In this document: one piece after another, positions 1-64,000 of the stretch
How positions within the stretch are numbered: position 1 is the first letter of the stretch
Layout of the letters: the number at the start of each line of letters is the position of its first letter
The notes under the pieces: generated by a model
The model's database searches: none
Seen by the model: only the letters and a program-made list of their open reading frames with translations
What the model was told of the DNA's origin: nothing
Origin: Kiritimatiellia bacterium
GTDB lineage: Bacteria > Verrucomicrobiota > Kiritimatiellia > RFP12 > UBA1067
Reading direction: 5' to 3'
DNA length: 64,000 nucleotides
Assembly: GCA_017514235.1 (NCBI GenBank)
Contig: JAFWKK010000036.1
Span: 1-64,000, forward strand
Position numbers and translations under genes: made by a program

Positions 1-2
1 AC

Positions 3-503
3 GGTCGCTCCTTGTTCCATCGCGTCAAAAATGGAGTCTGCATGGTGCTTGATCCTGTCACGGGAAAGGCGTCGGCAAGCGGCAGGGCGGAATGTCCTCA
101 ACCCGCCGCAATGCCTATTCAAGTAGAACTTAAGCCCGTCGAGAGCTATCCCATGCGCGCGACGAAGCGCATGTACGAGGGAACGGTCAAGATTGAGAAC
201 TCGGCATCTGAAGTTCGCCTTGATCTTGGAAAGGTGCGCGATTGGGCGGCGGTTTACGTCGACTGGCAAAAGGTTGCCGACCTGTGGTGCGAGCCGTATG
301 CATGCGACATTGCGCCGTATGTGAAGCCCGGACGAAACGCCTCCATTCGCGTGGAAGTCACATCTACATGGTACAACGCGCTCGTGGAGGATGCGAAGCT
401 CCCGGAGAAAGACCGTCAGACGTGGACGAAGTTCGGTCCGAAGCCGGACGCGCAGTACCACGAAGCAGGCTTCATCGGCCCCGCGACCATGTTGTATCAA
501 TGA
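3..503 (+). CDS. C-terminal part of a rhamnosidase/GH2-like glycoside hydrolase (partial)
   Basis: The reading frame is open from the window edge (base 3) to the TGA at 501-503, so this is the 3' end of a larger gene. The visible 167 residues hold one beta-sandwich, galactose-binding-like module: VRLDLGKVRDWAAVYVD, then LWCEPYACDIAPYVKPG, then EVTSTWYNALVED, ending in GPATMLYQ. This pattern (strand, aromatic WC/PY pair, P-G-x-N turn, TxTWYN) is typical of the C-terminal sugar-binding domain of GH106 alpha-L-rhamnosidases and some GH2 enzymes. No catalytic residues lie in the window, so the substrate cannot be named. The TTG at 12 is an in-frame Leu codon rather than a convincing start. A DUF4432 epimerase-like gene follows under its own promoter. 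Confidence 0.7.
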   Translation, partial: GRSLFHRVKNGVCMVLDPVTGKASASGRAECPQPAAMPIQVELKPVESYPMRATKRMYEGTVKIENSASEVRLDLGKVRDWAAVYVDWQKVADLWCEPYACDIAPYVKPGRNASIRVEVTSTWYNALVEDAKLPEKDRQTWTKFGPKPDAQYHEAGFIGPATMLYQ

Positions 504-548
504 TACTGTGTCAACAAGCACTGGCCCGCCGACGCGCGCGTGAGTGAA

Positions 549-577
549 TTGCAATCGCGAAAGTGTTCTGCTATACT
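549..577 (+). promoter_or_regulatory. Sigma70-type promoter of the DUF4432 gene
   Basis: TTGCAA at 549-554, a 17-base spacer and TATACT at 572-577, preceded by TGC (extended -10). Transcription would start near 584 and give a leader of about 25 bases containing AAAGAGGG ahead of the ATG at 610. Confidence 0.7.
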
Positions 578-609
578 ATGATTCCAAACTTGACAAAGAG
601 GGTTTCGCC

Positions 610-1641
610 ATGAAAATCAACCTTGCGAACGTTTCGTTCACTGAAAAGCCAACGCTCCTTGCGGAAGACGGCGAATTCCAGGCTGTTGCGTTCCGTTATA
701 CGACAGGCGTAGCGGCGCTCAAGGTCTCCAACCGCCGCGGCAGCTTCACGATCCTTCCGTGGATGGGACAGATGATATGGCGTTGTGACTTCGACGGGCG
801 CGAGCTTGCGATGAAGTCGATGTATGACGAGCCGAAGGACTGCAAGGCTTCGTTTGCCGAGTCGTATGGCTGCTTCGTAATGCACTGCGGCCTTACGGCG
901 ATGGGCAACCCGACGCCGGAGGACGACCACATCGGCCATGCCGAGCTGCCCGTAGCCCGCTACGCCGAGGCATATCTGGAGTTCGGCACGGACAAGTCCG
1001 GAGCTTATGTCGCGGTCGGCGGCACGTACAACGACGACCTGTGCTTCACGCGCAACTATGCCTTCTCACCGAGGGTCGTCCTGCGCAAGGGCGCCGCGAA
1101 GCTTGAGATTTCAGCGACCGTCCGCAACAACAAGGACATTCCGCTCGAGTACTTCTACCTCTGCCACGTCAACCACCGTCCGGTGAACGGGTCGAAAATC
1201 GTCGAGTCGCCGCTGAAGCGTCCGCCGATCATCAATCACGAAGTGCCGGACGGATACTACAAGCCGTGGGCGGACGCGACCAACGCCTGGCTCGCAGTGC
1301 TTGACAAGGACTACAAGGCTCAGTCCGTCGTAGGCGCGAAGGGCGAGAGCTACCGTCCCGAAATCGTGAACTGCTATTTCCACAAGGCCGACAAGTCCGG
1401 GTGGGCGTTCGTCAAGCAGGTGTTCCCGAAGGGCGGCGGCGTGTTCGTGAAGTACCGTCCTTCCGAACTTCCCTATGCCACGCGCTGGATCGCCCGCACC
1501 GTTGACGAGGATGCTATGGGCATGTGCCTGCCGGCGACATGCGAGCACAAGGGACGCATCTTCGCCCGCAAGCACCACGAGGAGCGCTTCCTTGCGCCGG
1601 GCAAGACCGTTTCGTTCCACATCGAGACGGGAATCCTCTGA
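610..1641 (+). CDS. DUF4432 family (aldose 1-epimerase-like) protein
   Basis: A 343-residue protein without signal peptide or membrane segment. It has the galactose-mutarotase-like fold pattern of DUF4432: a strand-rich N-terminus with RRGSFTILPWMGQMIWRCDF, then FAESYGCFVMHCGLTAMGNP, then LCHVNHRPVNGSKIVES near the middle and LPATCEHKGR near the end. The family is thought to bind or epimerise sugars, but the reaction is not established. The ATG at 610 is preferred over the upstream GTG at 544 because AAAGAGGG sits at about -10 and the promoter -10 box (572-577) lies downstream of 544. It lies between a glycosidase and an envelope/translation operon, which fits sugar catabolism but does not prove it. 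Confidence 0.75.
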   Translation: MKINLANVSFTEKPTLLAEDGEFQAVAFRYTTGVAALKVSNRRGSFTILPWMGQMIWRCDFDGRELAMKSMYDEPKDCKASFAESYGCFVMHCGLTAMGNPTPEDDHIGHAELPVARYAEAYLEFGTDKSGAYVAVGGTYNDDLCFTRNYAFSPRVVLRKGAAKLEISATVRNNKDIPLEYFYLCHVNHRPVNGSKIVESPLKRPPIINHEVPDGYYKPWADATNAWLAVLDKDYKAQSVVGAKGESYRPEIVNCYFHKADKSGWAFVKQVFPKGGGVFVKYRPSELPYATRWIARTVDEDAMGMCLPATCEHKGRIFARKHHEERFLAPGKTVSFHIETGIL

Positions 1642-1649
1642 TTTTCTGT

Positions 1650-3185
1650 GTGAAGAAAGCGATTAGAGCCGTTTGGCTGACGATGAAGCTGACCTTCGTC
1701 GTCCTCGTGCTGGCAGTGCTGCTTCTGGTCGGGCTTCTCTGCTTTAGTTCGCTTCCGGTGCCAGTGTCGCTAGTCAGGCTAATTGCCGATCGCAACCTTC
1801 CGCCCGGCATCGGGCTTCAGTTGGATGAGGCATCCGTCGGTCTCAGGAGCGGACTGAACGTGCGGGGACTGAGTGTGTTCGACAGGGAGAAGGACGAGAA
1901 GCATTCGTTCATCGCCGGCGCGGACGCGATACTCATTGACCTGCTTGCCCGCCGCGTGCTGATCGAAGGCGCTAGGTATCCGCGTCTTCCCGACAGCTAC
2001 TACGCGCCGGAGAACCACGAAAGGAACGAGCGCGTCGAGTGCGAGTTTCCTCACCTGCCGCGCTTCTCGCTGACGCTGATCCGTCCTGACATTCTCGCCG
2101 TGCAGGCGGAGAAGGTCGAGGCGAGCGTGGACGTTGCGCGCGACCGCATCACTTTCGACAGGATACGGCTCGATTGGCCCGATTCCGACGTGAAGATGTC
2201 GATTTCAGGGTTTTGCTACGTAGACTTGTTCCGTCAGGTCGTCTACGGCGAGGTCAGGGGACAGGCCCGTCAGGCGAACATACGTCCCATGCTTGTGGCG
2301 CTGGACGTTCCAGTCGCGCTGCCGTACTTCGACGGCTTCACCGACGTGCCGTCGCCAGTGCCCTCCTGGTGCGGATGGAAAGTCAATCTAGTCAACAACG
2401 ACCTAGACCTCTACCTCGACCTGCACCCTGCCCTCGGCAAGTACAACCGGGTGCCGATGTCCAAGGCCGACGGACGGATACACCTTCACGTGTACACGCG
2501 GGAGGACTTTCTCAACTACAGTCAGACGATCGGGCCGATCACAGCGAAGGGGGCAGGCGGCCGTTCGCTGGAGGGTACGGTCACAGTGTCGGGCACCAAC
2601 GGATACAACACGGTAGAGGTGGACGCGAAGAGCACCTTGCCGCTCGCGGAAGTGCTGCGCATCGCCGGGTTCGAGGGCGACTACGTGAACGAGGATGTCG
2701 TCGGCGATTCGCTGTGCAAGCTCCAGTTCCGCTTCCCGAGGGCGATGACGGACGACTACGGCCTCCTGAACGGCAAGGGGCACGTTGAGGTGAAGCATGG
2801 GCAGCTGATGCGCATGAAGGGCTTCCGCGGCCTTCTGGAGGCCATGCCGAGCGTCGCGCCGGCTGTCTCGTGGTTTACCGACACTACGCAGGCTTCCTGC
2901 GACTACGTGATAGAGAACGGCGTGTTGCGGACGGACGGCGTTTACATCGAGGGCTCCCTTTTCTCGATCAAGATGTACGGGAGCTTGGACACTGTCGCCA
3001 ATTCCCTCGACTTTACGGTGCGCGTGCAGTTCACCAAGCAGGATTCTTTCATGGGCAAGCTGATCCATCCGTTGACCTGGCCGTTCACCAAGCTGCTGCT
3101 TGAGTTCCGGCTGACCGGCACCCCGGAGAAGCCGGAGTGGAAGTACATCAGCGTGGTTGACCGGGTGCTGGAGGTTGTGAAATGA
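1650..3185 (+). CDS. AsmA-like/DUF3971-type envelope protein
   Basis: A 511-residue protein with an N-terminal membrane anchor (about residues 12-34, LTFVVLVLAVLLLVGLLCFSS) followed by a long beta-rich periplasmic region. The C-terminal part (LRTDGVYIEGSLFSIKMYGSL, then DFTVRVQF, LTWPFTKLLLEFRLTGTPEKP) matches the AsmA-like C-terminal region seen in AsmA/TamB/YhdP relatives, which are thought to bridge lipids across the periplasm. The start is either GTG 1650 or ATG 1683; neither has a strong ribosome site, and I chose 1650 because it keeps a basic stretch (VKKAIR) before the anchor. The stop overlaps the rsmA start by ATGA, so the two are translationally coupled. Confidence 0.7.
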   Translation: MKKAIRAVWLTMKLTFVVLVLAVLLLVGLLCFSSLPVPVSLVRLIADRNLPPGIGLQLDEASVGLRSGLNVRGLSVFDREKDEKHSFIAGADAILIDLLARRVLIEGARYPRLPDSYYAPENHERNERVECEFPHLPRFSLTLIRPDILAVQAEKVEASVDVARDRITFDRIRLDWPDSDVKMSISGFCYVDLFRQVVYGEVRGQARQANIRPMLVALDVPVALPYFDGFTDVPSPVPSWCGWKVNLVNNDLDLYLDLHPALGKYNRVPMSKADGRIHLHVYTREDFLNYSQTIGPITAKGAGGRSLEGTVTVSGTNGYNTVEVDAKSTLPLAEVLRIAGFEGDYVNEDVVGDSLCKLQFRFPRAMTDDYGLLNGKGHVEVKHGQLMRMKGFRGLLEAMPSVAPAVSWFTDTTQASCDYVIENGVLRTDGVYIEGSLFSIKMYGSLDTVANSLDFTVRVQFTKQDSFMGKLIHPLTWPFTKLLLEFRLTGTPEKPEWKYISVVDRVLEVVK

Positions 3186-4000
3186 ACCTGACGAGCCCGA
3201 GCCAGGTCAAGGCGTGGTGCATTGCGAACGGATTTCACCCGAACAGGACGCTCGGGCAGAACTTTTTGATCGACCGCAATGCGTTGACCGCCATCGTTGA
3301 TGCCGGCCTCGGTCCTGCGCCCGTGCCAGGTGCGCGCGTGCTGGAGATCGGGCCGGGGCTCGGCGTACTCACCGAGGAAATGCTTGCGCGAGGTGCGTGC
3401 GTCACGGCGGTTGAGAAAGACCCCGTTCTGGCCGGGCGGCTTGCCGGAGCGCTTGGCAACCCGCCTGGACTTGCTGTCGTTGCTGGCGATGCCCTTGAAT
3501 TCATCGCGGGCAGGGTCGGCGCTTCGCCGGCTCCGCCATTCGGCGACTTTGATTTCATGGTGTCGAACTTGCCCTACCAGTCAGGGACGCGCATCCTTCT
3601 CGAACTTGTGATGCGCCGTGCGGTGCCGTCGATGACTGTGTTGGTGCAGGCGGAGGTTGCGGAACGCCTGGCGGCGGGCCCTGGTTCGAAAACGCGTTCC
3701 CTTGCAGGAGTATGGACGCAACTCGACTACGACGTCCGAATGGTGCGCAAGGTCGCGGCGAGCTGCTTCTGGCCGCGGCCAGATGTGGCCTCGACGGTGG
3801 TAACTCTGACAAGGCATGACCGCAACATCGCGCTTTCCGAGAAAGAACGCGCTTTTTTCAGAAGTTTGACCAAGCGGGCCTTTGAGCATCGCCGAAAGCA
3901 GCTTGGCAGCATATTCAAAGATATGATACAATCTTGTGCGAGGGCGGAGGAGCTCTCTAACGAAGAATGGCTCACACTTGTGAAAGGACTGACAGCATGA
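3182..4000 (+). CDS. rsmA: 16S rRNA dimethyladenosine transferase RsmA/KsgA
   Basis: A 272-residue enzyme that dimethylates two adjacent adenines in helix 45 of 16S rRNA using S-adenosylmethionine. Visible signatures are the N-terminal LGQNFLID motif, the SAM-binding loop LEIGPGLGVLTEEML with the acidic VEKD after it, GDALEF, and the catalytic SNLPYQ (NLPY) motif near residue 126. The C-terminal helical domain contains FWPRPDVASTV and FEHRRKQLG, both family hallmarks. Length is normal for the family. It overlaps the genes on both sides by ATGA, placing it in an AsmA-like/rsmA/hexokinase operon. Confidence 0.95.
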   Translation: MNLTSPSQVKAWCIANGFHPNRTLGQNFLIDRNALTAIVDAGLGPAPVPGARVLEIGPGLGVLTEEMLARGACVTAVEKDPVLAGRLAGALGNPPGLAVVAGDALEFIAGRVGASPAPPFGDFDFMVSNLPYQSGTRILLELVMRRAVPSMTVLVQAEVAERLAAGPGSKTRSLAGVWTQLDYDVRMVRKVAASCFWPRPDVASTVVTLTRHDRNIALSEKERAFFRSLTKRAFEHRRKQLGSIFKDMIQSCARAEELSNEEWLTLVKGLTA

Positions 4001-5283
4001 AGACACCCGAGGAGTTTCTCGCTGAGAACGGCTTCGTCCCGGCGGATAAGATTGACCGGCAAGGCATGATCTCCACTTTTCTTTCGGAGATGGAGAAGGG
4101 GCTCAGGGGCGAGCAGTCGTCGCTGCGCATGATTCCCGCCTATGTCGGAGTTGACGGCAAGGTGCCGCAGGGCGCGAGCGCCGCCGTGCTTGACGCGGGC
4201 GGCACGAACTTCCGCGCGGCCGTAGTCTCGATTCCGCCGAAGATCGAAGAGCGGCGGAACCAGCCCATGCCAGGCACGGAAGGCGAGGTTGACGAGGACG
4301 CGTTCTACGGGGCGTTCGCTGCGGAGCTGAAGCGGGTGGCGCCGAAGGCGACAGCCAAGAAGTTCGGCTGGTGCTTCTCGTACAACGCCGACGTCACGCC
4401 CGACCTGGACGCGCGGCTCAACTGCTGGACAAAGGGCATACGCGCCCCGGCGATCGTCGGGCAGTACGTGGGGCGCGAACTCATGAAACGGCTCGGCGGC
4501 GGCTCCGTGGCCGTAGTGAACGATACGGTCGCGACGCTTCTCGCGGCGAAGGCGACGGAGGGTGAAAAGACATATTCGTCGTATCTCGGCTTCATTCTTG
4601 GAACCGGCACGAATACCGCATACGTCGAGCGCAACGCCAACATCGTAAAGGTTCCCGGTCTCGACCCGAACGGCTCCATGATCATCAATTCTGAGTCAGG
4701 CTCGTTCGACAAGCTGCCGCGCTCCCAGTTCGACCTGGCCATGGACGCGAAGCAGATCGATCCCGGGCACAACCCGCTTGAGAAGATGATCGCCGGCGGG
4801 TATCTCGGGCCGGTCGGTCTTGAGGTCTTCAAGGCGGCGGCGAAGGCGAAGCTCTTCTCCGAGCGGGCGTCCGCCGCCATCGGCGGACTCGGCTCGCTCG
4901 CGACGATGGATTTCGACAACTTCTGCGCAGGCTTCAAGAAGGAAGGCCGCGAGAATCCGCTGGACGCTATCTTTGCGGATCCCGACGACGCACGGATGGC
5001 GCGCCGCATCGGTACGCCGGTGTTCGAGCGCGCGGCTGTCCTTACGGCGATCCACCTCGCGGCGTTCTGCATAAAGTCCGGCGGTGGCGCCGACGCTTCG
5101 GCACCGATTGCGATCAATGCGGACGGTTCGACTTACTACAAGACGCGCACGGTGTCGTTCGACGCGATAGTGCATCAAGAGCTGGACGACATGCTGGTCC
5201 GCCGCCGCAACATTCACTACGAGATAGTGCCGCAGGTCGAAGACGCCCCGATGATCGGCGCCGCAATCGCCGCGCTGCTGTAG
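3997..5283 (+). CDS. Eukaryotic-type hexokinase
   Basis: A 428-residue sugar kinase that would phosphorylate glucose or a related hexose at C6 with ATP, feeding glycolysis in the cytoplasm. The two-domain hexokinase pattern is clear: phosphate-1 loop LDAGGTNFRAAVV (about residue 61), the sugar-contacting FGWCFSYNADVTPD and the catalytic-Asp segment VAVVNDTVATLLAAKA, then FILGTGTNTAYVE and INSESGSF. This is the PF00349/PF03727 family common in eukaryotes and in some PVC bacteria and Bacteroidetes, not the short bacterial Glk. ATG 3997 is chosen because it overlaps the rsmA stop by ATGA; the longer ORF from 3967 would reach into rsmA. A hairpin terminator follows 12 bases after the stop. Confidence 0.9.
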   Translation: MKTPEEFLAENGFVPADKIDRQGMISTFLSEMEKGLRGEQSSLRMIPAYVGVDGKVPQGASAAVLDAGGTNFRAAVVSIPPKIEERRNQPMPGTEGEVDEDAFYGAFAAELKRVAPKATAKKFGWCFSYNADVTPDLDARLNCWTKGIRAPAIVGQYVGRELMKRLGGGSVAVVNDTVATLLAAKATEGEKTYSSYLGFILGTGTNTAYVERNANIVKVPGLDPNGSMIINSESGSFDKLPRSQFDLAMDAKQIDPGHNPLEKMIAGGYLGPVGLEVFKAAAKAKLFSERASAAIGGLGSLATMDFDNFCAGFKKEGRENPLDAIFADPDDARMARRIGTPVFERAAVLTAIHLAAFCIKSGGGADASAPIAINADGSTYYKTRTVSFDAIVHQELDDMLVRRRNIHYEIVPQVEDAPMIGAAIAALL

Positions 5284-5294
5284 GCTGGCGCGGC

Positions 5295-5325
5295 GCCTTC
5301 GGGGCGTACCTGCCGCCCCGAAGGC
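5295..5325. terminator. Bidirectional hairpin between hexokinase and cysK
   Basis: A perfect 12-base-pair stem, GCCTTCGGGGCG (5295-5306) with CGCCCCGAAGGC (5314-5325), and a 7-base loop. It lies between two convergent genes and has no long T-tract on either side, so it may end transcription in both directions only partly. Confidence 0.65.
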
Positions 5326-5336
5326 CAGTCGGTTCC

Positions 5337-6257
5337 TTACTCGAACAGCCAGGTCGAGAGGTAGCGCTCGCCCGTGTCGGGGAGAAGTGCGACTATCGTC
5401 TTGCCTGCGAATTCGGGACGCTTCGAGAGCTCCAGCGCCGCCCAGAGCGCCGCGCCGGACGATATGCCGACGAGAAGCCCCTCGCTCGCGGCAGCAGCGC
5501 GCGCCGTGGCGCCGGCGTCAGCCGCGCTTGCCTTCACGACTTCCGTCAGGAGCGACGTGTCAAGCACCTTCGGCACGAATCCCGCGCCTATGCCCTGAAT
5601 CTTGTGTGGACCGGGCTGCCCGCCGGAGAGGACAGGCGACGTGTCCGGCTCGACCGCGAAGAGCTGAACCGCAGGGTTCTTCTCCTTCAGGTACTTGCCG
5701 GCGCCGGTGATCGTGCCGCCGGTGCCGACGCCCGCCACGAACGCCGCAACCTCTCCGTTGGTGCCCGTCCACACTTCCGGACCGGTGGTGCGGTAGTGGA
5801 AGTCGGGGTTGGCCGGGTTCTCGAACTGTTGCAGTATCACCGCTCCCGGCGTCGCGTCGCGCAGCTCGTTCGCCTTGGCGATCGCGCCCTTCATGCCGGC
5901 GGAGCCTGGCGTGAGGACGATTTCCGCGCCGTAGGCGGCGGCCAGCTTGCGCCGCTCGATGCTCATCGTCTCGGGCATGGTGAGGATAAGGTGATAGCCT
6001 TTCACCGCGCTCACCAGGGCGAGCCCGACGCCCGTGTTGCCGCTCGTCGGCTCGATGATCGTGGCGCCGGGCTTGAGCGTGCCGCCCTTCTCCGCCGCCT
6101 CGACCATCGCGAGCGCGATGCGGTCCTTGACGCTCCCGCCGGGGTTGAAGTACTCGACCTTGGCGAGGACGCGCGCACCGCCCTTGTTCAGTTTGCCGGA
6201 GATCTCGACGAGCGGCGTTCCGCCCACCTTCTCCAGAATGTTCTTTGCCGTACTCAT
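5337..6257 (-). CDS. cysK: Cysteine synthase A (O-acetylserine sulfhydrylase)
   Basis: A 306-residue PLP enzyme making cysteine from O-acetylserine and sulfide. It shows the PLP-lysine motif NPGGSVKDRIAL, the substrate loop PTSGNTGVGLA, the phosphate-binding GVGTGGTITG and GIGAGFVPKVLD, with the GISSGAA motif near the end. All are diagnostic of CysK/CysM; the length and the GIGAGF loop favour CysK. The start at 6257 (MSTAKNILEKVGGTPLVE) is preferred over 6335 because AAAGGA sits about 9 bases upstream and because the promoter -10 lies at 6313-6318, inside the longer ORF. No serine acetyltransferase is adjacent. Confidence 0.95.
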   Translation of the reverse strand: MSTAKNILEKVGGTPLVEISGKLNKGGARVLAKVEYFNPGGSVKDRIALAMVEAAEKGGTLKPGATIIEPTSGNTGVGLALVSAVKGYHLILTMPETMSIERRKLAAAYGAEIVLTPGSAGMKGAIAKANELRDATPGAVILQQFENPANPDFHYRTTGPEVWTGTNGEVAAFVAGVGTGGTITGAGKYLKEKNPAVQLFAVEPDTSPVLSGGQPGPHKIQGIGAGFVPKVLDTSLLTEVVKASAADAGATARAAAASEGLLVGISSGAALWAALELSKRPEFAGKTIVALLPDTGERYLSTWLFE

Positions 6258-6312
6258 CTTTGCAGTTCCTTTCAGTTTGCGTGCCGCGACCCTTTTCGCG
6301 TCAACGCCGCAT

Positions 6313-6321
6313 AGTATAGCA
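6313..6321 (-). promoter_or_regulatory. Extended -10 promoter of cysK
   Basis: On the minus strand TGCTATACT (TGC at 6321-6319, TATACT at 6318-6313). No good -35 box is seen 17 bases upstream, so the TGn extension probably compensates. Expected leader about 50 bases. Confidence 0.55.
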
Positions 6322-6408
6322 CGTTTTCGACCCATTGGAACAACAGGAAATTGCTTGTTCCAACCATAGCCGGATCCTATGGCTTTGGCCGTTGATTCCT
6401 CTGCAACG

Positions 6409-7623
6409 TCAACGGTCTGTGGGGCTGTAGACGGACTGCCCGTCGGCCGGGTCGGGGCATGGTTTTCTCGGCATCTCGGAGAAGACCGGAATCACGAAGC
6501 GGAAGGGGGAGTCCAGCAGGTCGAAAGTCTCGTAGGAGGCGTGCACGTTGCGCGCTTCCGTCAGCGGGGCCGCTATGTTCTGCATGTACTGCTTCCAACG
6601 GAATTCGCCGGCCTCTTTCGCGACGCTGAACTTCTGCAGGTAGCGCGTGTGGCGGTGCGTGGAGACGTAGCGGTCCCGCAGCAGCGTCGCGCCGCCCTCT
6701 ATTGCGCGCGCCTGGCTAGTCCAGGGGCCGCAGTATTTGGCGCGCGTCTCCTTTCCCGTAGCCTCCTTCCAGGCGTTGTAGCGTATTTCGAACAGGCCGA
6801 GCCCGGTGGCGCCGATGTTGAAGAAGTTGTAGTAGCCGTTATAGAACGTGGCGCCCTTTGCAACGACGGCGGCGGTGGCCGGGGCGTCGCGCGTGTAGGT
6901 CTGCCCCCAGACTGTCGCCTCGCCGACGCGGTCTGTCTTGTTCGAGTGAAGCGCGACGAGCGAATCCCCGATCTTGCCGCGCGCCTGCACGGAGCCGGGG
7001 CCCTGTTCGCTGGCGAGGCGTCCGGCCAGGAACACGGGGCTGATGCCAAGGCGGCGTCCTAGCGTGGTCAGCAGCTCTGCGAACGTAAGCTTGCCGCCGT
7101 CGCAGCGGGCGTTCGCCATGAACGTCTTCGACAGCACTCGTTCCACGATGTCGCGCGTCTGCGTGCGCTCGTCGAACTCGAGCGTCTCGAACATGAATAT
7201 GTCGGTGTCGTTCAGGAAGTTCCTCGGGTCCATGAAGTAGGCGATGGCGTCGCGGCTGGCCTGAAGCCAGGCGCCGGAGTCGTATGCCTTCGCGTTCGCG
7301 GCGAAGTAGGGGATGTAGTTGGTAGTGCCGAGGCTGGTCCACGGCTCTGGGGCCCAGGCGGAGCGGACGACAAGGTTCCAGGACGGGGTGCATTCGCGGG
7401 CGACCACCTTCTCCCAGGGAATGTCCGTGACTTTAAGCGGCACGAACGTCCATCGCGGGCGCTCGGCATGGAGCGCCGCGAGGCGCGTCGCGTAGCTCGG
7501 CGGGAAACCGGCGGAGATCATTTTTGCGCGGTAGCGTGACCTGGAGATGCAGGGGCCGAGCGCGAGCAGCAAGGCGGCCGCGGCAAGCAGTGCAATCAGG
7601 GCGCGTTTTTTTCTCTTCCGCAT
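6409..7623 (-). CDS. GH73-like N-acetylglucosaminidase (peptidoglycan hydrolase), membrane-anchored
   Basis: A 404-residue exported protein with basic residues and a single hydrophobic segment at the N-terminus (RKRKKRALIALLAAAALLLALG), acting outside the cytoplasmic membrane on peptidoglycan glycan strands. The glucosaminidase-type signatures are AYFMDPRNFLND, IFMFETLEFDE, and the later SEQGPGSVQARG with its likely catalytic Glu, then YNGYYNFFNIGA and GLGLFEIRYNAW, as in LytG and Listeria/Clostridium autolysins. Fold position and spacing match that family; the exact bond cleaved is inferred. It diverges from the GT2 gene at 7715, and its own promoter puts TATAAT only 8 bases before the ATG, so the mRNA is probably leaderless. 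Confidence 0.75.
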   Translation of the reverse strand: MRKRKKRALIALLAAAALLLALGPCISRSRYRAKMISAGFPPSYATRLAALHAERPRWTFVPLKVTDIPWEKVVARECTPSWNLVVRSAWAPEPWTSLGTTNYIPYFAANAKAYDSGAWLQASRDAIAYFMDPRNFLNDTDIFMFETLEFDERTQTRDIVERVLSKTFMANARCDGGKLTFAELLTTLGRRLGISPVFLAGRLASEQGPGSVQARGKIGDSLVALHSNKTDRVGEATVWGQTYTRDAPATAAVVAKGATFYNGYYNFFNIGATGLGLFEIRYNAWKEATGKETRAKYCGPWTSQARAIEGGATLLRDRYVSTHRHTRYLQKFSVAKEAGEFRWKQYMQNIAAPLTEARNVHASYETFDLLDSPFRFVIPVFSEMPRKPCPDPADGQSVYSPTDR

Positions 7624-7631
7624 ACGTCCGT

Positions 7632-7640
7632 ATTATATCA
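7632..7640 (-). promoter_or_regulatory. Leaderless extended -10 promoter of the glucosaminidase gene
   Basis: Minus strand TGATATAAT (7640-7632), followed by 8 bases and the ATG at 7623-7621. The expected transcription start falls at or next to the start codon. Confidence 0.6.
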
Positions 7641-7679
7641 AAATCTCTCCAGGCGTTTTTCGTGGAATGCCGTCTGGCG

Positions 7680-7708
7680 TTGACAACTGCGGTGCGGTTT
7701 GGTAGTCT
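7680..7708 (+). promoter_or_regulatory. Leaderless promoter of the DPM1-like glycosyltransferase
   Basis: Consensus TTGACA at 7680-7685, a 17-base spacer, and TAGTCT at 7703-7708 preceded by TGG. The ATG at 7715 begins 6 bases after the -10 box, so the transcript should begin at about the start codon. Confidence 0.7.
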
Positions 7709-7714
7709 AATGAC

Positions 7715-8413
7715 ATGAAAGCAGTCGTTGTGATACCGACGTATGACGAGCGGGAGAACGTGGGCCCGATGGCGGATGCCGTGCTGGCGGCCGTGCCGGA
7801 CGCCGAGCTGCTGTTCGTCGACGACAACTCGCCAGACGGCACGGGCGACGCCATAGAGACACTGATGAAGTCGGAATCGCGCATCCGTTGCCTGCACCGG
7901 ACGAAGAAGGAGGGCCTAGGCCGCGCCTATGTCGCCGGCTTCGAAGCCGCGCTCGGAATGGGCGCCGACAGGGTAGTGCAGATGGACTGCGACTTCAGCC
8001 ATGACCCGAAGGACCTGCCGCGCATTCTTGCGGAAGACGCCGACCTTGTGATTGGCTCGCGCTATGTGAAGGGGGGCGGTACGCCGGGCTGGCCGTTCAA
8101 GCGGCGTCTCATTTCCCGTGCGGGCGGAGTCTTCATACGCACTGTCACGGGAATGCCGCTCCGCGACCCCACTGGCGGCTTCAAGTGCTGGACCGCCGCA
8201 GCCTTGCGTAAGATAGGCTTCTCGACCGTGGCGAGTGCCGGCTACTCGTTTCAGCTTGAGATGAACCACCGCGCCTGGAAGTCCGGTTGCTCCATCCGCG
8301 AGATACCCATCGTGTTCACCGACCGTGCGCGCGGATATTCGAAGATCACGCCTGGCATCGCGGTCGAGTCCGTTAAGATTGCGCTTGCCCTCCGCTTCGG
8401 CAGGAAAAGATGA
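7715..8413 (+). CDS. Dolichyl/polyprenyl-phosphate mannosyltransferase-like GT2
   Basis: A 232-residue family 2 glycosyltransferase of the DPM1/polyprenol-monophosphomannose synthase type, transferring a sugar from a nucleotide donor to a polyprenyl phosphate on the cytoplasmic side. Motifs in order: VVVIPTYDERENV, LLFVDDNSPDGTGD (nucleotide binding), MDCDFSHDP (the DxD-like metal site), VIGSRYVKGG, and DPTGGFKCW. There is no membrane helix, as in short DPM1 proteins that attach peripherally. It overlaps the TatD-like gene by ATGA and could supply lipid-linked mannose to GT87-type enzymes such as the one at 17357; that link is inference. Confidence 0.85.
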   Translation: MKAVVVIPTYDERENVGPMADAVLAAVPDAELLFVDDNSPDGTGDAIETLMKSESRIRCLHRTKKEGLGRAYVAGFEAALGMGADRVVQMDCDFSHDPKDLPRILAEDADLVIGSRYVKGGGTPGWPFKRRLISRAGGVFIRTVTGMPLRDPTGGFKCWTAAALRKIGFSTVASAGYSFQLEMNHRAWKSGCSIREIPIVFTDRARGYSKITPGIAVESVKIALALRFGRKR

Positions 8414-9066
8414 CCGACGCTCACTGCCATGTCGCGCACGGCGCGTCGCGGCATTTCCTGTGTGACCCGTGCGACGGCCCGGCCGCATCCTGCGACGTTC
8501 GTTTCGCAGGGACGCATCCCTGGCATCTCGACGGCTTTGACGCCGTTGCGTTGCGAAAGCTGCTTGCCGCCGATCTGCACCTGGGCGTCGGCGAGATAGG
8601 CCTTGACCGCCTGCGCGTGCGGGAGATTTCGCCGCGCATGAGGGAGGTGTTCGAGGCGCAGCTCGCGATTGCGGCGGAGTTCCGCCGCCCGGTCGTGCTG
8701 CATGGCGCAAAGTGCTGGGGCGAGGTGGTGAAGGCGTCGCGGCAGGCGAGCGACGTGCCGGCGTTCCTCTTTCACGGCTTCTCGCGCTCGGAAGGGCTTT
8801 TGCCCGACATCATCGCCATAAACGGCTACATATCCGTTGGCCCGGCGATTCTGAACGACCACGCGGTCAACTATCGTGAACTTGTGCGGAAGATTCCGCC
8901 AGACCGCCTGCTTGTCGAGTCGGACAGCACCGCGGCAACGGCTGACGCCACGCCGTCTGCAGAAGCCGTCGCGGCGAAGCTCGCCGCAGTGCGCGGCGTG
9001 GCGACGGACGCCCTGGTGGCGCAGATGGAGGCCAATGCGGACGCCTTCGCGGCGGCCGTCAGATGA
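8410..9066 (+). CDS. TatD family hydrolase (divergent)
   Basis: A 218-residue TIM-barrel metal-dependent hydrolase of the TatD type. It begins with the metal-binding TDAHCHVAHG and continues with GEIGLDRLR (the Glu ligand), the VVLHGAKCWGEV strand with its His, FLFHGFSRS and the terminal ESDST (LLVESDS). It is shorter than the canonical 250-260 residue TatD and several loops are compressed, so its substrate may differ from the DNA 3' ends assigned to TatD. Its ATG overlaps the upstream stop. Its last 8 bases overlap the convergent esterase gene. A second, more typical TatD lies at 53220. Confidence 0.75.
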   Translation: MTDAHCHVAHGASRHFLCDPCDGPAASCDVRFAGTHPWHLDGFDAVALRKLLAADLHLGVGEIGLDRLRVREISPRMREVFEAQLAIAAEFRRPVVLHGAKCWGEVVKASRQASDVPAFLFHGFSRSEGLLPDIIAINGYISVGPAILNDHAVNYRELVRKIPPDRLLVESDSTAATADATPSAEAVAAKLAAVRGVATDALVAQMEANADAFAAAVR

Positions 9067-9667
9067 TGTTCAGCGTCCGTATGTACGGGAGAAGCGTATG
9101 CGTGACCACATGCGCGTTCAGCCTGTGCCCGCCGGGGAACGTCTGCGACATTCCGGGGTAGTGCTGCTCGAAGACGGGGCGCGTCTGTGCGGAGAGTATG
9201 TTGTCCTCGTCGCCGAAAAGCCCGTGGCAAAGCGTCCGGTCGTCGTCGGTCACGTCGTCGAACTGGTGCGCTTCGGCTTCCTGGAAGTGCGCGATCGTGT
9301 CTTTCGTCACATGGAACTCGGTTTCACCGTTCTTGCGGCGGTTTAGCCACTTGTGCTTTCCGACGTAGATGATGTCGTACTTCTTCGAGAGGAAGAACGA
9401 GGGGTTCACGCAAATGCGCGTGAAGCCATGCAGCTGCTGGGCGTAGAAACCGCCCATCGACGTGCCGATTATCAGGTCCGGTATCTCGTCGAACGCCAGC
9501 TTTTCCAGCATCGGCATCGCTTCCAGCGGGTCAAGCGGAATGTCCGGAGCCACGACTGTGGCGCGGTGTGCCGCATCGGTTCTTTCCCATAGCTCGCGCC
9601 GCAGCAGGTCGACCGTTCCGCTTGCGCCAGACGACCCGAAACCGTGCAGATACAGTATCTTCTTCAT
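9059..9667 (-). CDS. YqiA/YcfP-type alpha/beta hydrolase (UPF0227)
   Basis: A 202-residue cytoplasmic alpha/beta hydrolase. The N-terminal ILYLHGFGSSGASG forms the oxyanion strand and loop; LIIGTSMGGFYAQQL holds the nucleophile elbow (G-T-S-M-G, Ser about residue 90); GLFGDEDNIL supplies an acid and FPGGHRLN the His. This is the order seen in the YqiA/YcfP family of small esterases, whose natural substrates are not settled. The ribosome site AAGGATTCCAAGG precedes the ATG. The 3' end overlaps the convergent TatD-like gene by 8 bases with no terminator between them. Confidence 0.75.
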   Translation of the reverse strand: MKKILYLHGFGSSGASGTVDLLRRELWERTDAAHRATVVAPDIPLDPLEAMPMLEKLAFDEIPDLIIGTSMGGFYAQQLHGFTRICVNPSFFLSKKYDIIYVGKHKWLNRRKNGETEFHVTKDTIAHFQEAEAHQFDDVTDDDRTLCHGLFGDEDNILSAQTRPVFEQHYPGMSQTFPGGHRLNAHVVTHTLLPYIRTLNII

Positions 9668-9703
9668 CCTTGGAATCCTTTTGCCTATGTGTTCATGGTG
9701 CTT

Positions 9704-10204
9704 TTAAGTAATGCTGGCCGTGGCGTCAGCGTCATTGCAACCCGTAGCATCAAGCAAAAGGCCCAAGGCGTGTTCTATTGCCGCTGAGCGGACGGCTTCG
9801 CGGTTGCCTGAGAAAATCTTTTTCTCGGTGGTGACGCCTGTTGCCGACGCCAGCCCGAACCAGACGAGGCCCACCGGCTTCTCGGCGCTTCCGCCGCCTG
9901 GCCCGGCAATGCCCGTGATCGACACGGCGATATCTGCAGCCAGTTGCCGCCGTACGCCATCGGCCATTGCCGCCGCGCACTCCGACGAGACAGCGCCCTT
10001 CGTCACCAGCACTTCCTCCGGCACGCCCAGGATGCCGTGCTTCACCGAGTTGTTGTAGCTGATGACGCCGCCCGTGAAGACAGTGCTCGATCCGGGAACG
10101 CCCGTAATAGCGTACCCCACGCCGCCGCCCGTGCACGACTCTGCCGTTGCGCACCTCAGATTCCTCTTTATAAGAGTTTGAACGAGTTTCTCCGCTCTCG
10201 TCAT
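9704..10204 (-). CDS. pncC: Nicotinamide-nucleotide amidohydrolase PncC (CinA C-terminal domain)
   Basis: A 166-residue stand-alone CinA C-terminal domain, which deamidates nicotinamide mononucleotide to nicotinate mononucleotide in NAD recycling. The family motifs are clear: ATAESCTGGGVGYAITGVPGSS, VISYNNSVKHGILGVP, GAVSSECAAAMADGVR, SITGIAGPGGGSAEKPVGLVW. The N-terminal MoaB-like domain of full-length CinA is absent, as is usual for PncC. AGAGGA lies 6 bases before the ATG. The gene sits between two minus-strand genes, with about 80 bases separating it from the alcohol dehydrogenase upstream. Confidence 0.9.
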   Translation of the reverse strand: MTRAEKLVQTLIKRNLRCATAESCTGGGVGYAITGVPGSSTVFTGGVISYNNSVKHGILGVPEEVLVTKGAVSSECAAAMADGVRRQLAADIAVSITGIAGPGGGSAEKPVGLVWFGLASATGVTTEKKIFSGNREAVRSAAIEHALGLLLDATGCNDADATASIT

Positions 10205-10284
10205 CTTGTTCCTCTGTTTCTGTGCGCCGCCCTGCCATGTTCCGTGATTTGGTGCGGGACGGTGCCGATAAGTGGTGTTTGCGT

Positions 10285-11484
10285 TCAGTATGGGCCGTCG
10301 CTGTCAAGGCAAAGGCGGTAGATTGCCTCGACGTCCCTTTCCGCGAGCGGCTTGAAGCCGCCGAGCGTGTTGCCGTTCAGGTTGAGCGTCTTGAGAAGAG
10401 TGGGGATGTCCTCTTCCTTTGCGCCAAGTTCCGCGAATGTCAGCGGCAGCCCGAGCGACTTGAGCCAGCGTCGGAACGCCCTGATGCCGGCGAGTGCGGC
10501 AGCGGCGTCCGGCTCGCCCTGGCCGACGCCGAAGACGTTACGGGCGAACCTGGCGAAACGGGCGTCGTTCGCCTCGTGCACGTATGTCATCCACGCCGGC
10601 ATCACGACGGCAAGGCCGGCGCCGTGGGCGCAGTCGTAGAGCGCAGAAAGCTCGTGCTCGATGCCGTGGCTGGCCCAGTCCTGGACGCGGCCTGCGCCGC
10701 AGATGTCGTTGTGAGCGAGCGTGCCGGCCCACATGACGTTCGCCCGCGCCTGGTAGTCAGCCGGGTCGGCCATCACCTTGGCGCTCTCTTCCACTACCGT
10801 GCGCATAACCGCCTCGCAAAGGTTGTCCGAAAGCGTCACGTCGGCTGTCGGCGTGAAGTACCGTTCGCAGAGGTGCGCGAACATGTCCGCAAGACCGCAC
10901 GCCGTCTGGAACGGAGGCAGGCTCATGGTCAGCTCCGGATTAAGGACGGCGAACTTCGGGCGCAGGATGTCGCCGCCCGCCGCGCGCTTGAGATTCTCCG
11001 GTTCCAGGTTGATGACGCTGTTCGTCGACCCTTCGCTCCCTGCGGCTGCTATCGTAAGCACTACGCCAACAGGCAGCGCGGCGGGAATCGCAGGGCGTAC
11101 CTTCACCTCGCGGCCGACGTAGAACCGGCGCCATTCTCCGCCGTTGGCCGCGCCGATTGCGACCGCCTTTGCAGTGTCGATCACGCTGCCGCCTCCGACC
11201 GCGAGCATGAAGTCGACCTTCTCGGACAGTGCTAGCCGCACGCCTTCTTCGACGAGCGTGCTGCGCGGGTTTGGCTTGACGCCGCCAAGCTTTACGAAAT
11301 CTACGCCGGCTTCGGAGAGCGCCGCCTCGATGCGTCCGACAAGCCCGCTTCTGACGGCGCTGCCACCGCCGTAGATCATGAGCGCCTTGCGTCCTCCGAA
11401 CCGCCGCACGAGCTCGCCCGTGCGAGATTCCTTGCCCTTGCCGAACGCAATGTAGGTTGGCGACCAGTAGTCGAAATCTGTCAT
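10285..11484 (-). CDS. Iron-containing alcohol dehydrogenase (YqhD/BdhA-like)
   Basis: A 399-residue group III alcohol dehydrogenase reducing aldehydes or oxidising alcohols with NAD(P)H. It has the dinucleotide loop LAVGGGSVIDTAKAVA, ALPVGVVLTIAAAGSEGSTNSV, and the metal ligands in CGLADMFAHLCERYF and DWASHGIEHELSALYDCAHGAGLAVV (Asp, His, His, His). The C-terminal LPLTFAELGAKEEDI and N-GNTLGGFKPL resemble YqhD and butanol dehydrogenases, so an NADPH-linked aldehyde reductase in fermentation is the likely role. A GAAGGGAG ribosome site precedes the ATG, and an extended -10 lies about 63 bases upstream. Confidence 0.88.
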   Translation of the reverse strand: MTDFDYWSPTYIAFGKGKESRTGELVRRFGGRKALMIYGGGSAVRSGLVGRIEAALSEAGVDFVKLGGVKPNPRSTLVEEGVRLALSEKVDFMLAVGGGSVIDTAKAVAIGAANGGEWRRFYVGREVKVRPAIPAALPVGVVLTIAAAGSEGSTNSVINLEPENLKRAAGGDILRPKFAVLNPELTMSLPPFQTACGLADMFAHLCERYFTPTADVTLSDNLCEAVMRTVVEESAKVMADPADYQARANVMWAGTLAHNDICGAGRVQDWASHGIEHELSALYDCAHGAGLAVVMPAWMTYVHEANDARFARFARNVFGVGQGEPDAAAALAGIRAFRRWLKSLGLPLTFAELGAKEEDIPTLLKTLNLNGNTLGGFKPLAERDVEAIYRLCLDSDGPY

Positions 11485-11546
11485 TTCATTCTCCCTTCTC
11501 TTCGTTCATTCGTGGCTGCGGACAGCCCCGGTTTTGCATTGCAAAT

Positions 11547-11555
11547 ATTATATCA
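11547..11555 (-). promoter_or_regulatory. Extended -10 promoter of the alcohol dehydrogenase
   Basis: Minus strand TGATATAAT (11555-11547) in the AT-rich centre of the 219-base divergent spacer before clpB. No matching -35 box. Expected leader about 55 bases. Confidence 0.55.
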
Positions 11556-11621
11556 TGAATGTGATTGCCTTGTATGACCGTTTTGGCATGGAGCCAGACG
11601 GCTTTTAGCGGCGTTTTGTCG

Positions 11622-11655
11622 CGAGGCGTGACAGGTTGTCCCGCTCAGCGCCTCG
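11622..11655. repeat. Inverted repeat in the clpB upstream region
   Basis: CGAGGCG (11622-11628) and CGCCTCG (11649-11655) are perfect 7-base arms 20 bases apart, followed by a second copy of TTTTAGCGG (11603-11611 and 11656-11664). It could be an operator or leader hairpin for clpB. No CIRCE element is present. Confidence 0.35.
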
Positions 11656-11703
11656 TTTTAGCGGTGGCACGAAGTCTGCTAGCTAATGTTGGAGGTTCAG
11701 ACC

Positions 11704-13785
11704 ATGAATGCAAGTTACACACCGCCGGAAGACAACAATGAGAACTGCCTGGAGAAATATGGCGCCGACCTGACCGCGCTCGCGCGGACGGGCAAGCTCG
11801 ATCCCGTGATCGGCCGAGACACCGAGATTCGCGACGTCATCCGAATCCTTTCGCGCAAGACGAAGAACAATCCGGTCCTCATAGGCGAGCCGGGCGTAGG
11901 CAAGACGGCCATAGTCGAGGGCCTTGCGCAGCGAATCGTGCGCGGCGACGTGCCGGAGGGGCTGAAGGACCGCACGGTCTTTGCGCTGGACATGACGGCC
12001 CTCATGGCCGGCGCGATGTACCGCGGCCAGTTTGAGGAGCGACTGAAGGCCGTCCTTAAGAAGATAAAGGAGTCGGAAGGAAAGATCATCCTATTCATCG
12101 ACGAGATTCACACGATCGTCGGCGCTGGCAAGACGGAAGGCTCGTCTGATGCAGGCAACATGCTGAAGCCGCTCCTTGCACGCGGCGAACTGCACTGCGT
12201 AGGCGCCACGACGCTCGACGAATATCGCAAGTACATGGAGTCCGACAAGGCGCTCGAACGGCGCTTCCAGCCAGTGCAGGTCGATGCGCCTGACGAGGAG
12301 GACGCGATTTCCATCCTGCGCGGCATCAAAGAGCGGTTCGAGAAGTACCACAACGTCCACATTCGCGACGAGGCGCTGGTGAGTGCCGTCACGCTGTCCT
12401 CGCGCTACATACAAGACCGCTTCCTGCCGGACAAGGCCATCGACCTCCTGGATGAGGCGTGCGCAAGGATCCGCACCGAAATGGACTCCTGTCCGCAGGA
12501 GCTGGACGAGATCTCGCGCCACGTGCGCCGCCTTGAGATCGAGGAGATCGCCCTCAAGAAGGAGAAGGACGAGAACTCGAAGAAGCGTCTTGAGGAACTG
12601 CAGGCCGAGCTTAAGGGCCTCAAGGAGAAGTCGGACGCGATGACCGCGCAGTGGAAGCGTGAGAAGGCCGACCTTGAGGAGGTGCGGAAGGTCCGTACCC
12701 AGCTGCAGGAACTGAGGACGCGCGCCGAGCGCGCCGAGACCGAGGGCAACTACAACGAGGCCGCGCGGCTGAAGTACGGCGACATCCCGACGCTTGAGAA
12801 GCGGCTGAAGGAACACGAGGACGCGTTCAAGTCGAAGTCGGGCGCGACGCTGCTGCGCGAAGAGGTGACCGCCGACGAGATCGCCGAGGTCGTCTCCCGC
12901 TGGAGCGGCATTCCCGTGACGAAGCTCGTGGAAGGCGAGCGCGAGAAGCTTATGCGCCTCGCTTCGATACTGCACGAGCGCGTGATCGGGCAGGACAAGG
13001 CCGTCGACGCCGTTGCGGACGCGGTGCTGCGCTCGCGCGCAGGCATAAAGAACCGAAACCGGCCGGTCGGGGCGTTTCTTTTCCTCGGGCCGACCGGCGT
13101 CGGCAAGACTGAGCTTGCGAAGGCGCTCGCCCAGGAGCTTTTCGACGACGAGAACGCGATGGTGCGTCTCGACATGTCGGAGTACATGGAGAAGTTCGCA
13201 GTTTCGCGCCTCGTGGGTGCGCCGCCCGGATACGTCGGCTTCGACGAGGGCGGGCAACTCACCGAGGCCGTCCGGCGCAAGCAGTTCTCGGTCGTCCTTC
13301 TCGACGAGATCGAGAAGGCGCACCCTGATGTCTTCAACGTTCTCCTGCAGGTGCTGGACGACGGGCGCCTTACTGACAGCCATGGGCGCACCGTGTCGTT
13401 CAAGAACACCGTGATCATAATGACGTCCAACGCGCCGAGGGACGCGCTGAAGGACATTTTCCGCCCGGAGTTCCTGAACCGGCTGGACGAGATTCTCGAG
13501 TTCGACTCCCTGAACGAAAAGCAGATCGCGGAGATCGTGAAGCTTCAGCTTACGGACTTCTCGAAGAGGCTCGCCGAGCAGGGCTTTGCGCTTGCGGTGG
13601 ACGACGCGGCGCTTGCGCAGCTCGCGAAGGACGGCTATGACCCGGCCTTCGGCGCGCGGCCCGTGAAGCGCGCCATACAGCGCGAACTCGAGAACCCGAT
13701 CGCAAAGCTCATCATCGCCGGCAAGTACCCGCCCGGTGCTAAGATCAAGGTGACGGCGAAAGACGGGTCGATCGCAGTGGAGTAG
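11704..13785 (+). CDS. clpB: ClpB disaggregase lacking the N-terminal domain
   Basis: A 693-residue AAA+ chaperone that, with DnaK, pulls proteins out of aggregates. It starts almost directly at the first ATPase domain ([20 protein letters not shown]), so the roughly 150-residue substrate-binding N-domain is missing, as in the short ClpB isoform. Walker A of domain 1 is GEPGVGKT (about 61-68), Walker [16 protein letters not shown]; the coiled-coil M-domain spans roughly 265-375; domain 2 has GPTGVGKTE (about 462-470) and [16 protein letters not shown]. The M-domain identifies it as ClpB rather than ClpA/ClpC, although it is somewhat shorter than usual. GGAGG lies 8 bases before the ATG at 11704. 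Confidence 0.9.
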
Positions 13786-13797
13786 GCGGCGGGAATA

Positions 13798-13806
13798 TGG
13801 TATAAT
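13798..13806 (+). promoter_or_regulatory. Leaderless extended -10 promoter of rmlC
   Basis: TGGTATAAT ends at 13806, 7 bases before the ATG at 13814. An ATG at 13805 overlaps the -10 box and would not be transcribed. No clear -35 box. Confidence 0.6.
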
Positions 13807-13813
13807 GCGCGGC

Positions 13814-14362
13814 ATGGAAGTTCTTACAACTTGCATTGCCGGCGTAAAGGTCATAGTTCCCGATGTCCATCGGGATGCGCGGGGATATTTCGCCGAAACC
13901 TACAACGAGGAGAGATACGCGAAGGCTGGCATCTCGGTGCGGTTTGTCCAGGACAACGAGAGCCAGTCCTCGCGCGGGGTGCTGCGCGGGCTTCACTGGC
14001 AGGCTGGCGAGCACGCCCAGGCGAAGCTTGTGCGTGTCATCCGCGGCGCGGTGTGGGACGTGGCGGTTGACATACGCAAGGGGTCGCCGACGTTCGGAAA
14101 GTCCGTAAGCTGTGAGCTGACTGCGGAGAACGGGCGGCAGTTCTTCATTCCGCGAGGCTTCGCGCACGGCTTCGTGGTGCTTGCGGACGACACGCTTTTC
14201 AGCTACAAGTGCGACAATCTTTACTGCAAGGAGTCGGAGCGCGGGCTCAAGTTCGACGACCCGGCCCTAGGCATTGCCTGGCCCGATCCAGGTTGCGAAT
14301 TCCTGCTTTCTGAAAAGGATACGAAGCATCCTCTTCTAAAGGACATCGAGCCGTGGGGATGA
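13814..14362 (+). CDS. rfbC: dTDP-4-dehydrorhamnose 3,5-epimerase
   Basis: A 182-residue cupin (RmlC) that epimerises dTDP-4-keto-6-deoxyglucose at C3 and C5, the third step of dTDP-L-rhamnose synthesis. Signatures: VHRDARGYFAETYNEERY, FVQDNESQSSRGVLRGLHWQ (His catalytic), KLVRVIRGAVWDVAVDIRKGSPTFG, and IPRGFAHGFVVLADDTLFSYKCD with the catalytic Tyr region. Length is normal. No rmlA, B or D is in the window. The start at 13814 (MEVLTTCIAG) rather than 13805 follows from the promoter, which would give a leaderless message. The sugar transporter gene follows 37 bases later and may be cotranscribed. Confidence 0.93.
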   Translation: MEVLTTCIAGVKVIVPDVHRDARGYFAETYNEERYAKAGISVRFVQDNESQSSRGVLRGLHWQAGEHAQAKLVRVIRGAVWDVAVDIRKGSPTFGKSVSCELTAENGRQFFIPRGFAHGFVVLADDTLFSYKCDNLYCKESERGLKFDDPALGIAWPDPGCEFLLSEKDTKHPLLKDIEPWG

Positions 14363-14399
14363 GGGGTATTTGGTTTTAAACAAGGAAGGGAACAGACAC

Positions 14400-16091
14400 A
14401 TGTCAGTGAAAGCATACGCGAAATTTCTGCTCATTATGGCGGGTCTCGGGGGGCTCCTGTACGGAGTCGACGTCGGCGTCATCGCCGCTGCGCTGCCGTA
14501 CATCGAAAGGACGTCGACGTTCACCCAGGACGAGATCGGCTGGATCGTCGGCATGGCGCTCTGGGGCTCCCTGCCGTCCTCGCTTGTCGCAGGCCTTCTG
14601 GCGGAGTTCTTCGGGCGCAAGAAGATGATCGTTGCCTCGGCGCTCCTGTTCCTGGTGTCCATTCCCGTCATCTGCGCATCTGGCTTCTTCGAGGGCGGGA
14701 ACTTCTGGATGATGGTCGGCGGGCGCGCGATGCAGGGCGCGGCGGCGGGCCTCTTCGGCGTGATCGTGCCGATGTACCTTGCGGAGTGCCTTGACGCCGA
14801 CTCGCGTGGCAAGGGCACGGGCATGTTCCAGCTGCTCCTGACGATCGGTCTCGTCTTTGTTGCGGTGATCGGCTTTGTCGTGACATACTTCATAGGAGAT
14901 GCCAAGAAAGTTGTCGACGATAAGGCCATAGAGAGCAACATCATCGTGTTCGAGCAGAAGGCAGACGCGAACGGCAACCCCGTCTGGCAGCTCGATGCCG
15001 CAGGCAAGGCTGTCCTCGGCGCCGACGGTGAGAAGGTGCCTGTGTACGTCGTCGACGAATCCGGCAAGCCGAAGCCGAAGCAGGACAAGGAAGGAAATAA
15101 GATCGTCGACATGAAGAAAGTCACCTTCGCGATGATCAAGGGCTGGGTCGCGCCGGAGCAGGTTGTCTCCTGGGTCCGCGCCTGGCAGATGATTTTCCTC
15201 TTCTCGTGCATCCCCGGCATCGTACTTTTCCTCGGCGCGTTCAAGCTGAGGGAGTCGTCCCGCTGGCTCTACAGAAAGGGCCGCAGGGACGAGGCGCTTG
15301 CCTCTCTTGCTGCCAACAACGGGGAGGAGAAGGCCAAGGAGATCCTCGCCGAGATGATCGCTGCCGACGAGGCCGCAGCCGCCGAGAAGGCGAAGAACGC
15401 GGCGGCGACGGACTCGCTCCTCCAAAAGAAGTACGTGATACCGTTCATCCTCGCGGTCGTGATCCTCGCGTGCAACCAGACGACCGGCATCAACTCGGTC
15501 CTGAACTACACGGTGACGATCTTCCAGAAGACTGGCATGCAGGGTGCCTTCGCCAACATCTCCGACGTCGCGATCAAGATAATGAACTGCGTGATGACGG
15601 TCGTCGCGTGCGCCCTCGTCGACAAGAAGGGACGCAAGTTCCTGCTGAAGCTCGGCACGGGCGGCATCATCGCCGGCCTATGCGGCGTCGGCACGATCTT
15701 CCTCGCCATCTCGAAGGCGTGGGTCGCACCGTCGATGGTTACGGGCGTCCTCGCGACGGTGTTCTTCTTCATGTTCATTGGCTTCTACGCCGTCGGTCCG
15801 GGCGTCTGCGTGTGGCTTGCGCTCACTGAGCTCATGCCCACCAGGATCCGCGCCAACGGCATGGCTATTGCCATGATCATCAACCAGGGCGTCTCCGCTG
15901 GCATCGCGACGGTCTTCCCGAAATGGTGCGCCGCGACGAACGACAACGGCACGGTATTCTTCGTCCTCGCCGGCTTCACGGTGATATACTTCGTGACAGC
16001 GGCGTTCTTCCTGCCGGAGACTAAGGGCCGCACCCTGGAGGAGGTGGAGCAGTACTTCACGACCGGCAAGATGCCGGAAAGGAAGGCGTAG
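14400..16091 (+). CDS. MFS sugar/proton symporter with a large hydrophilic insert
   Basis: A 563-residue sugar-porter family (XylE/GLUT type) transporter with about 12 membrane helices. Hallmarks: GGLLYGVDVGVIAAALPYI in helix 1, LAEFFGRKKMI (loop 2-3), GRAMQGAAAGLFGVIVPMYLAE, LRESSRWLYRKGRRDEA after helix 6, NQTTGINSVLNYT in helix 7, KKGRKFLLKLG, and LPETKGRTLEEVEQYF at the end. Between helices 5 and 6 there is an extra segment of roughly 75 residues (about 165-245) rich in Lys, Asp and Gly, not present in XylE. Its topology would place it outside the membrane. GGAAGGGA precedes the ATG. Substrate not determinable from sequence. Confidence 0.85.
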   Translation: MSVKAYAKFLLIMAGLGGLLYGVDVGVIAAALPYIERTSTFTQDEIGWIVGMALWGSLPSSLVAGLLAEFFGRKKMIVASALLFLVSIPVICASGFFEGGNFWMMVGGRAMQGAAAGLFGVIVPMYLAECLDADSRGKGTGMFQLLLTIGLVFVAVIGFVVTYFIGDAKKVVDDKAIESNIIVFEQKADANGNPVWQLDAAGKAVLGADGEKVPVYVVDESGKPKPKQDKEGNKIVDMKKVTFAMIKGWVAPEQVVSWVRAWQMIFLFSCIPGIVLFLGAFKLRESSRWLYRKGRRDEALASLAANNGEEKAKEILAEMIAADEAAAAEKAKNAAATDSLLQKKYVIPFILAVVILACNQTTGINSVLNYTVTIFQKTGMQGAFANISDVAIKIMNCVMTVVACALVDKKGRKFLLKLGTGGIIAGLCGVGTIFLAISKAWVAPSMVTGVLATVFFFMFIGFYAVGPGVCVWLALTELMPTRIRANGMAIAMIINQGVSAGIATVFPKWCAATNDNGTVFFVLAGFTVIYFVTAAFFLPETKGRTLEEVEQYFTTGKMPERKA

Positions 16092-16112
16092 TCGCCTGGG
16101 AGGTTCGGGAGG

Positions 16113-17360
16113 TTGGCGACGCCGGAGATACTGTCTCCCGCTGGGGACTTCACCTGCCTCCAGGCCGCGATCGACGCCGGTGCGGATGCCGTCTACTTCG
16201 GCCTGGGCACGTTCAACATGCGCGCCAGGAGCGGCGTCAACTTCAAGATAGGCGACCTGCCCGAGATCGCCAGGCGCTGCGGAGGACGGGTCAGTCGCTA
16301 CCTCGCTCTCAACGCCATCATGTTCGAGGGTGAGACCGACGAGGTTGAGCGCGTCATTGTGGAAGCCAAACCCTACGTGGATGCGTTCATAGCGTCCGAC
16401 TGGGGCGTTATCTCGCTCTGCCGCAGGCATGGCGCGCGCTTTCATGTCTCCACGCAGATGTCCACCTCCAACTCTGCCGCCGTGCGGTTCCTTGCTGAAC
16501 AGGGCGCGAGCCGCGTCGTCTTGGCTCGCGAATGCACTTTGGCCGAAGTTGCCGAGATTGTCCGGAAGAGCCCCGTCGAGATTGAGTGCTTCGTGCACGG
16601 AGCGCAATGCGTGGCGGAGTCGGGACGGTGCTTCATGAGTCACGACGCCTATGGCAAGAGCGCTTGTCGCGGCGAGTGCAAGCAGCCCTGCCGCCGCCGT
16701 TTCATAGTCAAGGCCGTCGACCTCTACGAAGATGCGGATGGGCGCCCTGTCCATGAGTCCGACACCGCATTCGAGGTGGAGCCGCACACCGTGCTTTCGG
16801 CACGCGACCTGTGTTCGCTCGGTTTCGTCGACAGGCTGATGGCGGCAGGCATCGCATCTTTCAAGATCGAAGGCCGTGCGCGCAACGCCAACTACGTGAA
16901 GACCGTGACGGCGGCCTACCGCCGCGCCGTCGATGCCGTTGCGGACGGAACTTACACGCCGGCGCTCGTCGGCGAGCTTACGGCTTCGGTGAAGACGGTA
17001 TTCCACCGCGAGTTCTCCGACGGGCTCTATTTCGGGCGCCCCGGAGCGGACCAGTTCACGGACTCGGAGGATTCGCGCGCAACGACTGTCAAGCGCCATG
17101 TCGGCGTTGTGATCGACTACTTTCTCAAGGCCGGCATAGCGCAGGTGAAGGTGCAGGACCATTCGGTCAAGCCCGGTGACGCAATCCAGATACACGGGCC
17201 GACGACTGGCGTCGTCGAGCTGACCGTCGGAGAGCTGTGGCGCGACGACGAGCGTCTCGCATCGTGCGAGAAGGGCGGCTGGGCCACCTTCAAGGCGCCG
17301 CGCTGCCGCGTGGGCGACAAGGTCTTCTTCGTGGAATCCGTCGGCGGAGGCCCGCGATGA
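16113..17360 (+). CDS. Peptidase U32 family protein (TrhP/YegQ-like)
   Basis: A 415-residue U32 protein. In characterised members (TrhP) the family hydroxylates tRNA uridine 34 rather than cutting peptides; UbiU/UbiV and collagenase-like members also exist, so the exact role is open. Motifs: EILSPAGDFTCLQAAIDAGADAVYFG, the family core ECFVHGAQCVAESGRCFMS, then SACRGECKQPCRRRF, whose cysteines match the conserved Cys set likely binding an iron-sulfur cluster, and GIASFKIEGRARNANYV. The start is TTG 16113 with GGGAGG about 8 bases upstream; both lie inside a potential GTCGCC/GGCGAC hairpin (16091-16120). It overlaps the GT32-GT87 gene by ATGA. Confidence 0.85.
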   Translation: MATPEILSPAGDFTCLQAAIDAGADAVYFGLGTFNMRARSGVNFKIGDLPEIARRCGGRVSRYLALNAIMFEGETDEVERVIVEAKPYVDAFIASDWGVISLCRRHGARFHVSTQMSTSNSAAVRFLAEQGASRVVLARECTLAEVAEIVRKSPVEIECFVHGAQCVAESGRCFMSHDAYGKSACRGECKQPCRRRFIVKAVDLYEDADGRPVHESDTAFEVEPHTVLSARDLCSLGFVDRLMAAGIASFKIEGRARNANYVKTVTAAYRRAVDAVADGTYTPALVGELTASVKTVFHREFSDGLYFGRPGADQFTDSEDSRATTVKRHVGVVIDYFLKAGIAQVKVQDHSVKPGDAIQIHGPTTGVVELTVGELWRDDERLASCEKGGWATFKAPRCRVGDKVFFVESVGGGPR

Positions 17361-19141
17361 TTCCGAAGATCATACATTGCTGCTGGTTCGGAGGCCCCAA
17401 GCCCAAGCTGGCTGAGAAGTGCCTCGCCAGCTGGCGGCGCTTTGCGCCGGAGTGGACGATTCGCGAATGGACGCATGACGAGCTGCGGCTGAGGGCGTCC
17501 GGCGCAGGCGTGGACACGGCTTTTTTCGAGGCGGCAATTGCGGCGCGCAAATGGGCAATGGCAAGCGACTGGGTGCGCATGCTTGTCCTTTGGCTCGAGG
17601 GCGGCATATACTTCGACCTTGACGTTGAGCTTGTTTCTCCGATCGAAGGGCTTCCGGAAGGCGAATGGGTCTCTGGGGAATGGACTGCGAGAGGCGGCGT
17701 CTGGATGAATCCGGGCGGAGGGATCGCGCTCGAAAAGGGAAGTCTCGCGGCAAAGGAGATGTTGGCGGCATACTCGAAACTGCCGTTCGATCCGAAGAGA
17801 GAGATGATGCCGTGGATAAATGAGAAACTTGCCGATACGAAGCTGCGTACGCTGGACCCGGAAGCGACGAGTCCCATCGGTGTGGACGGGAGATTGAGAA
17901 ACACGGCGCTAACCGTGGCCGTTCACCACTATGCGATGAGCTGGGCGACTCCCTGGCAGCGGACGCTGCGCTGGTTCAGTTGGCACGGGATGCGAGGAGC
18001 GGTCGACGCACTGCTAGAGTTTCGGAGCCTGTTCGCAAGGAGCGGATGGTTGGCGCTGCTTGCCATCGTTTCGGCAATCCTCCTTGCGGTCGCAAGCGTC
18101 GCCAAGGGATTCTGGAACGGACTCGAATGGGTGGATTTTCACTGGGAGTCTGCTGCCCTGTTCCTTCGAGGAGAGAATCCTTACCGTTGGTTTCTGGAAG
18201 GACGCCTCTACGACGGAGTAGCCGTCGACGCAACGCAGGCGCCGAGCACGATTGCGTTTCTCCTCCCGTTCGGGCTTTTGCCGCATGGCGCCGCAAATGC
18301 GCTTTGGGACGTTTGCAATCTCGGATTCACATTCATGTTCCTGCTTTTCATGGGAAGGCTCTTCTTTCCGCGCGGCGGCGGCATGTTCTTGGCGTTTGCC
18401 GCGATCTTCCTCTGCGGCGTGCCGTGGCGCGTGGGGATGGGATGCGGACAGCACGCGATGTTCTCGCTGGCGTTTTTCACGGCGGCTGTCTGGGCGATGG
18501 AACGGCGAAAGCACTGGCTGGTTGTCGGAGCATTGCTTTCCGCCGGGCTCTTCAAGTACACTGTGACGGCACCCCTTGCCTTCGTGTTCGTCATCCGCAG
18601 GCAGTGGAGGGCGCTTGTCGCCGCCGCCGCGATCCATATCGCCCTCACCGTTGTGATGGGGCTTTGGACGGGGACGGATCCGCTGACGCTGGTGCGCCAG
18701 TCGATGGAGGTGGGCGTGAGGCTGAATCAGTCCGGAGGCGATGCCGATCTTGCGGGCCTTGCCAGCTGGCTTGGCGTTGCCGACGTCTGGGGGTGGGCCA
18801 AGTTGGGTTACGCCGTCTTTGGCCTTGCGATCGCCGGCTATTCCGCCATGAGGCTTCTTGGCCGTTCGCAGAAGGATTCGAGCCTGCTCCTGGACCTTTC
18901 CGTGCTGGCGGTCCTCGCCAACCTCGTTTGCTACCACCGATGCTACGATCTGGTGTCGCTGGCGTTTCCGCTTGCGCTTTGCTTGACTCGTTGTCCGGCA
19001 GGCGTTCGCAATGTCCTGCCTTGGGCGCTTGTCGTCAACGCTTTCTTCCTGCTCAGGATTGACTTCGCTTTCGGAATCGGCCTTTACAATCCCGTGAACT
19101 TCACCTTGCACCTGTTGACATTACTTTGTCTCTTGACATGA
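17357..19141 (+). CDS. GT32-GT87 fusion glycosyltransferase
   Basis: A 594-residue protein joining two glycosyltransferases. Residues 1 to about 205 are an OCH1/capsule-type GT32 domain: MIPKIIHCCWFGG, ASDWVRMLVLWLEGGIYFDL with the metal-binding D87-x-D89, and a late HHYAMSWA. From about residue 225 a membrane protein of the GT87 (DUF2029) type follows with some nine helices and the family segment DFHWESAALFLRGENPYRWF. GT87 enzymes use polyprenyl-phosphate mannose on the outer face of the membrane, whereas GT32 uses nucleotide sugars inside, so the fusion would couple two stages of glycan building. It overlaps U32 upstream and GT4 downstream by ATGA. No frameshift or stop interrupts the joint. 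Confidence 0.8.
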   Translation: MIPKIIHCCWFGGPKPKLAEKCLASWRRFAPEWTIREWTHDELRLRASGAGVDTAFFEAAIAARKWAMASDWVRMLVLWLEGGIYFDLDVELVSPIEGLPEGEWVSGEWTARGGVWMNPGGGIALEKGSLAAKEMLAAYSKLPFDPKREMMPWINEKLADTKLRTLDPEATSPIGVDGRLRNTALTVAVHHYAMSWATPWQRTLRWFSWHGMRGAVDALLEFRSLFARSGWLALLAIVSAILLAVASVAKGFWNGLEWVDFHWESAALFLRGENPYRWFLEGRLYDGVAVDATQAPSTIAFLLPFGLLPHGAANALWDVCNLGFTFMFLLFMGRLFFPRGGGMFLAFAAIFLCGVPWRVGMGCGQHAMFSLAFFTAAVWAMERRKHWLVVGALLSAGLFKYTVTAPLAFVFVIRRQWRALVAAAAIHIALTVVMGLWTGTDPLTLVRQSMEVGVRLNQSGGDADLAGLASWLGVADVWGWAKLGYAVFGLAIAGYSAMRLLGRSQKDSSLLLDLSVLAVLANLVCYHRCYDLVSLAFPLALCLTRCPAGVRNVLPWALVVNAFFLLRIDFAFGIGLYNPVNFTLHLLTLLCLLT

Positions 19142-20145
19142 AGATTCTTTTTGCATGGACGGGCGTTACGAGCTACATGGCCGACTGCTGGCGATGTCTG
19201 CAGTCGGCTGCTGGCGTTGAGCTGAAGGTGGCGGTGGAGAACGTCTGCAGCGGACGGGCCTTTGATGCCGAACGCGTGTTCAGCGGACTTGACTGCACGA
19301 TAGTCGGCGGCGGTGCGCAAGGCGTCGGGGAAAATGTCGCGCTGGAAAGGCTGCTCGGCGGCTGGACGCCAGACGTCGTTTTTGCCGTCGGCTGGCATTC
19401 CGCCATGGTGCGCAAATTGGTCAGGCGCAGTGATTGGAGGAACGTCCCCAAGGTCTGTTGCTTTGACATGCCGTGGCGATGGTCGTTACGGTGCCTGGCC
19501 GCAAGGTGGGCGCTTTGCCCTTTCCTTCGCAATTACGTTGCCGCGTATGTGCCCGGGCGCATATGCGCCCGGTACGCGAAGTGGCTGGGCTTCAGTGTCG
19601 TGCGCACTGGATTGTTCGGCATCGACATGGGCAAGTTCCGCAAGGCGCAGGCTGCTTCTGAGCGCAGCGGATTCCTTTATGTCGGGCGGATGTCGGTCGA
19701 GAAGCGCGTGGATCTCATAGAGGCGGCGCATCGCCGTTACCGCGAGCTCGGCGGCGCATGGGCATTGGACTGTTACGGGCAGGGGGGCAAGTTCGCCCAG
19801 CCGAGCGAGATGCCGCGCATCTATGCGGAACACGCTTGCCTTCTTCTGGCGAGCGCGTTCGATCCCTGGCCTCTCGTCGTGCTGGAGGCCAAGGCCGCCG
19901 GATGCGAAGTCATCATGTCCGACCGTTGCGGCAACCGTTATGAGCTGCCTGACGCGAGGGTGGTGCGCTTCGGCGACTTCGAGGCGATGGCGCGGGAGAT
20001 GCTGCGCGTAGAGCATGAGTGCAAAGATGAAAGGGCGAAATGCAAGGTTTCGGACGACGCGCTGGAGAGATACGATTGCCGCGCGTGGGCCGAACGCACG
20101 CTTGCTTTTGCAAGGGAACTGACAGGCGAAGGAAGGTTGAAGTGA
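19138..20145 (+). CDS. GT4 family glycosyltransferase
   Basis: A 335-residue GT-B glycosyltransferase, probably cytoplasmic or peripheral, for surface glycan assembly. The C-terminal half has GRMSVEKRVDLIEAAHRRY, LDCYGQGG, and the donor-binding region AFDPWPLVVLEAKAAGCEVI with the E-x7-E-like pattern of family 4. The N-terminal half is poorly conserved (acceptor side), starting MKILFAWTG. ATG 19138 overlaps the stop of the GT32-GT87 gene by ATGA. Donor and acceptor sugars cannot be told from sequence. Confidence 0.8.
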   Translation: MKILFAWTGVTSYMADCWRCLQSAAGVELKVAVENVCSGRAFDAERVFSGLDCTIVGGGAQGVGENVALERLLGGWTPDVVFAVGWHSAMVRKLVRRSDWRNVPKVCCFDMPWRWSLRCLAARWALCPFLRNYVAAYVPGRICARYAKWLGFSVVRTGLFGIDMGKFRKAQAASERSGFLYVGRMSVEKRVDLIEAAHRRYRELGGAWALDCYGQGGKFAQPSEMPRIYAEHACLLLASAFDPWPLVVLEAKAAGCEVIMSDRCGNRYELPDARVVRFGDFEAMAREMLRVEHECKDERAKCKVSDDALERYDCRAWAERTLAFARELTGEGRLK

Positions 20146-20735
20146 ACAAGATTCTGCAGCTGTGGCGCGTCGCGACGCATCCGCGGGAACTGCGCATGGC
20201 GCTCTCAGGCCTTGGCGTGCGGCTTGCCGGAGACGTCGCTTTCGGCGGGCTTACGGATGACGAGACTGCGGCGCTCGTCCGCTGGACGAAGGAGCAGGGC
20301 GCCGATGCGTTCGTCGAGATAGGAACTTTGTTCGGCCTTACCGCGCGGACTGTCGCGCGGGAGACGGGCAGGAAGGTCGTCGCCGTCGACAACTTCTGCT
20401 GGAATCCCTTCGGGCTCACACCGGCGCAGCACGAGGCCTTCACTCGCAAGATCCTTGCCGGAAGCGGCGTGGAGCTGGTGCGCGGCGACGCCGAGCCGTT
20501 TTTGGCGTCGCTGTCCGGGCGCATGGATCCGTCCAGGGCGCTCGTGTTCCTGGACGGCAGCCATGCTTACGCCGACGTGAAGCGCGAAATCGAGTCATGC
20601 AAGAGGCAGGGCGTGGGCATCGTTGCCGGACACGACTTCGGCAATCCTGGCTTTGGCGTTACGCGAGCGGTGCGCGAAACCTTTGGCGAGCCGGACGAGG
20701 TCGTAGGCATGTGCTGGATCAAGAGGGCTGTTTGA
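20142..20735 (+). CDS. Class I SAM-dependent methyltransferase (Methyltransf_24 type)
   Basis: A 197-residue protein with a Rossmann methyltransferase core: ADAFVEIGTLFGLTARTVAR (motif I), KVVAVDNFCWNPFG (acidic end of strand 2), VELVRGDAEPFLASL, then RALVFLDGSHAYADVKREIE and GIVAGHDFGNPGFGVTRAV. The DGSHAY and GHDF motifs are those of the Methyltransf_24 family, often found with sugar O-methylation clusters. It starts at GTG 20142, overlapping the preceding stop (GTGA), and the next gene starts on its stop (TGATG). By context it probably modifies the glycan or a sugar precursor; this is inferred. Confidence 0.75.
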   Translation: MNKILQLWRVATHPRELRMALSGLGVRLAGDVAFGGLTDDETAALVRWTKEQGADAFVEIGTLFGLTARTVARETGRKVVAVDNFCWNPFGLTPAQHEAFTRKILAGSGVELVRGDAEPFLASLSGRMDPSRALVFLDGSHAYADVKREIESCKRQGVGIVAGHDFGNPGFGVTRAVRETFGEPDEVVGMCWIKRAV

Positions 20736-21574
20736 TGAACGTCCTTCATGTCTGCGCCGGTTGGGATGAGACGAACGGGGCTGCCGTAGTCGCACGGCTT
20801 GTGGCCCGTGAACAGGTGGCGCGCGGCGATGCCGTGAGCTTTGCCTCGTGGGCTTCGTTTCGGTCCCTTCGCCGCGCCGACGAGGTGTGGGTGCATTGCG
20901 GCTGGCTTCCGTGCCTTTGGTGGGCCGGTCTGTTCGCAAGGAGGTCCGTGAGAATGCCCCACGCCTGCTACGATCCCGTGAGGCTTGCCTATCGCGGATG
21001 GAAAAAGCGGCTCGTCGGGCCTATCGAGAGATTCTTCTTGAGAAGAGCGAAGCGCATTGTCGTGACGTGCGATGCGGAAAGGGAATGGGTCGAACGATAT
21101 CTCGGCAGGCGTCGTCCGCCGATCGAGGTAAAGGACATCAAGAAGTTCTTTGACTTGGAACGCGGGGTGCGCGAGGACCGCAAGGACCGCTTGGACGGAA
21201 GAGGCCTGCACCTGCTGTATCTCGGGCGGAGGCATCCGCTGAAAGGAGTCGAGTGCCTGGAGCGTGCGGTCGGCGAGGTCAACGGTTCTGCGGCAGGAAA
21301 AGCGGAGCTGAGGATCGAGTCGTCTCTTGTCGGCGAAGAGAAGGAGAGTGCGTGGAAATGGTGCGATGCGCTTGTGCTTCCGACGTTGAGCGAGAACTTC
21401 GGGCTAGTCGTCGCGGAGGCGCTTGAGCGCGGCAAGCGCGTCATCACGACCGACGGCGCCCCAGCGTGGCGAGGGCAGCCGGGAGTCGTGTATGTCGAGG
21501 GGTTCCGCAACGGCACGGACGACAGTCGCGTGCGGCTTCTTTGCAAGGCGATTGCGGAGGTGTGCGATGCCTAG
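20735..21574 (+). CDS. GT4 family glycosyltransferase (WaaG-like)
   Basis: A 279-residue GT-B enzyme, short for family 4. The N-terminal domain (MNVLHVCAGWDETNGAAVVARL) has the nucleotide-fold start, followed by a reduced acceptor domain with MPHACYDPVRLAYRGWKKR, as in WaaG-like enzymes acting on lipid-linked heptose or hexose. The C-terminal part has LLYLGRRHPLKGVECLERAV and LPTLSENFGLVVAEALERGKRVITT, the typical E-NFG-x4-E donor motif. The start overlaps the methyltransferase stop by one base (TGATG), and the end overlaps the next gene by 8 bases. Confidence 0.8.
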   Translation: MNVLHVCAGWDETNGAAVVARLVAREQVARGDAVSFASWASFRSLRRADEVWVHCGWLPCLWWAGLFARRSVRMPHACYDPVRLAYRGWKKRLVGPIERFFLRRAKRIVVTCDAEREWVERYLGRRRPPIEVKDIKKFFDLERGVREDRKDRLDGRGLHLLYLGRRHPLKGVECLERAVGEVNGSAAGKAELRIESSLVGEEKESAWKWCDALVLPTLSENFGLVVAEALERGKRVITTDGAPAWRGQPGVVYVEGFRNGTDDSRVRLLCKAIAEVCDA

Positions 21575-22412
21575 CGCAATCCTGGCGATGCTGGCGGCGG
21601 TCGTCGTCGGAACGTGGAACGGCAACTGGTTTCCGTCCGGACGCGCCGAGCACCGCGCGCATCCTGACGTTGAGGCCGCCACGGCTAAGGCGGCGGCGGA
21701 CATGCTGGCGCGCGGCCTGGCGGCGGCCGACCCGTCCGGAACGAACGACGTGATACTCTGCCTCCACGAGATGCGCGGGCCGCGCGCGGCGTCGAACCTG
21801 GTCGAGCGCATCGGGAGGCGCGGGCTGCGCGTCGTGTCGGTGTCGGGCTACAGGCGCCGCGACCGGTTCGACCAGCAGCAGGACGCGATCGCGACCACGC
21901 TGCCGGTCGTGGAGGCTCATTGGAGCAAGTGGAAGGTCGCGGGTAAGGAGACGCCTCCGCGCGGCTATGCGTTCGCGGCCGTGGTGACGGGTGCCGCAGT
22001 GACTGCGAACGTCTACGCGGTCCACTTGAAGTCCAACTACGGCGCCACCACAAAGGAGCTGCGCGACTTGTTTCGCGCGAAGCGGACGCGGGCCGTGGAG
22101 CAGCTCGTCGAGCAGGAACGTTCGGGCGGCCGCGCGTCGCGGCGTCCGGTCATAGTGGCCGGAGACGTGAACGCCGACAAGTGGCGGAAGAATTTCGCAG
22201 ACGAGCGCCTGTTCAAGATTCTTGAGGAAGCAGGCTTCGCCAATCCTCTGGCGCAGCTGCCTGCGAACGCGCGAGGCACGCATCCCTCGGCGCGTTACGG
22301 CGACAGCGCCCTTGACTACGTGTTCGTGCGCGGCTTTGACGCGGGGATGCCGACGATAGTCCCGAACGACGGGCTTTCCGACCACTATGCGCTCTTCGTG
22401 ACAGTTTGGTGA
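21567..22412 (+). CDS. Endonuclease/exonuclease/phosphatase (EEP) superfamily protein
   Basis: A 281-residue protein with the EEP (DNase I-like) fold. Motifs: VVGTWNGNWFPSG (start strand with Asn), ILCLHEMRGPRAAS (catalytic Glu, normally QE), AVHLKSNYG, VIVAGDVNADKWRK (GDxN), LDYVFVRG and GLSDHYALFVTVW (the SDH motif). The first 14 residues are hydrophobic and may be a short signal or anchor. Members cut DNA, sphingolipids, inositol phosphates or other phosphodiesters, so the substrate is open. The position at the end of the glycan operon, overlapping GT4 by 8 bases, might suggest an envelope substrate. Confidence 0.75.
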   Translation: MPSAILAMLAAVVVGTWNGNWFPSGRAEHRAHPDVEAATAKAAADMLARGLAAADPSGTNDVILCLHEMRGPRAASNLVERIGRRGLRVVSVSGYRRRDRFDQQQDAIATTLPVVEAHWSKWKVAGKETPPRGYAFAAVVTGAAVTANVYAVHLKSNYGATTKELRDLFRAKRTRAVEQLVEQERSGGRASRRPVIVAGDVNADKWRKNFADERLFKILEEAGFANPLAQLPANARGTHPSARYGDSALDYVFVRGFDAGMPTIVPNDGLSDHYALFVTVW

Positions 22413-22449
22413 GAGCTTTGCCGCAGATTCGTTTTTGCAACTTGCCCCC

Positions 22450-22478
22450 TTGCGCACCGCAGCCGGTTATGATATACT
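22450..22478 (+). promoter_or_regulatory. Promoter of tRNA-Leu
   Basis: TTGCGC (22450-22455), 17-base spacer, TATACT (22473-22478) with an upstream TGA. The tRNA begins 21 bases after the -10 box. The -35 context CCCTTGCGCA recurs at 22613-22622. Confidence 0.7.
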
Positions 22479-22499
22479 AATTATCACTTTCATAGCCTT

Positions 22500-22584
22500 G
22501 CTCGGGTGGTGAAATTGGCAGACACGCATGCTTGAGGTGCATGTGGAGAGATCCTTGCGGGTTCGAGTCCCGCCCCGAGCACCA
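22500..22584 (+). tRNA. tRNA-Leu(GAG)
   Basis: A complete 85-base class II tRNA. The acceptor stem GCTCGGG (22500-22506) pairs with CCCGAGC (22574-22580), and the CCA end is encoded (22582-22584). The anticodon stem CATGC/GCATG encloses the loop TTGAGGT with anticodon GAG at 22534-22536, reading CUC/CUU leucine codons. A long variable arm (GGA/TCC stem) and the T arm GCGGG-TTCGAGT-CCCGC are present. It is monocistronic, between two sigma70-like promoters. Confidence 0.97.
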
Positions 22585-22615
22585 GACGCGCGAAAAAATT
22601 TTTCAAATTGACCCC

Positions 22616-22644
22616 TTGCGCAAACTAAAAAAATTCGTTATCAT
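22616..22644 (+). promoter_or_regulatory. Promoter of the histone-like gene
   Basis: TTGCGC (22616-22621), 17 bases, TATCAT (22639-22644), with an A-rich spacer. Same -35 box and spacing as the tRNA-Leu promoter. Leader about 65 bases. Confidence 0.6.
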
Positions 22645-22715
22645 TCCATCAGAAGTTGCGGATGTTGCGTCCGAATGGATGTGCCGACAGCTCTGAAACA
22701 AAAAGGATCAAACTA

Positions 22716-22898
22716 ATGGCTACCAAGAAGGTTGCTGCAAAGAAGCCCGCTGCGAAGGCGGTCAAGAAGGTCGCGAAGGCTCCTGCCAAGAAGGCGTGCT
22801 GCAAGACGGCGTGCTGCAAGAAGGCGGCTCCGGCGAAGAAGGCTGTTGCTAAGAAGGCCGTTGCCAAGAAGGCTCCGGCGAAGAAGGCGAAGAAGTAA
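22716..22898 (+). CDS. Small AAKKA-rich histone H1-like protein with cysteine pairs
   Basis: A 60-residue, extremely basic protein made of Ala-Lys-Pro words (VAAKKPAAKA, KAVAKKAVAKKAPAKK), as in the histone H1/Hc1-like C-terminal tails of bacteria such as Chlamydia. It would bind and compact DNA without sequence specificity. Unusually, residues 27-36 form KACCKTACCK, two CC pairs inside the lysine tail, which could bind metal or form disulfides. The start at 22716 (MATKKV) has AAAAGGA about 8 bases upstream; the longer frame from 22656 would start inside the leader. A strong terminator follows 27 bases after the stop, so it is a single-gene unit, probably highly expressed. Confidence 0.8.
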   Translation: MATKKVAAKKPAAKAVKKVAKAPAKKACCKTACCKKAAPAKKAVAKKAVAKKAPAKKAKK

Positions 22899-22925
22899 GC
22901 GAGAGCGGTTCCGAAAACCGCATGT

Positions 22926-22961
22926 GCGCACCGGTTCGAAAAGCCGGTGCGCTCTTTTTTT
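22926..22961 (+). terminator. Intrinsic terminator of the histone-like gene
   Basis: GCGCACCGG (22926-22934) pairs perfectly with CCGGTGCGC (22944-22952) around a 9-base loop, followed by TCTTTTTTT to 22961. Confidence 0.92.
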
Positions 22962-22977
22962 CGGCGGGGGCGTTTGC

Positions 22978-22983
22978 TATAAT
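22978..22983 (+). promoter_or_regulatory. Leaderless -10 promoter of the GYF_2 operon
   Basis: TATAAT at 22978-22983 (preceded by TGC), 7 bases, then the ATG at 22991. It starts 16 bases after the T-tract of the previous terminator, so it drives a new unit. Confidence 0.6.
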
Positions 22984-22990
22984 ATGCGTG

Positions 22991-23698
22991 ATGTGCGCAA
23001 TGGCCGATAACGCGAAGGAGTGGTTCGTCCGTACCGAGGACGGGCGCGTGTATGGTCCTGCAGACGTAGCGTCCCTTGTCGCATGGGCGCAGGACGGGCG
23101 GATCGAACCGTCGGGTTTCGTCTCGCGGGACCGTCTCAGCTGGACGCCGGCGCAGCTCATGCCGGAGCTGGAGATGAAGTGGCTGGTCGAGACAGAGCCC
23201 GGGAAGGTGTTCGGACCGTTCAACCGCGCGCTGGTTATTTCGCTCTTCGCACGAGGCGCGGTGCCGGCGGCCGCGAAGGCATACCGTCTTCACGAGTTGC
23301 CGGTGGACCGCGACCCGCCGCCTGCGGTCAAGGAGGTTCGCGTCGAGGTTCCGGTCGAGAAGATCGTGGAGAAGGTGGTTGAGAAGGAAGTGCGCGTCGA
23401 GGTTCCGGTCGAGAAGATAGTGGAGAAGATAGTAGAGAAGGAAGTGCGCGTCGAGGTTCCGGTGGAGAAGATCGTGGAGCGGGTCATTGAGGTCGCGCCG
23501 CCTGCGCGCACGGGCATCGTCGTGAACGATGCTCCGGCCCCTGTCGGCGACGAGCCGCCGGTGCGATCGCCGGGCTCCATCTTCGGAAACCTGGATCGCA
23601 GTCGGCTGGCGGCCTTGGAGGCGGCGGCGCAACGGGAGCTCGCGAAGGGGCGGCGCCTCGGGCTTCATGCAAACTTCTTCGGGAGGAAAAAAAGCTGA
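22991..23698 (+). CDS. GYF_2 domain protein with valine/glutamate/lysine repeats
   Basis: A 235-residue protein of unknown function. Residues about 8-55 form a GYF_2-type domain (WFVRTEDGRVYGPADVASLV followed by AWAQDGRIEPSGFVSRD), and a second copy follows (KWLVETEPGKVFGPFNRALV). Such domains bind proline-rich or other peptides in large bacterial proteins. Then come three 18-residue repeats (VRVEVPVEKIVEKVVEKE type, residues 116-169) likely to form an extended or coiled rod, and a short tail ending in KKS. There is no signal peptide or membrane helix. The start at 22991 or 23000 is set by the promoter; the frame open from 22922 runs through the terminator. It overlaps its paralogue by ATGA. 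Confidence 0.65.
   Translation: MCAMADNAKEWFVRTEDGRVYGPADVASLVAWAQDGRIEPSGFVSRDRLSWTPAQLMPELEMKWLVETEPGKVFGPFNRALVISLFARGAVPAAAKAYRLHELPVDRDPPPAVKEVRVEVPVEKIVEKVVEKEVRVEVPVEKIVEKIVEKEVRVEVPVEKIVERVIEVAPPARTGIVVNDAPAPVGDEPPVRSPGSIFGNLDRSRLAALEAAAQRELAKGRRLGLHANFFGRKKS
23336..23497 (+). repeat. Three 54-base coding repeats
   Basis: Units 23336-23389, 23390-23443 and 23444-23497 encode V-R-V-E-V-P-V-E-K-I-V-E-K-V/I-V-E-K-E. The DNA copies are near-identical with mainly silent or conservative changes; the third ends in ERVIEVA. Confidence 0.85.
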
Positions 23699-25110
23699 TG
23701 AAGGACGCAAAGTGGTATCTGCGCACGCAGGACGAGACGTTTGGCCCCGTAACTGAGGCGCAGCTCCTTGACTGGGCGAAGCTCGGACGCGTCCAGCCCG
23801 GGCAGGAGGTCTCGGACGACAACATCGAATGGCGGCGTGTAGAGGACGTTCCGTTTCTCGACATGCGCTTCTCGATCGACATAGGCGACGGAAATCCCAG
23901 GGGGCCGTTCAACAAGGTAGCGGCGGAGTCACTGCTTGCAAGCGGCAGGCTGCCGCCGACGGCGACGATGGTAGAAACGCGGCCGCCGTTCGCGCCGGAG
24001 CCGGAAAAGGCCGATGAGCCGAAAATCCCGGACGTCCAGGAGGAGCGTCCCGCGCCGCAGGAGCAACGTCCGGAGCCTGAGGTGCGCGTCGTGGAGAAGG
24101 TCGTCGAGAAGGAAGTGCGCGTCGAGGTTCCCGTAGAGAAGGTGGTTGAGAAGGAGGTGCGCGTCGAGGTTCCGGTGGAGAGGATCGTCGAGAAGGTCGT
24201 CGTGGACGAGACGCGCGTTCACGAGCTGGAGGAGCTTCTTGCCGAGGAGCGGCGCCACACCGCGGAGCTGCAGTCGCGAATGGACGCCGCAGCCGCGAAT
24301 GCCGCAGAGGCCGCGAAGGCGGCCGTCGCGCGCGAGGCCGACCTTGACGCAAAGCTTCGGGACGCCACCGTGTGCGCCGAGAAGCTTGAGGCGGAAATCA
24401 AGGAAGCGTCTGAGCGGGAAAGCAAGTACGCCGAACAGGTCGCGCATCTTGAGGACGAGCTTCGCAGGCTGCCGCAGGCGGCGAGCGAGGTGGCGGACAT
24501 CCAGGCCGCCGTCTATGCCATCATGAAGGACGAGGCCGAGGAGCTTGACCGGCTGATAGAGGTCGAGAAACAGGAGTTCGAGACATTCCGCCAGCGTCAT
24601 CTAGCGCGCGGCGACCGGCTGCTCGAACGTCGCAGGGAGCTGTTGAAGCGTACGGGAGTCAACATCGAGGACATGACTCGCCGGGCGCTCCTGGAACGCC
24701 CGGAGGATCCTCGTACCGCGCAGCTGCGCAAGGAGCTTGAGGAGCTGCGCCGGACTCACGAACGCCAGATGCTCGACGCCGAAGCCAAGGAGAAGGAGCT
24801 TTCCGAGAGGTTGCGCCGGAAGGAGTCCGAAGATGCGCGCACCGCAGAGAGCCTGAAGGACGTGACCCAGCTTAGGCAGGAGGCGCAGGCTCTTCGCGAG
24901 CGCCTGCAGCTGCGCGAGCAGGAGCTCCTGACGGAACGGCAGCGCAACGAGGAGTTGCGCCAGCAGCAGGCCACGCGGCAGCAGATGCTCATGGCCCGCC
25001 TTGCCACGCTCGAGTCGCCGTCTATCGGCACTTCGCAGACTTTGTCAACCAACCAGAGCCGGGAGACGCGGCAGGTGAAGCTGCCGTCCTGGATGCGCCT
25101 CAAGCGATGA
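23698..25110 (+). CDS. GYF_2 domain coiled-coil protein, paralogue of the preceding gene
   Basis: A 470-residue protein. It opens with a GYF_2 domain (WYLRTQDETFGPVTEAQLLD, AKLGRVQPGQEVSDDN) and a second related segment (SIDIGDGNPRGPFNKVAAES), like its neighbour. Residues 129-171 repeat the VRVEVPVEK words, and from about 172 to 450 the protein is a long charged coiled coil (EELLAEERRHTAELQSRMDA; QLREQELLTERQRNEELRQQ). The last residues are basic (KLPSWMRLKR). No export signal is seen, so an internal scaffold or filament-like role is possible, but the function is unknown. Overlaps of ATGA on both sides place it in a four-gene operon with the helical-repeat protein and Dus. Confidence 0.65.
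   Translation: MKDAKWYLRTQDETFGPVTEAQLLDWAKLGRVQPGQEVSDDNIEWRRVEDVPFLDMRFSIDIGDGNPRGPFNKVAAESLLASGRLPPTATMVETRPPFAPEPEKADEPKIPDVQEERPAPQEQRPEPEVRVVEKVVEKEVRVEVPVEKVVEKEVRVEVPVERIVEKVVVDETRVHELEELLAEERRHTAELQSRMDAAAANAAEAAKAAVAREADLDAKLRDATVCAEKLEAEIKEASERESKYAEQVAHLEDELRRLPQAASEVADIQAAVYAIMKDEAEELDRLIEVEKQEFETFRQRHLARGDRLLERRRELLKRTGVNIEDMTRRALLERPEDPRTAQLRKELEELRRTHERQMLDAEAKEKELSERLRRKESEDARTAESLKDVTQLRQEAQALRERLQLREQELLTERQRNEELRQQQATRQQMLMARLATLESPSIGTSQTLSTNQSRETRQVKLPSWMRLKR
24082..24210 (+). repeat. VEVPVEK coding repeats, imperfect
   Basis: Three units of 11, 14 and 18 codons (VRVVEKVVEKE, VRVEVPVEKVVEKE, VRVEVPVERIVEKVVVDE) related to the 54-base repeats at 23336-23497. Unequal unit length suggests past slippage or unequal recombination. 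Confidence 0.75.
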
Positions 25111-26657
25111 ACGCCGTACTTTGCGTCCTGCTGGCCGCGCTGTCGATATGGGACTATCCGGCGCGCTATCCGTCGCACGAGCGCCTCCGCCGCCAGTTCC
25201 AGGCGGCGTGCCGCAAGGGCGACGTCGCCGAGATGGAGAAAGCCTGCCAGCAGGGCGTTGAACTGCTGCCGGACGACCCGACCTGGCGTTATAACCTGGC
25301 CTGCTCCCTTGCGCACTTCGAGAACCGGCAGAACGAGGCGCTTGACGCGCTCGAGAAGGCGATTGACCTTGGCTTCAGGGATTCCAAGGCCATTCGGGCC
25401 GACGCCGACCTTGCGAATCTGTCGAAGGTGCGCCGCTACGAGGAGCTTGTCGAGTATGCGGACGAGATGAGCCGTCGCCCGATCATGTTCGGTCCGCTGG
25501 CTGTCGTACCCGCAACCGGCGTCTTCGGGCAGTCCGTGGCCCTCGGCGAACAGAACCTCGGGTGGGACTTCGACATTGGCTGCTTCATAGCGAACATGAA
25601 GCTTTCCGTAGCCTCCGCCGGCGGAAACACAGGCGACCTTTACATGAACCGCGACGGCGGGCACTCGCCGCTGAACATTGACGCATTCCCGGGCATAACC
25701 ACTGTCCGGCTCGACCAGGAGGGGCGCAACCGCAGCATGGACCTGGACATTCCGAACCTTCTTGCGCCGTACCCGATGTTCGGCAACTGCTCGCGGGCCT
25801 TTACGCAGGGGCCGCTGTGGCGGTCCCTGCCGCGCGTCTTGCTCACTGCGGAGGCGTGGCGGCTGAAGATGATGGTCAAGTTCTACCTCTCGAACCAGAC
25901 GTGGGTGTTTCCCTCCAACGCCGACACGGCTCCGGTCGGCACCAACGGCGACGTGTTCGCGTCCATCGCTCCCTATTGGATCGTCACTGCGGGGCGGAGC
26001 TACTCCGACATGCCGTATCTCCGCGCCGCTCTGCAGGCGTCGCGCGCGTTTCAGACCGACGTCAAGCAGGAAATCGTCAAGCGCGGCCTGCTCGCGCCGA
26101 CGATCCAGACCCTGATCCGCAAGTCTCTTAAGGGCGTCACGAACGAAGTCGCCTACCTGAGCGCGACGGCCCACCCGACGGCGTTCCCTCCGAAAGGCGT
26201 GGACGTTCCGCGGCTCGTGTCTGCGGCCGGTGCGATGACTGCAAAGTCGATACCCCCGCTGGCCGTGATCAGCGTCACGGCGGAGCCGCCCGCCGCCGCG
26301 CCGTCGCATCCGGAGCTGACCTACGCCACGGCGTTCGCCTGGGCCTACGTGCTTCGTTCCGACGACGAACGTCGTGTCTTCAAGATCAAGGCCTGCGGCG
26401 CGGCCGAATACCGTTTCGCCCAGACGCACGGCAAGGGCGTGGACGTCGCAATAGAGCAGACGGCCGCCAATGAGGCCCGCGTCACCATCAGCCGCCGCGG
26501 CCTGTCGCCGACCAGCCGCGTGGACGTCGCGGCGTTCGGACGCAACCCCGGCACAGGCTGGGGCGCGCCGAGCTACGTGTCCTTCTCGCGCATGGACCCC
26601 TCCGCGCCGTATTCCGATCCGCTGCTCACTCCGATTCCGGCGAAGGCCGAGGAATGA
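25107..26657 (+). CDS. Exported protein with TPR-like N-terminus, function unknown
   Basis: A 516-residue protein not assignable to a characterised family. A short hydrophobic start (MNAVLCVLLAALSIWDYPA) looks like a signal peptide. Residues about 25-110 have TPR-like spacing: LRRQFQAACRKGDVAEMEKA, LPDDPTWRYNLACSLAHFEN and ALDALEKAIDLGFRDSKAIR, then DLANLSKV. The larger C-terminal part (FGQSVALGEQNLGWDFDIGC, DLYMNRDGGHSPLNIDAFPG, and a late RVTISRRGLSPTSRVDVAAF) suggests a beta-rich domain. It overlaps the GYF_2/coiled-coil gene and Dus by ATGA, so it is coexpressed with them; a structural envelope role is a guess. Confidence 0.55.
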   Translation: MNAVLCVLLAALSIWDYPARYPSHERLRRQFQAACRKGDVAEMEKACQQGVELLPDDPTWRYNLACSLAHFENRQNEALDALEKAIDLGFRDSKAIRADADLANLSKVRRYEELVEYADEMSRRPIMFGPLAVVPATGVFGQSVALGEQNLGWDFDIGCFIANMKLSVASAGGNTGDLYMNRDGGHSPLNIDAFPGITTVRLDQEGRNRSMDLDIPNLLAPYPMFGNCSRAFTQGPLWRSLPRVLLTAEAWRLKMMVKFYLSNQTWVFPSNADTAPVGTNGDVFASIAPYWIVTAGRSYSDMPYLRAALQASRAFQTDVKQEIVKRGLLAPTIQTLIRKSLKGVTNEVAYLSATAHPTAFPPKGVDVPRLVSAAGAMTAKSIPPLAVISVTAEPPAAAPSHPELTYATAFAWAYVLRSDDERRVFKIKACGAAEYRFAQTHGKGVDVAIEQTAANEARVTISRRGLSPTSRVDVAAFGRNPGTGWGAPSYVSFSRMDPSAPYSDPLLTPIPAKAEE

Positions 26658-27613
26658 CGCGCTTTGTCCTCGCACCGCTTGCGGACTTCACCGACGCGCC
26701 GTTCCGCCGCCTCTGCGCCGAAGGCGGTGCGGACCAGACCTACACCGAGATGGTGTCGGCCGCCGGACTCGCCCATGGATCTTCGCCGACGCGGCAGCTT
26801 CTTGAGACGATGGATGGCGAAGGGCCTGTCGCGTGCCAGATTTTCGGCTCCGACGAGAGAGACGTTGCGGCGGCTACGGACATCATACAGCGCACATGCC
26901 GCGAGGCGTTCTGCGAACTTAACCTGAACGCCGGCTGCCCGATGACGAAGGTCGTGCGCACTGGCGCGGGCGCGAAGCTGATCGAGAACCCCGCAAAGAT
27001 CGGAAGGCTTGTCCGGGCGATGACCGAAAACACTGACCTGCCGGTCACGGTGAAGACGCGCCTGGGGTGCCGTCCCAAGGAGAACGCAATATTCGAGATC
27101 GTCGACGCCGCGGAGCAGGCGGGTGCGAGCGGAATCGTCGTGCACGCCCGGTATGTCTCGCAGCTGCATTCGGGGCCGGTCGACCTCGAGACGCTCGCCG
27201 AAGTCGTCCGTCGTGCGCACGTCCCGGTTACCGGCAACGGCTCGGTGACCGGTCCGTCGTCTGCCGCGGCGATGGCCGCAACCGGCGTGACGGCGATAAT
27301 GGTCGGCAGGGCGGCGCTTAAGGAGCCGGGAATCTTCCGCCGCCTGAAGTCCGGAGAACCGCCAACCCCTCCGGATGTCGGCAAGGCGCGCGAACTGTTC
27401 ATGCGCCACCTCGGTTTACTGCTGAAGTTCCGCGACCGTCTGGTCGAGCGTTTCCCAGGGTGCCGCATACCGAGCGCCGACGCCTTCGCCGTCCTTAAGA
27501 TGCGAACTCATCTCTTCCGTTACTTCAGCGGTTGCCCGGGGGCTGCAGCCATGCGCGCCCGATTCGGCACGGTCCGCACTTTGGCGGACGGCTGCCGTTG
27601 CGTCGGCGCATAA
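26654..27613 (+). CDS. dus: tRNA-dihydrouridine synthase (DusB-like)
   Basis: A 319-residue FMN enzyme reducing uridines in the D-loop of tRNA. Signatures: VLAPLADFTDAPFRRLCAEG, the family core LNAGCPMTKVVRTGAGAKL with the catalytic Cys, VTVKTRLGC, IVVHAR, PVTGNGSVTG and the flavin-phosphate MVGRAALKEPGIF. Length and motifs fit the bacterial Dus family, closest in style to DusB. It is the last gene of the GYF_2 operon, overlapping the previous gene by ATGA. Confidence 0.92.
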   Translation: MTRFVLAPLADFTDAPFRRLCAEGGADQTYTEMVSAAGLAHGSSPTRQLLETMDGEGPVACQIFGSDERDVAAATDIIQRTCREAFCELNLNAGCPMTKVVRTGAGAKLIENPAKIGRLVRAMTENTDLPVTVKTRLGCRPKENAIFEIVDAAEQAGASGIVVHARYVSQLHSGPVDLETLAEVVRRAHVPVTGNGSVTGPSSAAAMAATGVTAIMVGRAALKEPGIFRRLKSGEPPTPPDVGKARELFMRHLGLLLKFRDRLVERFPGCRIPSADAFAVLKMRTHLFRYFSGCPGAAAMRARFGTVRTLADGCRCVGA

Positions 27614-27650
27614 AGTTCCTTTCCTTTACAATTCGTTAACATCGGCGGAC

Positions 27651-27656
27651 TATAAT
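27651..27656 (+). promoter_or_regulatory. -10 box of the promoter before the exported protein gene
   Basis: TATAAT at 27651-27656. TTTACA at 27625-27630 is 20 bases upstream, longer than ideal. The leader of about 55 bases ends in AAGGAAAGGAAGG before the ATG at 27720 and contains a small TGTCC/GGACA hairpin. Confidence 0.5.
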
Positions 27657-27719
27657 TCGCGGTGTCTTGAAGGGACTGGATGGTCCTGTCCCGGGGACAA
27701 AAGGAAAGGAAGGCGAAAC

Positions 27720-28583
27720 ATGAGAAACAAGGGTAAAGTCACTGGCGCCGTGGCGGCAACGCTGGCGGTGGCCACGCTGATAGGGTTCGCCGCAGCCACT
27801 TGCGACGAAAAGAAGCAGGTCTCGCAGAAGTCGTCCGAGGCGACTGTGGTGACCAACGAGAACGGCAGCGTGTCGCGCACGTTCACCGAAAGCACGGTAG
27901 CCACGAACGGCAGCATGGTGACCGAGCGCCGGCGCGAGACGCGCACGACGCTCGATGCCGACGGTAACATGCTCGAGTCCTCGACGAGCGAGTACGCGCA
28001 GAGCTATTCGGTCGGCGACGAGGGCATGGCGCCGCTGTCGGCGTCGATCAACGCGAAGGGAGGCGAGGCTGCTCCTGCGGCGGATGTCGACTCCTTCATG
28101 GGGCTGAAGTTTGGCTCAGTGTTCAAGGGCACGAACTTTGTGGAGGACGTCGACGAGCCCACGCTGCTCAGGGCCGAGTTCACGCCGAAGAAGAAGCTGG
28201 CCGACTTTGACAACTACTACGTCTACGTGACGCCGAAGACGCACAAGGTGACGAAGGTGTACGCCTGCGCCAAGAAAGCGGTTGACGGAGGCGCCAACTG
28301 GCGGCGCAACTACCTGATCGAGGCGCTTGAGAAGCGCTACCAGACCTGGGCGCGTCCGCGCAGCTGGTGCCGCCCGGTCTACACGTTCGACGTCGGCGGC
28401 GGGCGGTACGTGACGGCATGCCTGGCTGGGGCGTCGCGCGACTACGAGACGGTCGTCGTCGGGTGGGACGACGCGCTGCTGACGACGGCTGCGGACGAGT
28501 CGGAGATGATCCGTGCGGAAGCCCGCAAGAAGGCGGCCGAGAGGCGCAGCCGCTGGGTTAGCGACACGGTCGACGCCTTCTGA
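27720..28583 (+). CDS. Exported protein of unknown function
   Basis: A 287-residue protein with an N-terminal signal-like segment (KVTGAVAATLAVATLIGFAA) followed by ATCDEKK. The Cys after AAAT is not a canonical lipobox because -1 is Thr, so lipoprotein status is doubtful. Residues about 40-120 are Ser/Thr/Glu-rich and probably extended; residues about 125-265 form a compact domain with FMGLKFGSVFKGTNFVEDV, YYVYVTPKTHKVTKVYACAK, RNYLIEALEKRY and YETVVVGWDDALL. This resembles no family I can name. A good ribosome site precedes the ATG. It is a single gene between Dus and the ChrA fusion. Confidence 0.6.
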   Translation: MRNKGKVTGAVAATLAVATLIGFAAATCDEKKQVSQKSSEATVVTNENGSVSRTFTESTVATNGSMVTERRRETRTTLDADGNMLESSTSEYAQSYSVGDEGMAPLSASINAKGGEAAPAADVDSFMGLKFGSVFKGTNFVEDVDEPTLLRAEFTPKKKLADFDNYYVYVTPKTHKVTKVYACAKKAVDGGANWRRNYLIEALEKRYQTWARPRSWCRPVYTFDVGGGRYVTACLAGASRDYETVVVGWDDALLTTAADESEMIRAEARKKAAERRSRWVSDTVDAF

Positions 28584-28589
28584 GGCGTC
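28572..28589 (+). terminator. Weak hairpin across the stop codon
   Basis: GACGCC (28572-28577), loop TTCTGA containing the stop, GGCGTC (28584-28589), then another GACGCC at 28591-28596 that could pair alternatively. No T-tract; at most a weak terminator. Confidence 0.3.
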
Positions 28590-28612
28590 TGACGCCGCAG
28601 CCGCACGGTTTG

Positions 28613-28621
28613 TGGTATACT
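28613..28621 (+). promoter_or_regulatory. Leaderless extended -10 promoter of the chrA fusion gene
   Basis: TGGTATACT ends at 28621; the ATG is at 28629, 7 bases on. The stretch to the start codon resembles that at 13798-13816 (TGGTATA-A/C-TG-C/T-GCGGCATG). Confidence 0.6.
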
Positions 28622-28628
28622 GTGCGGC

Positions 28629-31600
28629 ATGCGCGTTCTGCTCCAGCTGTTCTGGGAATTCCTCCGCCTTTCGCTTTTTGTGATTGGCGGAGGATATGCC
28701 ATCATAGCCGTTGCCGACGATGCGTGCGCCAGGCGGGGTTGGACTGCGGAAGGAGAGCTTCTGGACCGCCTGCCGATCTTCCAGTCGATCCCCGGGCTGA
28801 TAGCCGCCCATTCCGCAGTCTACGTGGGCAACAAGGTCGCCGGCGGGCTTGGCGCCGCCGTTGCCGTAGTTGCCGTGGCGCTGCCGAGCGTAGTCGTGTT
28901 TTCGCTGGTTGCCGTCGGATACCGGTCTCTGCCTCTCGACAACGCGTTGGTTAAAAGCGCATTTGTCGGCCTTAGGGCCGCGCTCGCCGGCATCGTCGCG
29001 GCGGCATTGCTCCGGGGGTGGCGGCGGAGCCTGCCCGACGCGTTCTCATTCTTGCTTGCCGCCGCGGCCACGCTGGCGATAGGCGCGCTTGGCGTTAGCG
29101 CGGTGCTGGTGCTTGTTGCGGCGATGGCGGCCGGACTCGCGTCGCAGGCGTCCGGCGGCGGCGCGGCGGCAGGGCGCCGCACGTTCCGCTCGTCGCCCCT
29201 GGCACTGCTCGTTTTCCTCAAGTACGGGCTCGTGGGCTTCGGCGGCGGCTTCGCGCTCGTGCCGCTCTACGTCGCCGACTTCGTAGGCCCGGCCGCCGCG
29301 TACCTGCAGGTCTCGGCGGAGGATTTCGCCAACGTGATGGCGCTCTCGCAGATGACTCCGGGCCCGATAGGCGTGAACTGCGCGACGTTCTTCGGCTACA
29401 GGCTTTGCGGGCTGCCGGGCGCAGTCGCCGCGTCGGCGCTGCTGCTGCTGCCCGGCGCCGCGATATGCTTCGTAGCCGTCAGGTCGCTGGCGCGGTTCGG
29501 CGACAGCCGGATCGTCTCCGGCATAATGCGCGGCGCAAGGCCGGCGTCCGTGGCGCTTATGCTCTGCGCCCTGCGCATCTTCGCCGCTAACATTTGGTAT
29601 AATGTAACGGCAATCCTGATCGCAATGGCAACAACGGTGCTGATAATGAAGAAGAAAGCAAACGCAGTGCTCCTCATAGTCCTCTCGGCGTTCGCCGCGC
29701 TCGTCCTTCGGGCCGACGAACCCGTCACTTCGGCCCGCTTCCCCGACGCCGACGCCGTGATCGTCGACGAGACGGAACGCGTGCGCTACAACCCCGACGG
29801 CACCTACGAGTCGATCGAGGAGCGCTGGACGAAGATACTGACGGAGAAGGGCAGGCGCGACGAGAGTACGCTGCGCCTCGACTACTCGCGGCGCTACGGC
29901 GAGGCCGAGATAGCGTTCGTCAGGGCCGTCGGCGAGGACGGGCGGGAGCGCGAGATCGACGTCTCGGCGACAACGAAGGAGTCGACTGACAACGGGTTGA
30001 TGGCGTCGAACATCTACGATCCTCTTGACCGGCAGATCGTATGCACGATTCCCGGACTGAAGGTAGGCGACACGCTGCACGTGAAGATGCGCCGCACGGC
30101 GAAGAAGCCGCGCTGCCGAGACAAGTGGGCCGACCTGTCGGTGATGGAGTGGAAGGTGCCGATAGTGCGCGGAGTCTACGAGGTGACGGCTCCGCCGGAC
30201 CGTCCGCTGAAGCGGATACTTGTGCGCAATCCGCTCGGCAACGTCGTCACCAACGCCACGCGCCTTGCCGACGGCTCGATCGTCCATACGTTCACGGTCA
30301 CCAACTCCCCGCAGGCGTTCCCGGAGCCGGACATGCCGCCGCTCTACACCCAGGTACAGCACGTGCGCGTCTCGACGGCGGCGGACTGGCCGGAGATCTC
30401 GCGCTGGTACTGGGACCTTTGCGCTCCGCATCTCGTCAAGACGAACGCAGCCATGTGCGCCAAGGCGGCCGAGCTTGGACGCGACCTCCGCGCGATATTC
30501 AAGTTCGTCTCGCAAGAGGTGCGGTACATGGGCCTGACGATGGAGGACACTTCTCCCGGCTACGCCCCGCATGACGTCGACATCACCTTTGACAACCGCT
30601 ACGGCGTCTGCCGCGACAAGGCTGCGCTGCTTGTGGCGATGCTCCGCCTTGCCGGGTTCAAGGCGTACCCCGTGCTGATCCACGTCGGGGCCAAGCTCGA
30701 CCCGGACGTTCCCCAGCCGTTCTTCAACCACGCGATCGTGGCCGTCGAGGCGGAAGCAAGCGGGAGCGAGATGGAGAAGGCGGAGCGCGGAAGCGAGGAC
30801 GGGAGGTACGTCCTCATGGACCCGACGAACGAGAACGCCAAGGACATCTTTCCGGCATACCTCTGCAACAGGAGCTATCTCGTATGCTGTCCGGATGGCG
30901 AACGCCTGAAGACGTCCGCGATCCCGCCGCCCGGACGCAACCTGCTGGAGGTTGAGTCGTCGGGCTCCGTGTCGAAGGATGGGGCGCTTTTCCTCGAAAG
31001 CGAGATACGCTTCGCTGGCATCAACGACACGGCGTACCGTGGCGCGCTCGTCCGCCGCCAGCCTGGCGATCGCGTCAAGTTCTTCGAGAAGATCGTGCGC
31101 GCCATCGCGCCCGGCGCGGAGCTCGTGCGCTGCGACATCGAGCCGAAGGACATGCGCGACACGGATAGCCCGGTAGTAGTGCGGATGGCGGCGAACGTCC
31201 CCGAGGCGGTGATGCGCGGCGAGACGCAGTCAGTGCTGAACGTTCCGTTCCTGTCCGGAGCGCTTGGAATGGCGAACTTCCTGCTTTCCGGCAACACGTC
31301 GCTGGCGCAGCGCCGCTACCCGCTCGTCCTTGACACGACGGCGCGGGTCTCCGAGCGCGTGCGGATCGATCTCGGGGACTCGGTCGGCGCGGCGATTGAG
31401 CTGCCGGACGATTCGGTCGGCAAGCCGTCCGGCTGCCTGTTCGAGCGGTCGTTCGCCGTCACGAACGGCGAACTCAGCGCCGTGCGCTCGTTCTCCGTCG
31501 GCGCGGTCGAGTTTTCGCCGGCGGCGTACGCGGAGCTTCGAGAGGACATAAAGCGCATCGAGGCGGCATCGAGGCGGAAGCCGGTGTTCGCGGGGAATCC

Positions 31601-33353
31601 GCTCCGCGAGGCGGACTCCCGTTGCATGCTCTGCTCAACCGAGACGACGGTGTTCTCCGATCGGGCATGGACCACGACCAACACCATGGTCCGCGAGGTG
31701 CTGACCTACGCCGGCAAGAAGAAGTTCGCAGAGCTGAAGTTCTCGTTCAACCCCGCCGTGGAGACCGTTGAGCTTCTGCATGCGTCGATCAGCAACCGCA
31801 ACGGCGAGGTGCGTCTCGTGTCCGACCGCGAGAAGAACGTCATGGACTGCGGATGGGCCGCCGCCGCGCCGCGCTACCCTGCCGGCAAGCTGCTCGTAGT
31901 CAACCTGCCGGCGGTCGAGATCGGCAGCGTCATTTCATACACGACCGTTCGAACCGTGACTAACGCCCCTGCCGCATTTTACGCGGAGTACGGCTTCGAT
32001 TCCACGGAGCCCCTGGACAGGCGCGTAGTGCGCGTCAACGGCTGGCGCCGCGAAGTCACTGGTCCGCACCGCGTGCCGAAGGAATCCGACCAGCCCGATG
32101 CCGCGTTTTGGCGCGATGTGGTGATAGTTTCATCCAACCGGTTCGGGAGGCTTGACCTCGCGATCGGTCAGCTCGACCCGGCAAAGGCGATCGGCGAAGC
32201 CGCGGCAGACGGAGGTGCGGAGAGCAGGATCCGCGCTATCCGCGACTGGATGGCGAAGTACGTGAAGGTGGCAGGGCCGGGGCTCTGGGATCTGCCGGTC
32301 GGGCTTCAACTCACGCCGCCCGAGACGGTGCTGCGCGAACGCTACGCCACTCGGCTGGACTATTTGCGCACGCTATGCTCGCTGCTTCGCGGCGCTGGCT
32401 TCGAGGCGGACGTCGTGTTCGCATCGTCCGACGCCGACGAGCCGGAGGCGGTAAGGCGCCGCATCATGTTCGAGAAGCCGAATGTTCGCGTGTTTTCGTC
32501 TGCGCTTTGCCGCGTGACGTTGCGCGAAGGCGGTTTCCTCTGCTTCGGCGGCAAGGAAAGGACGTTCTTCCTCGGCACGGAAACCCAGTATTCGCCGCTA
32601 GGGCCGTCGTCTTATGCCGGCAGTGACTACTTCGATCCGGCGACGGGCGGATTCGGCATAGTTACCGTGCCGGACCCGAAGTTCGAGCGGTCGACGAGCG
32701 AAACGAGCGAATACGACGTGCGGGAGAACGGCTCAGTCGACCTGACGGTCGTGAACGAGATCGCAGGACCGGGCGTTGGCGCTTTCCGCAAGCGCTATTC
32801 GGAGATCCTGCCGGAGGAGCGTTCGCGCCGCTATCAGGAGATCCTTGGGAACGTTGCGCAGGCGGCGACGGCAACCGGCGACCTGGAGACGGACGTAGAA
32901 TCGTATCCGGCGCGCATGAAGTTCTCCTGCTTCATACCGGACTTTGCGACCGTGCAGGGCGATGCGATCACGATCCAGCTGCCGCCGCTGTCGTCGTCCA
33001 TCCCGTCCGCCGCAGGAAGCGTCCGCCAGACGCCGTTCGAGGTTGGCGCCTGTGACCCGGAGGAAGAACTGGTTACGGTGAAGTTCCCCGATGGGTTCGG
33101 CAAGCTTGAGCATCTGCCTTCGCCGTTCGTCTTCTCCGATCCGTCCGATCCCGGCAAGGTCTGGATGGAGAGCGAAGTCTCGTCGGCAAAAGGAGAGGAC
33201 GGACGCCTGGCCGTGACGATAAGGCGCAAGGTGCTGAAGCGCGGGGAGTCGTGGTACCGTCCGGAGTTTCACGAGTTGGTCAAGGACTGGCGGCGCATAG
33301 CCACTTCGCGCGGCAACCGTACCATAACCGTGCGGCGGCTGAAGGACAAGTGA
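28629..33353 (+). CDS. ChrA-type transporter fused in frame to a double DUF3857/transglutaminase protein
   Basis: One uninterrupted frame of 1,574 residues. Residues 1 to about 360 are a two-domain chromate transporter (ChrA): FLRLSLFVIGGGYAIIAV and FLKYGLVGFGGGFALVPLYV are the paired CHR motifs, with LSQMTPGPIGVN. From about 365 it is a DUF3857 domain and a transglutaminase-like core with Cys at 661 (NRYGVCRDKAALLVAML), FNHAIVAV (His) and LMDPTNENAKD (Asp). A second, related DUF3857/transglutaminase unit follows from about 1,020; it has Thr (1241) where Cys is expected. At the junction, residues 340-364 (MKKKANAVLLIVLSAFAALV and on) read both as the last ChrA helix and as a signal peptide, with an ATG at 29646. 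So there may also be a separate internal product starting at 29646 or 29625. The role of ChrA here is unknown. Confidence 0.75.
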   Translation: MRVLLQLFWEFLRLSLFVIGGGYAIIAVADDACARRGWTAEGELLDRLPIFQSIPGLIAAHSAVYVGNKVAGGLGAAVAVVAVALPSVVVFSLVAVGYRSLPLDNALVKSAFVGLRAALAGIVAAALLRGWRRSLPDAFSFLLAAAATLAIGALGVSAVLVLVAAMAAGLASQASGGGAAAGRRTFRSSPLALLVFLKYGLVGFGGGFALVPLYVADFVGPAAAYLQVSAEDFANVMALSQMTPGPIGVNCATFFGYRLCGLPGAVAASALLLLPGAAICFVAVRSLARFGDSRIVSGIMRGARPASVALMLCALRIFAANIWYNVTAILIAMATTVLIMKKKANAVLLIVLSAFAALVLRADEPVTSARFPDADAVIVDETERVRYNPDGTYESIEERWTKILTEKGRRDESTLRLDYSRRYGEAEIAFVRAVGEDGREREIDVSATTKESTDNGLMASNIYDPLDRQIVCTIPGLKVGDTLHVKMRRTAKKPRCRDKWADLSVMEWKVPIVRGVYEVTAPPDRPLKRILVRNPLGNVVTNATRLADGSIVHTFTVTNSPQAFPEPDMPPLYTQVQHVRVSTAADWPEISRWYWDLCAPHLVKTNAAMCAKAAELGRDLRAIFKFVSQEVRYMGLTMEDTSPGYAPHDVDITFDNRYGVCRDKAALLVAMLRLAGFKAYPVLIHVGAKLDPDVPQPFFNHAIVAVEAEASGSEMEKAERGSEDGRYVLMDPTNENAKDIFPAYLCNRSYLVCCPDGERLKTSAIPPPGRNLLEVESSGSVSKDGALFLESEIRFAGINDTAYRGALVRRQPGDRVKFFEKIVRAIAPGAELVRCDIEPKDMRDTDSPVVVRMAANVPEAVMRGETQSVLNVPFLSGALGMANFLLSGNTSLAQRRYPLVLDTTARVSERVRIDLGDSVGAAIELPDDSVGKPSGCLFERSFAVTNGELSAVRSFSVGAVEFSPAAYAELREDIKRIEAASRRKPVFAGNPLREADSRCMLCSTETTVFSDRAWTTTNTMVREVLTYAGKKKFAELKFSFNPAVETVELLHASISNRNGEVRLVSDREKNVMDCGWAAAAPRYPAGKLLVVNLPAVEIGSVISYTTVRTVTNAPAAFYAEYGFDSTEPLDRRVVRVNGWRREVTGPHRVPKESDQPDAAFWRDVVIVSSNRFGRLDLAIGQLDPAKAIGEAAADGGAESRIRAIRDWMAKYVKVAGPGLWDLPVGLQLTPPETVLRERYATRLDYLRTLCSLLRGAGFEADVVFASSDADEPEAVRRRIMFEKPNVRVFSSALCRVTLREGGFLCFGGKERTFFLGTETQYSPLGPSSYAGSDYFDPATGGFGIVTVPDPKFERSTSETSEYDVRENGSVDLTVVNEIAGPGVGAFRKRYSEILPEERSRRYQEILGNVAQAATATGDLETDVESYPARMKFSCFIPDFATVQGDAITIQLPPLSSSIPSAAGSVRQTPFEVGACDPEEELVTVKFPDGFGKLEHLPSPFVFSDPSDPGKVWMESEVSSAKGEDGRLAVTIRRKVLKRGESWYRPEFHELVKDWRRIATSRGNRTITVRRLKDK
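29595..29603 (+). promoter_or_regulatory. Possible internal promoter before the transglutaminase part
   Basis: TGGTATAAT at 29595-29603 inside the ChrA coding sequence (coding I-W-Y-N), 21 bases before ATG 29625 and 42 before ATG 29646. It is identical to the extended -10 used at other genes here. No clear ribosome site follows. Confidence 0.45.
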
Positions 33354-33354
33354 C

Positions 33355-34293
33355 ATGGCGAGCATTTCGAATCTCTACCTGATCTGGCTTGACTGGCCGG
33401 AGCGGTGCTTCCGCGCCGGTGCGGCGGAAGTCGCGCTGCTCAAGTCGCTGGTGCCGAAGGGGAGCCGCGTCGTGCGGGTGACTGGCGAACGCGCGTTCCT
33501 GCGCGAGCTGCCCAAGGCGACGCATGCGATCGTTTGGAGCTTCAAGAGCGAATGGTTCGCGCGGGCGCCGCGGCTGAAGGTGCTTGCGACGCCTGCGGCA
33601 GGGCAGGAGCTGGTGCCCACCGCCGGGCCGGACGGGGTGACAGTCCATTTCGGCGGCTTCCACGGTGCGGTCATGGCGGAGTCGGTCGCGGCGTTCGTGC
33701 TTGCATGGGCACGCGGATTCTTCCGTCCTGAACTTCGCGAGAAGGCCTGGCCGCGAACGGAGCTGAGCGAAGTCTGCACCGAAGTCGCCGGTACGCGGGC
33801 GTTGATCGCAGGCTACGGCAAGGTCGGCCGGGCCATAGGCGCCAAGCTGGAGGCGCTCGGGGTTTCGGTCGCGGGCATCACGCGTCATGGCGTATTCGCC
33901 GGAGACCGGCGGCTCGCACGTCCGCGCCTGGACAGGCTGATGGCTGCGGCGGACTGGTTCGTCCTGGCCCTGCCGTCCACGACCGGTACGGACGGATTTC
34001 TTTCGGCGAAGATGATCTCTAGGTTGCCCCGCCGCTGCGTGGTCGTCAACGTCGGGCGGGGCAATGCGGTAGACGAGAGGGCGCTTTTCGCCGCTCTGAA
34101 GTCGCATCGTCTCGCAGGCGCCTATCTCGACGTTCGCCGACACGAGCCGTCCGCAGCCGCGCTGGAGTCTCTAGGTTACGTTCCGGAGCTGGCCGACCTG
34201 CCGAACTGCATCGTCATGCCGCACGGCGCGGCGTTCTCGCCTCGTTACCTGGAGCGCTGCATAAGAGAGCTTAAGGAAGATGGCCTTGTCTGA
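33355..34293 (+). CDS. D-isomer 2-hydroxyacid dehydrogenase family protein
   Basis: A 312-residue NAD(P)-dependent dehydrogenase with the lactate/phosphoglycerate dehydrogenase fold. The NAD loop is IAGYGKVGRAIGAKL (GxGxxG), followed by LALPSTTGTDGFLS, the catalytic Arg in VVNVGRGNAVDERAL, the Glu in DVRRHEPSA and the His in IVMPHGAAFSP. The N-terminal substrate domain (IVWSFKSEWFARAPRLKVLA, TPAAGQELVP) is divergent, so the substrate cannot be given. The ATG comes one base after the previous stop, so translation is probably coupled to the transglutaminase gene. Confidence 0.8.
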   Translation: MASISNLYLIWLDWPERCFRAGAAEVALLKSLVPKGSRVVRVTGERAFLRELPKATHAIVWSFKSEWFARAPRLKVLATPAAGQELVPTAGPDGVTVHFGGFHGAVMAESVAAFVLAWARGFFRPELREKAWPRTELSEVCTEVAGTRALIAGYGKVGRAIGAKLEALGVSVAGITRHGVFAGDRRLARPRLDRLMAAADWFVLALPSTTGTDGFLSAKMISRLPRRCVVVNVGRGNAVDERALFAALKSHRLAGAYLDVRRHEPSAAALESLGYVPELADLPNCIVMPHGAAFSPRYLERCIRELKEDGLV

Positions 34294-34311
34294 ATTCAAG
34301 GAGGAGAAGCA

Positions 34312-36312
34312 ATGAGAAGGATGTTTACGCTTGCCGCGGTGGCGGCGGCGCTTGCCGTTGGGGCCAGGGCCGATGGGCAGCCTTCGTCCGCCGAAGAGGC
34401 GGCCCTGGCGGCGCATGTGGCCGGCAGGGTGCTTCCGTGGGGTTCGACGCAGGTGGCGAGCGCGGGCTTCGCAATACGCGAGATCGGCGAGATGGACACT
34501 GCGTGCGACGACGCCTGGCGTTCGCTGAAGTCCAGGGCGGAGTACGATGCCTTCCGCCTGCGCATGAGGGAGAAGATGCTGGCGGCAATCGGCACCATGC
34601 CGGAGCGAACCCCGCTTAACGCCCGCACCGTGGCGACGTATCGCCGAGACGGCTACAGGATAGAGAAGGTGATTTTCGAGTCGATGCCTGGCGTGTTCGT
34701 GACGGCTAACCTGTTCGTGCCAGACGGCGAGGGCAGGAGGCCGACGCTCGTGATGAGCTGCGGGCACGCCAACGAGGGCAAGGATTGCAAGACGTATCTC
34801 CGGGCGTGCGTGATCGCCGTGAAGAGCGGATTCGTCACGCTCATGTTCGATCCGTATTACCAGGGCGAGCGCAGAACCTCCCTGCGCCGTAACTCCACGT
34901 GGTCGCACAACGAGATGGGCGTCCGCGCTTCGCTGATAGACTGGTCCGCTCCGCTCCTGCGCATCTGGGACGGCATGAGGGCCATAGACTACGTCGAGTC
35001 GCGTCCAGAGGTGGATGCTTCGCGCATCGGCTACATGGGGCAGTCAGGCGGCGGCACCATGACCGCCCTTATGGAGGCCGCCGACGGACGCATCAAGGCG
35101 GCGGCGCCGAGCTGTTTTCTTACGAGCCTGCGCGAGTTGTGCGTCCACATGGGCCCGCAAGACGGGGAGCAGAACATCTACGGACAGCTTGCGTTCGGCC
35201 TAAACCACACCGGATACGCTTTGATTCCGGACATACCTGTGGCCGTCACCTGCAAGTTCGCGGACATGTTCCCCTATGCCGGGGTGAGGACGCTCTTCGC
35301 GACCGTGCGTGCGCTTGAAGCGAACGTCGGCATCGGTGAGCGGGCCTTTCTCAACTGCGCGCCTGGCCCGCACGGCTGGACCGAGGCGACCGAGCAGTCG
35401 TCGGTAATGTATCTTGCGAAGCACCTCATGCCGGAACGCAGCGACCTTGCGATCGACCTTGAAGACCTATGGCAGCTCGACCTTGGCTTCGACATGTCGA
35501 GGGTCGACACGGGCCTTGCTGAGGATGAGTGCGGTTGCACCGAGGGCCGCACGACCGAGACCCTGACGGGCTGGCGCTCCATAATGGACATCATAGCCGA
35601 GCGCGCATCGAAGGCACGCGAGGCGCGCCGTCCGCTCGAAGCTGCTGCGGCCAAGGCGGACGCCGTGAGGCGCCTTGCCAAGGTGCGGCTTCCCGCCGAG
35701 ACCGGGTGCCGCGTGAAGGAGACTGGCGTTGCGCAAGTCGGCGGCTTCGAGGCTGTCCGTATCGTCGCGCAGTACCCGAAGACAGGGCACATGCTGCCGG
35801 CCGTTTGCGTTTCGAAGGCCGGGGAGTCCGGCTCGCCGGTGCTGATTGCCGCATGGGGCGACAGGGGGAAGGGGCTGGAAATGGCCAGGGAATATCTTGC
35901 CGCCGGGCGTACGGTCATGATTGCCGACGTCTCCGGCACGGGTGAGATCGGCAAGGCAAGCCACATTTTCTATGGGGCGAAGGATCGTCCCGACGAGGGC
36001 CTGGGTGCCATGTGCTACCTGATGGGCGAAACGCTGGTTGGGCGCCGTGCGACCGACATGCTCGTCCTGGCGGACGCGTTGTCGAAGCGGTGCGGCGGTG
36101 CGAAGCCGCTGCTAGTCGCTTCCGGTCCGCTAGCGATTCCGGCGGCTCACGCTTGCGCTGCGGACGCCGCGGCATGGTCTGGACTGGCGGTGAAGGACGC
36201 TCCGCCGTCGTGGCGGGACTGCGTGGAGGGCGGCGCGAAGCGCATGCAGATGACGTATTACGCCGACATCGTTCCTGCGGCTTACTTCGCTTACGACTGG
36301 ACGGAGCTGTAG
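34312..36312 (+). CDS. Secreted alpha/beta hydrolase, acetylxylan-esterase-like
   Basis: A 666-residue exported protein: signal peptide MRRMFTLAAVAAALAVGARA, then a helical lead-in and an alpha/beta hydrolase domain at about 95-370. Motifs: FVTANLFVPDGEGRRPTLVM, the nucleophile elbow in IGYMGQSGGGTMTAL (Ser in GQSGG), and the late NCAPGPHGWTE with the likely catalytic His. This resembles the CE7/CE15-like and Abhydrolase_7 esterases found in polysaccharide-degrading PVC and Bacteroidetes genomes. The C-terminal third (about 440-666) has a second hydrolase-like core (SPVLIAAWGDRGKGLEMARE) without an obvious GxSxG. AAGGAGGAG lies 7 bases before the ATG. Confidence 0.7.
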   Translation: MRRMFTLAAVAAALAVGARADGQPSSAEEAALAAHVAGRVLPWGSTQVASAGFAIREIGEMDTACDDAWRSLKSRAEYDAFRLRMREKMLAAIGTMPERTPLNARTVATYRRDGYRIEKVIFESMPGVFVTANLFVPDGEGRRPTLVMSCGHANEGKDCKTYLRACVIAVKSGFVTLMFDPYYQGERRTSLRRNSTWSHNEMGVRASLIDWSAPLLRIWDGMRAIDYVESRPEVDASRIGYMGQSGGGTMTALMEAADGRIKAAAPSCFLTSLRELCVHMGPQDGEQNIYGQLAFGLNHTGYALIPDIPVAVTCKFADMFPYAGVRTLFATVRALEANVGIGERAFLNCAPGPHGWTEATEQSSVMYLAKHLMPERSDLAIDLEDLWQLDLGFDMSRVDTGLAEDECGCTEGRTTETLTGWRSIMDIIAERASKAREARRPLEAAAAKADAVRRLAKVRLPAETGCRVKETGVAQVGGFEAVRIVAQYPKTGHMLPAVCVSKAGESGSPVLIAAWGDRGKGLEMAREYLAAGRTVMIADVSGTGEIGKASHIFYGAKDRPDEGLGAMCYLMGETLVGRRATDMLVLADALSKRCGGAKPLLVASGPLAIPAAHACAADAAAWSGLAVKDAPPSWRDCVEGGAKRMQMTYYADIVPAAYFAYDWTEL

Positions 36313-36336
36313 GGGCGACGCAACGCGCCGGATTTT

Positions 36337-36345
36337 TGGTATAAT
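36337..36345 (+). promoter_or_regulatory. Extended -10 promoter of the ExbB/ExbD/VWA operon
   Basis: TGGTATAAT at 36337-36345, with a T-rich stretch before it and no clear -35 box. Leader about 54 bases, including a CCCTG/CAGGG hairpin, ending in AGGAAAGGCAAGGCGG before the ATG at 36406. Confidence 0.6.
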
Positions 36346-36405
36346 TCACAAAAACGGCCCTGGCGGGCTACAGGGACAGGACCAATCAGGAAAGGCAAGG
36401 CGGAA

Positions 36406-36879
36406 ATGGGCGACATAACATTCGAGCAGGCATGGAACTTCGGCGGGCCCCTCATGTGGGTGCTTGCGTTCTTCTCGGTGATGGGGCTTGCGGTGGCGTT
36501 CTACCTCTGGTATTCCCAGCGTCGCGGCATTTGCGTGCCCGATGCCGTCTCGCGTATACGTGCGGCGAAGGATCCTGCAGCGGAAGGCGGACGCATAGCC
36601 GACCGTATGATGGCGTCGGTGGACTGGCTGGCAGACATCGCGGCGATCTCGCCGCTCGTCGGACTGCTGGGCACGGTGCTCGGAATGTTCCGCGCGTTCG
36701 GCGGCATCGCTTCCGACGTGGCCGCAGGCGCAAAGCCAGTGGTGCTGGCTCAGGGCGTCTCTCAGGCGATAGTTACGACCATCTTCGGCCTTGTCGTGGC
36801 CATACCCGCGCTTCTCGCCCATGCGTTCTTCCGCCGCCGCGCCCAGCGCCGCATAGCCGAGATCGAGGAGCTGGCATGA
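36406..36879 (+). CDS. ExbB/TolQ/MotA family proton-channel subunit (short)
   Basis: A 157-residue inner-membrane protein with three hydrophobic segments: PLMWVLAFFSVMGLAVAFYL, then ISPLVGLLGTVLGMFRAFGG and QAIVTTIFGLVVAIPALLAH. The pair in the second half is the MotA/TolQ/ExbB signature that forms the pentameric proton channel. It is shorter than E. coli ExbB (about 240 residues), mainly in the cytoplasmic loop. With the ExbD homologue downstream (ATGA overlap) it would convert proton motive force into motion of a periplasmic partner; here the likely partner is the TonB-anchored VWA protein at 39190. Confidence 0.88.
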   Translation: MGDITFEQAWNFGGPLMWVLAFFSVMGLAVAFYLWYSQRRGICVPDAVSRIRAAKDPAAEGGRIADRMMASVDWLADIAAISPLVGLLGTVLGMFRAFGGIASDVAAGAKPVVLAQGVSQAIVTTIFGLVVAIPALLAHAFFRRRAQRRIAEIEELA

Positions 36880-37295
36880 AGTTCGTCCGCCGAACAGCCT
36901 CCCGTGCGCCCGGACTGGCGCTGACGTCGATGCTCGACGTGATTTTCCTTCTGCTCTGTTTCTTTGTGACGGTCAGCGTATTCTCGCAGTGGGAGAACGA
37001 GATTTCGATCCAGCTGCCGTCGGCGGCAACCGCGAAGGAGCCGGACCGCCTTCCCGGGGAGATCGTGATCAACCTGTCGAAGGAGGGCAAGGTGACGGTC
37101 AACGGGCGCGAGCTTGCCCTGGACGAGCTGAAGTCCCGCCTGGCGCGCATCTCGAAGTTCTACCCCGGCCAGCCGGTTATCATCAGGGCGGACCGCTCCA
37201 CGGCCTACGATAAGCTCGTTGGCGTGATCGACACCTGCCGTGAGGCTGACGTGTGGAACTTCTCGCTCGCCACCGAGGGAGGGGAGGGCAAGTGA
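36876..37295 (+). CDS. ExbD/TolR family proton-channel subunit
   Basis: A 139-residue protein with one N-terminal membrane helix containing the essential Asp21 (LTSMLDVIFLLLCFFVTV), then a periplasmic domain with EIVINLSKEGKVTVNGRELA and PVIIRADRSTAYDKLVGVID, the usual ExbD/TolR pattern. It works with the ExbB homologue as stator. The start overlaps ExbB (ATGA) and its stop overlaps the TPR gene (GTGA). Length is typical. Confidence 0.9.
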   Translation: MKFVRRTASRAPGLALTSMLDVIFLLLCFFVTVSVFSQWENEISIQLPSAATAKEPDRLPGEIVINLSKEGKVTVNGRELALDELKSRLARISKFYPGQPVIIRADRSTAYDKLVGVIDTCREADVWNFSLATEGGEGK

Positions 37296-39193
37296 CTCTC
37301 GCGGCCCTGGTGTTGGCGATCGCGGTGCTGCCGTCCGACAGGCTGGCGATGGCCGACCGTCTCTTCAACCGCGGGCGCTATGCTGATGCGGAGGCGGAGT
37401 ACCGTGCGCTTTCCGGCGCGAAGGGAGTTGCGGCCGACGAGTTGCTGTTCAGGCTGGCGGAGTGCGATCGTGTTGCCGGACGCAACGATGCCGCGCGTCG
37501 CGGATACGCCGAGATATTCAACCGCTATCCTGATTCGCGGCACGCCTCGCGGTCGCGGTTCATGTACGCGATGGGAGCGAGGGGAGCCGAGCGCACGCAT
37601 CTGCTGGCCGAGCTAGATTCCGACCGCGTCGCGACCGACGTGCGGGCCGCTGCGCTCTACTACTTGGGTTCGGAGACCGCCGACACGGAGGTTCTTGCCC
37701 GTTGCGTGAAGTTGGAGCCCAAGGGCAAGTACGCCCCTTACGCCAACCTTAAGATAGGAACGAAGTTCACCTCGTCGGACGACCCGGCCGTGCGCCGCAA
37801 GGGCGTGGAGACGCTGCTCGGGATCGCCTTCACGGGCGGCCCGATGGGCGCAGAGGCGCTTTATCTGGCAGCCCTGCAGTGCTACCGCGACCGCCGCTAC
37901 GGCGAGGCCGGCAGCCTCTTCCGGCGCTACCGCAAGCTGTACCCGTCGGGCGAGCACGCCGACGAGACGCGAACGATGTCAGTCTGGTGCGATTTTCTCG
38001 AAGGCCGGTACGCTGACGCGGCTGCGGCCTGCGGCAAGGGCGAGTCGGACGACCTTGCCTACATACGTGCGGCCTGCGCCTATGCGACGGGCGACAACGC
38101 GCGGGCGCTGGCCCTGTTCAAGAAGTACCTGGAAGATTACCCGGAAGGGCATTACCGGTCGGACGCCGAGCTTCCTGTGGCGCGCATAGAGTTCGAGGCG
38201 GCTCGCAAGGGCGACGATTCCGCGAAGACGGTTGAGACGGCGCGCCGCAGCTTCGGGCTGTCGAAGCTGGCGTCCGACCAGATACGGTTGGCGTGGGCCT
38301 ATGAGAAGGCGGGCAAGGCAGAGGCGGCCGCCGAGGAGTACGCGCAAGTTGCGAAGAAGTTTCCCGGCACGGACGAGGCGGCCGAGGCGATGTTCCGCCG
38401 GGCGATGATCGCGGCGGCGGCCGGCAACTGGTCTGGCGCGGAACTGGCGCTTGCGGAGGCGCTGGCGACGGGCCGCCTCGGGAAACGCAAGGCAGAGGCG
38501 CTCTACTGGCGCGGCGTGGCCGCCATGAAGCTCGGGCACGAGGAGACCGGCGCAGGGTTCCTGCGCGAGGCGATAGAGTCCGGGCTTTCGCTGGACGAGG
38601 CCCGCGAGGCGAAACTGATGGTAGCCGACTTCGACTACAAGTCCGGCAGGCTTGATGCGGCGCGGTCCGCATATTCCGAGCTGGTCCGCGACGGCGCCTG
38701 CGCGCGCATGAGCGCGTCGCGCATGCTTTCCGTAGGGCGGTTCCTCGGCGGGGCCGAGGCCGAGACATGCGCGCGGGAGCTCGCGAAAAGCGACGCGGCG
38801 GAATGGCGGCAGGCCGGCTGGGCGTTGCTCGGCTCGTGCGAGGAGAGCCGCGAGTCATATGCGGCCGCCATCGACGCCTACCGCAAGTGCCTGGCCGAGC
38901 CAGCCAGGACCGAGGCTGCGGCCGACGCGGCGCTGCGTCTCGGCAAGCTTGAGTTCCGCGCCGGTGAGTTCGCGGCGGCGGAAAACACGCTGAAGAAGGC
39001 GATAGCGCTGAATGCCTCCAACGCCCGCGCCCGCGCCGAGGCTTACGTCACCCTTGCGAAGAACGCGGAACAGGGCGGCGACGTGCAGTCGGCATGCGCA
39101 TACGCCACGGTTGTCGTGTCGCTGTTCGACGACGAGGCCCTGTGCGCCGAGGCGAAGCGGATACTTGCCGCGCATCCGGAGGCCGCGAAATGA
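37292..39193 (+). CDS. Periplasmic tetratricopeptide-repeat protein of the ExbBD-VWA operon
   Basis: A 633-residue protein starting at GTG 37292, which overlaps the ExbD stop. A short hydrophobic N-terminus (LAALVLAIAVLPSDRLAMA) is probably a signal peptide. The rest is about a dozen TPR-like helical pairs: LFNRGRYADAEAEYRALSGA, AARRGYAEIFNRYPDSRHAS, EAGSLFRRYRKLYPSGEHAD, ALALFKKYLEDYPEGHYRSD, KAEAAAEEYAQVAKKFPGTD, AAENTLKKAIALNASNARAR. This resembles the YbgF/Bam-type TPR proteins that accompany Tol and TonB systems, but much longer. It probably organises the envelope complex in the periplasm; the partner is inferred from the operon. Confidence 0.75.
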   Translation: MTLAALVLAIAVLPSDRLAMADRLFNRGRYADAEAEYRALSGAKGVAADELLFRLAECDRVAGRNDAARRGYAEIFNRYPDSRHASRSRFMYAMGARGAERTHLLAELDSDRVATDVRAAALYYLGSETADTEVLARCVKLEPKGKYAPYANLKIGTKFTSSDDPAVRRKGVETLLGIAFTGGPMGAEALYLAALQCYRDRRYGEAGSLFRRYRKLYPSGEHADETRTMSVWCDFLEGRYADAAAACGKGESDDLAYIRAACAYATGDNARALALFKKYLEDYPEGHYRSDAELPVARIEFEAARKGDDSAKTVETARRSFGLSKLASDQIRLAWAYEKAGKAEAAAEEYAQVAKKFPGTDEAAEAMFRRAMIAAAAGNWSGAELALAEALATGRLGKRKAEALYWRGVAAMKLGHEETGAGFLREAIESGLSLDEAREAKLMVADFDYKSGRLDAARSAYSELVRDGACARMSASRMLSVGRFLGGAEAETCARELAKSDAAEWRQAGWALLGSCEESRESYAAAIDAYRKCLAEPARTEAAADAALRLGKLEFRAGEFAAAENTLKKAIALNASNARARAEAYVTLAKNAEQGGDVQSACAYATVVVSLFDDEALCAEAKRILAAHPEAAK

Positions 39194-40836
39194 CGAAGGA
39201 GCGCCGCGAGGAAGCCGTGCTCGTGGCAGTCGCGGCGTCGGTGGCGATACACGTCGCGCTGATGCTGCTCGTGCGGCCCCATGTCATGACGCATGTCGTG
39301 ACAGATGCGACGAGGCACGTCCGCCACCCGCCGATGCGCGTCGTCAAGGCGGAGCAAAGGCCGGACCCGGTCGGCATCGGCGCGCTGGAGGATTTGCAGG
39401 CGGCGAAGGACGCGCCCGTCGCGGCCGTGGCGGTTCCCGTGGCCGAGGCCGTGGCCGACGGGCCTGTACGCGCGCCTGACGCGCCGGCACCGTCGGCAGT
39501 GGACGACACCGTGCCTCCGCCGCCGAAGGCCCCGGTGTTCGACGTGAGTCCCGTGAAGACAGGCGGCAAGGACGCCGCGGGAGGCGTCGCCGTTCCGATC
39601 ACGCGCATCGAGACGCCTGAGGCTGCCGCAGCTGCGGATTCCGCGCCGACGTTCTCGGTCGAGGTCCCGAAAACGGTGGTTCGCGAGGCCCCGCCCCCGC
39701 CGTCAGTTCCGCCAGCAGTCGCCGCCAGCGACCCGGTCGAGGCCCTGGGACCTGCGAAGATCATGCGCGAAGAGGCGTCGCGCGCCGCCCCTCCTCCCTC
39801 GTTCACTCCGGCGGCGGAAGTCTATGAGAAGGTAGACGAGCAGGTCGTTGCCGCAGAGAAGAAGGCGGTGAGCGCGCTTGTCGCCGCAGAGGACGCGAAG
39901 GAGCTCTCGAAGGCCGTCAACGCCGTCATGACTGCGACTGCCAAAGACGGATGGACGTATTTTCGCGTGATGCTCTCCCCGCGCGCCTCGCTGTCGGTCG
40001 TGCCCAAGGACTTCGTGGTGCTGATCGACGCGTCCGGGTCCATCGGCAAGGACAGAATGGCGTCGATACGCGGCGCGGCGCGGCGGATCCTGCGCAGCGC
40101 GGCGAACTCCGACGACCGCTTCAACCTCGTCGCGTTCCGCGACAGGTTCTCGTATGCGTTCCGCCAATGGCAGGAATGCACCAAGTCTTCCTTTGACGCG
40201 GCGGACAGGTGGATCGACAACCTGGCCGCTCACGGTCGCACCGACGTGTTCTCCACCATCAGTTCGGTGCTGACGCTGCCGCGCGACCCGACGCGTCCGC
40301 TGATTGCGCTCGTAGTCACCGACGGAGAGGCGAACGAGGGCGTGAGCGACACGGGGGAGATACTGTCAAAGTTCACGGCGCTCAACGACGGGCTGATCTC
40401 CGTCTACATGTACGGAGTTAAGACGTCGGCCAACCGTGCGCTCATAGACGTGCTCACGCGCGGCAACCGTGGCGAGAGCCTCATCTTCGACGGCTGGCAG
40501 AGGCGGCGGGCCGGCAGCGGCATAGAGGGCCTCACCGAGCGCTTCCGCGACCCGGTGCTGACCGACCTGCGCATCGTGTTCGCGTCCGGCACGCGTGCCG
40601 AGGCGTATCCGCGGCTCTTGCGCAACCTCTATCGCGGCGGGACGCTTGCGTTCGTCGGGCGGGTGCCGTCCGGCACGAAGGAGGTCGCGTTCTCCCTGAA
40701 GGGCCTGAACGGGAAGGACGCGTATGAGGGCTTCTTCAAGCTGCCGCTTGGAACGGCGCCCGCCGATCCGTCCGTTGCGGCCGCATGGAACGAGGAGCTG
40801 TCCATCGACAAGAGGCTTGGGTCGCATGCGAAATAG
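39190..40836 (+). CDS. TonB-anchored von Willebrand A (VWA) domain protein
   Basis: A 548-residue protein. The N-terminus has one membrane helix (about 9-28) with the TonB/TolA-type S17-x3-H21 pair (ASVAIHVALML), the pair that in TonB interacts with ExbBD. Residues about 35-215 are a Pro/Ala/Val-rich spacer like that of TonB. Instead of a TonB C-terminal domain there is a VWA domain (about 270-470) with an intact MIDAS: D280-x-S282-x-S284 (LIDASGSIGKD), the Thr in HGRTDVFST and the Asp in VTDGEANEG. A beta-rich tail (VLTDLRIVFASG, NLYRGGTLAFVGRVPSGTKE) follows. Last gene of the ExbB-ExbD-TPR operon; ATGA overlap. It would present an energised, metal-dependent ligand-binding head in the periplasm or near the outer membrane. 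Confidence 0.8.
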   Translation: MTKERREEAVLVAVAASVAIHVALMLLVRPHVMTHVVTDATRHVRHPPMRVVKAEQRPDPVGIGALEDLQAAKDAPVAAVAVPVAEAVADGPVRAPDAPAPSAVDDTVPPPPKAPVFDVSPVKTGGKDAAGGVAVPITRIETPEAAAAADSAPTFSVEVPKTVVREAPPPPSVPPAVAASDPVEALGPAKIMREEASRAAPPPSFTPAAEVYEKVDEQVVAAEKKAVSALVAAEDAKELSKAVNAVMTATAKDGWTYFRVMLSPRASLSVVPKDFVVLIDASGSIGKDRMASIRGAARRILRSAANSDDRFNLVAFRDRFSYAFRQWQECTKSSFDAADRWIDNLAAHGRTDVFSTISSVLTLPRDPTRPLIALVVTDGEANEGVSDTGEILSKFTALNDGLISVYMYGVKTSANRALIDVLTRGNRGESLIFDGWQRRRAGSGIEGLTERFRDPVLTDLRIVFASGTRAEAYPRLLRNLYRGGTLAFVGRVPSGTKEVAFSLKGLNGKDAYEGFFKLPLGTAPADPSVAAAWNEELSIDKRLGSHAK

Positions 40837-40863
40837 ACGACGTGAAAGGGTTGGTGCTCTCGC

Positions 40864-40893
40864 TTGCCGAGAGACGCGGACTTGTGGTATAAT
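40864..40893 (+). promoter_or_regulatory. Promoter of the pseudopilin cluster
   Basis: TTGCCG at 40864-40869, 18 bases, TATAAT at 40888-40893 preceded by TGG. The ATG at 40904 is 10 bases after the -10 box, so the leader is at most a few bases. Confidence 0.6.
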
Positions 40894-40903
40894 CTCACTT
40901 GGC

Positions 40904-42077
40904 ATGAGAAGGGCATTCACACTCGTCGAGCTGCTTGTGGTGGTGGTGGTGATCGTCACGCTGATGGCGATTGCTCTTCCGATCTGGCAGCGTTGGCTCG
41001 CAATCGACGTTCAAGTCACGTACGATCAACCGCATGCAGCGGCTCGAAAACTGCCTTTCGGGATATTACGCCGCATACGGAAGTTATCCGCCGGTCGCCT
41101 TGCACGGCAGCCGAGACTACACTCTCAGGGTCGACGGCCACGGCATACAGCAGGAAAACCGCCATGAGCCGGACCTTGACTGGAGGCGCGTCGAAGCGGC
41201 TTGCCGCAGCCAGCCGGTCGGAATGAGCTTCCCGTTCTCGAGCCAGGATGTCGCCAGCTACGTCGAGGAGATTTCCAGGCTGCTGATGGAAAAGGCCAAC
41301 TCCAACGAGGCCCGCTACAAGAACTTCAGGGACAACGAGGCTCTCAAGTACGGCTTCTTCGCCCTTACCGGCAACTCACAGATACAGAGCAAGTCCAAGT
41401 ATTCGTCATGGTCGCAGGTGCAGGTGTTCAAGCTTGGGCTCATGAGTTACCTGTTGCCGCGGCTTCTGGTGATATTTAACGTCCAGTCCGGTTCCGGCAG
41501 CGCACCTTCCGGGTTCAGCCAGCTGTTCTCGAAACAGAATCAGTGGACCATGTGCAACGAGCTGCCGTGCGACTTCTCCACCGGCCAGCCGTATGCCAGC
41601 TGGGACGACGTGATCAGGGACATGTGGAGCAGAAACGACCGGTGGAAGATCGCCGCCCTTCCGTCCCAGGCGGTCTGTGCGCGCTGGATGCCCAACCTGG
41701 AGGGGATCGTCGCGGGCGCGTCCTACAGCCGCATGTTTTACGGCGTGCGCCCCTACGACACCGTACACGGCTCATACGTGGTCTCTGCCGACACGGTCAA
41801 TCCTACGCTGTACTCGGCTGGCGACTCGCAGAGCGGCGGCGACAACTACTCGCAGCAGTATCTGCTCGACAACATGACTGTCTTGGACGGGTGGGCCCAC
41901 GAATTCTACTACTATTCGCCCTCGCCGCACCAGTCCTACACGCTGTGGAGCGCGGGCCCGAACGGCAGGACGTTCCCGCCGTGGGTGACGGACGAGGAGC
42001 TTTCGCAGCTCAGAAGCTCCGATCGCACGACGGCACAGTCGTGGATCGCCGACGACATCGTGCATCTGAAGAACTGA
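40904..42077 (+). pseudogene. Prepilin-type protein, frameshifted after the N-terminal helix
   Basis: The gene starts MRRAFTLVELLVVVVVIVTL with the prepilin cleavage site (A/FTLVE) and membrane helix, in the frame of base 40904. After LMAI (codon ending 40972) that frame goes astray and stops at 41167. The expected continuation LFRSGSVGSQSTFKSRTINR, then MQRLENCLSGYYAAYGSYPP, lies in the +1 frame from 40974 and runs to TGA 42077. One extra base near 40973 therefore splits it. The C-terminal part is about 367 residues and ends near a LWSAGPNGRTFP loop. Either a real disruption, a programmed shift or an assembly error; no homopolymer lies at the site. It heads the pseudopilin cluster. Confidence 0.75.
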
Positions 42078-42097
42078 GAAGGGTTGGGAGGTTCGGA

Positions 42098-42733
42098 ATG
42101 TTGAGAAAGAAGGTTCAGAGGTTTTCGCTTCCTGGCTTCACCTTGATCGAGATGCTGGTGGTGATGGGCATTCTGGCCATTCTCATCGGCGCGGGCATGA
42201 CCACGTTCTCGGCGGCTACGAAGAAGGCGCAGCAGGCCCGCGCCCGCGAGGTCGTGAGCAACGTGGCGACAGCCCTTGAGGCCATATACCAGCGCGAAGG
42301 GAGCTTTCCGCGGCGTGTGCTCAGCACCGGCGGCCGTGACGGCGAGATGACCGACGACGTGGCCTACGAGCTGGCGAAGCGAAACGTGATGACGCTGACA
42401 TACGACAGCAGCAAGAAGAAGACCGTAGGCGCCGACAGCTGCGGCATACTTACGCCGTGGGGGCAGGACACGGTGAAGCGCAAGGGCAACAGGGGCGTCT
42501 CTGACAGCACGAAGGTGCCGTCGGGCGGCACGATCAAGGACCACCGCATCCACTTCGCGGTCGACACCGAGGGCTTGGGCTATGTCAATGCGTCGGTCGG
42601 CGGCGAAACGGTGAAGATACGTGCTTCCGCCGTGGCATGGAGCTGCGGAAGGGACGGCAAGATCGAGAAGTACACCGACGGGCTTCGGCGCGACAACTGC
42701 TACAGCTGGAGCCGCCAGCAGGTTGAGAAGTGA
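42098..42733 (+). CDS. Prepilin-type (pseudopilin) protein 2
   Basis: A 211-residue type II secretion/type IV pilus-like pseudopilin. The leader ends SLPG/FTLIEMLVVMGILAIL with Gly at -1 and Glu at +5, cleaved and N-methylated by a prepilin peptidase not present in the window. The helix continues ATKKAQQARAREVVSNVATALEAIYQREG, the GspG-like spine. The C-terminal domain ends with AWSCGRDGKIEKYTDG, comparable to the calcium loop of GspG. GGGAGG lies about 6 bases before the ATG. Confidence 0.85.
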   Translation: MLRKKVQRFSLPGFTLIEMLVVMGILAILIGAGMTTFSAATKKAQQARAREVVSNVATALEAIYQREGSFPRRVLSTGGRDGEMTDDVAYELAKRNVMTLTYDSSKKKTVGADSCGILTPWGQDTVKRKGNRGVSDSTKVPSGGTIKDHRIHFAVDTEGLGYVNASVGGETVKIRASAVAWSCGRDGKIEKYTDGLRRDNCYSWSRQQVEK

Positions 42734-42753
42734 CAAGGGGGAGCTAAAGAAAG

Positions 42754-43404
42754 ATGACTAGGGGAACTGGTAGAAAGGGACTGTCGGCAGGCTTCACCAT
42801 CGTCGAGCTTTTGGTGGTGATCTCCATCATCGGCATTCTGCTCGGCATCGTGACGACGGCTGCCACGGGTTCGATCAAGAACGGGCGTTCGCGCCGCGCC
42901 GAGGCGATGGCCAACGCCCTGCAGCAGGCGATCGCGGCGTACTACGCGCAAGAGGGCCGCTGGCCGGATGCGATCGAGTCGCGTAGCGGCAGCATGGGCA
43001 ACAAGACCAAGTACACGTTCACCGCCACCGAGGCCGACCAGATATTCCGCGACGTCGTCCGCAAGTCGGTAGGCACTGGCGCGTCGCGTCCGCTCGTCGA
43101 CGCCTCTGCGCTTTTCGTGGCGAACGCAAGCCGGGTGCGCGGCGACGGTTGCTTCGACGTGCACGGCGACAAGAGCTGCACGGCGTACTGCGGCGATCAG
43201 CACTGCATAAACGGCGTCGACTTCTCGCTTGCCGCCAACAAGGACTCGAAGGTGCACGTTCCGCTCAGCAACATGGCGTTCGGCTGGCAGGGCCGAACCA
43301 ACGGCAAGTTCTGCCGCTTCTGGATAACGTACAACTCGCAGACCGACTCCGTGAGCGTGTCGCGCAAGCACCCTGAGAAGAGCTATCCTGCCGACTGGGA
43401 GTGA
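42754..43404 (+). CDS. Prepilin-type (pseudopilin) protein 3
   Basis: A 216-residue pseudopilin with leader ending LSAG/FTIVELLVVISIIGIL (Gly -1, Glu +5), then a helix with SRRAEAMANALQQAIAAYYAQEG. The C-terminal domain contains two Cys-rich points (GDGCFDVHGDKSCTAYCGDQ and HCIN) that may form disulfides after export. A GGGGGAG ribosome site precedes the ATG. It lies between two other prepilin genes and likely belongs to the same assembly. Confidence 0.85.
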   Translation: MTRGTGRKGLSAGFTIVELLVVISIIGILLGIVTTAATGSIKNGRSRRAEAMANALQQAIAAYYAQEGRWPDAIESRSGSMGNKTKYTFTATEADQIFRDVVRKSVGTGASRPLVDASALFVANASRVRGDGCFDVHGDKSCTAYCGDQHCINGVDFSLAANKDSKVHVPLSNMAFGWQGRTNGKFCRFWITYNSQTDSVSVSRKHPEKSYPADWE

Positions 43405-43412
43405 CGATCGAG

Positions 43413-44267
43413 ATGCGCCGCGCGTTCACATTGATGGAGCTGATGGTCGTCGTGGGAATCATGGCGTTCCTCGGCGTCGCCGCGACAAACGGCTATAACG
43501 CCCTCCAGCGCGGCATGGCGGAACGCGGGGCCGTCGATGCGGCCAGCGCGCTGCTGAAGGCCGCCAAGGAGCGCGCGATGGTCGATCGCGTGCCTACGGC
43601 GGTGTTCTGCTACAACCGCATGATTCGCGAAGCGTCGGAGGACGAGAACGCCGTAATAGTTGGCGAGGCTGTGGCGATCCGCCGCTACGGGCGCATCACG
43701 TGCGTGCAGGGCAAGTACCTCTACGATGAGTTTGGCGACCTTGACAGCAGCTACGACAGGCTGACGTCAAGCCAGCAGTCCGAACTGCAGAACCGCAAGG
43801 GAATGCGCCTTTGGCGATTTGACGACCAGGACATGGCCCAGATGCAGTATTCGGTAGTCGCCGATGCGGTGTATGACGACAATGACATCGGCGGAGCATT
43901 CTCGTTCATGCCGTGGGGCGACCAGCTGGGCGACAACGGCGGCAGCTCGTCGAGCAACATTGAGATTCGCGCATGCGCGTTCTACAACCTTGACAAAAGC
44001 GACCATGAGCCACCCTCCTGGCAGGTCGGCAACGGATACGGCTTCGAGTTCCAGACAATCCGCCTTCCCGATGGGTTCGTGTTCAAGAACACCATTCCCT
44101 CGAGAGTCGGCAGCGTTGCGATGGCCGGTTCCTTCCTCTTCGATCCGGCGAACTTTTCCGCGAACGAGTCGATTGACATTTGGGCGTGCCGGGCGGACGC
44201 TAGCGGCGTATCGCGGCCGCACCACAAGGCGGGCACGGCTACCAGCTCCGGAGACAAGGCCAAATGA
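43413..44267 (+). CDS. Prepilin-type (GspH-like) protein 4
   Basis: A 284-residue pseudopilin beginning MRRA/FTLMELMVVVGIMAFL with Ala at -1. The region after the helix (LQRGMAERGAVDAASALLKA followed by AKERAMVDRVPTAVFCY) resembles GspH/FimT minor pseudopilins. The C-terminal part is beta-rich and ends Ser/Lys-rich. I chose ATG 43413, which has GGAGTGA 9 bases upstream; GTG 43401 is an alternative that overlaps the previous stop. It overlaps the next gene by ATGA. Confidence 0.8.
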   Translation: MRRAFTLMELMVVVGIMAFLGVAATNGYNALQRGMAERGAVDAASALLKAAKERAMVDRVPTAVFCYNRMIREASEDENAVIVGEAVAIRRYGRITCVQGKYLYDEFGDLDSSYDRLTSSQQSELQNRKGMRLWRFDDQDMAQMQYSVVADAVYDDNDIGGAFSFMPWGDQLGDNGGSSSSNIEIRACAFYNLDKSDHEPPSWQVGNGYGFEFQTIRLPDGFVFKNTIPSRVGSVAMAGSFLFDPANFSANESIDIWACRADASGVSRPHHKAGTATSSGDKAK

Positions 44268-44854
44268 AGCGCATGAGACAGGCTTTCACCCTTATGGAGG
44301 TAAACCTCGCCATCTTCATCATGGCGACGGGCGTGCTGGGCATGGTTTCGCTATACTCGCTTGGCTTCCGCGAAAGCCGCCAGAGCGAGGAGGACGTCGC
44401 TTCAGCCGGCCTTGCCGACGCGTTTCTCTCTCCGCTTGTGACAGGGCTTTCGGCAACTAACATGACGTGGAGCGGCTGGTGCCAGGCCGTGCCTCACATA
44501 TCCAGCGAAGCCTGCAACGGGCTTGCGCCGCAGAAGGGCGGCGACAACAACGGTTGGGCGGCCTACGTGACGAGGCTGGACTCCGACGGCGACGGCGCAT
44601 ATGAGTCATATCGCGTCGACTCCGGGTGGCAGAGTCTCGCCAACAGGGTCTTCAGCGGCATCATCGGGCAGGTTCCAAGCGAATACAGGGGTTCGCTTCC
44701 GTCGGTCAGCTCCGACTATTGCTACGGGCTTGTCGCGACGCGCAAGGGGTCGACCATCTCGCTGGCGTTTCGGGCGAGCCGGCGCCGCGAGGCGTTGCTT
44801 AGCCAGCCGGTATATTACACCGAAGTTCATTTCCAGGGGAGGACAGACCAGTGA
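44264..44854 (+). CDS. Prepilin-type (GspI/PilV-like) protein 5
   Basis: A 196-residue minor pseudopilin, leader KRMRQA/FTLMEVNLAIFIMA with Glu +5 and the ATGVLGM turn typical of GspI/PilV. The middle has a D-x-D-x-D-G loop (RLDSDGDGAYESY) that could bind calcium. Overlaps its neighbours by ATGA and GTGA. Predicted to act at the tip of a short pseudopilus, by analogy with GspI. Confidence 0.78.
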   Translation: MKRMRQAFTLMEVNLAIFIMATGVLGMVSLYSLGFRESRQSEEDVASAGLADAFLSPLVTGLSATNMTWSGWCQAVPHISSEACNGLAPQKGGDNNGWAAYVTRLDSDGDGAYESYRVDSGWQSLANRVFSGIIGQVPSEYRGSLPSVSSDYCYGLVATRKGSTISLAFRASRRREALLSQPVYYTEVHFQGRTDQ

Positions 44855-45399
44855 AGCGTTCCGGATTCACTGTTCTTGAGCTGCTGGTGGCGTCGCTTCT
44901 GCTGTCGATGCTCGTCACCATACTGACCATGATCTTCAACCAGTCGTCGATCGCCTGGCGTACCGGCGTTGCGGGCGTCGTCGAGCTTGACCGCGTGCGT
45001 ACCCGCCTCGGCACCTACCACGATATCGAGGATGACGCCCTGCCGGGCCTCGGGCAAACCGCGTCCCAGGCTGGCGCCGGCGCGAGCGACAACCGCCAGA
45101 TCCTCTACCGCACCGTGTCGGTCTTCAAGGGCTGGAACGGCAGCGGCAAGCTCCAGCAGAACGCCGATCGCGACGACAGCAACTGCCGGGGCCGCCTCTA
45201 CGACCAGATCAAGTGGCGCGAGGCGTCGGCAATCCAGTTCACCATGCAGGACGCGCGCGTCGGCCGCGCAAACACCGGCGTCGGTTCCGGCACGGTTCAG
45301 GGCGGCAGCGCCTTTGTAGTCGGCGTGCGAAGCTGGGGCCCCGACAAGAAGCTGAACACGGCCGACGACATCAACACCTTCCCGGAGGATGTAAACTGA
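44851..45399 (+). CDS. Prepilin-type (GspJ-like) protein 6
   Basis: A 182-residue minor pseudopilin starting at GTG 44851 (GTGA overlap), leader KRSG/FTVLELLVASLLLSML. The LELLVA...LL pattern resembles GspJ/PilW. The C-terminus contains GVRSWGPDKKLNTADDINTF, close to the S-x-G-P-D-G-x-x-G-T-x-D-D-I calcium loop of GspG-type pseudopilins but at the extreme C-terminus. Confidence 0.78.
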   Translation: MKRSGFTVLELLVASLLLSMLVTILTMIFNQSSIAWRTGVAGVVELDRVRTRLGTYHDIEDDALPGLGQTASQAGAGASDNRQILYRTVSVFKGWNGSGKLQQNADRDDSNCRGRLYDQIKWREASAIQFTMQDARVGRANTGVGSGTVQGGSAFVVGVRSWGPDKKLNTADDINTFPEDVN

Positions 45400-45854
45400 T
45401 GAGGCGCGGCTTTACCCTGATAGAACTGCTGGTGGTGGTCGCCATGATCGCCGTGCTCATAGGTGCGGTCGGCACTGGCATGAAACAGGCGCGGCGCCGC
45501 GCACAGATCGCCAGGGCGACGCAGGACGTCAAGGAGATGACGAACGCGATCCTTGCATTCGAGAACTACGCCAGGGGCCGCTCGCTGAAGAACTACGCGA
45601 CAGGCAGCTGGAAGGAAACCACCGAAACGTCCCTGTCGATGATTCTCGGAGGCGAGGAGTCCGACAGCGGCGAACCGGTGCCTGTGCTTTACAACGCGCA
45701 GATCCGCAACGGTCAGATACTCGATCCGTGGGGCAGGCCGTACGAGTTCATGATAAAGCGTGTCGGCGACATCACGCCTCCAAGCAGTTCAAGCTTCCAG
45801 ACGGCTCCAAGCTTGCCCAACTTCTACCGACTTATTGACGAGGAGAGGGAATGA
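45399..45854 (+). CDS. Prepilin-type (GspG-like) protein 7
   Basis: A 151-residue pseudopilin, leader MRRG/FTLIELLVVVAMIAVL, with a GspG-like spine (ARRRAQIARATQDVKEMTNA) and LDPWGRPYEFMI, the classic GspG DPWG-PY motif. It is the best candidate for the major pseudopilin of the cluster. Start overlaps the previous stop (TGATG) and its end overlaps the GspK-like gene (ATGA). Confidence 0.85.
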   Translation: MRRGFTLIELLVVVAMIAVLIGAVGTGMKQARRRAQIARATQDVKEMTNAILAFENYARGRSLKNYATGSWKETTETSLSMILGGEESDSGEPVPVLYNAQIRNGQILDPWGRPYEFMIKRVGDITPPSSSSFQTAPSLPNFYRLIDEERE

Positions 45855-48800
45855 GAGGCATTTCCAGAAAAGGTTCCGCTCTGCTGATCGTGCTCGGCAT
45901 GCTGTCGTTCATGGTCGTCTCGGCCGTGGGATTTTCGTTCTACATGCGTTCCAGCCGTGTCCCTTCGAGCTATCTAAGGCGCAACATCGCTGCGCGCTAC
46001 CTGGTGCGTTCGGCCCTCGCTAAGGCCATAGAGGAACTGGAGGGCGACTTCAACAACGATCCCGACTGGGGCAAGATTGATGAAACGGATGCCACCGCCG
46101 TGCCGCAACGCTTCTACGGCATCTATGACGACCCGTTCCCCGGCGTCGTGCTGGGCGATTCCTCGGCGCGTTCCAACCCGAGCCTGAACGGCGACTACTG
46201 GGCGGGGGGGCGCGTGTTCATGCCGTTCGGCCCCGTGCGTTCGGATCGCGACAAGCCTTCTGCGACGGTACCGACGCTGACCCTGGAAGCGCTCGCCTAC
46301 CTGCCGCCGGCAATCGTCGACGACGTGCGTAGGCTTTCCCGCCTTACGCGCACGGCAAGCTGGCGCGCCTTCCCCTATGACTCGGGCCGCTACGCATACT
46401 GCGCCGTCAACGTGTCCGACATGTTCGACATAAACCGCCTCCGCGCGAACGTTCCGCGCAACTCCGGCCGCGACCGCATCACTCTCGCTTCGCTTTGCGC
46501 CAAGACCTTCGGCGAACCGACCGACATCGACGCTGGAGCCGCCGCCGAACTTGACAGGCTTCTTGACAAGGTGGAGAATAACGGCAAGCTGAACGGCAAC
46601 GTAGTGCCGTTCACCTCCATAGCCGACTTCAATGTCGTCGCCGGTTCGGGCAGCGACTATGCGCCGTTTATGGATTTCATCGGGACCTCGGACAGAGGCC
46701 CTCTCGCCAGGCGGAGCAGTTCGTCCAAGACGGCGAACGCAATGTTCATAACCGATACCTGGTTCCCGCCGACCAATGCCGTCGGCCAGACGGTCTTCGA
46801 CCTCGGCTCCAACGCCCAGCCGTTCAAGGATTATAACGCCTCGTCGTTCTTGACTACACTCCTGTCCATGAACAATGCTGACGGCGTCGACCAGCTCTAC
46901 CAGAAGAACCTCGGCCTTGGCATTGCCTGTCTTTACGATTACCTTGACAGCGACTCGAAGCCGATTTCGCTTACGATTCCTACCGTCGAGGCTGTGCCCA
47001 TGGTGGTCGGCATCGGCCACCCCGCCGGTCTTCAGCCCGCGCTTGGCGAGATTGGAACTCCTGAAGAAAGCGAAGTTCCGGGGCTCTCGGGAACCGCGTG
47101 TGACGACGACGGAAACCCTGTCAACGTCAACAATATCGTCGCAAAGCGCATTTGCCGCAAGTTCGGCATCACCTCCTTTGGCAACCGAATTACGGTTACT
47201 GTAGTTGCGACATGTCCGTTCAAGCGGCTGAAGACGGAGCAGCGTGCCAAGGCTTACAGCCTCAGGGGTCTTATGCGCGTGTGGCTGGCGCCTGATGGAA
47301 TGGGCTGTCGACCGAGCGTTGCCGACAGCCTTTATCCGGCGCAAGCAGATTGGAGAAATGGAGACGTCAAGAACGGGGTGGCAACGTTTCTCAGCGACAT
47401 AAAGACGCTGACAAGCTTCAACAACGACATCCAGACCACTGCTGATGCAATAGTCGACGGGGCCGAGGTGGCGCTGACGTTCTCCGATCTTGACGTTCAG
47501 ATGCCGATATACTATAAGGTTGAGGAGTCCACTCCGACGGCTCCCGCCGGATACCGTCCGCCCGTTGCTGCCGACGAGTCTAACTTCAGGGCTTCGTATT
47601 CTTCGTTCGGGAACGTGAAGGATATCGCCACTGCGTTGCGTCCGTTGACTGTCGCCGGCGGGATTGACGGGACATGGAAAGGGCTCGCCGATAATGCGAG
47701 ATTCAATACGACAGCTCCGTACCCAAGCGGAGTTACCGAGCTTGACGTGGCCAGTCTTCAAACCGAGTACCGCCTTTATGCAGCCGTATGGGTACAGGTC
47801 ATGGACGGTTCTCAAGTCGTGGACATGGTGCCGGCGTGCGTGACGGATGACAACGAGTGGCTGAGCGCTAGTTTGCCGGAGAACAACGCAATCATTCAGA
47901 AGACTGGCGACGGAGCCCCGTTGCTCAACTTCAAGGCCGATGCCGCGATAAAGTACGCGGACATTGAGACGACGCTTGCCGCGCCGCCGGTCTTCACCGC
48001 GTGGAAGGCTCTCTACGCAGTCGATCCGCGCTACAACTTCGCTCCGGAGGACTGGTTCTCGTCCACTGCAAGCGATGTGGCCAGCAAGCAAGAATGGATG
48101 CAGCTTCTCGGACTGAACGGAGCGTCCTCCTCCGTCATGGGACAGGGCGGACGCGACCGCGACATCTTCATGTTCGTATCCGACCAGGAGTACCTGCAGT
48201 CCATCGGCGAGCTGCAGTTCCTGCCGCGTCTTGACGTCATGGACGGTTCGGCCAACTTCATGACCGGCGACTATTCGCCCAACTTCCACGGCAAGCCTTT
48301 CTCTGACCGCACGGGACCGACGACGGGCGACTTCGCCAATGGCGGACGCTTCTGGAAGACATACACCGCATTCGACAACGGAGACGGCACGATAGGCATA
48401 AACCCATATGCGATGCAGTACAACGGCAAGGAGGTTGCAGTCCTCCCCGGCTCCAGCGGGTTCAAGCTCAACCCGTTCTCCGCGGACGACCGCGTCATAA
48501 CCGCCGCGCTTGTCGGAACCCCGTTTGACTACTACGTCGCTTCGACCAACTCGAGCCAGGTCCAGTCCGGCGGAAATCCTAACAGGATTGTCGCCAACAT
48601 GACGCTGTCGCAGATGATGGACACGTACTCGTTCGGCAAAAGCAGTCTTGCGAAGATGTCGGCAGACGACCTGTTTGACATTGCCGGTGCAATCAGCGAT
48701 GCGTTCCGCAACAGGGCTGAACAAGGTTATGCAGACTGGCTGGCCGGCTGGAACTCCCTCATGTGGCAGGAAATCGCAGGAAACCGCATAAACGACGAGA

Positions 48801-49150
48801 ACAAGACGTTCATTGACGCGGGTGTCACGCTGGAGAATACGCTCCATGGCGTTGATCGCAAGTACTTGTACTCGTTCTGGCGCGACTGCTTCGACAATCG
48901 GCAGCAGCTGTTCCTTATCTTCGTGCGGGCCGAACCTTCGTCCGTCGGCGGAGGCAGCCTGAGCCGTGCGTCGTCGCAGCTTGGGGCGCGCGCTGTCGCG
49001 CTTGTCTGGCGCGACCCCGCCGTGCCGGAGAAGAACGCGGCAAGTCGCAGGAAGCGTGCCGAGTTCAATTCTTTGTCTGACGTGCTAAACGCCCGAGAGC
49101 AATGTCCGCCGCACAGGACAAGGGTTCTGTTCTACCACCAGTTTGACTAA
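45851..49150 (+). CDS. Large GspK/Verru_Chthon cassette A-like pseudopilin assembly protein
   Basis: A 1,099-residue protein beginning RKGSALLIVLGMLSFMVVSAVGF, the GspK/PilX-like N-terminal helix without Glu+5, followed by RRNIAARYLVRSALAKAIEELEG as in GspK. It is about three times the length of E. coli GspK (about 330). The size and the gene order (GspG/H/I/J-like genes directly upstream) recall the Verru_Chthon cassette described from Verrucomicrobia, but I cannot confirm family membership without a profile search. It would cap a pseudopilus or stalk. No GspC, D, E, F, L, M or O is nearby, so the export machinery must lie elsewhere. Confidence 0.7.
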   Translation: MRGISRKGSALLIVLGMLSFMVVSAVGFSFYMRSSRVPSSYLRRNIAARYLVRSALAKAIEELEGDFNNDPDWGKIDETDATAVPQRFYGIYDDPFPGVVLGDSSARSNPSLNGDYWAGGRVFMPFGPVRSDRDKPSATVPTLTLEALAYLPPAIVDDVRRLSRLTRTASWRAFPYDSGRYAYCAVNVSDMFDINRLRANVPRNSGRDRITLASLCAKTFGEPTDIDAGAAAELDRLLDKVENNGKLNGNVVPFTSIADFNVVAGSGSDYAPFMDFIGTSDRGPLARRSSSSKTANAMFITDTWFPPTNAVGQTVFDLGSNAQPFKDYNASSFLTTLLSMNNADGVDQLYQKNLGLGIACLYDYLDSDSKPISLTIPTVEAVPMVVGIGHPAGLQPALGEIGTPEESEVPGLSGTACDDDGNPVNVNNIVAKRICRKFGITSFGNRITVTVVATCPFKRLKTEQRAKAYSLRGLMRVWLAPDGMGCRPSVADSLYPAQADWRNGDVKNGVATFLSDIKTLTSFNNDIQTTADAIVDGAEVALTFSDLDVQMPIYYKVEESTPTAPAGYRPPVAADESNFRASYSSFGNVKDIATALRPLTVAGGIDGTWKGLADNARFNTTAPYPSGVTELDVASLQTEYRLYAAVWVQVMDGSQVVDMVPACVTDDNEWLSASLPENNAIIQKTGDGAPLLNFKADAAIKYADIETTLAAPPVFTAWKALYAVDPRYNFAPEDWFSSTASDVASKQEWMQLLGLNGASSSVMGQGGRDRDIFMFVSDQEYLQSIGELQFLPRLDVMDGSANFMTGDYSPNFHGKPFSDRTGPTTGDFANGGRFWKTYTAFDNGDGTIGINPYAMQYNGKEVAVLPGSSGFKLNPFSADDRVITAALVGTPFDYYVASTNSSQVQSGGNPNRIVANMTLSQMMDTYSFGKSSLAKMSADDLFDIAGAISDAFRNRAEQGYADWLAGWNSLMWQEIAGNRINDENKTFIDAGVTLENTLHGVDRKYLYSFWRDCFDNRQQLFLIFVRAEPSSVGGGSLSRASSQLGARAVALVWRDPAVPEKNAASRRKRAEFNSLSDVLNAREQCPPHRTRVLFYHQFD

Positions 49151-49162
49151 GCGACGAAAACC

Positions 49163-50140
49163 ATGAAAAGAGCTTTCACCATCATTGAACTCCTCGTCGT
49201 GATCGGCATCATAGGCGTCCTCGCCGGCGTGCTGATGACGAGCTTTTCCGGCGGCACGGAGTCCGCCAGGGCCGCGAAGTGCCTCTCCAACATGCGCAAC
49301 CTTGCGCAGGGATCCATAGCCTATGCGTCTGACCGCGGACGCTTCCCCTACGCCGGCAGTCATGCGGCGATAGGCGTCGACGACAACGGCAGGACCTACT
49401 ATCAGGAGAACGTCGGTTGGATCAGCTGGCTTTCCAAGAACGACGAGTACAACACACACCGATCCAAGGGCGGCCTGGCGCGCAGCTTCCAGAAGTGCTC
49501 CAACATAAGCGCCTTCTGCGCCGACGAGGAGGACGCGGCTTTCGCCATCACCAACGGCGCAATCTGGAAGTTCGTGGGGCAGAACCGCGAGACCTACATC
49601 TGCCCGTCTCACGCTATCCGCGCAAAGAAGCATGCCGTGACGGCGCGTTTCAGCTATGCGATGAGCGCCTATTTCGGCTATGACTGGACGAAAGGCTCCA
49701 AGTCCGCCACGTCCGTCCATGCCGGCTTCGTCACGCTGAACAACGACAGCCGGCTTGACCGCAAGCTGCTTTTCGCCGAGCTGCCGTTCGGCATACCGGG
49801 CGCAAGCGACTCGGCGAACGAAGTCTCCGAGGACGAGGCATACGCCAGGGCAAACGACTCCTATCTGGTGGACTGCACGCTCCAGTACAAGGCGACCTAC
49901 AAGGGGAAGTCCTACCATTCCGACTGGAACGGCACCGCCGAGTCGATAGCCTTCAACCACAGGAGCGGCAAGCGCTACTGCGCCCATGTGGCGTTTGCCG
50001 ACGGACATGTGGAGAAGCTGCTGCTGCCGAAGAAGTCCGGCGGGCTGAATTCCGTCCAGCTGACAGCCTTGCTCTGCGGCGGCGTCGACGTCTCGTTCGA
50101 CGGCTCGACTTACGATCTAATCACGGACGGCGACAAGTAG
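49163..50140 (+). CDS. Prepilin-type protein with H-x9-DG (DUF1559-like) domain
   Basis: A 325-residue protein, leader MKRA/FTIIELLVVIGIIGVL with Ala at -1. The helix continues SARAAKCLSNMRNLAQGSIA, and the C-terminal part has the AHVAFADGHVEKLLLPKK motif typical of DUF1559/H-x9-DG prepilins that are multiplied in Planctomycetes, Lentisphaerae and Verrucomicrobia. No ribosome site is visible; it is 12 bases after the GspK-like gene and probably coupled to it. Confidence 0.82.
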   Translation: MKRAFTIIELLVVIGIIGVLAGVLMTSFSGGTESARAAKCLSNMRNLAQGSIAYASDRGRFPYAGSHAAIGVDDNGRTYYQENVGWISWLSKNDEYNTHRSKGGLARSFQKCSNISAFCADEEDAAFAITNGAIWKFVGQNRETYICPSHAIRAKKHAVTARFSYAMSAYFGYDWTKGSKSATSVHAGFVTLNNDSRLDRKLLFAELPFGIPGASDSANEVSEDEAYARANDSYLVDCTLQYKATYKGKSYHSDWNGTAESIAFNHRSGKRYCAHVAFADGHVEKLLLPKKSGGLNSVQLTALLCGGVDVSFDGSTYDLITDGDK

Positions 50141-50155
50141 CCGCTGTAACACGAC

Positions 50156-51643
50156 ATGAAAAAGACACCATGCATTGTTGCCGCGCGGATTTCCGCGCTG
50201 GTTGTCGCCGTCCTCGCGACGGCATCATCGTTTGGCGCGATTCGCGCCGTCACCCCGACCGCTTGGAACGGCGATTCTAACTGCTGGCAGATGCGGCGCC
50301 ACATGGAGAAGATGGCGTCCGTCACCAACGGAGGCGCGAAGGTCGTTTTCATCGGCGATTCCATCACGCACAACTGGGAAACGCGCGGCAAGTCGCAGTG
50401 GAAGAAGTATTTCGTCGATGGAAAGCGCAAGGCTCTCAACCTCGGCACTAGCGCCGACCGCACGGAGCACGTGCTTTGGCGCATCACCGAGGGCGGAGAG
50501 CTCGACGGTTACGAGGCGAAGTGCATATTGCTCATGATCGGCACGAACAACACGGGGCACTTTCCGTTCGCGGAGGAACCGCCCGTGGACACGATCCTCG
50601 GCATACGCGAGATACTCAGGGTAATCGCCGAGAAGCAGCCCAACGCGCGCACCATTCTGACGGCAATCTTTCCACGCGGCGCGACGTCGGACAACCAGTG
50701 CCGCAGGCGCAACGATGTCGTGAACAGGGAGATCGCCAAGTTCGCGGACGGGAAGCGCGTCATCTGGTGCGACTTCAGCGACAAGTATCTTGATGCCGAG
50801 GGCCGGCTCAGCCGCGAGCTCTTCCCGGACCTGCTGCACCCGAACGGTCTTGGCTACGAAATCTGGGCGAGTGCGGTCATTCCGCTCATCGACGCCGTGA
50901 TGGCCGCCGATCCGTCGGAGGCGATACCGTCCGTCTGGCCGGCGAATCCGCGCACGTACTCGATGGCCGCGCAGATGGCGGCAGAGCCCGTGGCCGCGTT
51001 CCCGAAAAGCAACTGGTGGGACACCCGCTGCCTCGAGAAGCGCAACGAGATTCTCGAGAACGGCGGCGCCGAATACGACATCGTGATGGTCGGCGACTCC
51101 ATCACTCATCGCTGGGAGCGCGAGGGCGGCGAAGGGCGCGAGCTGTTCGCGAAACTGAAGAAGACGTACCGCGTGCTGAACCTCGGTTACGGCGGCGACC
51201 AGACGCAGCACGTGATCTGGCGCATGGAGAACGGCGAGCTGGAGGGCTACAAGGCCAAGCTCTTCACTCTCATGATCGGCACGAACAACAGCCATCATGA
51301 CAAGCACTCGCCCCCTGAAGGAGTCGCGGCGGGCGTTAAGCGCATCATCGACATCATACGCGAGAAGCACCCGGAGTCCAAGATCGTCCTTATGCCGATA
51401 TTCCCGTGCCGGGCCAAGGCAGACGATCCGATCCGCGTGAAGAACGAGAAGATCAACGCGCTCATCAAGCCGTATGCCGACGGCGAGACGGTGCTTTGGC
51501 TCGACTTCAACGACAAGTTTTTCAACGCCGAGGGGAAGCTGACCAAGGAGGTCATGAACGACCTCCTGCACCCGAACGAGAAGGGCTACCAGATCTGGCT
51601 TGACGCCATTTTGCCGACGTTCAGGAAAGTCTGCGGCAAGTAA
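50156..51643 (+). CDS. Tandem SGNH/GDSL hydrolase (two PAF-acetylhydrolase-like domains)
   Basis: A 495-residue secreted protein (signal up to about residue 28, LVVAVLATASSFGA). It has two SGNH hydrolase domains: the first at about 60-255 with VVFIGDSITHNW (Ser69), LMIGTNNTGH and the catalytic D-x2-H in DLLHPNGLG; the second at about 305-490 with IVMVGDSITHRW (Ser315), LMIGTNNSHH and DLLHPNEKG. Both keep Ser, Gly, Asn and His, so both could be active. Such enzymes deacetylate sugars or lipids; in this genome, with its glycan enzymes, deacetylation of polysaccharides is likely. The next gene starts on its stop (TAATG). Confidence 0.85.
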   Translation: MKKTPCIVAARISALVVAVLATASSFGAIRAVTPTAWNGDSNCWQMRRHMEKMASVTNGGAKVVFIGDSITHNWETRGKSQWKKYFVDGKRKALNLGTSADRTEHVLWRITEGGELDGYEAKCILLMIGTNNTGHFPFAEEPPVDTILGIREILRVIAEKQPNARTILTAIFPRGATSDNQCRRRNDVVNREIAKFADGKRVIWCDFSDKYLDAEGRLSRELFPDLLHPNGLGYEIWASAVIPLIDAVMAADPSEAIPSVWPANPRTYSMAAQMAAEPVAAFPKSNWWDTRCLEKRNEILENGGAEYDIVMVGDSITHRWEREGGEGRELFAKLKKTYRVLNLGYGGDQTQHVIWRMENGELEGYKAKLFTLMIGTNNSHHDKHSPPEGVAAGVKRIIDIIREKHPESKIVLMPIFPCRAKADDPIRVKNEKINALIKPYADGETVLWLDFNDKFFNAEGKLTKEVMNDLLHPNEKGYQIWLDAILPTFRKVCGK

Positions 51644-53223
51644 TGACCGTAGTCCGAGGCGGCACTATCGTCGATGGAACCGGCAAGGCCGGGTTCGCAG
51701 GCGATGTCGTCGTCGACGGCGACAGGATCGTCGAGGTCGTTCCTGGCGGTGGCGCATCGTATGGCGATGCGCAGGTCATTGACGCTGCGGGCAGCCTCGT
51801 GACTCCTGGTTTCATCGACGCGCACACCCATTCCGACGCATATCTCGTGATCGAGCCTGACGCCCCGTCGAAGATTGCGCAGGGCGTCACCACCGAGATA
51901 AACGGGCAGTGCGGCGGTTCCGCCGCGCCGCGCTACGGCGAAGCTCGACTTTCGTCCGATTGGGCGGCAATCCTCGGCGACCGGCTGACGTGGCGGTCTT
52001 TGGCGGAATACCGCGAGGTCCTGGAGGCGGCGAAGCCCGCCGTAAACACGGTGCAGTTCGTCGGGCACAACACGCTACGGTCTTCGGTCGTCGGCTACGC
52101 CGCCCGTCCGTCCTCTCCGGACGAGCTGCGGGCTATGGAGCGGATGCTGGAACAGGCACTTGACGAAGGCGGATGGGGGCTTACCACCGGGCTGATCTAC
52201 CAGCCGGGCAAGTATTCCGTTCCGGCGGAGGTCGAGGCGCTGGCCCGCGTCACCGCCTCCAGAGGCGGTTTCTACGCGACGCACATGCGCTCGGAGGGCG
52301 ATGCCATACTGGAATCCATCGACGAGGTGCTGGACCTTGTGAAGGCGACAGGCATACGCGCGGAGATATCGCACCTCAAGACGAGCGGTCCGCGCAACTG
52401 GGGCAAGATCGACGCAGTGCTTGAAAAGGTCGGCAACGCCGTCGACGCAGGGCTGCTCCTCGGCAGCGACCGCTATCCGTACTGTGCGGCAGGCACAGAT
52501 CTTGACGTGGTGTTGCCCGACTGGGCTCAGGAGGGAGCCGCAAGGGCCGAAACGGAGCGGCTTGGAGACCCCGCACTGCGCACGCGCATCGCTGCAGAGA
52601 TTGACGCCTCGGAGCGCGACTGGTCGACGGTGACGGTAGGAGGCACATGGGCCGAGGCGAACAAGCCCTTCAGCGGCAAGACGATAGCGGAGATACTCCA
52701 ATCGCCTGGGAACGAAGCCGTTGCGCGTTCACCAGGCGAGCTGGTTTGCAGGATTCTTCTGCGTGACGGTTGCAAGACCGGTGCGTTCTTCTTCGTGATG
52801 AGCGAGGAGAACCTTATGAAGATATACTCGCTCCCGTGGATCGTGCCGGGTTCCGACGCATCGTTGCGCGCTCCGTGGGGGCCGCTCGGCGAGGATCATC
52901 CGCATCCGCGTGCCTACGCTACCATGCCGGAGTTCTACAGGCGCGTCCGCGCCCTTGGCTTCAGCCGCGAGGAGACCGTGGCCCGGATGACGTCCGTTCC
53001 GGCGCGGCGCTTCGGCATCGCCGGGCGAGGCGTCATCGAGCGCGGCGCTTTCGCCGACATCGCGATATGGAGGGAGGACGGCTTCAGCGCACAGGCCACA
53101 TATGTCGCGCCGCACCAGTTCGCTACGGGCGTCTCGCTCGTGATGGTCAACGGCAAGATTCCGTATCGGGACGGCGCGTTCACCGGCGACCGGGGGGGAC
53201 GATTCCTCGAAAGGACAAGATGA
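51643..53223 (+). CDS. N-acyl-D-amino-acid deacylase (D-aminoacylase family)
   Basis: A 526-residue amidohydrolase removing acyl groups from D-amino acids, or a related amide hydrolysis. It shows the metal-binding LVTPGFIDAHTHSDA, the family GQCGGSAAPRYGE with the bridging Cys, YATHMRSEGDAILESIDEVL (His), AEISHLKTSGPRNWGK (His, Lys), and the late VPGSDASLRAPWGPLGEDHPHPRA with the catalytic Asp and DHPHPR. These are diagnostic of the D-aminoacylase group. There is no signal peptide. It is followed directly by TatD (ATGA overlap). It may help recycle D-amino acids from peptidoglycan. Confidence 0.88.
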   Translation: MTVVRGGTIVDGTGKAGFAGDVVVDGDRIVEVVPGGGASYGDAQVIDAAGSLVTPGFIDAHTHSDAYLVIEPDAPSKIAQGVTTEINGQCGGSAAPRYGEARLSSDWAAILGDRLTWRSLAEYREVLEAAKPAVNTVQFVGHNTLRSSVVGYAARPSSPDELRAMERMLEQALDEGGWGLTTGLIYQPGKYSVPAEVEALARVTASRGGFYATHMRSEGDAILESIDEVLDLVKATGIRAEISHLKTSGPRNWGKIDAVLEKVGNAVDAGLLLGSDRYPYCAAGTDLDVVLPDWAQEGAARAETERLGDPALRTRIAAEIDASERDWSTVTVGGTWAEANKPFSGKTIAEILQSPGNEAVARSPGELVCRILLRDGCKTGAFFFVMSEENLMKIYSLPWIVPGSDASLRAPWGPLGEDHPHPRAYATMPEFYRRVRALGFSREETVARMTSVPARRFGIAGRGVIERGAFADIAIWREDGFSAQATYVAPHQFATGVSLVMVNGKIPYRDGAFTGDRGGRFLERTR

Positions 53224-53963
53224 GGCTTTTCGATACGCACTGCCATTTCGAGACGACGGACGCAGGCGAGATCGCTGCCGTGATGGAACGAGCCGGGGCC
53301 GCAGGCGTGGAAAGGGTGATGGCTGTCGGCGGAAGCGTCGCGCTAAACGCATCGGCAACGTGCGCTGCGGAGACGTGCGGATGCATGCTTGCCTGCGGCT
53401 ACGACCGAGACCAGGCCTTGGTGAAGGAGCGTCCGCCAGTTCCGGATGTGCCGAAGCTGGCGGCGTGGGGGGAAATCGGCCTTGACTACCACTACTCGCC
53501 GGAGACGCGCGACGCGCAAAGGCGGCTCTTCGCCGAGCAGCTTGAGGAGGCCCGGTGTCGCGACCTGCCGGTTGTAATTCACACGCGCGAGGCCGATGAC
53601 GATACGCTAGGTCTCCTGCGTGAGATTCCTTCGCGCGGCATAATTCACTGCTTCACGGGAACGCCCGAAGCCGCGCGGAGCTTTCTCGACCTTGGCTTCT
53701 ACATCTCGATTTCGGGCATAGTGACGTTCCGCGCGGCGGAGAACGTCCGCGAAGCCGTTCGCGTCGTGCCTGACGACCGTATTCTCATCGAGACCGACTC
53801 TCCGTTCCTTGCGCCGGTGCCGATGCGAGGGCGGCCTAACGAGCCGGCGTTCATTCGCCACACGTGCGAATTCATCGCCCGGCTGCGCAACATGCCTGCT
53901 GAAGGCTTTGCTGAGCTTACGTTTGCCAATGCGCTGGCCGTCCTAGCCTCCGACGAACGATGA
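53220..53963 (+). CDS. tatD: TatD family deoxyribonuclease
   Basis: A 247-residue TIM-barrel hydrolase with canonical TatD motifs: LFDTHCHFE (metal), WGEIGLDYHYSPETRDAQ, LPVVIHTREADDD, GIIHCFTGTPEAARSFLDLG, YISISGIVTFR, and ILIETDSPFLAPVPMRGRPN. The full ETD-P-LAP block makes it more typical than the TatD-like protein at 8410. Known members show 3'-5' exonuclease and D-tyrosyl-tRNA-related activity. ATGA overlap with the D-aminoacylase gene. Confidence 0.9.
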   Translation: MRLFDTHCHFETTDAGEIAAVMERAGAAGVERVMAVGGSVALNASATCAAETCGCMLACGYDRDQALVKERPPVPDVPKLAAWGEIGLDYHYSPETRDAQRRLFAEQLEEARCRDLPVVIHTREADDDTLGLLREIPSRGIIHCFTGTPEAARSFLDLGFYISISGIVTFRAAENVREAVRVVPDDRILIETDSPFLAPVPMRGRPNEPAFIRHTCEFIARLRNMPAEGFAELTFANALAVLASDER

Positions 53964-53979
53964 AGCGTGCAGTCCGCGC

Positions 53980-54008
53980 TTGCAGTCGGCGGAAAGATTT
54001 GATACCAT
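53980..54008 (+). promoter_or_regulatory. Probable promoter of trpB2
   Basis: TTGCAG (53980-53985), 17 bases, TACCAT (54003-54008) preceded by TGA. Leader of about 75 bases before the ATG at 54089. Confidence 0.5.
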
Positions 54009-54088
54009 TTCCACTGGCCTGACCCGATGTCCGGGAGAGGTCGCGAAAGGGAGAATGCCGCAGCTGCGCGGAGAAAAGGGAGATGGCT

Positions 54089-55402
54089 ATGGCTGGAGTG
54101 CCGTACAAGACTTATCTTGCGGAAGATGAAGTGCCGAAGGCGTGGTATAACGTCAGGGCCGACATGAAGAAGAAGCCGGCGCCGCTAGTGGATCCGGCGA
54201 CGAAGGAGCCGCTTCCGGCGGAGGTGCTGGAGCGCGTCTTCTGCCGTGAATGCGTAAGGCAGGAACTGGACGACACGACCCAGTACATTCCGATTCCCGG
54301 CCCGGTGGCCGAGTTCTACCGCATGTACCGTCCGTCTCCGCTCGTGAGGGCGTATTTCCTTGAGAAGGCGATAGGCGGTCCCGCCGAGATATACTACAAG
54401 TTCGAGGGCAACAACACGTCCGGCTCGCACAAGCTCAACAGCGCCATCGCCCAGGCGTACTACGCCAAGGAGCAGGGCCTTACCGACGTGACGACCGAAA
54501 CAGGCGCCGGCCAATGGGGCACGGCGCTTTCGATGGCGAGCGCGTTCTTCGGCCTCAAGTGCCACGTGTTCATGGTGAAGTGCTCCTACGAGCAGAAGCC
54601 GTTCCGCCGCGAGGTGATGCGCACCTACGGAGCCGAGGTGACGCCGTCGCCGTCGATGGAGACGGAGATCGGGCGCAAGATCAACGCCGAGCACCCTGGA
54701 ACGACCGGATCGCTCGGCTGCGCCATCTCCGAGGCGGTCGAGGCGGCGATGAAGCTGCCCAACGCCAGGTATTTGCTCGGAAGTGTCCTTAACCAGGTGT
54801 GCCTGCACCAGTCCGTCATCGGGCTGGAGACGAAGGCCGCGCTGGAGAAGCTTGGCGTCAAGCCCGACGTGATCATCGGTTGCGCCGGAGGCGGCTCCAA
54901 CCTGTCGGGGCTCAGCGCGCCGTTCATCGGCGAGATGCTTCGCGGCGAGGCGAAGTACCGGGTCGTCGCGGTAGAGCCGGCGAACTGTCCGAGCCTGACC
55001 AAGGGCGAGTACCGCTACGACTTCTGCGACACCGGCAAGGTGTGCCCGATGGCGAAGATGTACACGCTCGGCTGCGACTTCATACCTGCCGCCGACCATG
55101 CGGGCGGCCTGCGCTATCACGGCATGAGCTCGACGCTGTCCGAGCTGTACGACCAGAAGCTGATCGAGGCTGTGGCGCTTCCGCAGACGAAGGTGTTCGA
55201 GGCTGCGACGCTGTTCGCACGCGTCGAGGGAATACTTCCCGCGCCGGAGTCCAGCCATGCGATATGCGCGGCCATCGACGAGGCGCGGCGCTGCAAGGCC
55301 GAGGGCCGCAAGGAGACCATAGTGTTCGGACTTACCGGCACGGGGTACTTCGACCTTACCGCCTACGCGAAGTTCAACGACGGTCTGATGACCGACGTCT
55401 GA
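54089..55402 (+). CDS. trpB2: TrpB2-type tryptophan synthase beta-like PLP enzyme
   Basis: A 437-residue enzyme of the TrpB2 group, longer than TrpB1 by N-terminal and internal additions. Motifs: RPSPLVRAYFLEKAIGGPAE, the PLP lysine in NNTSGSHKLNSA (K115), TTETGAGQWGTALS, GCAGGGSNLSG (phosphate loop) and FGLTGTGYFD. TrpB2 makes tryptophan from indole and serine, or acts as a serine deaminase, without a TrpA partner; no trpA is nearby. ATG 54089 is chosen because AAAAGGGAG ends 6 bases before it; ATG 54083 sits too close. Confidence 0.88.
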   Translation: MAGVPYKTYLAEDEVPKAWYNVRADMKKKPAPLVDPATKEPLPAEVLERVFCRECVRQELDDTTQYIPIPGPVAEFYRMYRPSPLVRAYFLEKAIGGPAEIYYKFEGNNTSGSHKLNSAIAQAYYAKEQGLTDVTTETGAGQWGTALSMASAFFGLKCHVFMVKCSYEQKPFRREVMRTYGAEVTPSPSMETEIGRKINAEHPGTTGSLGCAISEAVEAAMKLPNARYLLGSVLNQVCLHQSVIGLETKAALEKLGVKPDVIIGCAGGGSNLSGLSAPFIGEMLRGEAKYRVVAVEPANCPSLTKGEYRYDFCDTGKVCPMAKMYTLGCDFIPAADHAGGLRYHGMSSTLSELYDQKLIEAVALPQTKVFEAATLFARVEGILPAPESSHAICAAIDEARRCKAEGRKETIVFGLTGTGYFDLTAYAKFNDGLMTDV

Positions 55403-55449
55403 CGGTAATCTTGTAAATACGGCAAAACCGGAAAGAGGAGATGATGAAT

Positions 55450-56853
55450 ATGGCATGTTCATGCGGCAAGGGTGCCTGCGGGTGCAATCCTGAATTCATG
55501 GCGCCGATGCAGGCGCTTTGGCAGGTGTACGATGGCATAGAGTCCGGGCGCGACGCAGAAATCGTGTCGGTCGCGTGGGAGCGTGAGGAGGGCAAGGTGT
55601 TTCGCTACGACCTGCCTGTGCCCAAGCGTCTCGACCCGAAGGCGGCGAAGTACGTATCGCACGTCGTGGAGCGCATCGCGAAGTTCGCGCTTTGGGCGGC
55701 TGGCGGCTGGAAGCTCTACCTCTCCGGGCCTGACGCCGTGGTGAAGCCCGTCGCGAAGGCGTACGCCAAGAAGGGCGCCAGGGCGTTTGACTTCGACTTC
55801 TTCAGCTCCATCTACTCGCGTCCAGTGGAGGCCGCGGTCGTGCCGATGGGGAAGATGCCCGAGTTCTCGGAGAAGCTCAGGCAGGTGAAGACGGTTGCGG
55901 ACGGCTGCCGCATCGGCTTCGATCTCGGCGCGAGCGACTTCAAGATCTCCGCGCTCAGGAACGGCAAGGTCGTGTTCTCGAAGGAGTTCCCGTGGGATCC
56001 GCGCAACAGCGCCGACCCGGAGTACCACTACTCGAAGCTGACGTCTGGGCTGAAGGAAGCCGCCGCCGCCCTGCCGCGCGTGGACGCCATCGGCGGCTCG
56101 ACGGCGGGCGTCCTTGTCGGACAGAAGATGGGCCTTGCCTCGCTCTTCCGCGCCGTCAAGGAGAAGAACCCCTCGAAGTTCCCCGAGGCGCAGAACATGT
56201 TCTACCGCATCGAGAAGGATTGGGGCGTTCCGTTCGCCGTTTACAACGACGGCGACGTGACCGCGCTCGCCGGCATGATTTCGATGGACAAGAACGGCAT
56301 CCTCGGCGTGGCGATGGGCTCGTCGGAGGCCGTGGGCTACGTCGACCCGAAGCGCCGCATGACGGGCCGCATCTGCGAGCTGGCGTTCGCGCCGGTCGAT
56401 TTCAACCCCAAGGCCCCGAGGGACGAATGGTCGGGCGACTACGGCGTCGGCGCGATGGCGTTCTCGCAGCAGGCGGTGAACTGGCTTGCCTTGAAGTACG
56501 GCTTCAAGTTCCCGAAGTCCATGAAGCTTCCGGAGCGCCTGAAGGTCGTGCAGGCCGCGATGGAGAAGGGCGATTCGAAGGCTCTCAAGGTCTACCTGGA
56601 AATCGGACGCTTCCTCGCCCACGCCATTCCGTGGTACAACGAGTTCTACGACTACGAGAACATGATGATCCTCGGGCGCGTTACGTCCGGCCTTGGAGGC
56701 GAGATCGTGCTTGAGACTGCTAAGCGCATCCTTGCCGACGTATATCCGGAGTGGGCCGAGAAGATCGACATCTTCATGCCCGACGAGAAGGCGCGTCGCC
56801 TTGGCCAGTCTGTCGCCGCCGCGCAGATTCCCGTCATCAGGAAGAGGGGCTAG
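55450..56853 (+). CDS. ASKHA-fold (ROK-like) sugar-kinase-type protein
   Basis: A 467-residue protein. The core from about 155 has IGFDLGASDFKISALRNGKV (phosphate 1), DAIGGSTAGVLVGQK, FAVYNDGDVTALAGM (the Asp in ND-x-D resembles the ROK catalytic base) and LGVAMGSSEAVGYVD; this is the acetate/sugar kinase, hsp70, actin fold. The first 15 residues hold four Cys (CSCGKGACGC) like a zinc or metal site, and about 130 further residues precede the kinase core. Substrate unknown. ATG 55450 has GAGGAG 9 bases upstream; 55441 and 55444 are too close. It lies just before thiC with no gap. Confidence 0.7.
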   Translation: MACSCGKGACGCNPEFMAPMQALWQVYDGIESGRDAEIVSVAWEREEGKVFRYDLPVPKRLDPKAAKYVSHVVERIAKFALWAAGGWKLYLSGPDAVVKPVAKAYAKKGARAFDFDFFSSIYSRPVEAAVVPMGKMPEFSEKLRQVKTVADGCRIGFDLGASDFKISALRNGKVVFSKEFPWDPRNSADPEYHYSKLTSGLKEAAAALPRVDAIGGSTAGVLVGQKMGLASLFRAVKEKNPSKFPEAQNMFYRIEKDWGVPFAVYNDGDVTALAGMISMDKNGILGVAMGSSEAVGYVDPKRRMTGRICELAFAPVDFNPKAPRDEWSGDYGVGAMAFSQQAVNWLALKYGFKFPKSMKLPERLKVVQAAMEKGDSKALKVYLEIGRFLAHAIPWYNEFYDYENMMILGRVTSGLGGEIVLETAKRILADVYPEWAEKIDIFMPDEKARRLGQSVAAAQIPVIRKRG

Positions 56854-58161
56854 ATGACACAGCTTGAGGCTGCCCGCAAGGGCATCGTGACCGAGGCGAT
56901 GAGGGCCGTCGCGGCGGATGAGAACGTTGACGCCGAGGCGGTTCGAGCCGCAGTCGCCGACGGCACTGCCGTCATACCGCTCAACCCGAACCACGCCAAC
57001 TGCCGCCCTGTAGGCGTCGGAAGGCTGTTCGCCACGAAGATCAACGCGAATCTCGGGAGAAGCGTGACTCACTCCGGCAAAGGCGACGAGCTGGACAAGC
57101 TTGGCGTCGCGCTTCAGGCCGGAGCCGACTTTGTGATGGATCTTTCGGTAGGCGAAGACTTGAGGTCAATACGGCAGGGCATGCTGAACGCCTCGCCGCG
57201 TCCCCTAGGCACCGTGCCGGTGTACGAGACGATCTCCCGCCTGAAGGGCGACATCCCGCACATGGACCCCTCGCTCCTCATCGGCGTTATCCGGGAGCAG
57301 GCGGAGCAGGGCGTTGATTTCATGACGCTGCATGCCGGGCTGCTGCTGAAGCAGATTCCGGCGGCCATGAGGCGCAAGATGGGCATCGTGAGCCGCGGCG
57401 GCTCCATCATGGCCGAGTGGATGATGGAGAACAACGCGGAGAATCCGCTCTATGTCCGCTGGGACGAAGTGATGGACATCCTGGCCGAGCATGACGTGAC
57501 CGTGTCGCTTGGCGACGGAATGCGTCCCGGATGCCTTGCCGACGCGTCCGATTCGGCGCAGTTCGGCGAGCTGGACATACTGGGCGAGCTTGTCGAGCGT
57601 TGCCGTGCGCGCGGAGTGCAGGTGATGGTGGAAGGCCCCGGCCATGTGCCGTTCGACCAGATCAGGGCCAACATGGAGCGCGAGCAGGAGGTTTGCAAGG
57701 GGGCGCCTTTCTACGTGCTGGGTCCGGTCGTCACAGACATCGCGCCTGGCTACGACCACATCGTGAGCGCCATCGGCGCGACGGCGGCGGCCACGTACGG
57801 CGCGTCGCTCCTATGTTACGTGACGCCGGCCGAACACCTCGGCCTGCCGGACGCCGACGAGGTGCACCGCGGCTGCATAGCCTACAAGATTGCCGCGCAC
57901 GCCGGCGACGTGGCGCGCGGCTTGCCGGGAGCCCGCGACCGCGACGACGAGATGTCCGACGCACGTGCGGCGTTCGACTGGGACCGCCAGTTCTCGCTTT
58001 CGCTCGACCCTGACCACGCCCGCAGGCGCTGGCTGAAGACCCGTGCGTTCACCGACGAGGCCCATGCCGACGACCACTGCTCGATGTGCGGCAAGGAGTT
58101 CTGCGCCGTGCGCACGTCACGCCGCATTCGCGCACTTGCCGCACAGATGCCGCAGGGCTGA
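56854..58161 (+). CDS. thiC: Phosphomethylpyrimidine synthase ThiC
   Basis: A 435-residue radical-SAM enzyme that converts aminoimidazole ribotide to HMP-phosphate in thiamine synthesis. Motifs: NPNHANCRPVGVGRLFATKI, NANLGRSVTHSG, DFMTLHAGLLLKQIP, SRGGSIMAEWM, SLGDGMRPGCLADASDSAQF, MVEGPGHVPFDQI, GPVVTDIAPGYDHIVSAIG, and the C-terminal cluster-binding CSMCGKEFC. Length matches the short anaerobe-type ThiC. The ATG is immediately after the previous stop. No TPP riboswitch is seen upstream, where the upstream coding sequence leaves no room for one. Confidence 0.96.
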   Translation: MTQLEAARKGIVTEAMRAVAADENVDAEAVRAAVADGTAVIPLNPNHANCRPVGVGRLFATKINANLGRSVTHSGKGDELDKLGVALQAGADFVMDLSVGEDLRSIRQGMLNASPRPLGTVPVYETISRLKGDIPHMDPSLLIGVIREQAEQGVDFMTLHAGLLLKQIPAAMRRKMGIVSRGGSIMAEWMMENNAENPLYVRWDEVMDILAEHDVTVSLGDGMRPGCLADASDSAQFGELDILGELVERCRARGVQVMVEGPGHVPFDQIRANMEREQEVCKGAPFYVLGPVVTDIAPGYDHIVSAIGATAAATYGASLLCYVTPAEHLGLPDADEVHRGCIAYKIAAHAGDVARGLPGARDRDDEMSDARAAFDWDRQFSLSLDPDHARRRWLKTRAFTDEAHADDHCSMCGKEFCAVRTSRRIRALAAQMPQG

Positions 58162-58213
58162 CGCGCGGCACAGCATGATTTTGAGACAACAACCCAGACG
58201 AAAGAAGGAAGCA

Positions 58214-59389
58214 ATGACCATCAGAGACGACATCAGGTACGTTGGCGTGAACGATCACGACGTCGACCTGTTCGAGGGACAGTACGTAGTGCCGCGCGGC
58301 ATGGCCTACAATTCCTACCTGGTGAAGGACGAGAAGACTCTCGTGTTCGACACCGTCGACGCCCGCTTCGGCGAGACATGGCTCGCCAACATACGCGCCG
58401 AGATTTGCGATGCGCCTGTCGATTACCTCGTCGTGCAGCACATGGAGCCCGACCATAGCGCAAACGTCGCCGCGTTCGCCGCTGCCTACCCGAATGCGAC
58501 GATCGTTGCGAGCGCTCAGGCGTTCTGCATGATGAAGAACTTCTTCGGCACGGACTTCGCCGACAGGCGGATCGTCGTGAAGGAAGGCGACACGCTCTCG
58601 ACAGGAAGGCACGCTTTCGCGTTCGTAGCCGCGCCGATGGTGCACTGGCCCGAGGTGATCGTGACCTACGACACGACCGAGAAAATCCTGTTCTCGGCGG
58701 ACGGCTTCGGCAAGTTCGGGGCGAACGACGTGGAGGACCCCGAGGGATGGGACTGCGAGGCCCGCCGCTATTACATAGGCATCGTCGGCAAGTACGGTCC
58801 GCAGACGCAGGCCCTGCTGAAGAAGGCCGCCGGCCTCGAGATACGCACGATATGCCCGCTTCATGGCCCGGTCCTTTCGTCGCCGGAGGAGATCGCGCAC
58901 GCCGTGAAGCAGTATGACACGTGGTCCAGCTATTCCGTAGAGTCGCCCGGCGTCTGCGTCTGCTACACTTCGGTCTACGGGCACACCAAGGCGGCTGTCA
59001 TGAAGCTGAAGGAGCTTCTGCTCGCGAAGGGCTGCCCGAAGGTCGCCGTGAGCGACCTGGCGCGCGACGACCAGCCTGAGGCGGTCGAAGACGCATTCCG
59101 CTACGGAACGCTCGTTCTGGCGACCACGACGTACAATGCGGACATCTTCCCGTGGATGCGCCACTTCATCGACCACCTGACGGAGCGCAACTACCAGAAG
59201 CGCCGCGTTGCGTTCATTGAGAACGGCTCTTGGGCGCCAGCTGCCGCGAGGGTGATGAAGGGCATGTTCGCCGACTCGAAGGAAATCGAGTTCGTCGAGC
59301 CTGTCGTTACGATAAGGGGCGCTCTTAACGAGGCTTCCGAGGCCCAGCTTGCGGCCCTTGCGGACGCGCTTGCAGGCATTCGCCCATAG
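58214..59389 (+). CDS. Flavodiiron protein (A-type flavoprotein)
   Basis: A 391-residue cytoplasmic enzyme reducing O2 and/or NO to protect an anaerobe. The N-terminal metallo-beta-lactamase domain carries the di-iron ligands H76-x-E78-x-D80-H81 (QHMEPDHSAN), then MVHWPEV (His), FSADGFGKFG (Asp) and LHGPVLSS (His). The C-terminal flavodoxin domain has CYTSVYGHTKAAVMKLKE (FMN phosphate loop) and LATTTYNADIFPWM. Two-domain length is standard for FprA/ROO. AAGAAGGAA precedes the ATG. Presence supports an anaerobic lifestyle. Confidence 0.93.
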   Translation: MTIRDDIRYVGVNDHDVDLFEGQYVVPRGMAYNSYLVKDEKTLVFDTVDARFGETWLANIRAEICDAPVDYLVVQHMEPDHSANVAAFAAAYPNATIVASAQAFCMMKNFFGTDFADRRIVVKEGDTLSTGRHAFAFVAAPMVHWPEVIVTYDTTEKILFSADGFGKFGANDVEDPEGWDCEARRYYIGIVGKYGPQTQALLKKAAGLEIRTICPLHGPVLSSPEEIAHAVKQYDTWSSYSVESPGVCVCYTSVYGHTKAAVMKLKELLLAKGCPKVAVSDLARDDQPEAVEDAFRYGTLVLATTTYNADIFPWMRHFIDHLTERNYQKRRVAFIENGSWAPAAARVMKGMFADSKEIEFVEPVVTIRGALNEASEAQLAALADALAGIRP

Positions 59390-59418
59390 CAGCCTATAGA
59401 AGCGGAAATTGCTGGGAC

Positions 59419-60516
59419 ATGCCGGGCTGCTTTAGCATCAACCGCACGGTGCCCGGTACGCTGACCGGCAAGGTCGTGCGCGAGCTTCGAAAGCTGATTG
59501 CCGACGGTGCGTTGCGTCCCGGCGACAGGTTGCCGTCACGTGACGCGCTGGCAAGGGAGTTCGGCGTGAGCGAGTTCGTGGTGCGCCGTGCATTCGCGGA
59601 ACTCGCCGCCGACAGGCTGATTGTCGGCAGGCCTCGTGTCGGTCATGTTGTGCTCGATGTCGGCATGATCAGGCGTGAAAGGCTCGTCCTTGACGTGTCA
59701 ACCGAGAACTTCGGCTCGTTTGCGTCGCGCGTCAGCACGGCAGAGTGTCTTCAAGGCCTGCGCAAACGCGGATGCCGCGTGATTCCTGTTACGTTGGGTG
59801 TGGATTCTCGTGAGACGGCGTATCTCGCGCCGCTTGCGGAGGCATTGCGAAACGCTCCAGACTTCGCGTTTATCCGCACCTGCGGCAGCAGACAGTCACT
59901 TGTGTGCCGCATGGTTGCCGAAGCAGGTGTGCCATACGCCACAACAACTCTCGGTACGGCACCGCGTACGCCCGGCCGGTGTTGCGGCATCATACGTCTC
60001 GAAAACGATATCGCCATGGGCGAGATGCTGCGCGACTGCGTCAAATGCCAGGTGCGGTCCGCTCTTCAGGTGGATTTCGGCAAGGACACCTACGTTGACG
60101 CTTCGTCGGTCTTTCGCGCAAGGCATATTTCAGTGGAGCGACTTTCGATTCCGCTTGTGCGTTGCCGTAACTTGGATGACGTGGTGGAGTCGGCTCGCAG
60201 GGCTGTCGAGAAGCGCATCGACTCATGCGACATGCCTGACATGATCTTCGGAGCGGACGACTACCTGTCCCTTGGCGTGATATCGGCCTTGAGACGGCGG
60301 CGGATTGGATTCCCTTGCAATGTAAGGCTTGTCGTTTACGCAAACCATGGTTCGGGACTTTTCGTTGGCGATGAATATGCGCGCATTGAACTTGATCCGT
60401 TCGCCGACGGACGCGAAATCGCGCGTTGCATTGCCGCCTATCTGGACACCGGCACTTTCGGCCGATACGACAATCCGCTTGCCTACCATTGCGGCAAGTC
60501 GTTTGGCGCGGTCTGA
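59419..60516 (+). CDS. GntR-family regulator with LacI-like sensor domain
   Basis: A 365-residue regulator. Residues about 10-78 form a GntR winged helix (KVVRELRKLIADGALRPGDR and LPSRDALAREFGVSEFVVRR), and about 90-360 form a periplasmic-binding-protein-like sensor (YLAPLAEALRNAPDFAFIRT; MPDMIFGADDYLSLGVISAL), as in AraR-type GntR/LacI hybrids, which respond to sugars. The promoter before the next gene has an 18-base imperfect palindrome in its spacer (60550-60567), a likely operator, so this probably controls the sialidase/GH39 unit. There is no strong ribosome site. The start at 59419 keeps the full helix. Confidence 0.85.
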   Translation: MPGCFSINRTVPGTLTGKVVRELRKLIADGALRPGDRLPSRDALAREFGVSEFVVRRAFAELAADRLIVGRPRVGHVVLDVGMIRRERLVLDVSTENFGSFASRVSTAECLQGLRKRGCRVIPVTLGVDSRETAYLAPLAEALRNAPDFAFIRTCGSRQSLVCRMVAEAGVPYATTTLGTAPRTPGRCCGIIRLENDIAMGEMLRDCVKCQVRSALQVDFGKDTYVDASSVFRARHISVERLSIPLVRCRNLDDVVESARRAVEKRIDSCDMPDMIFGADDYLSLGVISALRRRRIGFPCNVRLVVYANHGSGLFVGDEYARIELDPFADGREIARCIAAYLDTGTFGRYDNPLAYHCGKSFGAV

Positions 60517-60545
60517 TTCGGACGTTTCGGATGGTTTTGGCTTCC

Positions 60546-60574
60546 TTGTCCCAGCCGTTCGACTGGGGTATAAT
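60546..60574 (+). promoter_or_regulatory. Promoter of the sialidase/GH39 gene
   Basis: TTGTCC (60546-60551), 17 bases, TATAAT (60569-60574) with GGG before it rather than TGn. Leader about 30 bases. Confidence 0.65.
60550..60567. promoter_or_regulatory. Candidate GntR operator in the promoter spacer
   Basis: CCCAGCCGTTCGACTGGG is an 18-base palindrome with 7 of 9 symmetric positions, filling the space between the -35 and -10 boxes. A bound dimer would block RNA polymerase. It lies 33 bases after the GntR gene stop. Confidence 0.5.
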
Positions 60575-60611
60575 TCGTGCTTGAATTTAGAAACAGGAAG
60601 TAGAATCGCGC

Positions 60612-63350
60612 ATGACAGGTGGATTTAAAATGACAGATATGATGGTTGCTGTATCGGTCGCTGCGGGTCTTGTGCTTGGCGCATGTGCAGCAGATGCGGA
60701 TTCAGCCGCCAAGGAACGGCGCATTCTCGCCAGCATAAAGGGGACGCCGCGCGAACGCGAGGCTCCGCGCGACATTCTGGTGAACAAGCCCGATTATGTG
60801 GTGTTCGTGCCGAAACAGCCGCTCAAGCTGGAGTTGCGCAATCCAAGGGAAACGGGCGACACATACAATGACCACTTTCAGGTCTTGAACAATCCCTCCA
60901 ACGGGCACTACTACGCCTTCTGGACGCAAGCGTCGAAAGAGGGCGACATCGATCAGCATATCGCATTCTCCAAGAGTGTGGATGAGGGGATGACATGGAC
61001 GGAACCGGTGATTGTGGCCGGTTCGCCATGCCGCGCGCGCCCGATGGCGATAGCGAGCTGGCAGCAGCCGATGCTCTCGAAAAGCGGGCGGCTATACTGC
61101 CTGTGGTGCCAGCAGGTGTCGGGACGCGGGCTTACGGGCGCACTATTTGGCATCTATTCGGACGATGAAGGCGAGACGTGGAGCGCGCCGCGAGACGTGA
61201 AGCTGCCGCGCACTGATGCCGACGACCCGGATCCGACCGTTCCTGCGGGGTGGATCCAATGGCAGCGTCCGTTGCGCCAAGGGGCGCAGGGACAGTACTT
61301 TGTGGCCACGTCCCGCCACGGAAAGGCGCCCTACGACGATGCCCCAAAATGCAAGATAGAGTTCTGGCAGTACGACAACATCGACGACAACCCCAATGTA
61401 GAAGACATCAAGGTTACATACTTCGCCACAAACCGTGACGCTCTTGACGTCTCAAAGATGACCGGAGGACCATACTTCAAGCCCAGACCCGCGAGAGAGG
61501 TCGAGGCGTTGGAGGAGGCAAGCGTCGTAAAGCTGCCGGATGGACGGCTTTTCGCGCTTATGCGTTCGTCCATAGGCCATCCCGTGTGGTCGCAGAGCCG
61601 AGATGGCGGCAAGACGTGGAGCAATCCCAAGGCGCTTCTCGACCGGGACGGCGGCAAGCCGTATCTTCATCCGCGCTCGCCGTGCCCGATGTACGACTGG
61701 AAGGGCGAGAACGCGGCGAGCGGCATATACTTTGCGCTTGTCCACAACAAGTTCGACTTCAAGAAGGACTACGCCTATCAGGATCGCGGGCCGCTTTTCC
61801 TCATTGCGGGACGGTTCAACCCTGCCGCGAAGGATCAGCCAGTGGAGTTTTCTGAACCAAAGATGTTCGCACCGCGCACCTGGGGAAACAGTTTCTACTC
61901 GAGCTACACGGTGCAGAACGGGCGGGGAATACTGTGGTTCAACGACTTGAAGTTCTACCTTCTCGGCCGCGAGATCGGCCCGGAGTGGTTTGACGAGGGC
62001 GCAAGGGCGGCGGTGGACTTCACGGCGCCGCTTGGCAAGGACATCCGCGCCCTGAACGGCGGCAATATTGGGCCCAACCTGTCTTTCGCCGGGACGTTCG
62101 GCAATTGCACCAATGAATTCGCCGCGCTTCGCATACCCATGACACGCCTCCATGATGTGCCGCTTGCCAACGCTGGCATGCGCGTAGTTGATGTGCAGCA
62201 CATCTTCGGCAATGAGACGGCCGACCCGCACGACCCATGCAACTACTACTTCATTCAGACAGACGATTATGTCTCCCGTCTCCGTTCCATATGCCCGGAG
62301 GTCATGTATCGGCTTGGCCCCAGCATCGAACATTCCGAGTCCAATTATTATACGCATCCACCATCAGATTTCGACAAGTGGGCGGATGTTTGCCTTGGTA
62401 TCGTGAAGCATTACAACGATGGTTGGGCGAATGGCTACAAGTGGAACATCCGCTACTGGGAGATATGGAATGAATTCGACATCGGCAATCGCATGTGGAC
62501 TGGCTCGACGGAGGAGTTCTGCCGCCTGTACGAGACTGTCGCGAGGAAAATCAAGACCGCTTTCCCGTCCGTGAAGGTCGGCGGGCCGTCTTTTGCCCGG
62601 TTCCATCCGGACGGAGTTCGCAACTTGAGCGAGGATAAAGCGCACGCGTTCCTCGCCTACTGCCGCGACCGCAATGTGCCGCTCGACTTCTTCTCCTGGC
62701 ATCGCTACGGATTCGACCTCAAGCCGCTTCTCGACGAACCCGCGCTCATGCGAAAGGTTCTGGACTCGTACGGCTTCACCAGAACGGAGCTGATACTTGA
62801 CGAGTGGCATTACTGGCCGCCCGATGGATTCAAGCGGAAAATCATTACAGACCCTGTCGATGGTCTTGCCAGTGCAAATGCAGCGGTATTTGCCGTGGCG
62901 ACGATTGTCGGGTGGCAGGATTCGCCGCTCGACATGAGCTGCCACTACACGGTTGGAGGACTGCTCGACTATTGGGGGGCGTGGGATTCGACGAATGAGC
63001 GCACTAAACTCTATTACGCTCTGCGCAGTTTTGCAAGAATGCTCGACTATCCGCATCGCGTCGCAGTTTCATCCGGCAATGACGGCTTGCAGATTCTCGC
63101 CGGGATGAACGCCGATGGGAAACGCGCCGTCCTGGTTGCGAATTTCAAGACCGGGGCGGAGCGCATCCGGCTGACCCTTAAAGGCGCGGGCGGCGTCCGC
63201 TTCGCATGTACGAGAATGGACGATGAAAATAACGAAGCTCGGCGCGAGGTGAAGGTGGAGGAGGACGGGACACTTTGGCTCGACGGCGCACAGAAAGGTC
63301 GCTCGGCGGTTGCTCTTTTGACTGAACTGCAAGGAAAGGAAATGCCATGA
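60612..63350 (+). CDS. Sialidase-like (BNR) / GH39-like fusion, exported
   Basis: A 912-residue protein. N-terminus MMVAVSVAAGLVLGAC looks like a signal with a lipobox (LGAC), so a lipoprotein is likely. Residues about 65-470 form a six-bladed beta-propeller with Asp boxes SKSVDEGMTW, SDDEGETW and SRDGGKTW, as in sialidases. Residues about 490-830 are a GH39/clan A TIM barrel: YWEIWNEFDIGNRMW with acid/base E621 and LILDEWHYWPPDG with nucleophile E731, followed by a beta-sandwich. Such a fusion would remove two sugar types from host or dietary glycans. The start is ATG 60612 (AGGAAG 11 bases up) or 60630 (AGGTGG 8 bases up). The GntR operator-like site is in its promoter. Confidence 0.78.
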   Translation: MTGGFKMTDMMVAVSVAAGLVLGACAADADSAAKERRILASIKGTPREREAPRDILVNKPDYVVFVPKQPLKLELRNPRETGDTYNDHFQVLNNPSNGHYYAFWTQASKEGDIDQHIAFSKSVDEGMTWTEPVIVAGSPCRARPMAIASWQQPMLSKSGRLYCLWCQQVSGRGLTGALFGIYSDDEGETWSAPRDVKLPRTDADDPDPTVPAGWIQWQRPLRQGAQGQYFVATSRHGKAPYDDAPKCKIEFWQYDNIDDNPNVEDIKVTYFATNRDALDVSKMTGGPYFKPRPAREVEALEEASVVKLPDGRLFALMRSSIGHPVWSQSRDGGKTWSNPKALLDRDGGKPYLHPRSPCPMYDWKGENAASGIYFALVHNKFDFKKDYAYQDRGPLFLIAGRFNPAAKDQPVEFSEPKMFAPRTWGNSFYSSYTVQNGRGILWFNDLKFYLLGREIGPEWFDEGARAAVDFTAPLGKDIRALNGGNIGPNLSFAGTFGNCTNEFAALRIPMTRLHDVPLANAGMRVVDVQHIFGNETADPHDPCNYYFIQTDDYVSRLRSICPEVMYRLGPSIEHSESNYYTHPPSDFDKWADVCLGIVKHYNDGWANGYKWNIRYWEIWNEFDIGNRMWTGSTEEFCRLYETVARKIKTAFPSVKVGGPSFARFHPDGVRNLSEDKAHAFLAYCRDRNVPLDFFSWHRYGFDLKPLLDEPALMRKVLDSYGFTRTELILDEWHYWPPDGFKRKIITDPVDGLASANAAVFAVATIVGWQDSPLDMSCHYTVGGLLDYWGAWDSTNERTKLYYALRSFARMLDYPHRVAVSSGNDGLQILAGMNADGKRAVLVANFKTGAERIRLTLKGAGGVRFACTRMDDENNEARREVKVEEDGTLWLDGAQKGRSAVALLTELQGKEMP

Positions 63351-63406
63351 AAGCCGTCGGTCCAGAATGGTTTGAATAGCTGACATTTAATAAGGAGGAA
63401 ATGACA

Positions 63407-64000
63407 ATGAAAAGAATACTGATAATGCTGCTTGCGGCAGTTGCCGCAGTTAACGTCAATGCAAAGACGCTTGCGTTGTGGCCGATTGACCATGACGGCA
63501 CGGCTTTCGATGGAAGGAACGCCGTCAGTTCCGTCAATCCTCTTGCTCTGGTGGGCGGTTCGTCTGCGGCGGGCCTGGACTGGGCGTTGCCGCCCAACCC
63601 CGATGCGAGCGGAATGGTTTCTTCTCCGCTTAACGGCGGAACGGCCATCGCGAGCGGCAGCGGAAGATACACGATGGAGGCAACGGGCAACTTCGGGGAC
63701 CGCGTCGCGAACACCAACGAGTTCACCGTCGAAGGCTGGGTGAAGATTTCGGCAACCCAGACCGCGTCATGGATGATCATTCTGCAGGGGGGGAATGGCT
63801 CGAGCGCAAAGAATGGTGGATGGATATTGAGCTGGCGCGGCACGGCCGGTGCGCGCAAGTTTCATTTGACGATTCCGGCGGACAACAACAACGCCAACGG
63901 CTATGACAATTCGATCGGTCCTGCGGCGCTTTCTGCAGACTTCGAGGCGTCGCTGGCCGCTTCATGGCACCACCTCGCGCTGACGCACAAGGTGGATGGT
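63407..64000 (+). CDS. LamG/concanavalin A-like domain protein (partial)
   Basis: The 5' part of a longer gene; the frame is open to the window edge (198 residues seen). A signal peptide (KRILIMLLAAVAAVNVNA) is followed by a LamG/ConA-like sandwich: KTLALWPIDHDGTAFDGRNA, EFTVEGWVKISATQTASWMI and SWHHLALTHKVDG. These are hallmarks of LamG-type carbohydrate-binding modules in PVC secreted enzymes. AAGGAGG lies 8 bases before ATG 63407; ATG 63401 is too close. It follows the sialidase/GH39 gene and is probably coexpressed under the GntR regulator. Confidence 0.8.
   Translation, partial: MKRILIMLLAAVAAVNVNAKTLALWPIDHDGTAFDGRNAVSSVNPLALVGGSSAAGLDWALPPNPDASGMVSSPLNGGTAIASGSGRYTMEATGNFGDRVANTNEFTVEGWVKISATQTASWMIILQGGNGSSAKNGGWILSWRGTAGARKFHLTIPADNNNANGYDNSIGPAALSADFEASLAASWHHLALTHKVDG

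Follow-up and report, generated by a model that had tools for sequence, protein, structure and literature searches.

An apparent proton-powered membrane motor tipped with an integrin-like metal-site head instead of a TonB tip in Kiritimatiellae gut bacteria

Ton and Tol are the classical carriers of proton-motive force to the outer membrane, and the anchor of TolA is of the SxxxH type. A further kind of transducer concerns Tichowtungia, a kiritimatiellote. Under the name 'vWA force transducers' a class was described in 2025 by prediction (Williams-Jones et al., Mol Biol Evol; PMC12204202, section 8), with Tichowtungia as the first example and with the function given as unknown. The same section independently predicts lateral docking of the helix of these proteins on the motor, with its His as the contact, finds the complete SHLS motif, Leu and second Ser included, in 'many' of them, and notes the absence of any reported deletion phenotype. 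The papers listed by our literature searches included no experimental study of the class. The sequence-only reading of the locus presented here had stated that no system of this form was known to it, a claim that fails because section 8 of PMC12204202 describes the same class, with Tichowtungia as founding example; its core reading, an ExbBD-driven head with a metal site, agrees with that section.

In the window, by which we mean the whole stretch of 64,000 nucleotides that was analysed, four genes on the forward strand form one operon in which successive genes share 4 bases. The first encodes a motor subunit of the ExbB/TolQ type in a short form of 157 amino acids (36406–36879; Pfam MotA_ExbB, 1.3e-24), the second a motor subunit of the ExbD/TolR type of 139 amino acids (36876–37295; Pfam ExbD, 1.4e-27), the third, which starts with GTG, a TPR protein of 633 amino acids (37292–39193; Pfam TPR_6, 2.9e-17, and other Pfam matches) and the fourth a TonB-anchored VWA transducer of 548 amino acids (39190–40836; Pfam VWA, 7.7e-10, residues 274–421). 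The ExbB/ExbD pair and the 633-residue TPR protein had been read from the letters before, and Pfam matches and 4-base overlaps bear this out. Judged by eye, the TPR protein is probably exported; an alternative in-frame GTG start at 37253 would give it an Arg-rich N-terminus. Its orthologues are found throughout the class. YbgF-like repeats (TIGR02795) score over the cut-off in it, and we considered orthology to YbgF or BamD and rejected it, putting the similarity down to generic TPR likeness. The operon is flanked by an AXE1-like hydrolase gene and by pseudopilin-like genes; a run of the latter together with a 1099-aa gene lacking a Pfam match directly follows the VWA gene (40904–50140). Elsewhere in the window (28629–33353) an open frame of 1574 amino acids joins two chromate-transporter domains to DUF3857 and a transglutaminase-like domain, an unusual fusion if real. 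The window is part of a genome of the Kiritimatiellae type, and the closest named contig belongs to a goat-ileum Kiritimatiellae MAG, in which the VWA protein is 95% identical.

The VWA protein begins with a TonB-type membrane helix (core at residues 8–30, 39211–39279), located by the alignment of 92 sequences described below and by a scan for SxxxH, and AlphaFold2 predicts a helix at residues 3–32, a linker of low confidence at about 33–200 and a head that is mostly confident. The linker (residues 33–205, 39286–39804) is rich in Pro and Ala and is taken as disordered from its mostly low pLDDT and its Pro content; in the aligned region 30–250 the median Pro fraction is 0.125. From the Pfam match and the alignment, the VWA domain comprises residues 274–450 (40009–40539). 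In the predicted fold it is set, like the VWA domains of ITIH1 and integrin beta, in a beta-sandwich whose strands lie on either side of it (243–264 and 455–519, 39916–40746) and resemble a hybrid domain. The helix motif S17-x3-H21 and the MIDAS residues D280-x-S282-x-S284 lie where the sequence-only reading had put them, and T351 and D378 complete the MIDAS. The HMM search which that reading had proposed for the C-terminus returned the VWA match and, in the 548-aa protein, no TonB_C or TonB_2 match at E<=1 in Pfam; at the same threshold neither a TolA family (Pfam, NCBIfam) nor a VIT domain (Pfam) was matched.

The 288 genomes of the phylum that we searched contained matches to the VWA protein in 137 cases, which means that the arrangement in the window is no chance product. 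Loci were retrieved from 100 of these 137 genomes, and 91 of them were aligned with the window to give 92 rows; left out were four VIT-VWA paralogues (L072–L075), one locus with its frame split in two (L056) and four cut by contig ends (L059, L077, L105, L131). A scan of the most hydrophobic segment found SxxxH in 90 of the 100 loci, the other ten being the four VIT-VWA paralogues, three contig-end cuts, the split frame (which carries the SxxxH helix on its upstream piece) and two true departures, with Thr-x3-His in L066 and Thr-x3-Tyr in L069. The four paralogues match Pfam VIT at 2.3e-27 to 2.6e-36 and serve as a control, being devoid of the SxxxH helix. Across the alignment, column 17 is Ser in 90 rows and Thr in two and column 21 is His in 91 rows and Tyr in one, while no other helix column (3–32) exceeds 66.3% (Ala13, 61/92). 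The MIDAS columns are conserved to a similar degree: D280 and D378 in all 92 rows, S282 and S284 in 91 each and T351 in 90. By the spacing that we take to be that of the E. coli SHLS motif, its Leu and second Ser would fall on V28 and V32 of the window protein; column 28 is Leu in 32 of 92 rows. One scan of viral contigs with a single family member (L042) found no relative.

Directly behind the helix, residues 47–54 (PPMRVVKA, 39328–39351) show a hydrophobic alternation in the alignment that is reminiscent of a D-box, column 49 being hydrophobic in 83 of 90 rows, column 51 in 78 of 91 and column 54, where the window protein has Ala, in 76 of 87; Pro occupies column 48 in 48 of 90. By analogy with the D-box of TonB, which binds ExbD (PMC10907165), this segment could possibly form a beta-strand that recruits ExbD. 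Further along the linker many homologues (e.g. L042, L044, L048, L052) carry a motif PR-x-x-IP-x-x-x-R-x-x-x-APD, which is degenerate in the window protein (residues ~132–170).

The sequence-only reading had also proposed a search for the same gene neighbourhood in other genomes, and the operon is indeed conserved elsewhere. ExbB lies upstream in 20 of the 92 rows, window included, all of them on one side of one branch (41 rows, SH-aLRT 100); on the other side, none of the 51 rows is linked, 46 standing alone and 5 having too little upstream DNA. In total, the VWA gene stands by itself in 57 rows and is accompanied by the TPR gene alone in 5, while 10 rows have too little upstream sequence for a decision. 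Surveys by gene neighbourhood would thus overlook many members, since the 57 sequences that stand alone compare with 20 that are linked. Among the named contigs, the best 80 of 204 showed ExbB, ExbD and TPR upstream in 44, only TPR in 27 and none in 9, several of the last two groups being cut by the contig end; 62 of these 80 entered a separate alignment (A3), from which L155 and L181 were left out owing to a stop in the matched stretch. In this family, TPR and VWA are thus the tighter pair.

That so many of the aligned sequences (57/92) adjoin neither ExbBD nor TPR would fit a static tether or adhesin in the envelope, dependent on a metal, whose TonB-type helix was inherited and is no longer energised, all the more as VWA domains are often adhesins without a motor. 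We consider this unlikely, given that Ser and His are near-invariant while the remaining helix columns drift, and given that 35 of the 57 genomes in which the VWA gene is unlinked carry the ExbB-ExbD-TPR trio at another locus. Ser17 and His21 are near-invariant also in that half of the tree (51 rows) that contains no stator-linked row.

The count of 35 comes from a search of the 57 unlinked genomes with a TPR-protein profile (A4), three linked genomes serving as controls. A TPR match at E<1e-50 was found in 44 of the 57, namely in 37 of 39 from the same order or class and in 7 of 18 from other parts of the phylum, for which the profile has less sensitivity. ExbB and ExbD were checked at the best TPR locus per genome, and the trio list did not include nine unlinked genomes whose TPR match, if any, was not strong. 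ExbD and ExbB were directly upstream on the same strand in 35 of 57 genomes (26/39 and 9/18), and in one further genome ExbD alone was upstream. By the best TPR locus only, the full trio is absent in 22 of 57, among them one genome (G079) in which a weak TPR match adjoins ExbD and a partial ExbB. No SxxxH-anchored protein was found downstream of the detached trio in 36 loci, of which 29 extend 1.2 kb or more beyond the TPR gene and seven (L249, L250, L260, L262, L269, L274, L276) fewer than 600 bases or not at all.

For comparison we used 20 listed genomes of the 151 lacking a VWA match, all from the same family, order or class. None of these 20 has the trio and one (G026) has a TPR match at E<1e-50, which gives Fisher p values of 2e-7 for the trio (26/39 vs 0/20) and 3e-12 for the TPR gene (37/39 vs 1/20), both counted by genome and uncorrected for relatedness. 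Counted by family, with families classed by hand and with G084, G026 and G107 excluded (they lack VWA in families otherwise having it), the trio occurs in 8 of 11 against 0 of 6 (p 0.009). One family (f2) has eight unlinked genomes, of which seven carry the TPR orthologue but lack ExbBD in the surrounding 1.5 kb, while in the eighth (G154) the TPR search found nothing. ExbD was detected in all 77 genomes tested, with or without the VWA gene, and its mere presence is therefore uninformative on coupling. Neither is the association of TPR and ExbB unique to the VWA system, since an ExbB gene lies on the downstream side (order TPR-ExbB) at 10 of the 18 best TPR loci from VWA-less genomes, as it does on contig 62 of the host. 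Other TPR-ExbB operons therefore exist, and it is only the order ExbB-ExbD-TPR, combined with a strong profile match, that accompanies VWA. Taken together, the operon is split in many genomes, yet its parts co-occur, and ExbB, ExbD, TPR and VWA are thereby defined as parts independently of gene order.

The motor subunits are well conserved whether linked or detached. In ExbB, P83, G86, G89, T125 and G128 are present in 57 of 57 sequences and T90 in 55, and in ExbD the residues M19, D21, E40, P48, N66, G71, R104, D106, D119 and C121 are present in 58 of 58; D21, which lies in the helix, is a candidate proton acceptor. Residues that we offer for testing are S17, H21 and D280 of the VWA protein and D21 of ExbD. 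Two neighbours recur around the separated parts: the unlinked VWA gene lies directly 3' of a rho-like gene, recognised by a Rho C-terminal pattern, in 21 of 57 genomes (e.g. L050, L052, L053, L057), and in many genomes of the class (L227–L229, L256–L259 and others) the detached trio is followed by a Cys-rich gene of ~190 amino acids with no family match over the cut-off, in whose place L237 has a longer protein with a low-molecular-weight phosphatase domain.

The host genome has five ExbB loci, among them a separate ExbB-ExbD-TonB_C operon (TonB_C, 1.2e-21) and, on contig 28, an ExbB-ExbD pair grouped in an operon with the gene of a Pro-rich TonB/TolA-like protein. An assignment of the latter as TolA was rejected, as it has no Pfam match at E<=0.01 and no convincing PDB chain match. 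The host further encodes two TonB-receptor plugs and, on a contig other than the window's, one OmpA-domain protein that starts like a lipoprotein and resembles Pal. These genes bear on the idea that the VWA protein replaces TolA or TonB, its head binding a TonB-dependent receptor or Pal/TolB and performing normal Ton or Tol work. The idea gains from the occurrence of the family in a species without discernible TolA or TonB, as section 8 of PMC12204202 has it; with a TonB_C operon, a TonB/TolA-like operon, two receptor plugs and a Pal-like lipoprotein all in the same host, we regard it as quite improbable here. Since a TonB_C protein is present besides, the VWA system is an additional transducer in this host. 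Two other motor loci of the host are worth recording: on contig 32 (L137, 8175–11739) an ExbB gene and two ExbD-like genes accompany a 575-aa protein that has a single hydrophobic segment and matches squalene-hopene cyclase repeats only weakly (at 0.0032, which does not reach the cut-off), possibly another unusual ExbBD motor effector, and on contig 62 (L138, 1219–4767) the order is TPR, ExbB, ExbD and a 156-aa protein without family match.

That the operon is part of a secretion or pilus machine, as might be thought from the pseudopilin-like genes that begin ~70 bases downstream of the VWA gene and from a sub-cut-off N_methyl match in one downstream gene, is very improbable, and we dropped this link because among the best 80 of 204 loci, several of which have little downstream DNA, only one, the 95%-identical L140, shows a prepilin-like motif in the 3.5 kb that follow.

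Our preferred reading, to which we give a probability of roughly 0.7, is that of a further system, over and above Ton and (probably) Tol, that carries energy across the envelope and in which an ExbBD motor pulls through the MIDAS head of the VWA protein. ExbB and ExbD would form the proton-driven motor in the inner membrane, on whose ExbB the VWA protein would dock by its S17/H21 helix, probably giving ExbD a beta-strand (residues ~47–54) in the same way as TonB. The flexible linker would take the integrin-like head across the periplasm, where the MIDAS metal might take hold of an envelope partner by an acidic ligand and let the motor pull on it; the periplasmic TPR protein would be a close partner, as adaptor or ligand. 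The earlier suggestion of an ExbBD-driven, metal-dependent head is upheld as regards coupling and the metal-site head, while metal binding itself and the transmission of force are still inferred. Coupling of the VWA protein to the ExbBD motor is, at the level of sequence, well supported by the near-invariant Ser and His, the intact MIDAS, operon conservation and the co-retention of the trio. Of the findings that the sequence-only reading had named as refuting it, a TonB_C domain concealed in the tail or a helix lacking ExbBD-contact features along with an operon not conserved elsewhere, our checks turned up none. More tentatively, and by analogy with the integrin hybrid domain under force, the pull of ExbBD on the beta-sandwich might switch the affinity of the MIDAS for its envelope ligand, in the manner of a force-gated clutch. 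If this doubtful idea were true, many Kiritimatiellae and other lineages of the phylum would possess a further general energiser of the envelope, with the TPR protein as partner. These gut bacteria look as if they carry a proton-powered membrane motor whose arm is tipped with an integrin-like metal-site head rather than a TonB tip, and if there is a further transducer with so different a head, bacteria would be energising an envelope process so far unrecognised.

Compared with known systems, the window protein is like TonB in the ExbBD-TonB system in its SxxxH helix, Pro-rich linker, ExbBD pair and possible D-box, but differs in having a head of VWA domain and beta-sandwich instead of TonB_C. 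With TolQRA it has in common an anchor of the SxxxH type, a stator pair and a TPR protein taken as periplasmic (cf. CpoB in Tol-Pal), whereas its head is a VWA domain and no tolB or pal was seen beside the window operon. The VWA domain within a beta-sandwich and the MIDAS are shared with ITIH and other VIT-VWA proteins and with the integrin beta headpiece; unlike ITIH and VIT-VWA proteins, the window protein has a TonB-type membrane anchor and no VIT domain. From the vWA force transducers as described in section 8 of PMC12204202 the system differs in the single ExbD detected in the window, as at each linked locus, where theirs is a pair of TolR-like genes, and in the split-operon arrangement, which is absent from that section. 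The TonB/TolA-like helix with conserved His, the Pro-rich linker, the C-terminal VWA domain, the adjoining TPR and tolQ/tolR-like genes and the PVC hosts are common to both, and the window system is a further member of this class, of a kind already described.

Follow-up and report, generated by a model that had tools for sequence, protein, structure and literature searches.

Introduction

Force transducers built around a vWA domain have been proposed in PVC bacteria (Williams-Jones et al., 2025; PMC12204202). In the text of that article, these proteins are given a TonB/TolA-type helix, with tolQR-like and TPR genes adjoining, and their predicted features include a motor-box strand in the linker and a helix docked on the edge of the motor; an SHLS motif is ascribed to 'many' of them, not to all. 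The vWA gene of the Tichowtungia family is placed downstream of a TPR gene, a tolQ-like gene, and two paired tolR-like genes, while the second family described there, TPH-vWA/TolQ, has a vWA protein without the SHLS residues and no tolR/exbD nearby. The text reports no phenotypes. The article is itself cited in PMC12905483, and it alone looked relevant among the articles listed in literature searches for systems of the type considered here.

The present analysis concerns one stretch of DNA of 64,000 nt, referred to as the window, from Kiritimatiellia bacterium GCA_017514235.1 (contig JAFWKK010000036.1, positions 1 to 64,000, forward strand). A first-pass annotation, made from the letters alone, had placed an ExbB-ExbD-TPR-VWA operon at 36406-40836 and had named S17-x3-H21 and D280-x-S-x-S as key motifs of its last product; coordinates and residue numbers both proved right. 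It had further read that product as a metal-dependent binding head coupled to ExbBD, rather than as an activator of TonB receptors, in a system of a form not yet described. The coupled head survives as a prediction from sequence, given the absence of TonB_C, the retained Ser and His and the conserved operon, whereas the claim that no such system had been described gives way to the text of PMC12204202. The observation itself is solid and most of its interpretation holds, but less is new than had been claimed: the general idea of vWA transducers was already available in 2025 (PMC12204202, text), and what looks new is a well-delimited variant present in nearly all sampled members of the window's family. 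The reading preferred below is that the operon probably specifies a force transducer that spans the envelope, is driven by the proton-motive force, and ends in a metal-dependent head.

Organization of the operon

The four genes lie on the same strand between 36406 and 40836, with a 4-nt stop/start overlap at every junction, and are followed by a promoter-like site:

36406..36879, + strand: ExbB/TolQ/MotA-type proton channel subunit, 157 aa (PF01618, 1.3e-24)
36876..37295, + strand: ExbD/TolR-type subunit, 139 aa, with membrane Asp21 (PF02472, 1.4e-27)
37292..39193, + strand: TPR protein, 633 aa from GTG (TPR families, TIGR02795)
39190..40836, + strand: putative VWA-headed TonB/TolA-like transducer, 548 aa (PF00092, 7.7e-10)
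40864..40893, + strand: promoter-like site 3' of the operon, before prepilin-like genes (consensus match only, 1 found versus 0.4 expected)

An in-frame GTG at 37253 offers an alternative start for the TPR gene, giving 646 aa. The position of the promoter-like site, between the operon and the prepilin-like run, suggests that the unit ends at 40836. The run itself, recognized by eye from its FTLxEL-type N-termini, lies directly 3' of the operon at about 40904-44854, and inspection by eye alone also picks out a TATAAT some 60 bases 5' of ExbB (36340-36345). At six loci (L061, L062, L063, L068, L071, and L078), the position directly 5' of ExbB is taken by a gene encoding 462-472 aa whose product resembles argininosuccinate lyase by eye; the neighbor names ArgH, CoaE, Rho, and SecA were assigned by eye and not by family search.

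As far as its sequence goes, the motor side of the operon is ordinary. The ExbB motif GLLGT[VI]xG is present in 23/23 clade rows, of which the L078 and L192 rows come from one genome, and D21 of ExbD is invariant in the 14 rows of alignment A1 (14/14). At the site that is presumably that of the third-helix Glu of E. coli ExbB, the window has Gln and its relatives have Gln, Glu, or Lys; such a non-Glu residue, as read from the alignment, counts against the preferred reading. In the ExbD tree, the ExbDs of linked loci, unlinked loci, and Omnitrophota form one clade of 21 rows (support 90/88), which is sister to a group containing one of the two Tichowtungia-type ExbDs (90/81). This tree holds 57 of 61 rows, three having been dropped by hand and L180 having failed to fit the trimming pattern, and the rows filtered out beforehand include the window-type ExbD of L097.

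The window's own genome (G000) contains five ExbB loci (C28, C32, C25, C62, and C34) and two TonB_C proteins (C34 and C11). The protein encoded behind ExbB-ExbD at C28 is anchored, has 303 aa, and matches no Pfam family at E ≤ 0.01.

The TPR protein scores 106.5 bits against TIGR02795 ybgF, whose cut-off is 90.1. TPR N-termini are signal-peptide-like by eye, several of them being overextended or cut, and no lipobox was flagged; judged from its sequence, the protein is probably exported to the periplasm and CpoB-like. All 21 genomes tried have ExbD genes. A match to the window TPR protein was found in 16 of them and none in G176, G160, G197, G318, and G301, an observation that weighs against the preferred reading. 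In G028, G203, G319, and G326 the TPR match has no adjoining ExbD match.

Structure and conservation of the VWA protein

The last product of the operon consists of an N-terminal helix, a linker, and a head, for which the following features were assigned:

39199..39282, + strand: N-terminal membrane helix, residues 4-31 (AlphaFold2 helix 4-31)
39238-39240, + strand: S17 in the N-terminal helix (120/120 in the window protein and close homologues)
39250-39252, + strand: H21 in the N-terminal helix (119/120 in the same set)
39283..39837, + strand: Pro/Ala-rich disordered linker, residues 32-216 (37% Pro+Ala; pLDDT blocks mostly 45-58)
39907..39981, + strand: residues 240-264, strands on the N-terminal side of the VWA domain that belong to a predicted accessory beta domain (model strands 243-252 and 255-264; 6fpy_A alignment)
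40000..40554, + strand: VWA domain, residues 271-455, with MIDAS residues D280, S282, S284, T351, and D378
40555..40749, + strand: residues 456-520, predicted beta strands C-terminal to the VWA domain, resembling those of inter-alpha-inhibitor heavy chain 1

A VWA domain in place of the TonB C-terminal domain had been proposed from the sequence alone, and the HMM search bore this out: PF00092 matched at 7.7e-10, and neither TonB_C nor TonB_2 matched the protein at E ≤ 1 in the Pfam search, by which a TonB_C hidden in the tail was rejected. T351 and D378 complete the MIDAS with D280-A-S282-G-S284, and all five residues are kept in 120/120 sequences (the window protein and 119 close homologues). 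The structure of inter-alpha-inhibitor heavy chain 1 (6fpy_A) was aligned over residues 240-548 at about 17% identity, and the head is predicted from the model to combine the VWA domain with an inter-alpha-inhibitor-like beta domain.

At the other end of the protein, S-x3-H lies in an N-terminal hydrophobic helix at 38 of 41 loci, window included (the misses are L079, L091, and L092), and is retained even at loci unlinked to ExbD. Alignment A2, whose 53 rows comprise 17 of the 120 close homologues and 36 loci (L082, L091, L092, and L095 left out), has S17 in 52/53, H21 in 51/53, and the MIDAS residues in 53/53; within its first 130 residues, the only other columns above 90% are M1 and P109 (51/53). 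In alignment A3, S17 and H21 are the sole invariant columns of the first 130 residues, but its 20 rows were chosen from the 41 loci, with L079 (which has no Ser), L091, and L092 among those left out, so that its 20/20 is a selected figure. A chance origin of S-x3-H was rejected on its conservation in the 120 homologues, the 41 loci, and the alignments. L091 and L092, which have no anchored S-x3-H, were rejected as family members.

Helix and head are better conserved than the linker, whose length ranges from 154 to 254 (median 189) in 53 aligned rows. Single linker positions are kept among close homologues, including a PMRV island at residues 48-51 (105-113/120) that is not kept in the diverse alignments. 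Of the features of vWA transducers, the window protein has an N-terminal helix with the putative motor-binding Ser and His and a disordered linker followed by a vWA fold without TonB_C. It counts against the preferred reading that the Leu and last Ser of the TonB SHLS motif, at what we take to be their spacing, correspond to V28 and V32 in the window; these later columns are variable in A2, and the full SHLS is absent from the window. The AlphaFold2 monomer model, which has no motor-box strand in the linker, may also speak against it.

Distribution and linkage

In the window's family, 115 genomes were searched; 105 gave a match to the VWA protein at E ≤ 1e-3, which is strong in 102, and 100 of the 105 have a single match. 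The three weak matches (G006, G062, and G113; E 4e-6 to 4e-4) are probably other VWA proteins. Across the 81 genomes of the class (Kiritimatiellia, by its named members) in the phylum sample, where presence was defined as E ≤ 1e-70 for VWA profile A3 and E ≤ 1e-28 for ExbD profile A1, 60 have both the VWA family and the ExbD clade, 18 have neither, three have ExbD only (G033, G140, and G219), and none has VWA only (p = 2.9e-15, a statistic that ignores kinship). Because the 60 genomes span 23 families and the 18 span six others, independent losses may be few; the six families may form one clade, hence few independent co-occurrence events, a point against the preferred reading. In G164 (7e-47) and G334 (7e-42), the A3 match begins near profile position 281, and these genomes were rejected as carriers and counted absent.

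Outside the class, ExbD is present in 22 of 23 VWA-bearing genomes, and VWA is absent from 39 of 61 genomes with the ExbD profile, which counts against the preferred reading. The latter figure was counted by hand; the co-occurrence table omits most non-class ExbD matches without a VWA partner, and G325, which has a fragment, was left out of it. There the motor group may thus serve other partners.

A neighborhood search found the operon conserved elsewhere, with ExbD and VWA sharing an operon in 18 of the 60 class genomes that have both, in ten families, and the full ExbB-ExbD-TPR-VWA order on a contig of Candidatus Omnitrophota (L196). The two genes are unlinked in the other 42, on separate draft contigs in 39 of these, which speaks against the preferred reading; co-occurrence despite such unlinked loci indicates that the genes stay together in genomes though parted on the chromosome. 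An ExbB-ExbD-TPR run without VWA (L166-L171) is found in six genomes (G296, G299, G121, G332, G161, and G226), and G021 and G064 have ExbB-ExbD apart from TPR-VWA. A Chlamydiia contig (L231) carries an S-x3-H VWA protein, with no ExbB/ExbD match on its 6 kb.

The Tichowtungia type and other heads

The locus of T. aerotolerans (G195, L269) has the order TPR-262 aa-ExbB-ExbD-ExbD-VWA-VWA, and its VWA protein, of about 475 aa, carries S31-x3-H35. We take this type to be the Tichowtungia family as described in the text of PMC12204202. Profile A6, built from 15 rows taken from the best 120 of 177 proteins found, has D-x-S-x-S in 0/15 rows; a remoter relative in L283 keeps the motif. Between the Tichowtungia and window types, 72 columns are alignable. 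T. aerotolerans gave no window-type match at the thresholds used, and a genome scan with A5 did not reach Tichowtungia. At E ≤ 1e-10, A6 matched 59 of 240 genomes (several times in G195, G149, G271, and G334), including 28, many of them weakly, among the 60 class genomes in which the window type is present, and it matched neither the window's genome nor any of ten sampled genomes of its family. Gene order, ExbD number, MIDAS, and the A6 and cross-profile non-matches together mark the window type as a separate variant of the predicted kind. It is set apart from the published family as the text of PMC12204202 describes it, and the figure or supplement of that article may hold window-type members.

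Anchored proteins with other heads were also seen behind ExbB-ExbD-ExbD. Those with an alpha-alpha toroid (SQHop_cyclase/Prenyltrans-like), at L279:7037-8533, L282:5353-6786, and L286:4549-6063, suggest exchangeable heads on ExbBD motors. The window's own genome has an alpha-alpha toroid-headed anchored protein at L178:8012-9739, and L287:4643-6148 and L271:5046-6557 were added by eye; the L279 head is above the Pfam cut-off (52.8 bits), and those of L282, L286, and L178 are below it. The protein at L284:4855-6465 carries DUF4159 (2.7e-30), and those at L268:7697-8845 and L270:6035-7147 have S-x3-H and match no Pfam family at E ≤ 0.05.

Proposed mechanism and alternative explanations

The preferred reading starts from the four genes, the conserved helix residues, the intact MIDAS, the predicted head fold, the conserved operon, and the co-occurrence, all of them read from sequence. 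ExbB and ExbD would form an inner-membrane motor, and the helix of the VWA protein would use S17 and H21 to dock on ExbB, much as TonB and TolA do. The Pro/Ala linker would span the periplasm. Beyond it, the head, made up of the VWA and beta domains, would use a divalent metal in the MIDAS to bind a ligand lying at the outer membrane or close to it, and motor strokes would put tension on the head-ligand bond. As for the TPR protein, its likely role would be that of a partner or adaptor in the periplasm. In MIDAS domains generally, a divalent metal mediates binding to an acidic side chain of the ligand. Since the MIDAS domain of Mdn1 is described as forming catch bonds (PMC8837202), a force-strengthened bond is plausible here as well, by analogy.

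That the operon is the published Tichowtungia vWA force-transducer family, and nothing more, is possible but somewhat doubtful. The plan is the same as in the text of PMC12204202 (SHLS-type helix, disordered linker, vWA head, TPR and tolQR-like genes, PVC hosts), and the ExbD clades are sisters, yet the type species lacks a window-type match at the thresholds used, the locus order differs, D-x-S-x-S is missing from all A6 rows, alignable columns are few, and A6 reaches under half of the window-type class genomes and none of those sampled from the window's family. It is rather unlikely that the operon is instead a functional Tol-Pal replacement, with a VWA head for TolA/TolB, that stabilizes the outer membrane or acts in cell division. 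TolB_N was found in 0/115 family genomes, with E. coli, Caulobacter, and Bacteroides controls positive, and a Tol-like role is possible on that ground; the search covered one Pfam family, in drafts. The strong, mostly single VWA matches across the family and the ybgF score of the TPR protein point the same way, but any TPR array can yield ybgF matches, and the six class families (18 sampled genomes) live without the set. A bolder and unlikely proposal is that the single-ExbD motor, the CpoB-like TPR protein, and the MIDAS VWA head constitute the family's main envelope tether, in which proton-motive force would load an integrin-like, metal-gated (perhaps catch) bond in place of TolA-TolB-Pal, with ExbBD motors of the class driving exchangeable heads (VWA, alpha-alpha toroid, and DUF4159).

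The VWA protein could also be a membrane-anchored adhesin or assembly factor, with ExbB-ExbD-TPR serving another TonB-like protein and the operon reflecting neighborhood only. Its unlinked position in most class genomes with both genes, for instance beside CoaE-like and Rho-like genes (by eye), would fit, as would the multiple ExbB loci and TonB_C proteins of the window's own genome. This explanation is made quite improbable by the retention of S-x3-H even where the gene is unlinked, by the lack of any VWA without the ExbD clade among the 81 class genomes, and by the L166-L171 runs, in which inspection found no membrane-anchored S-x3-H gene directly after TPR.

With the force-transducer reading, a predicted class of proton-driven transducers gains a clear partner set on which it can be tested (both genes in 60/81 class genomes, VWA alone in none). 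An invariant MIDAS in a head that would be pulled turns a metal-dependent, force-loaded bond into a concrete hypothesis, and the question is raised of how bacteria without detectable TolB hold their outer membrane.

Comparison with known systems

With TonB-ExbB-ExbD, the window system shares the motor subunits, the S-x3-H helix, and a Pro-rich linker; it differs in having no detected TonB_C, a VWA head, and a TPR protein in the operon. Tol-Pal (TolQRA, CpoB) likewise unites within a single operon a TolQR-like motor, a transducer with a membrane anchor, and a TPR protein of the CpoB kind, whereas the window has a VWA head instead of TolA domain III, and its family has no TolB_N match. The VWA plus beta-domain fold of the head is shared with inter-alpha-inhibitor heavy chain 1 (6fpy), an animal protein not known to have a motor anchor. 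Likeness to the TIGR03788 marine proteobacterial sortase target extends over the VWA domain and its flanks (residues 241-516), but the score is far below the family cut-off (74.8 versus 551.65 bits), and that assignment was rejected. From the TPH-vWA/TolQ family the window type is distinguished by S17/H21 and ExbD. Among the closest described systems is the Tichowtungia family of PMC12204202, which, by its text, shares the SHLS-type helix, disordered linker, vWA head, tolQR-like motor, nearby TPR gene, and PVC hosts. In the Tichowtungia type, TPR comes first, two ExbDs are present, and D-x-S-x-S is lacking (15/15 rows); in the window type, TPR stands third, after a single ExbD, and the VWA protein, usually present in one copy, combines an intact MIDAS with a predicted inter-alpha-inhibitor-like beta domain.
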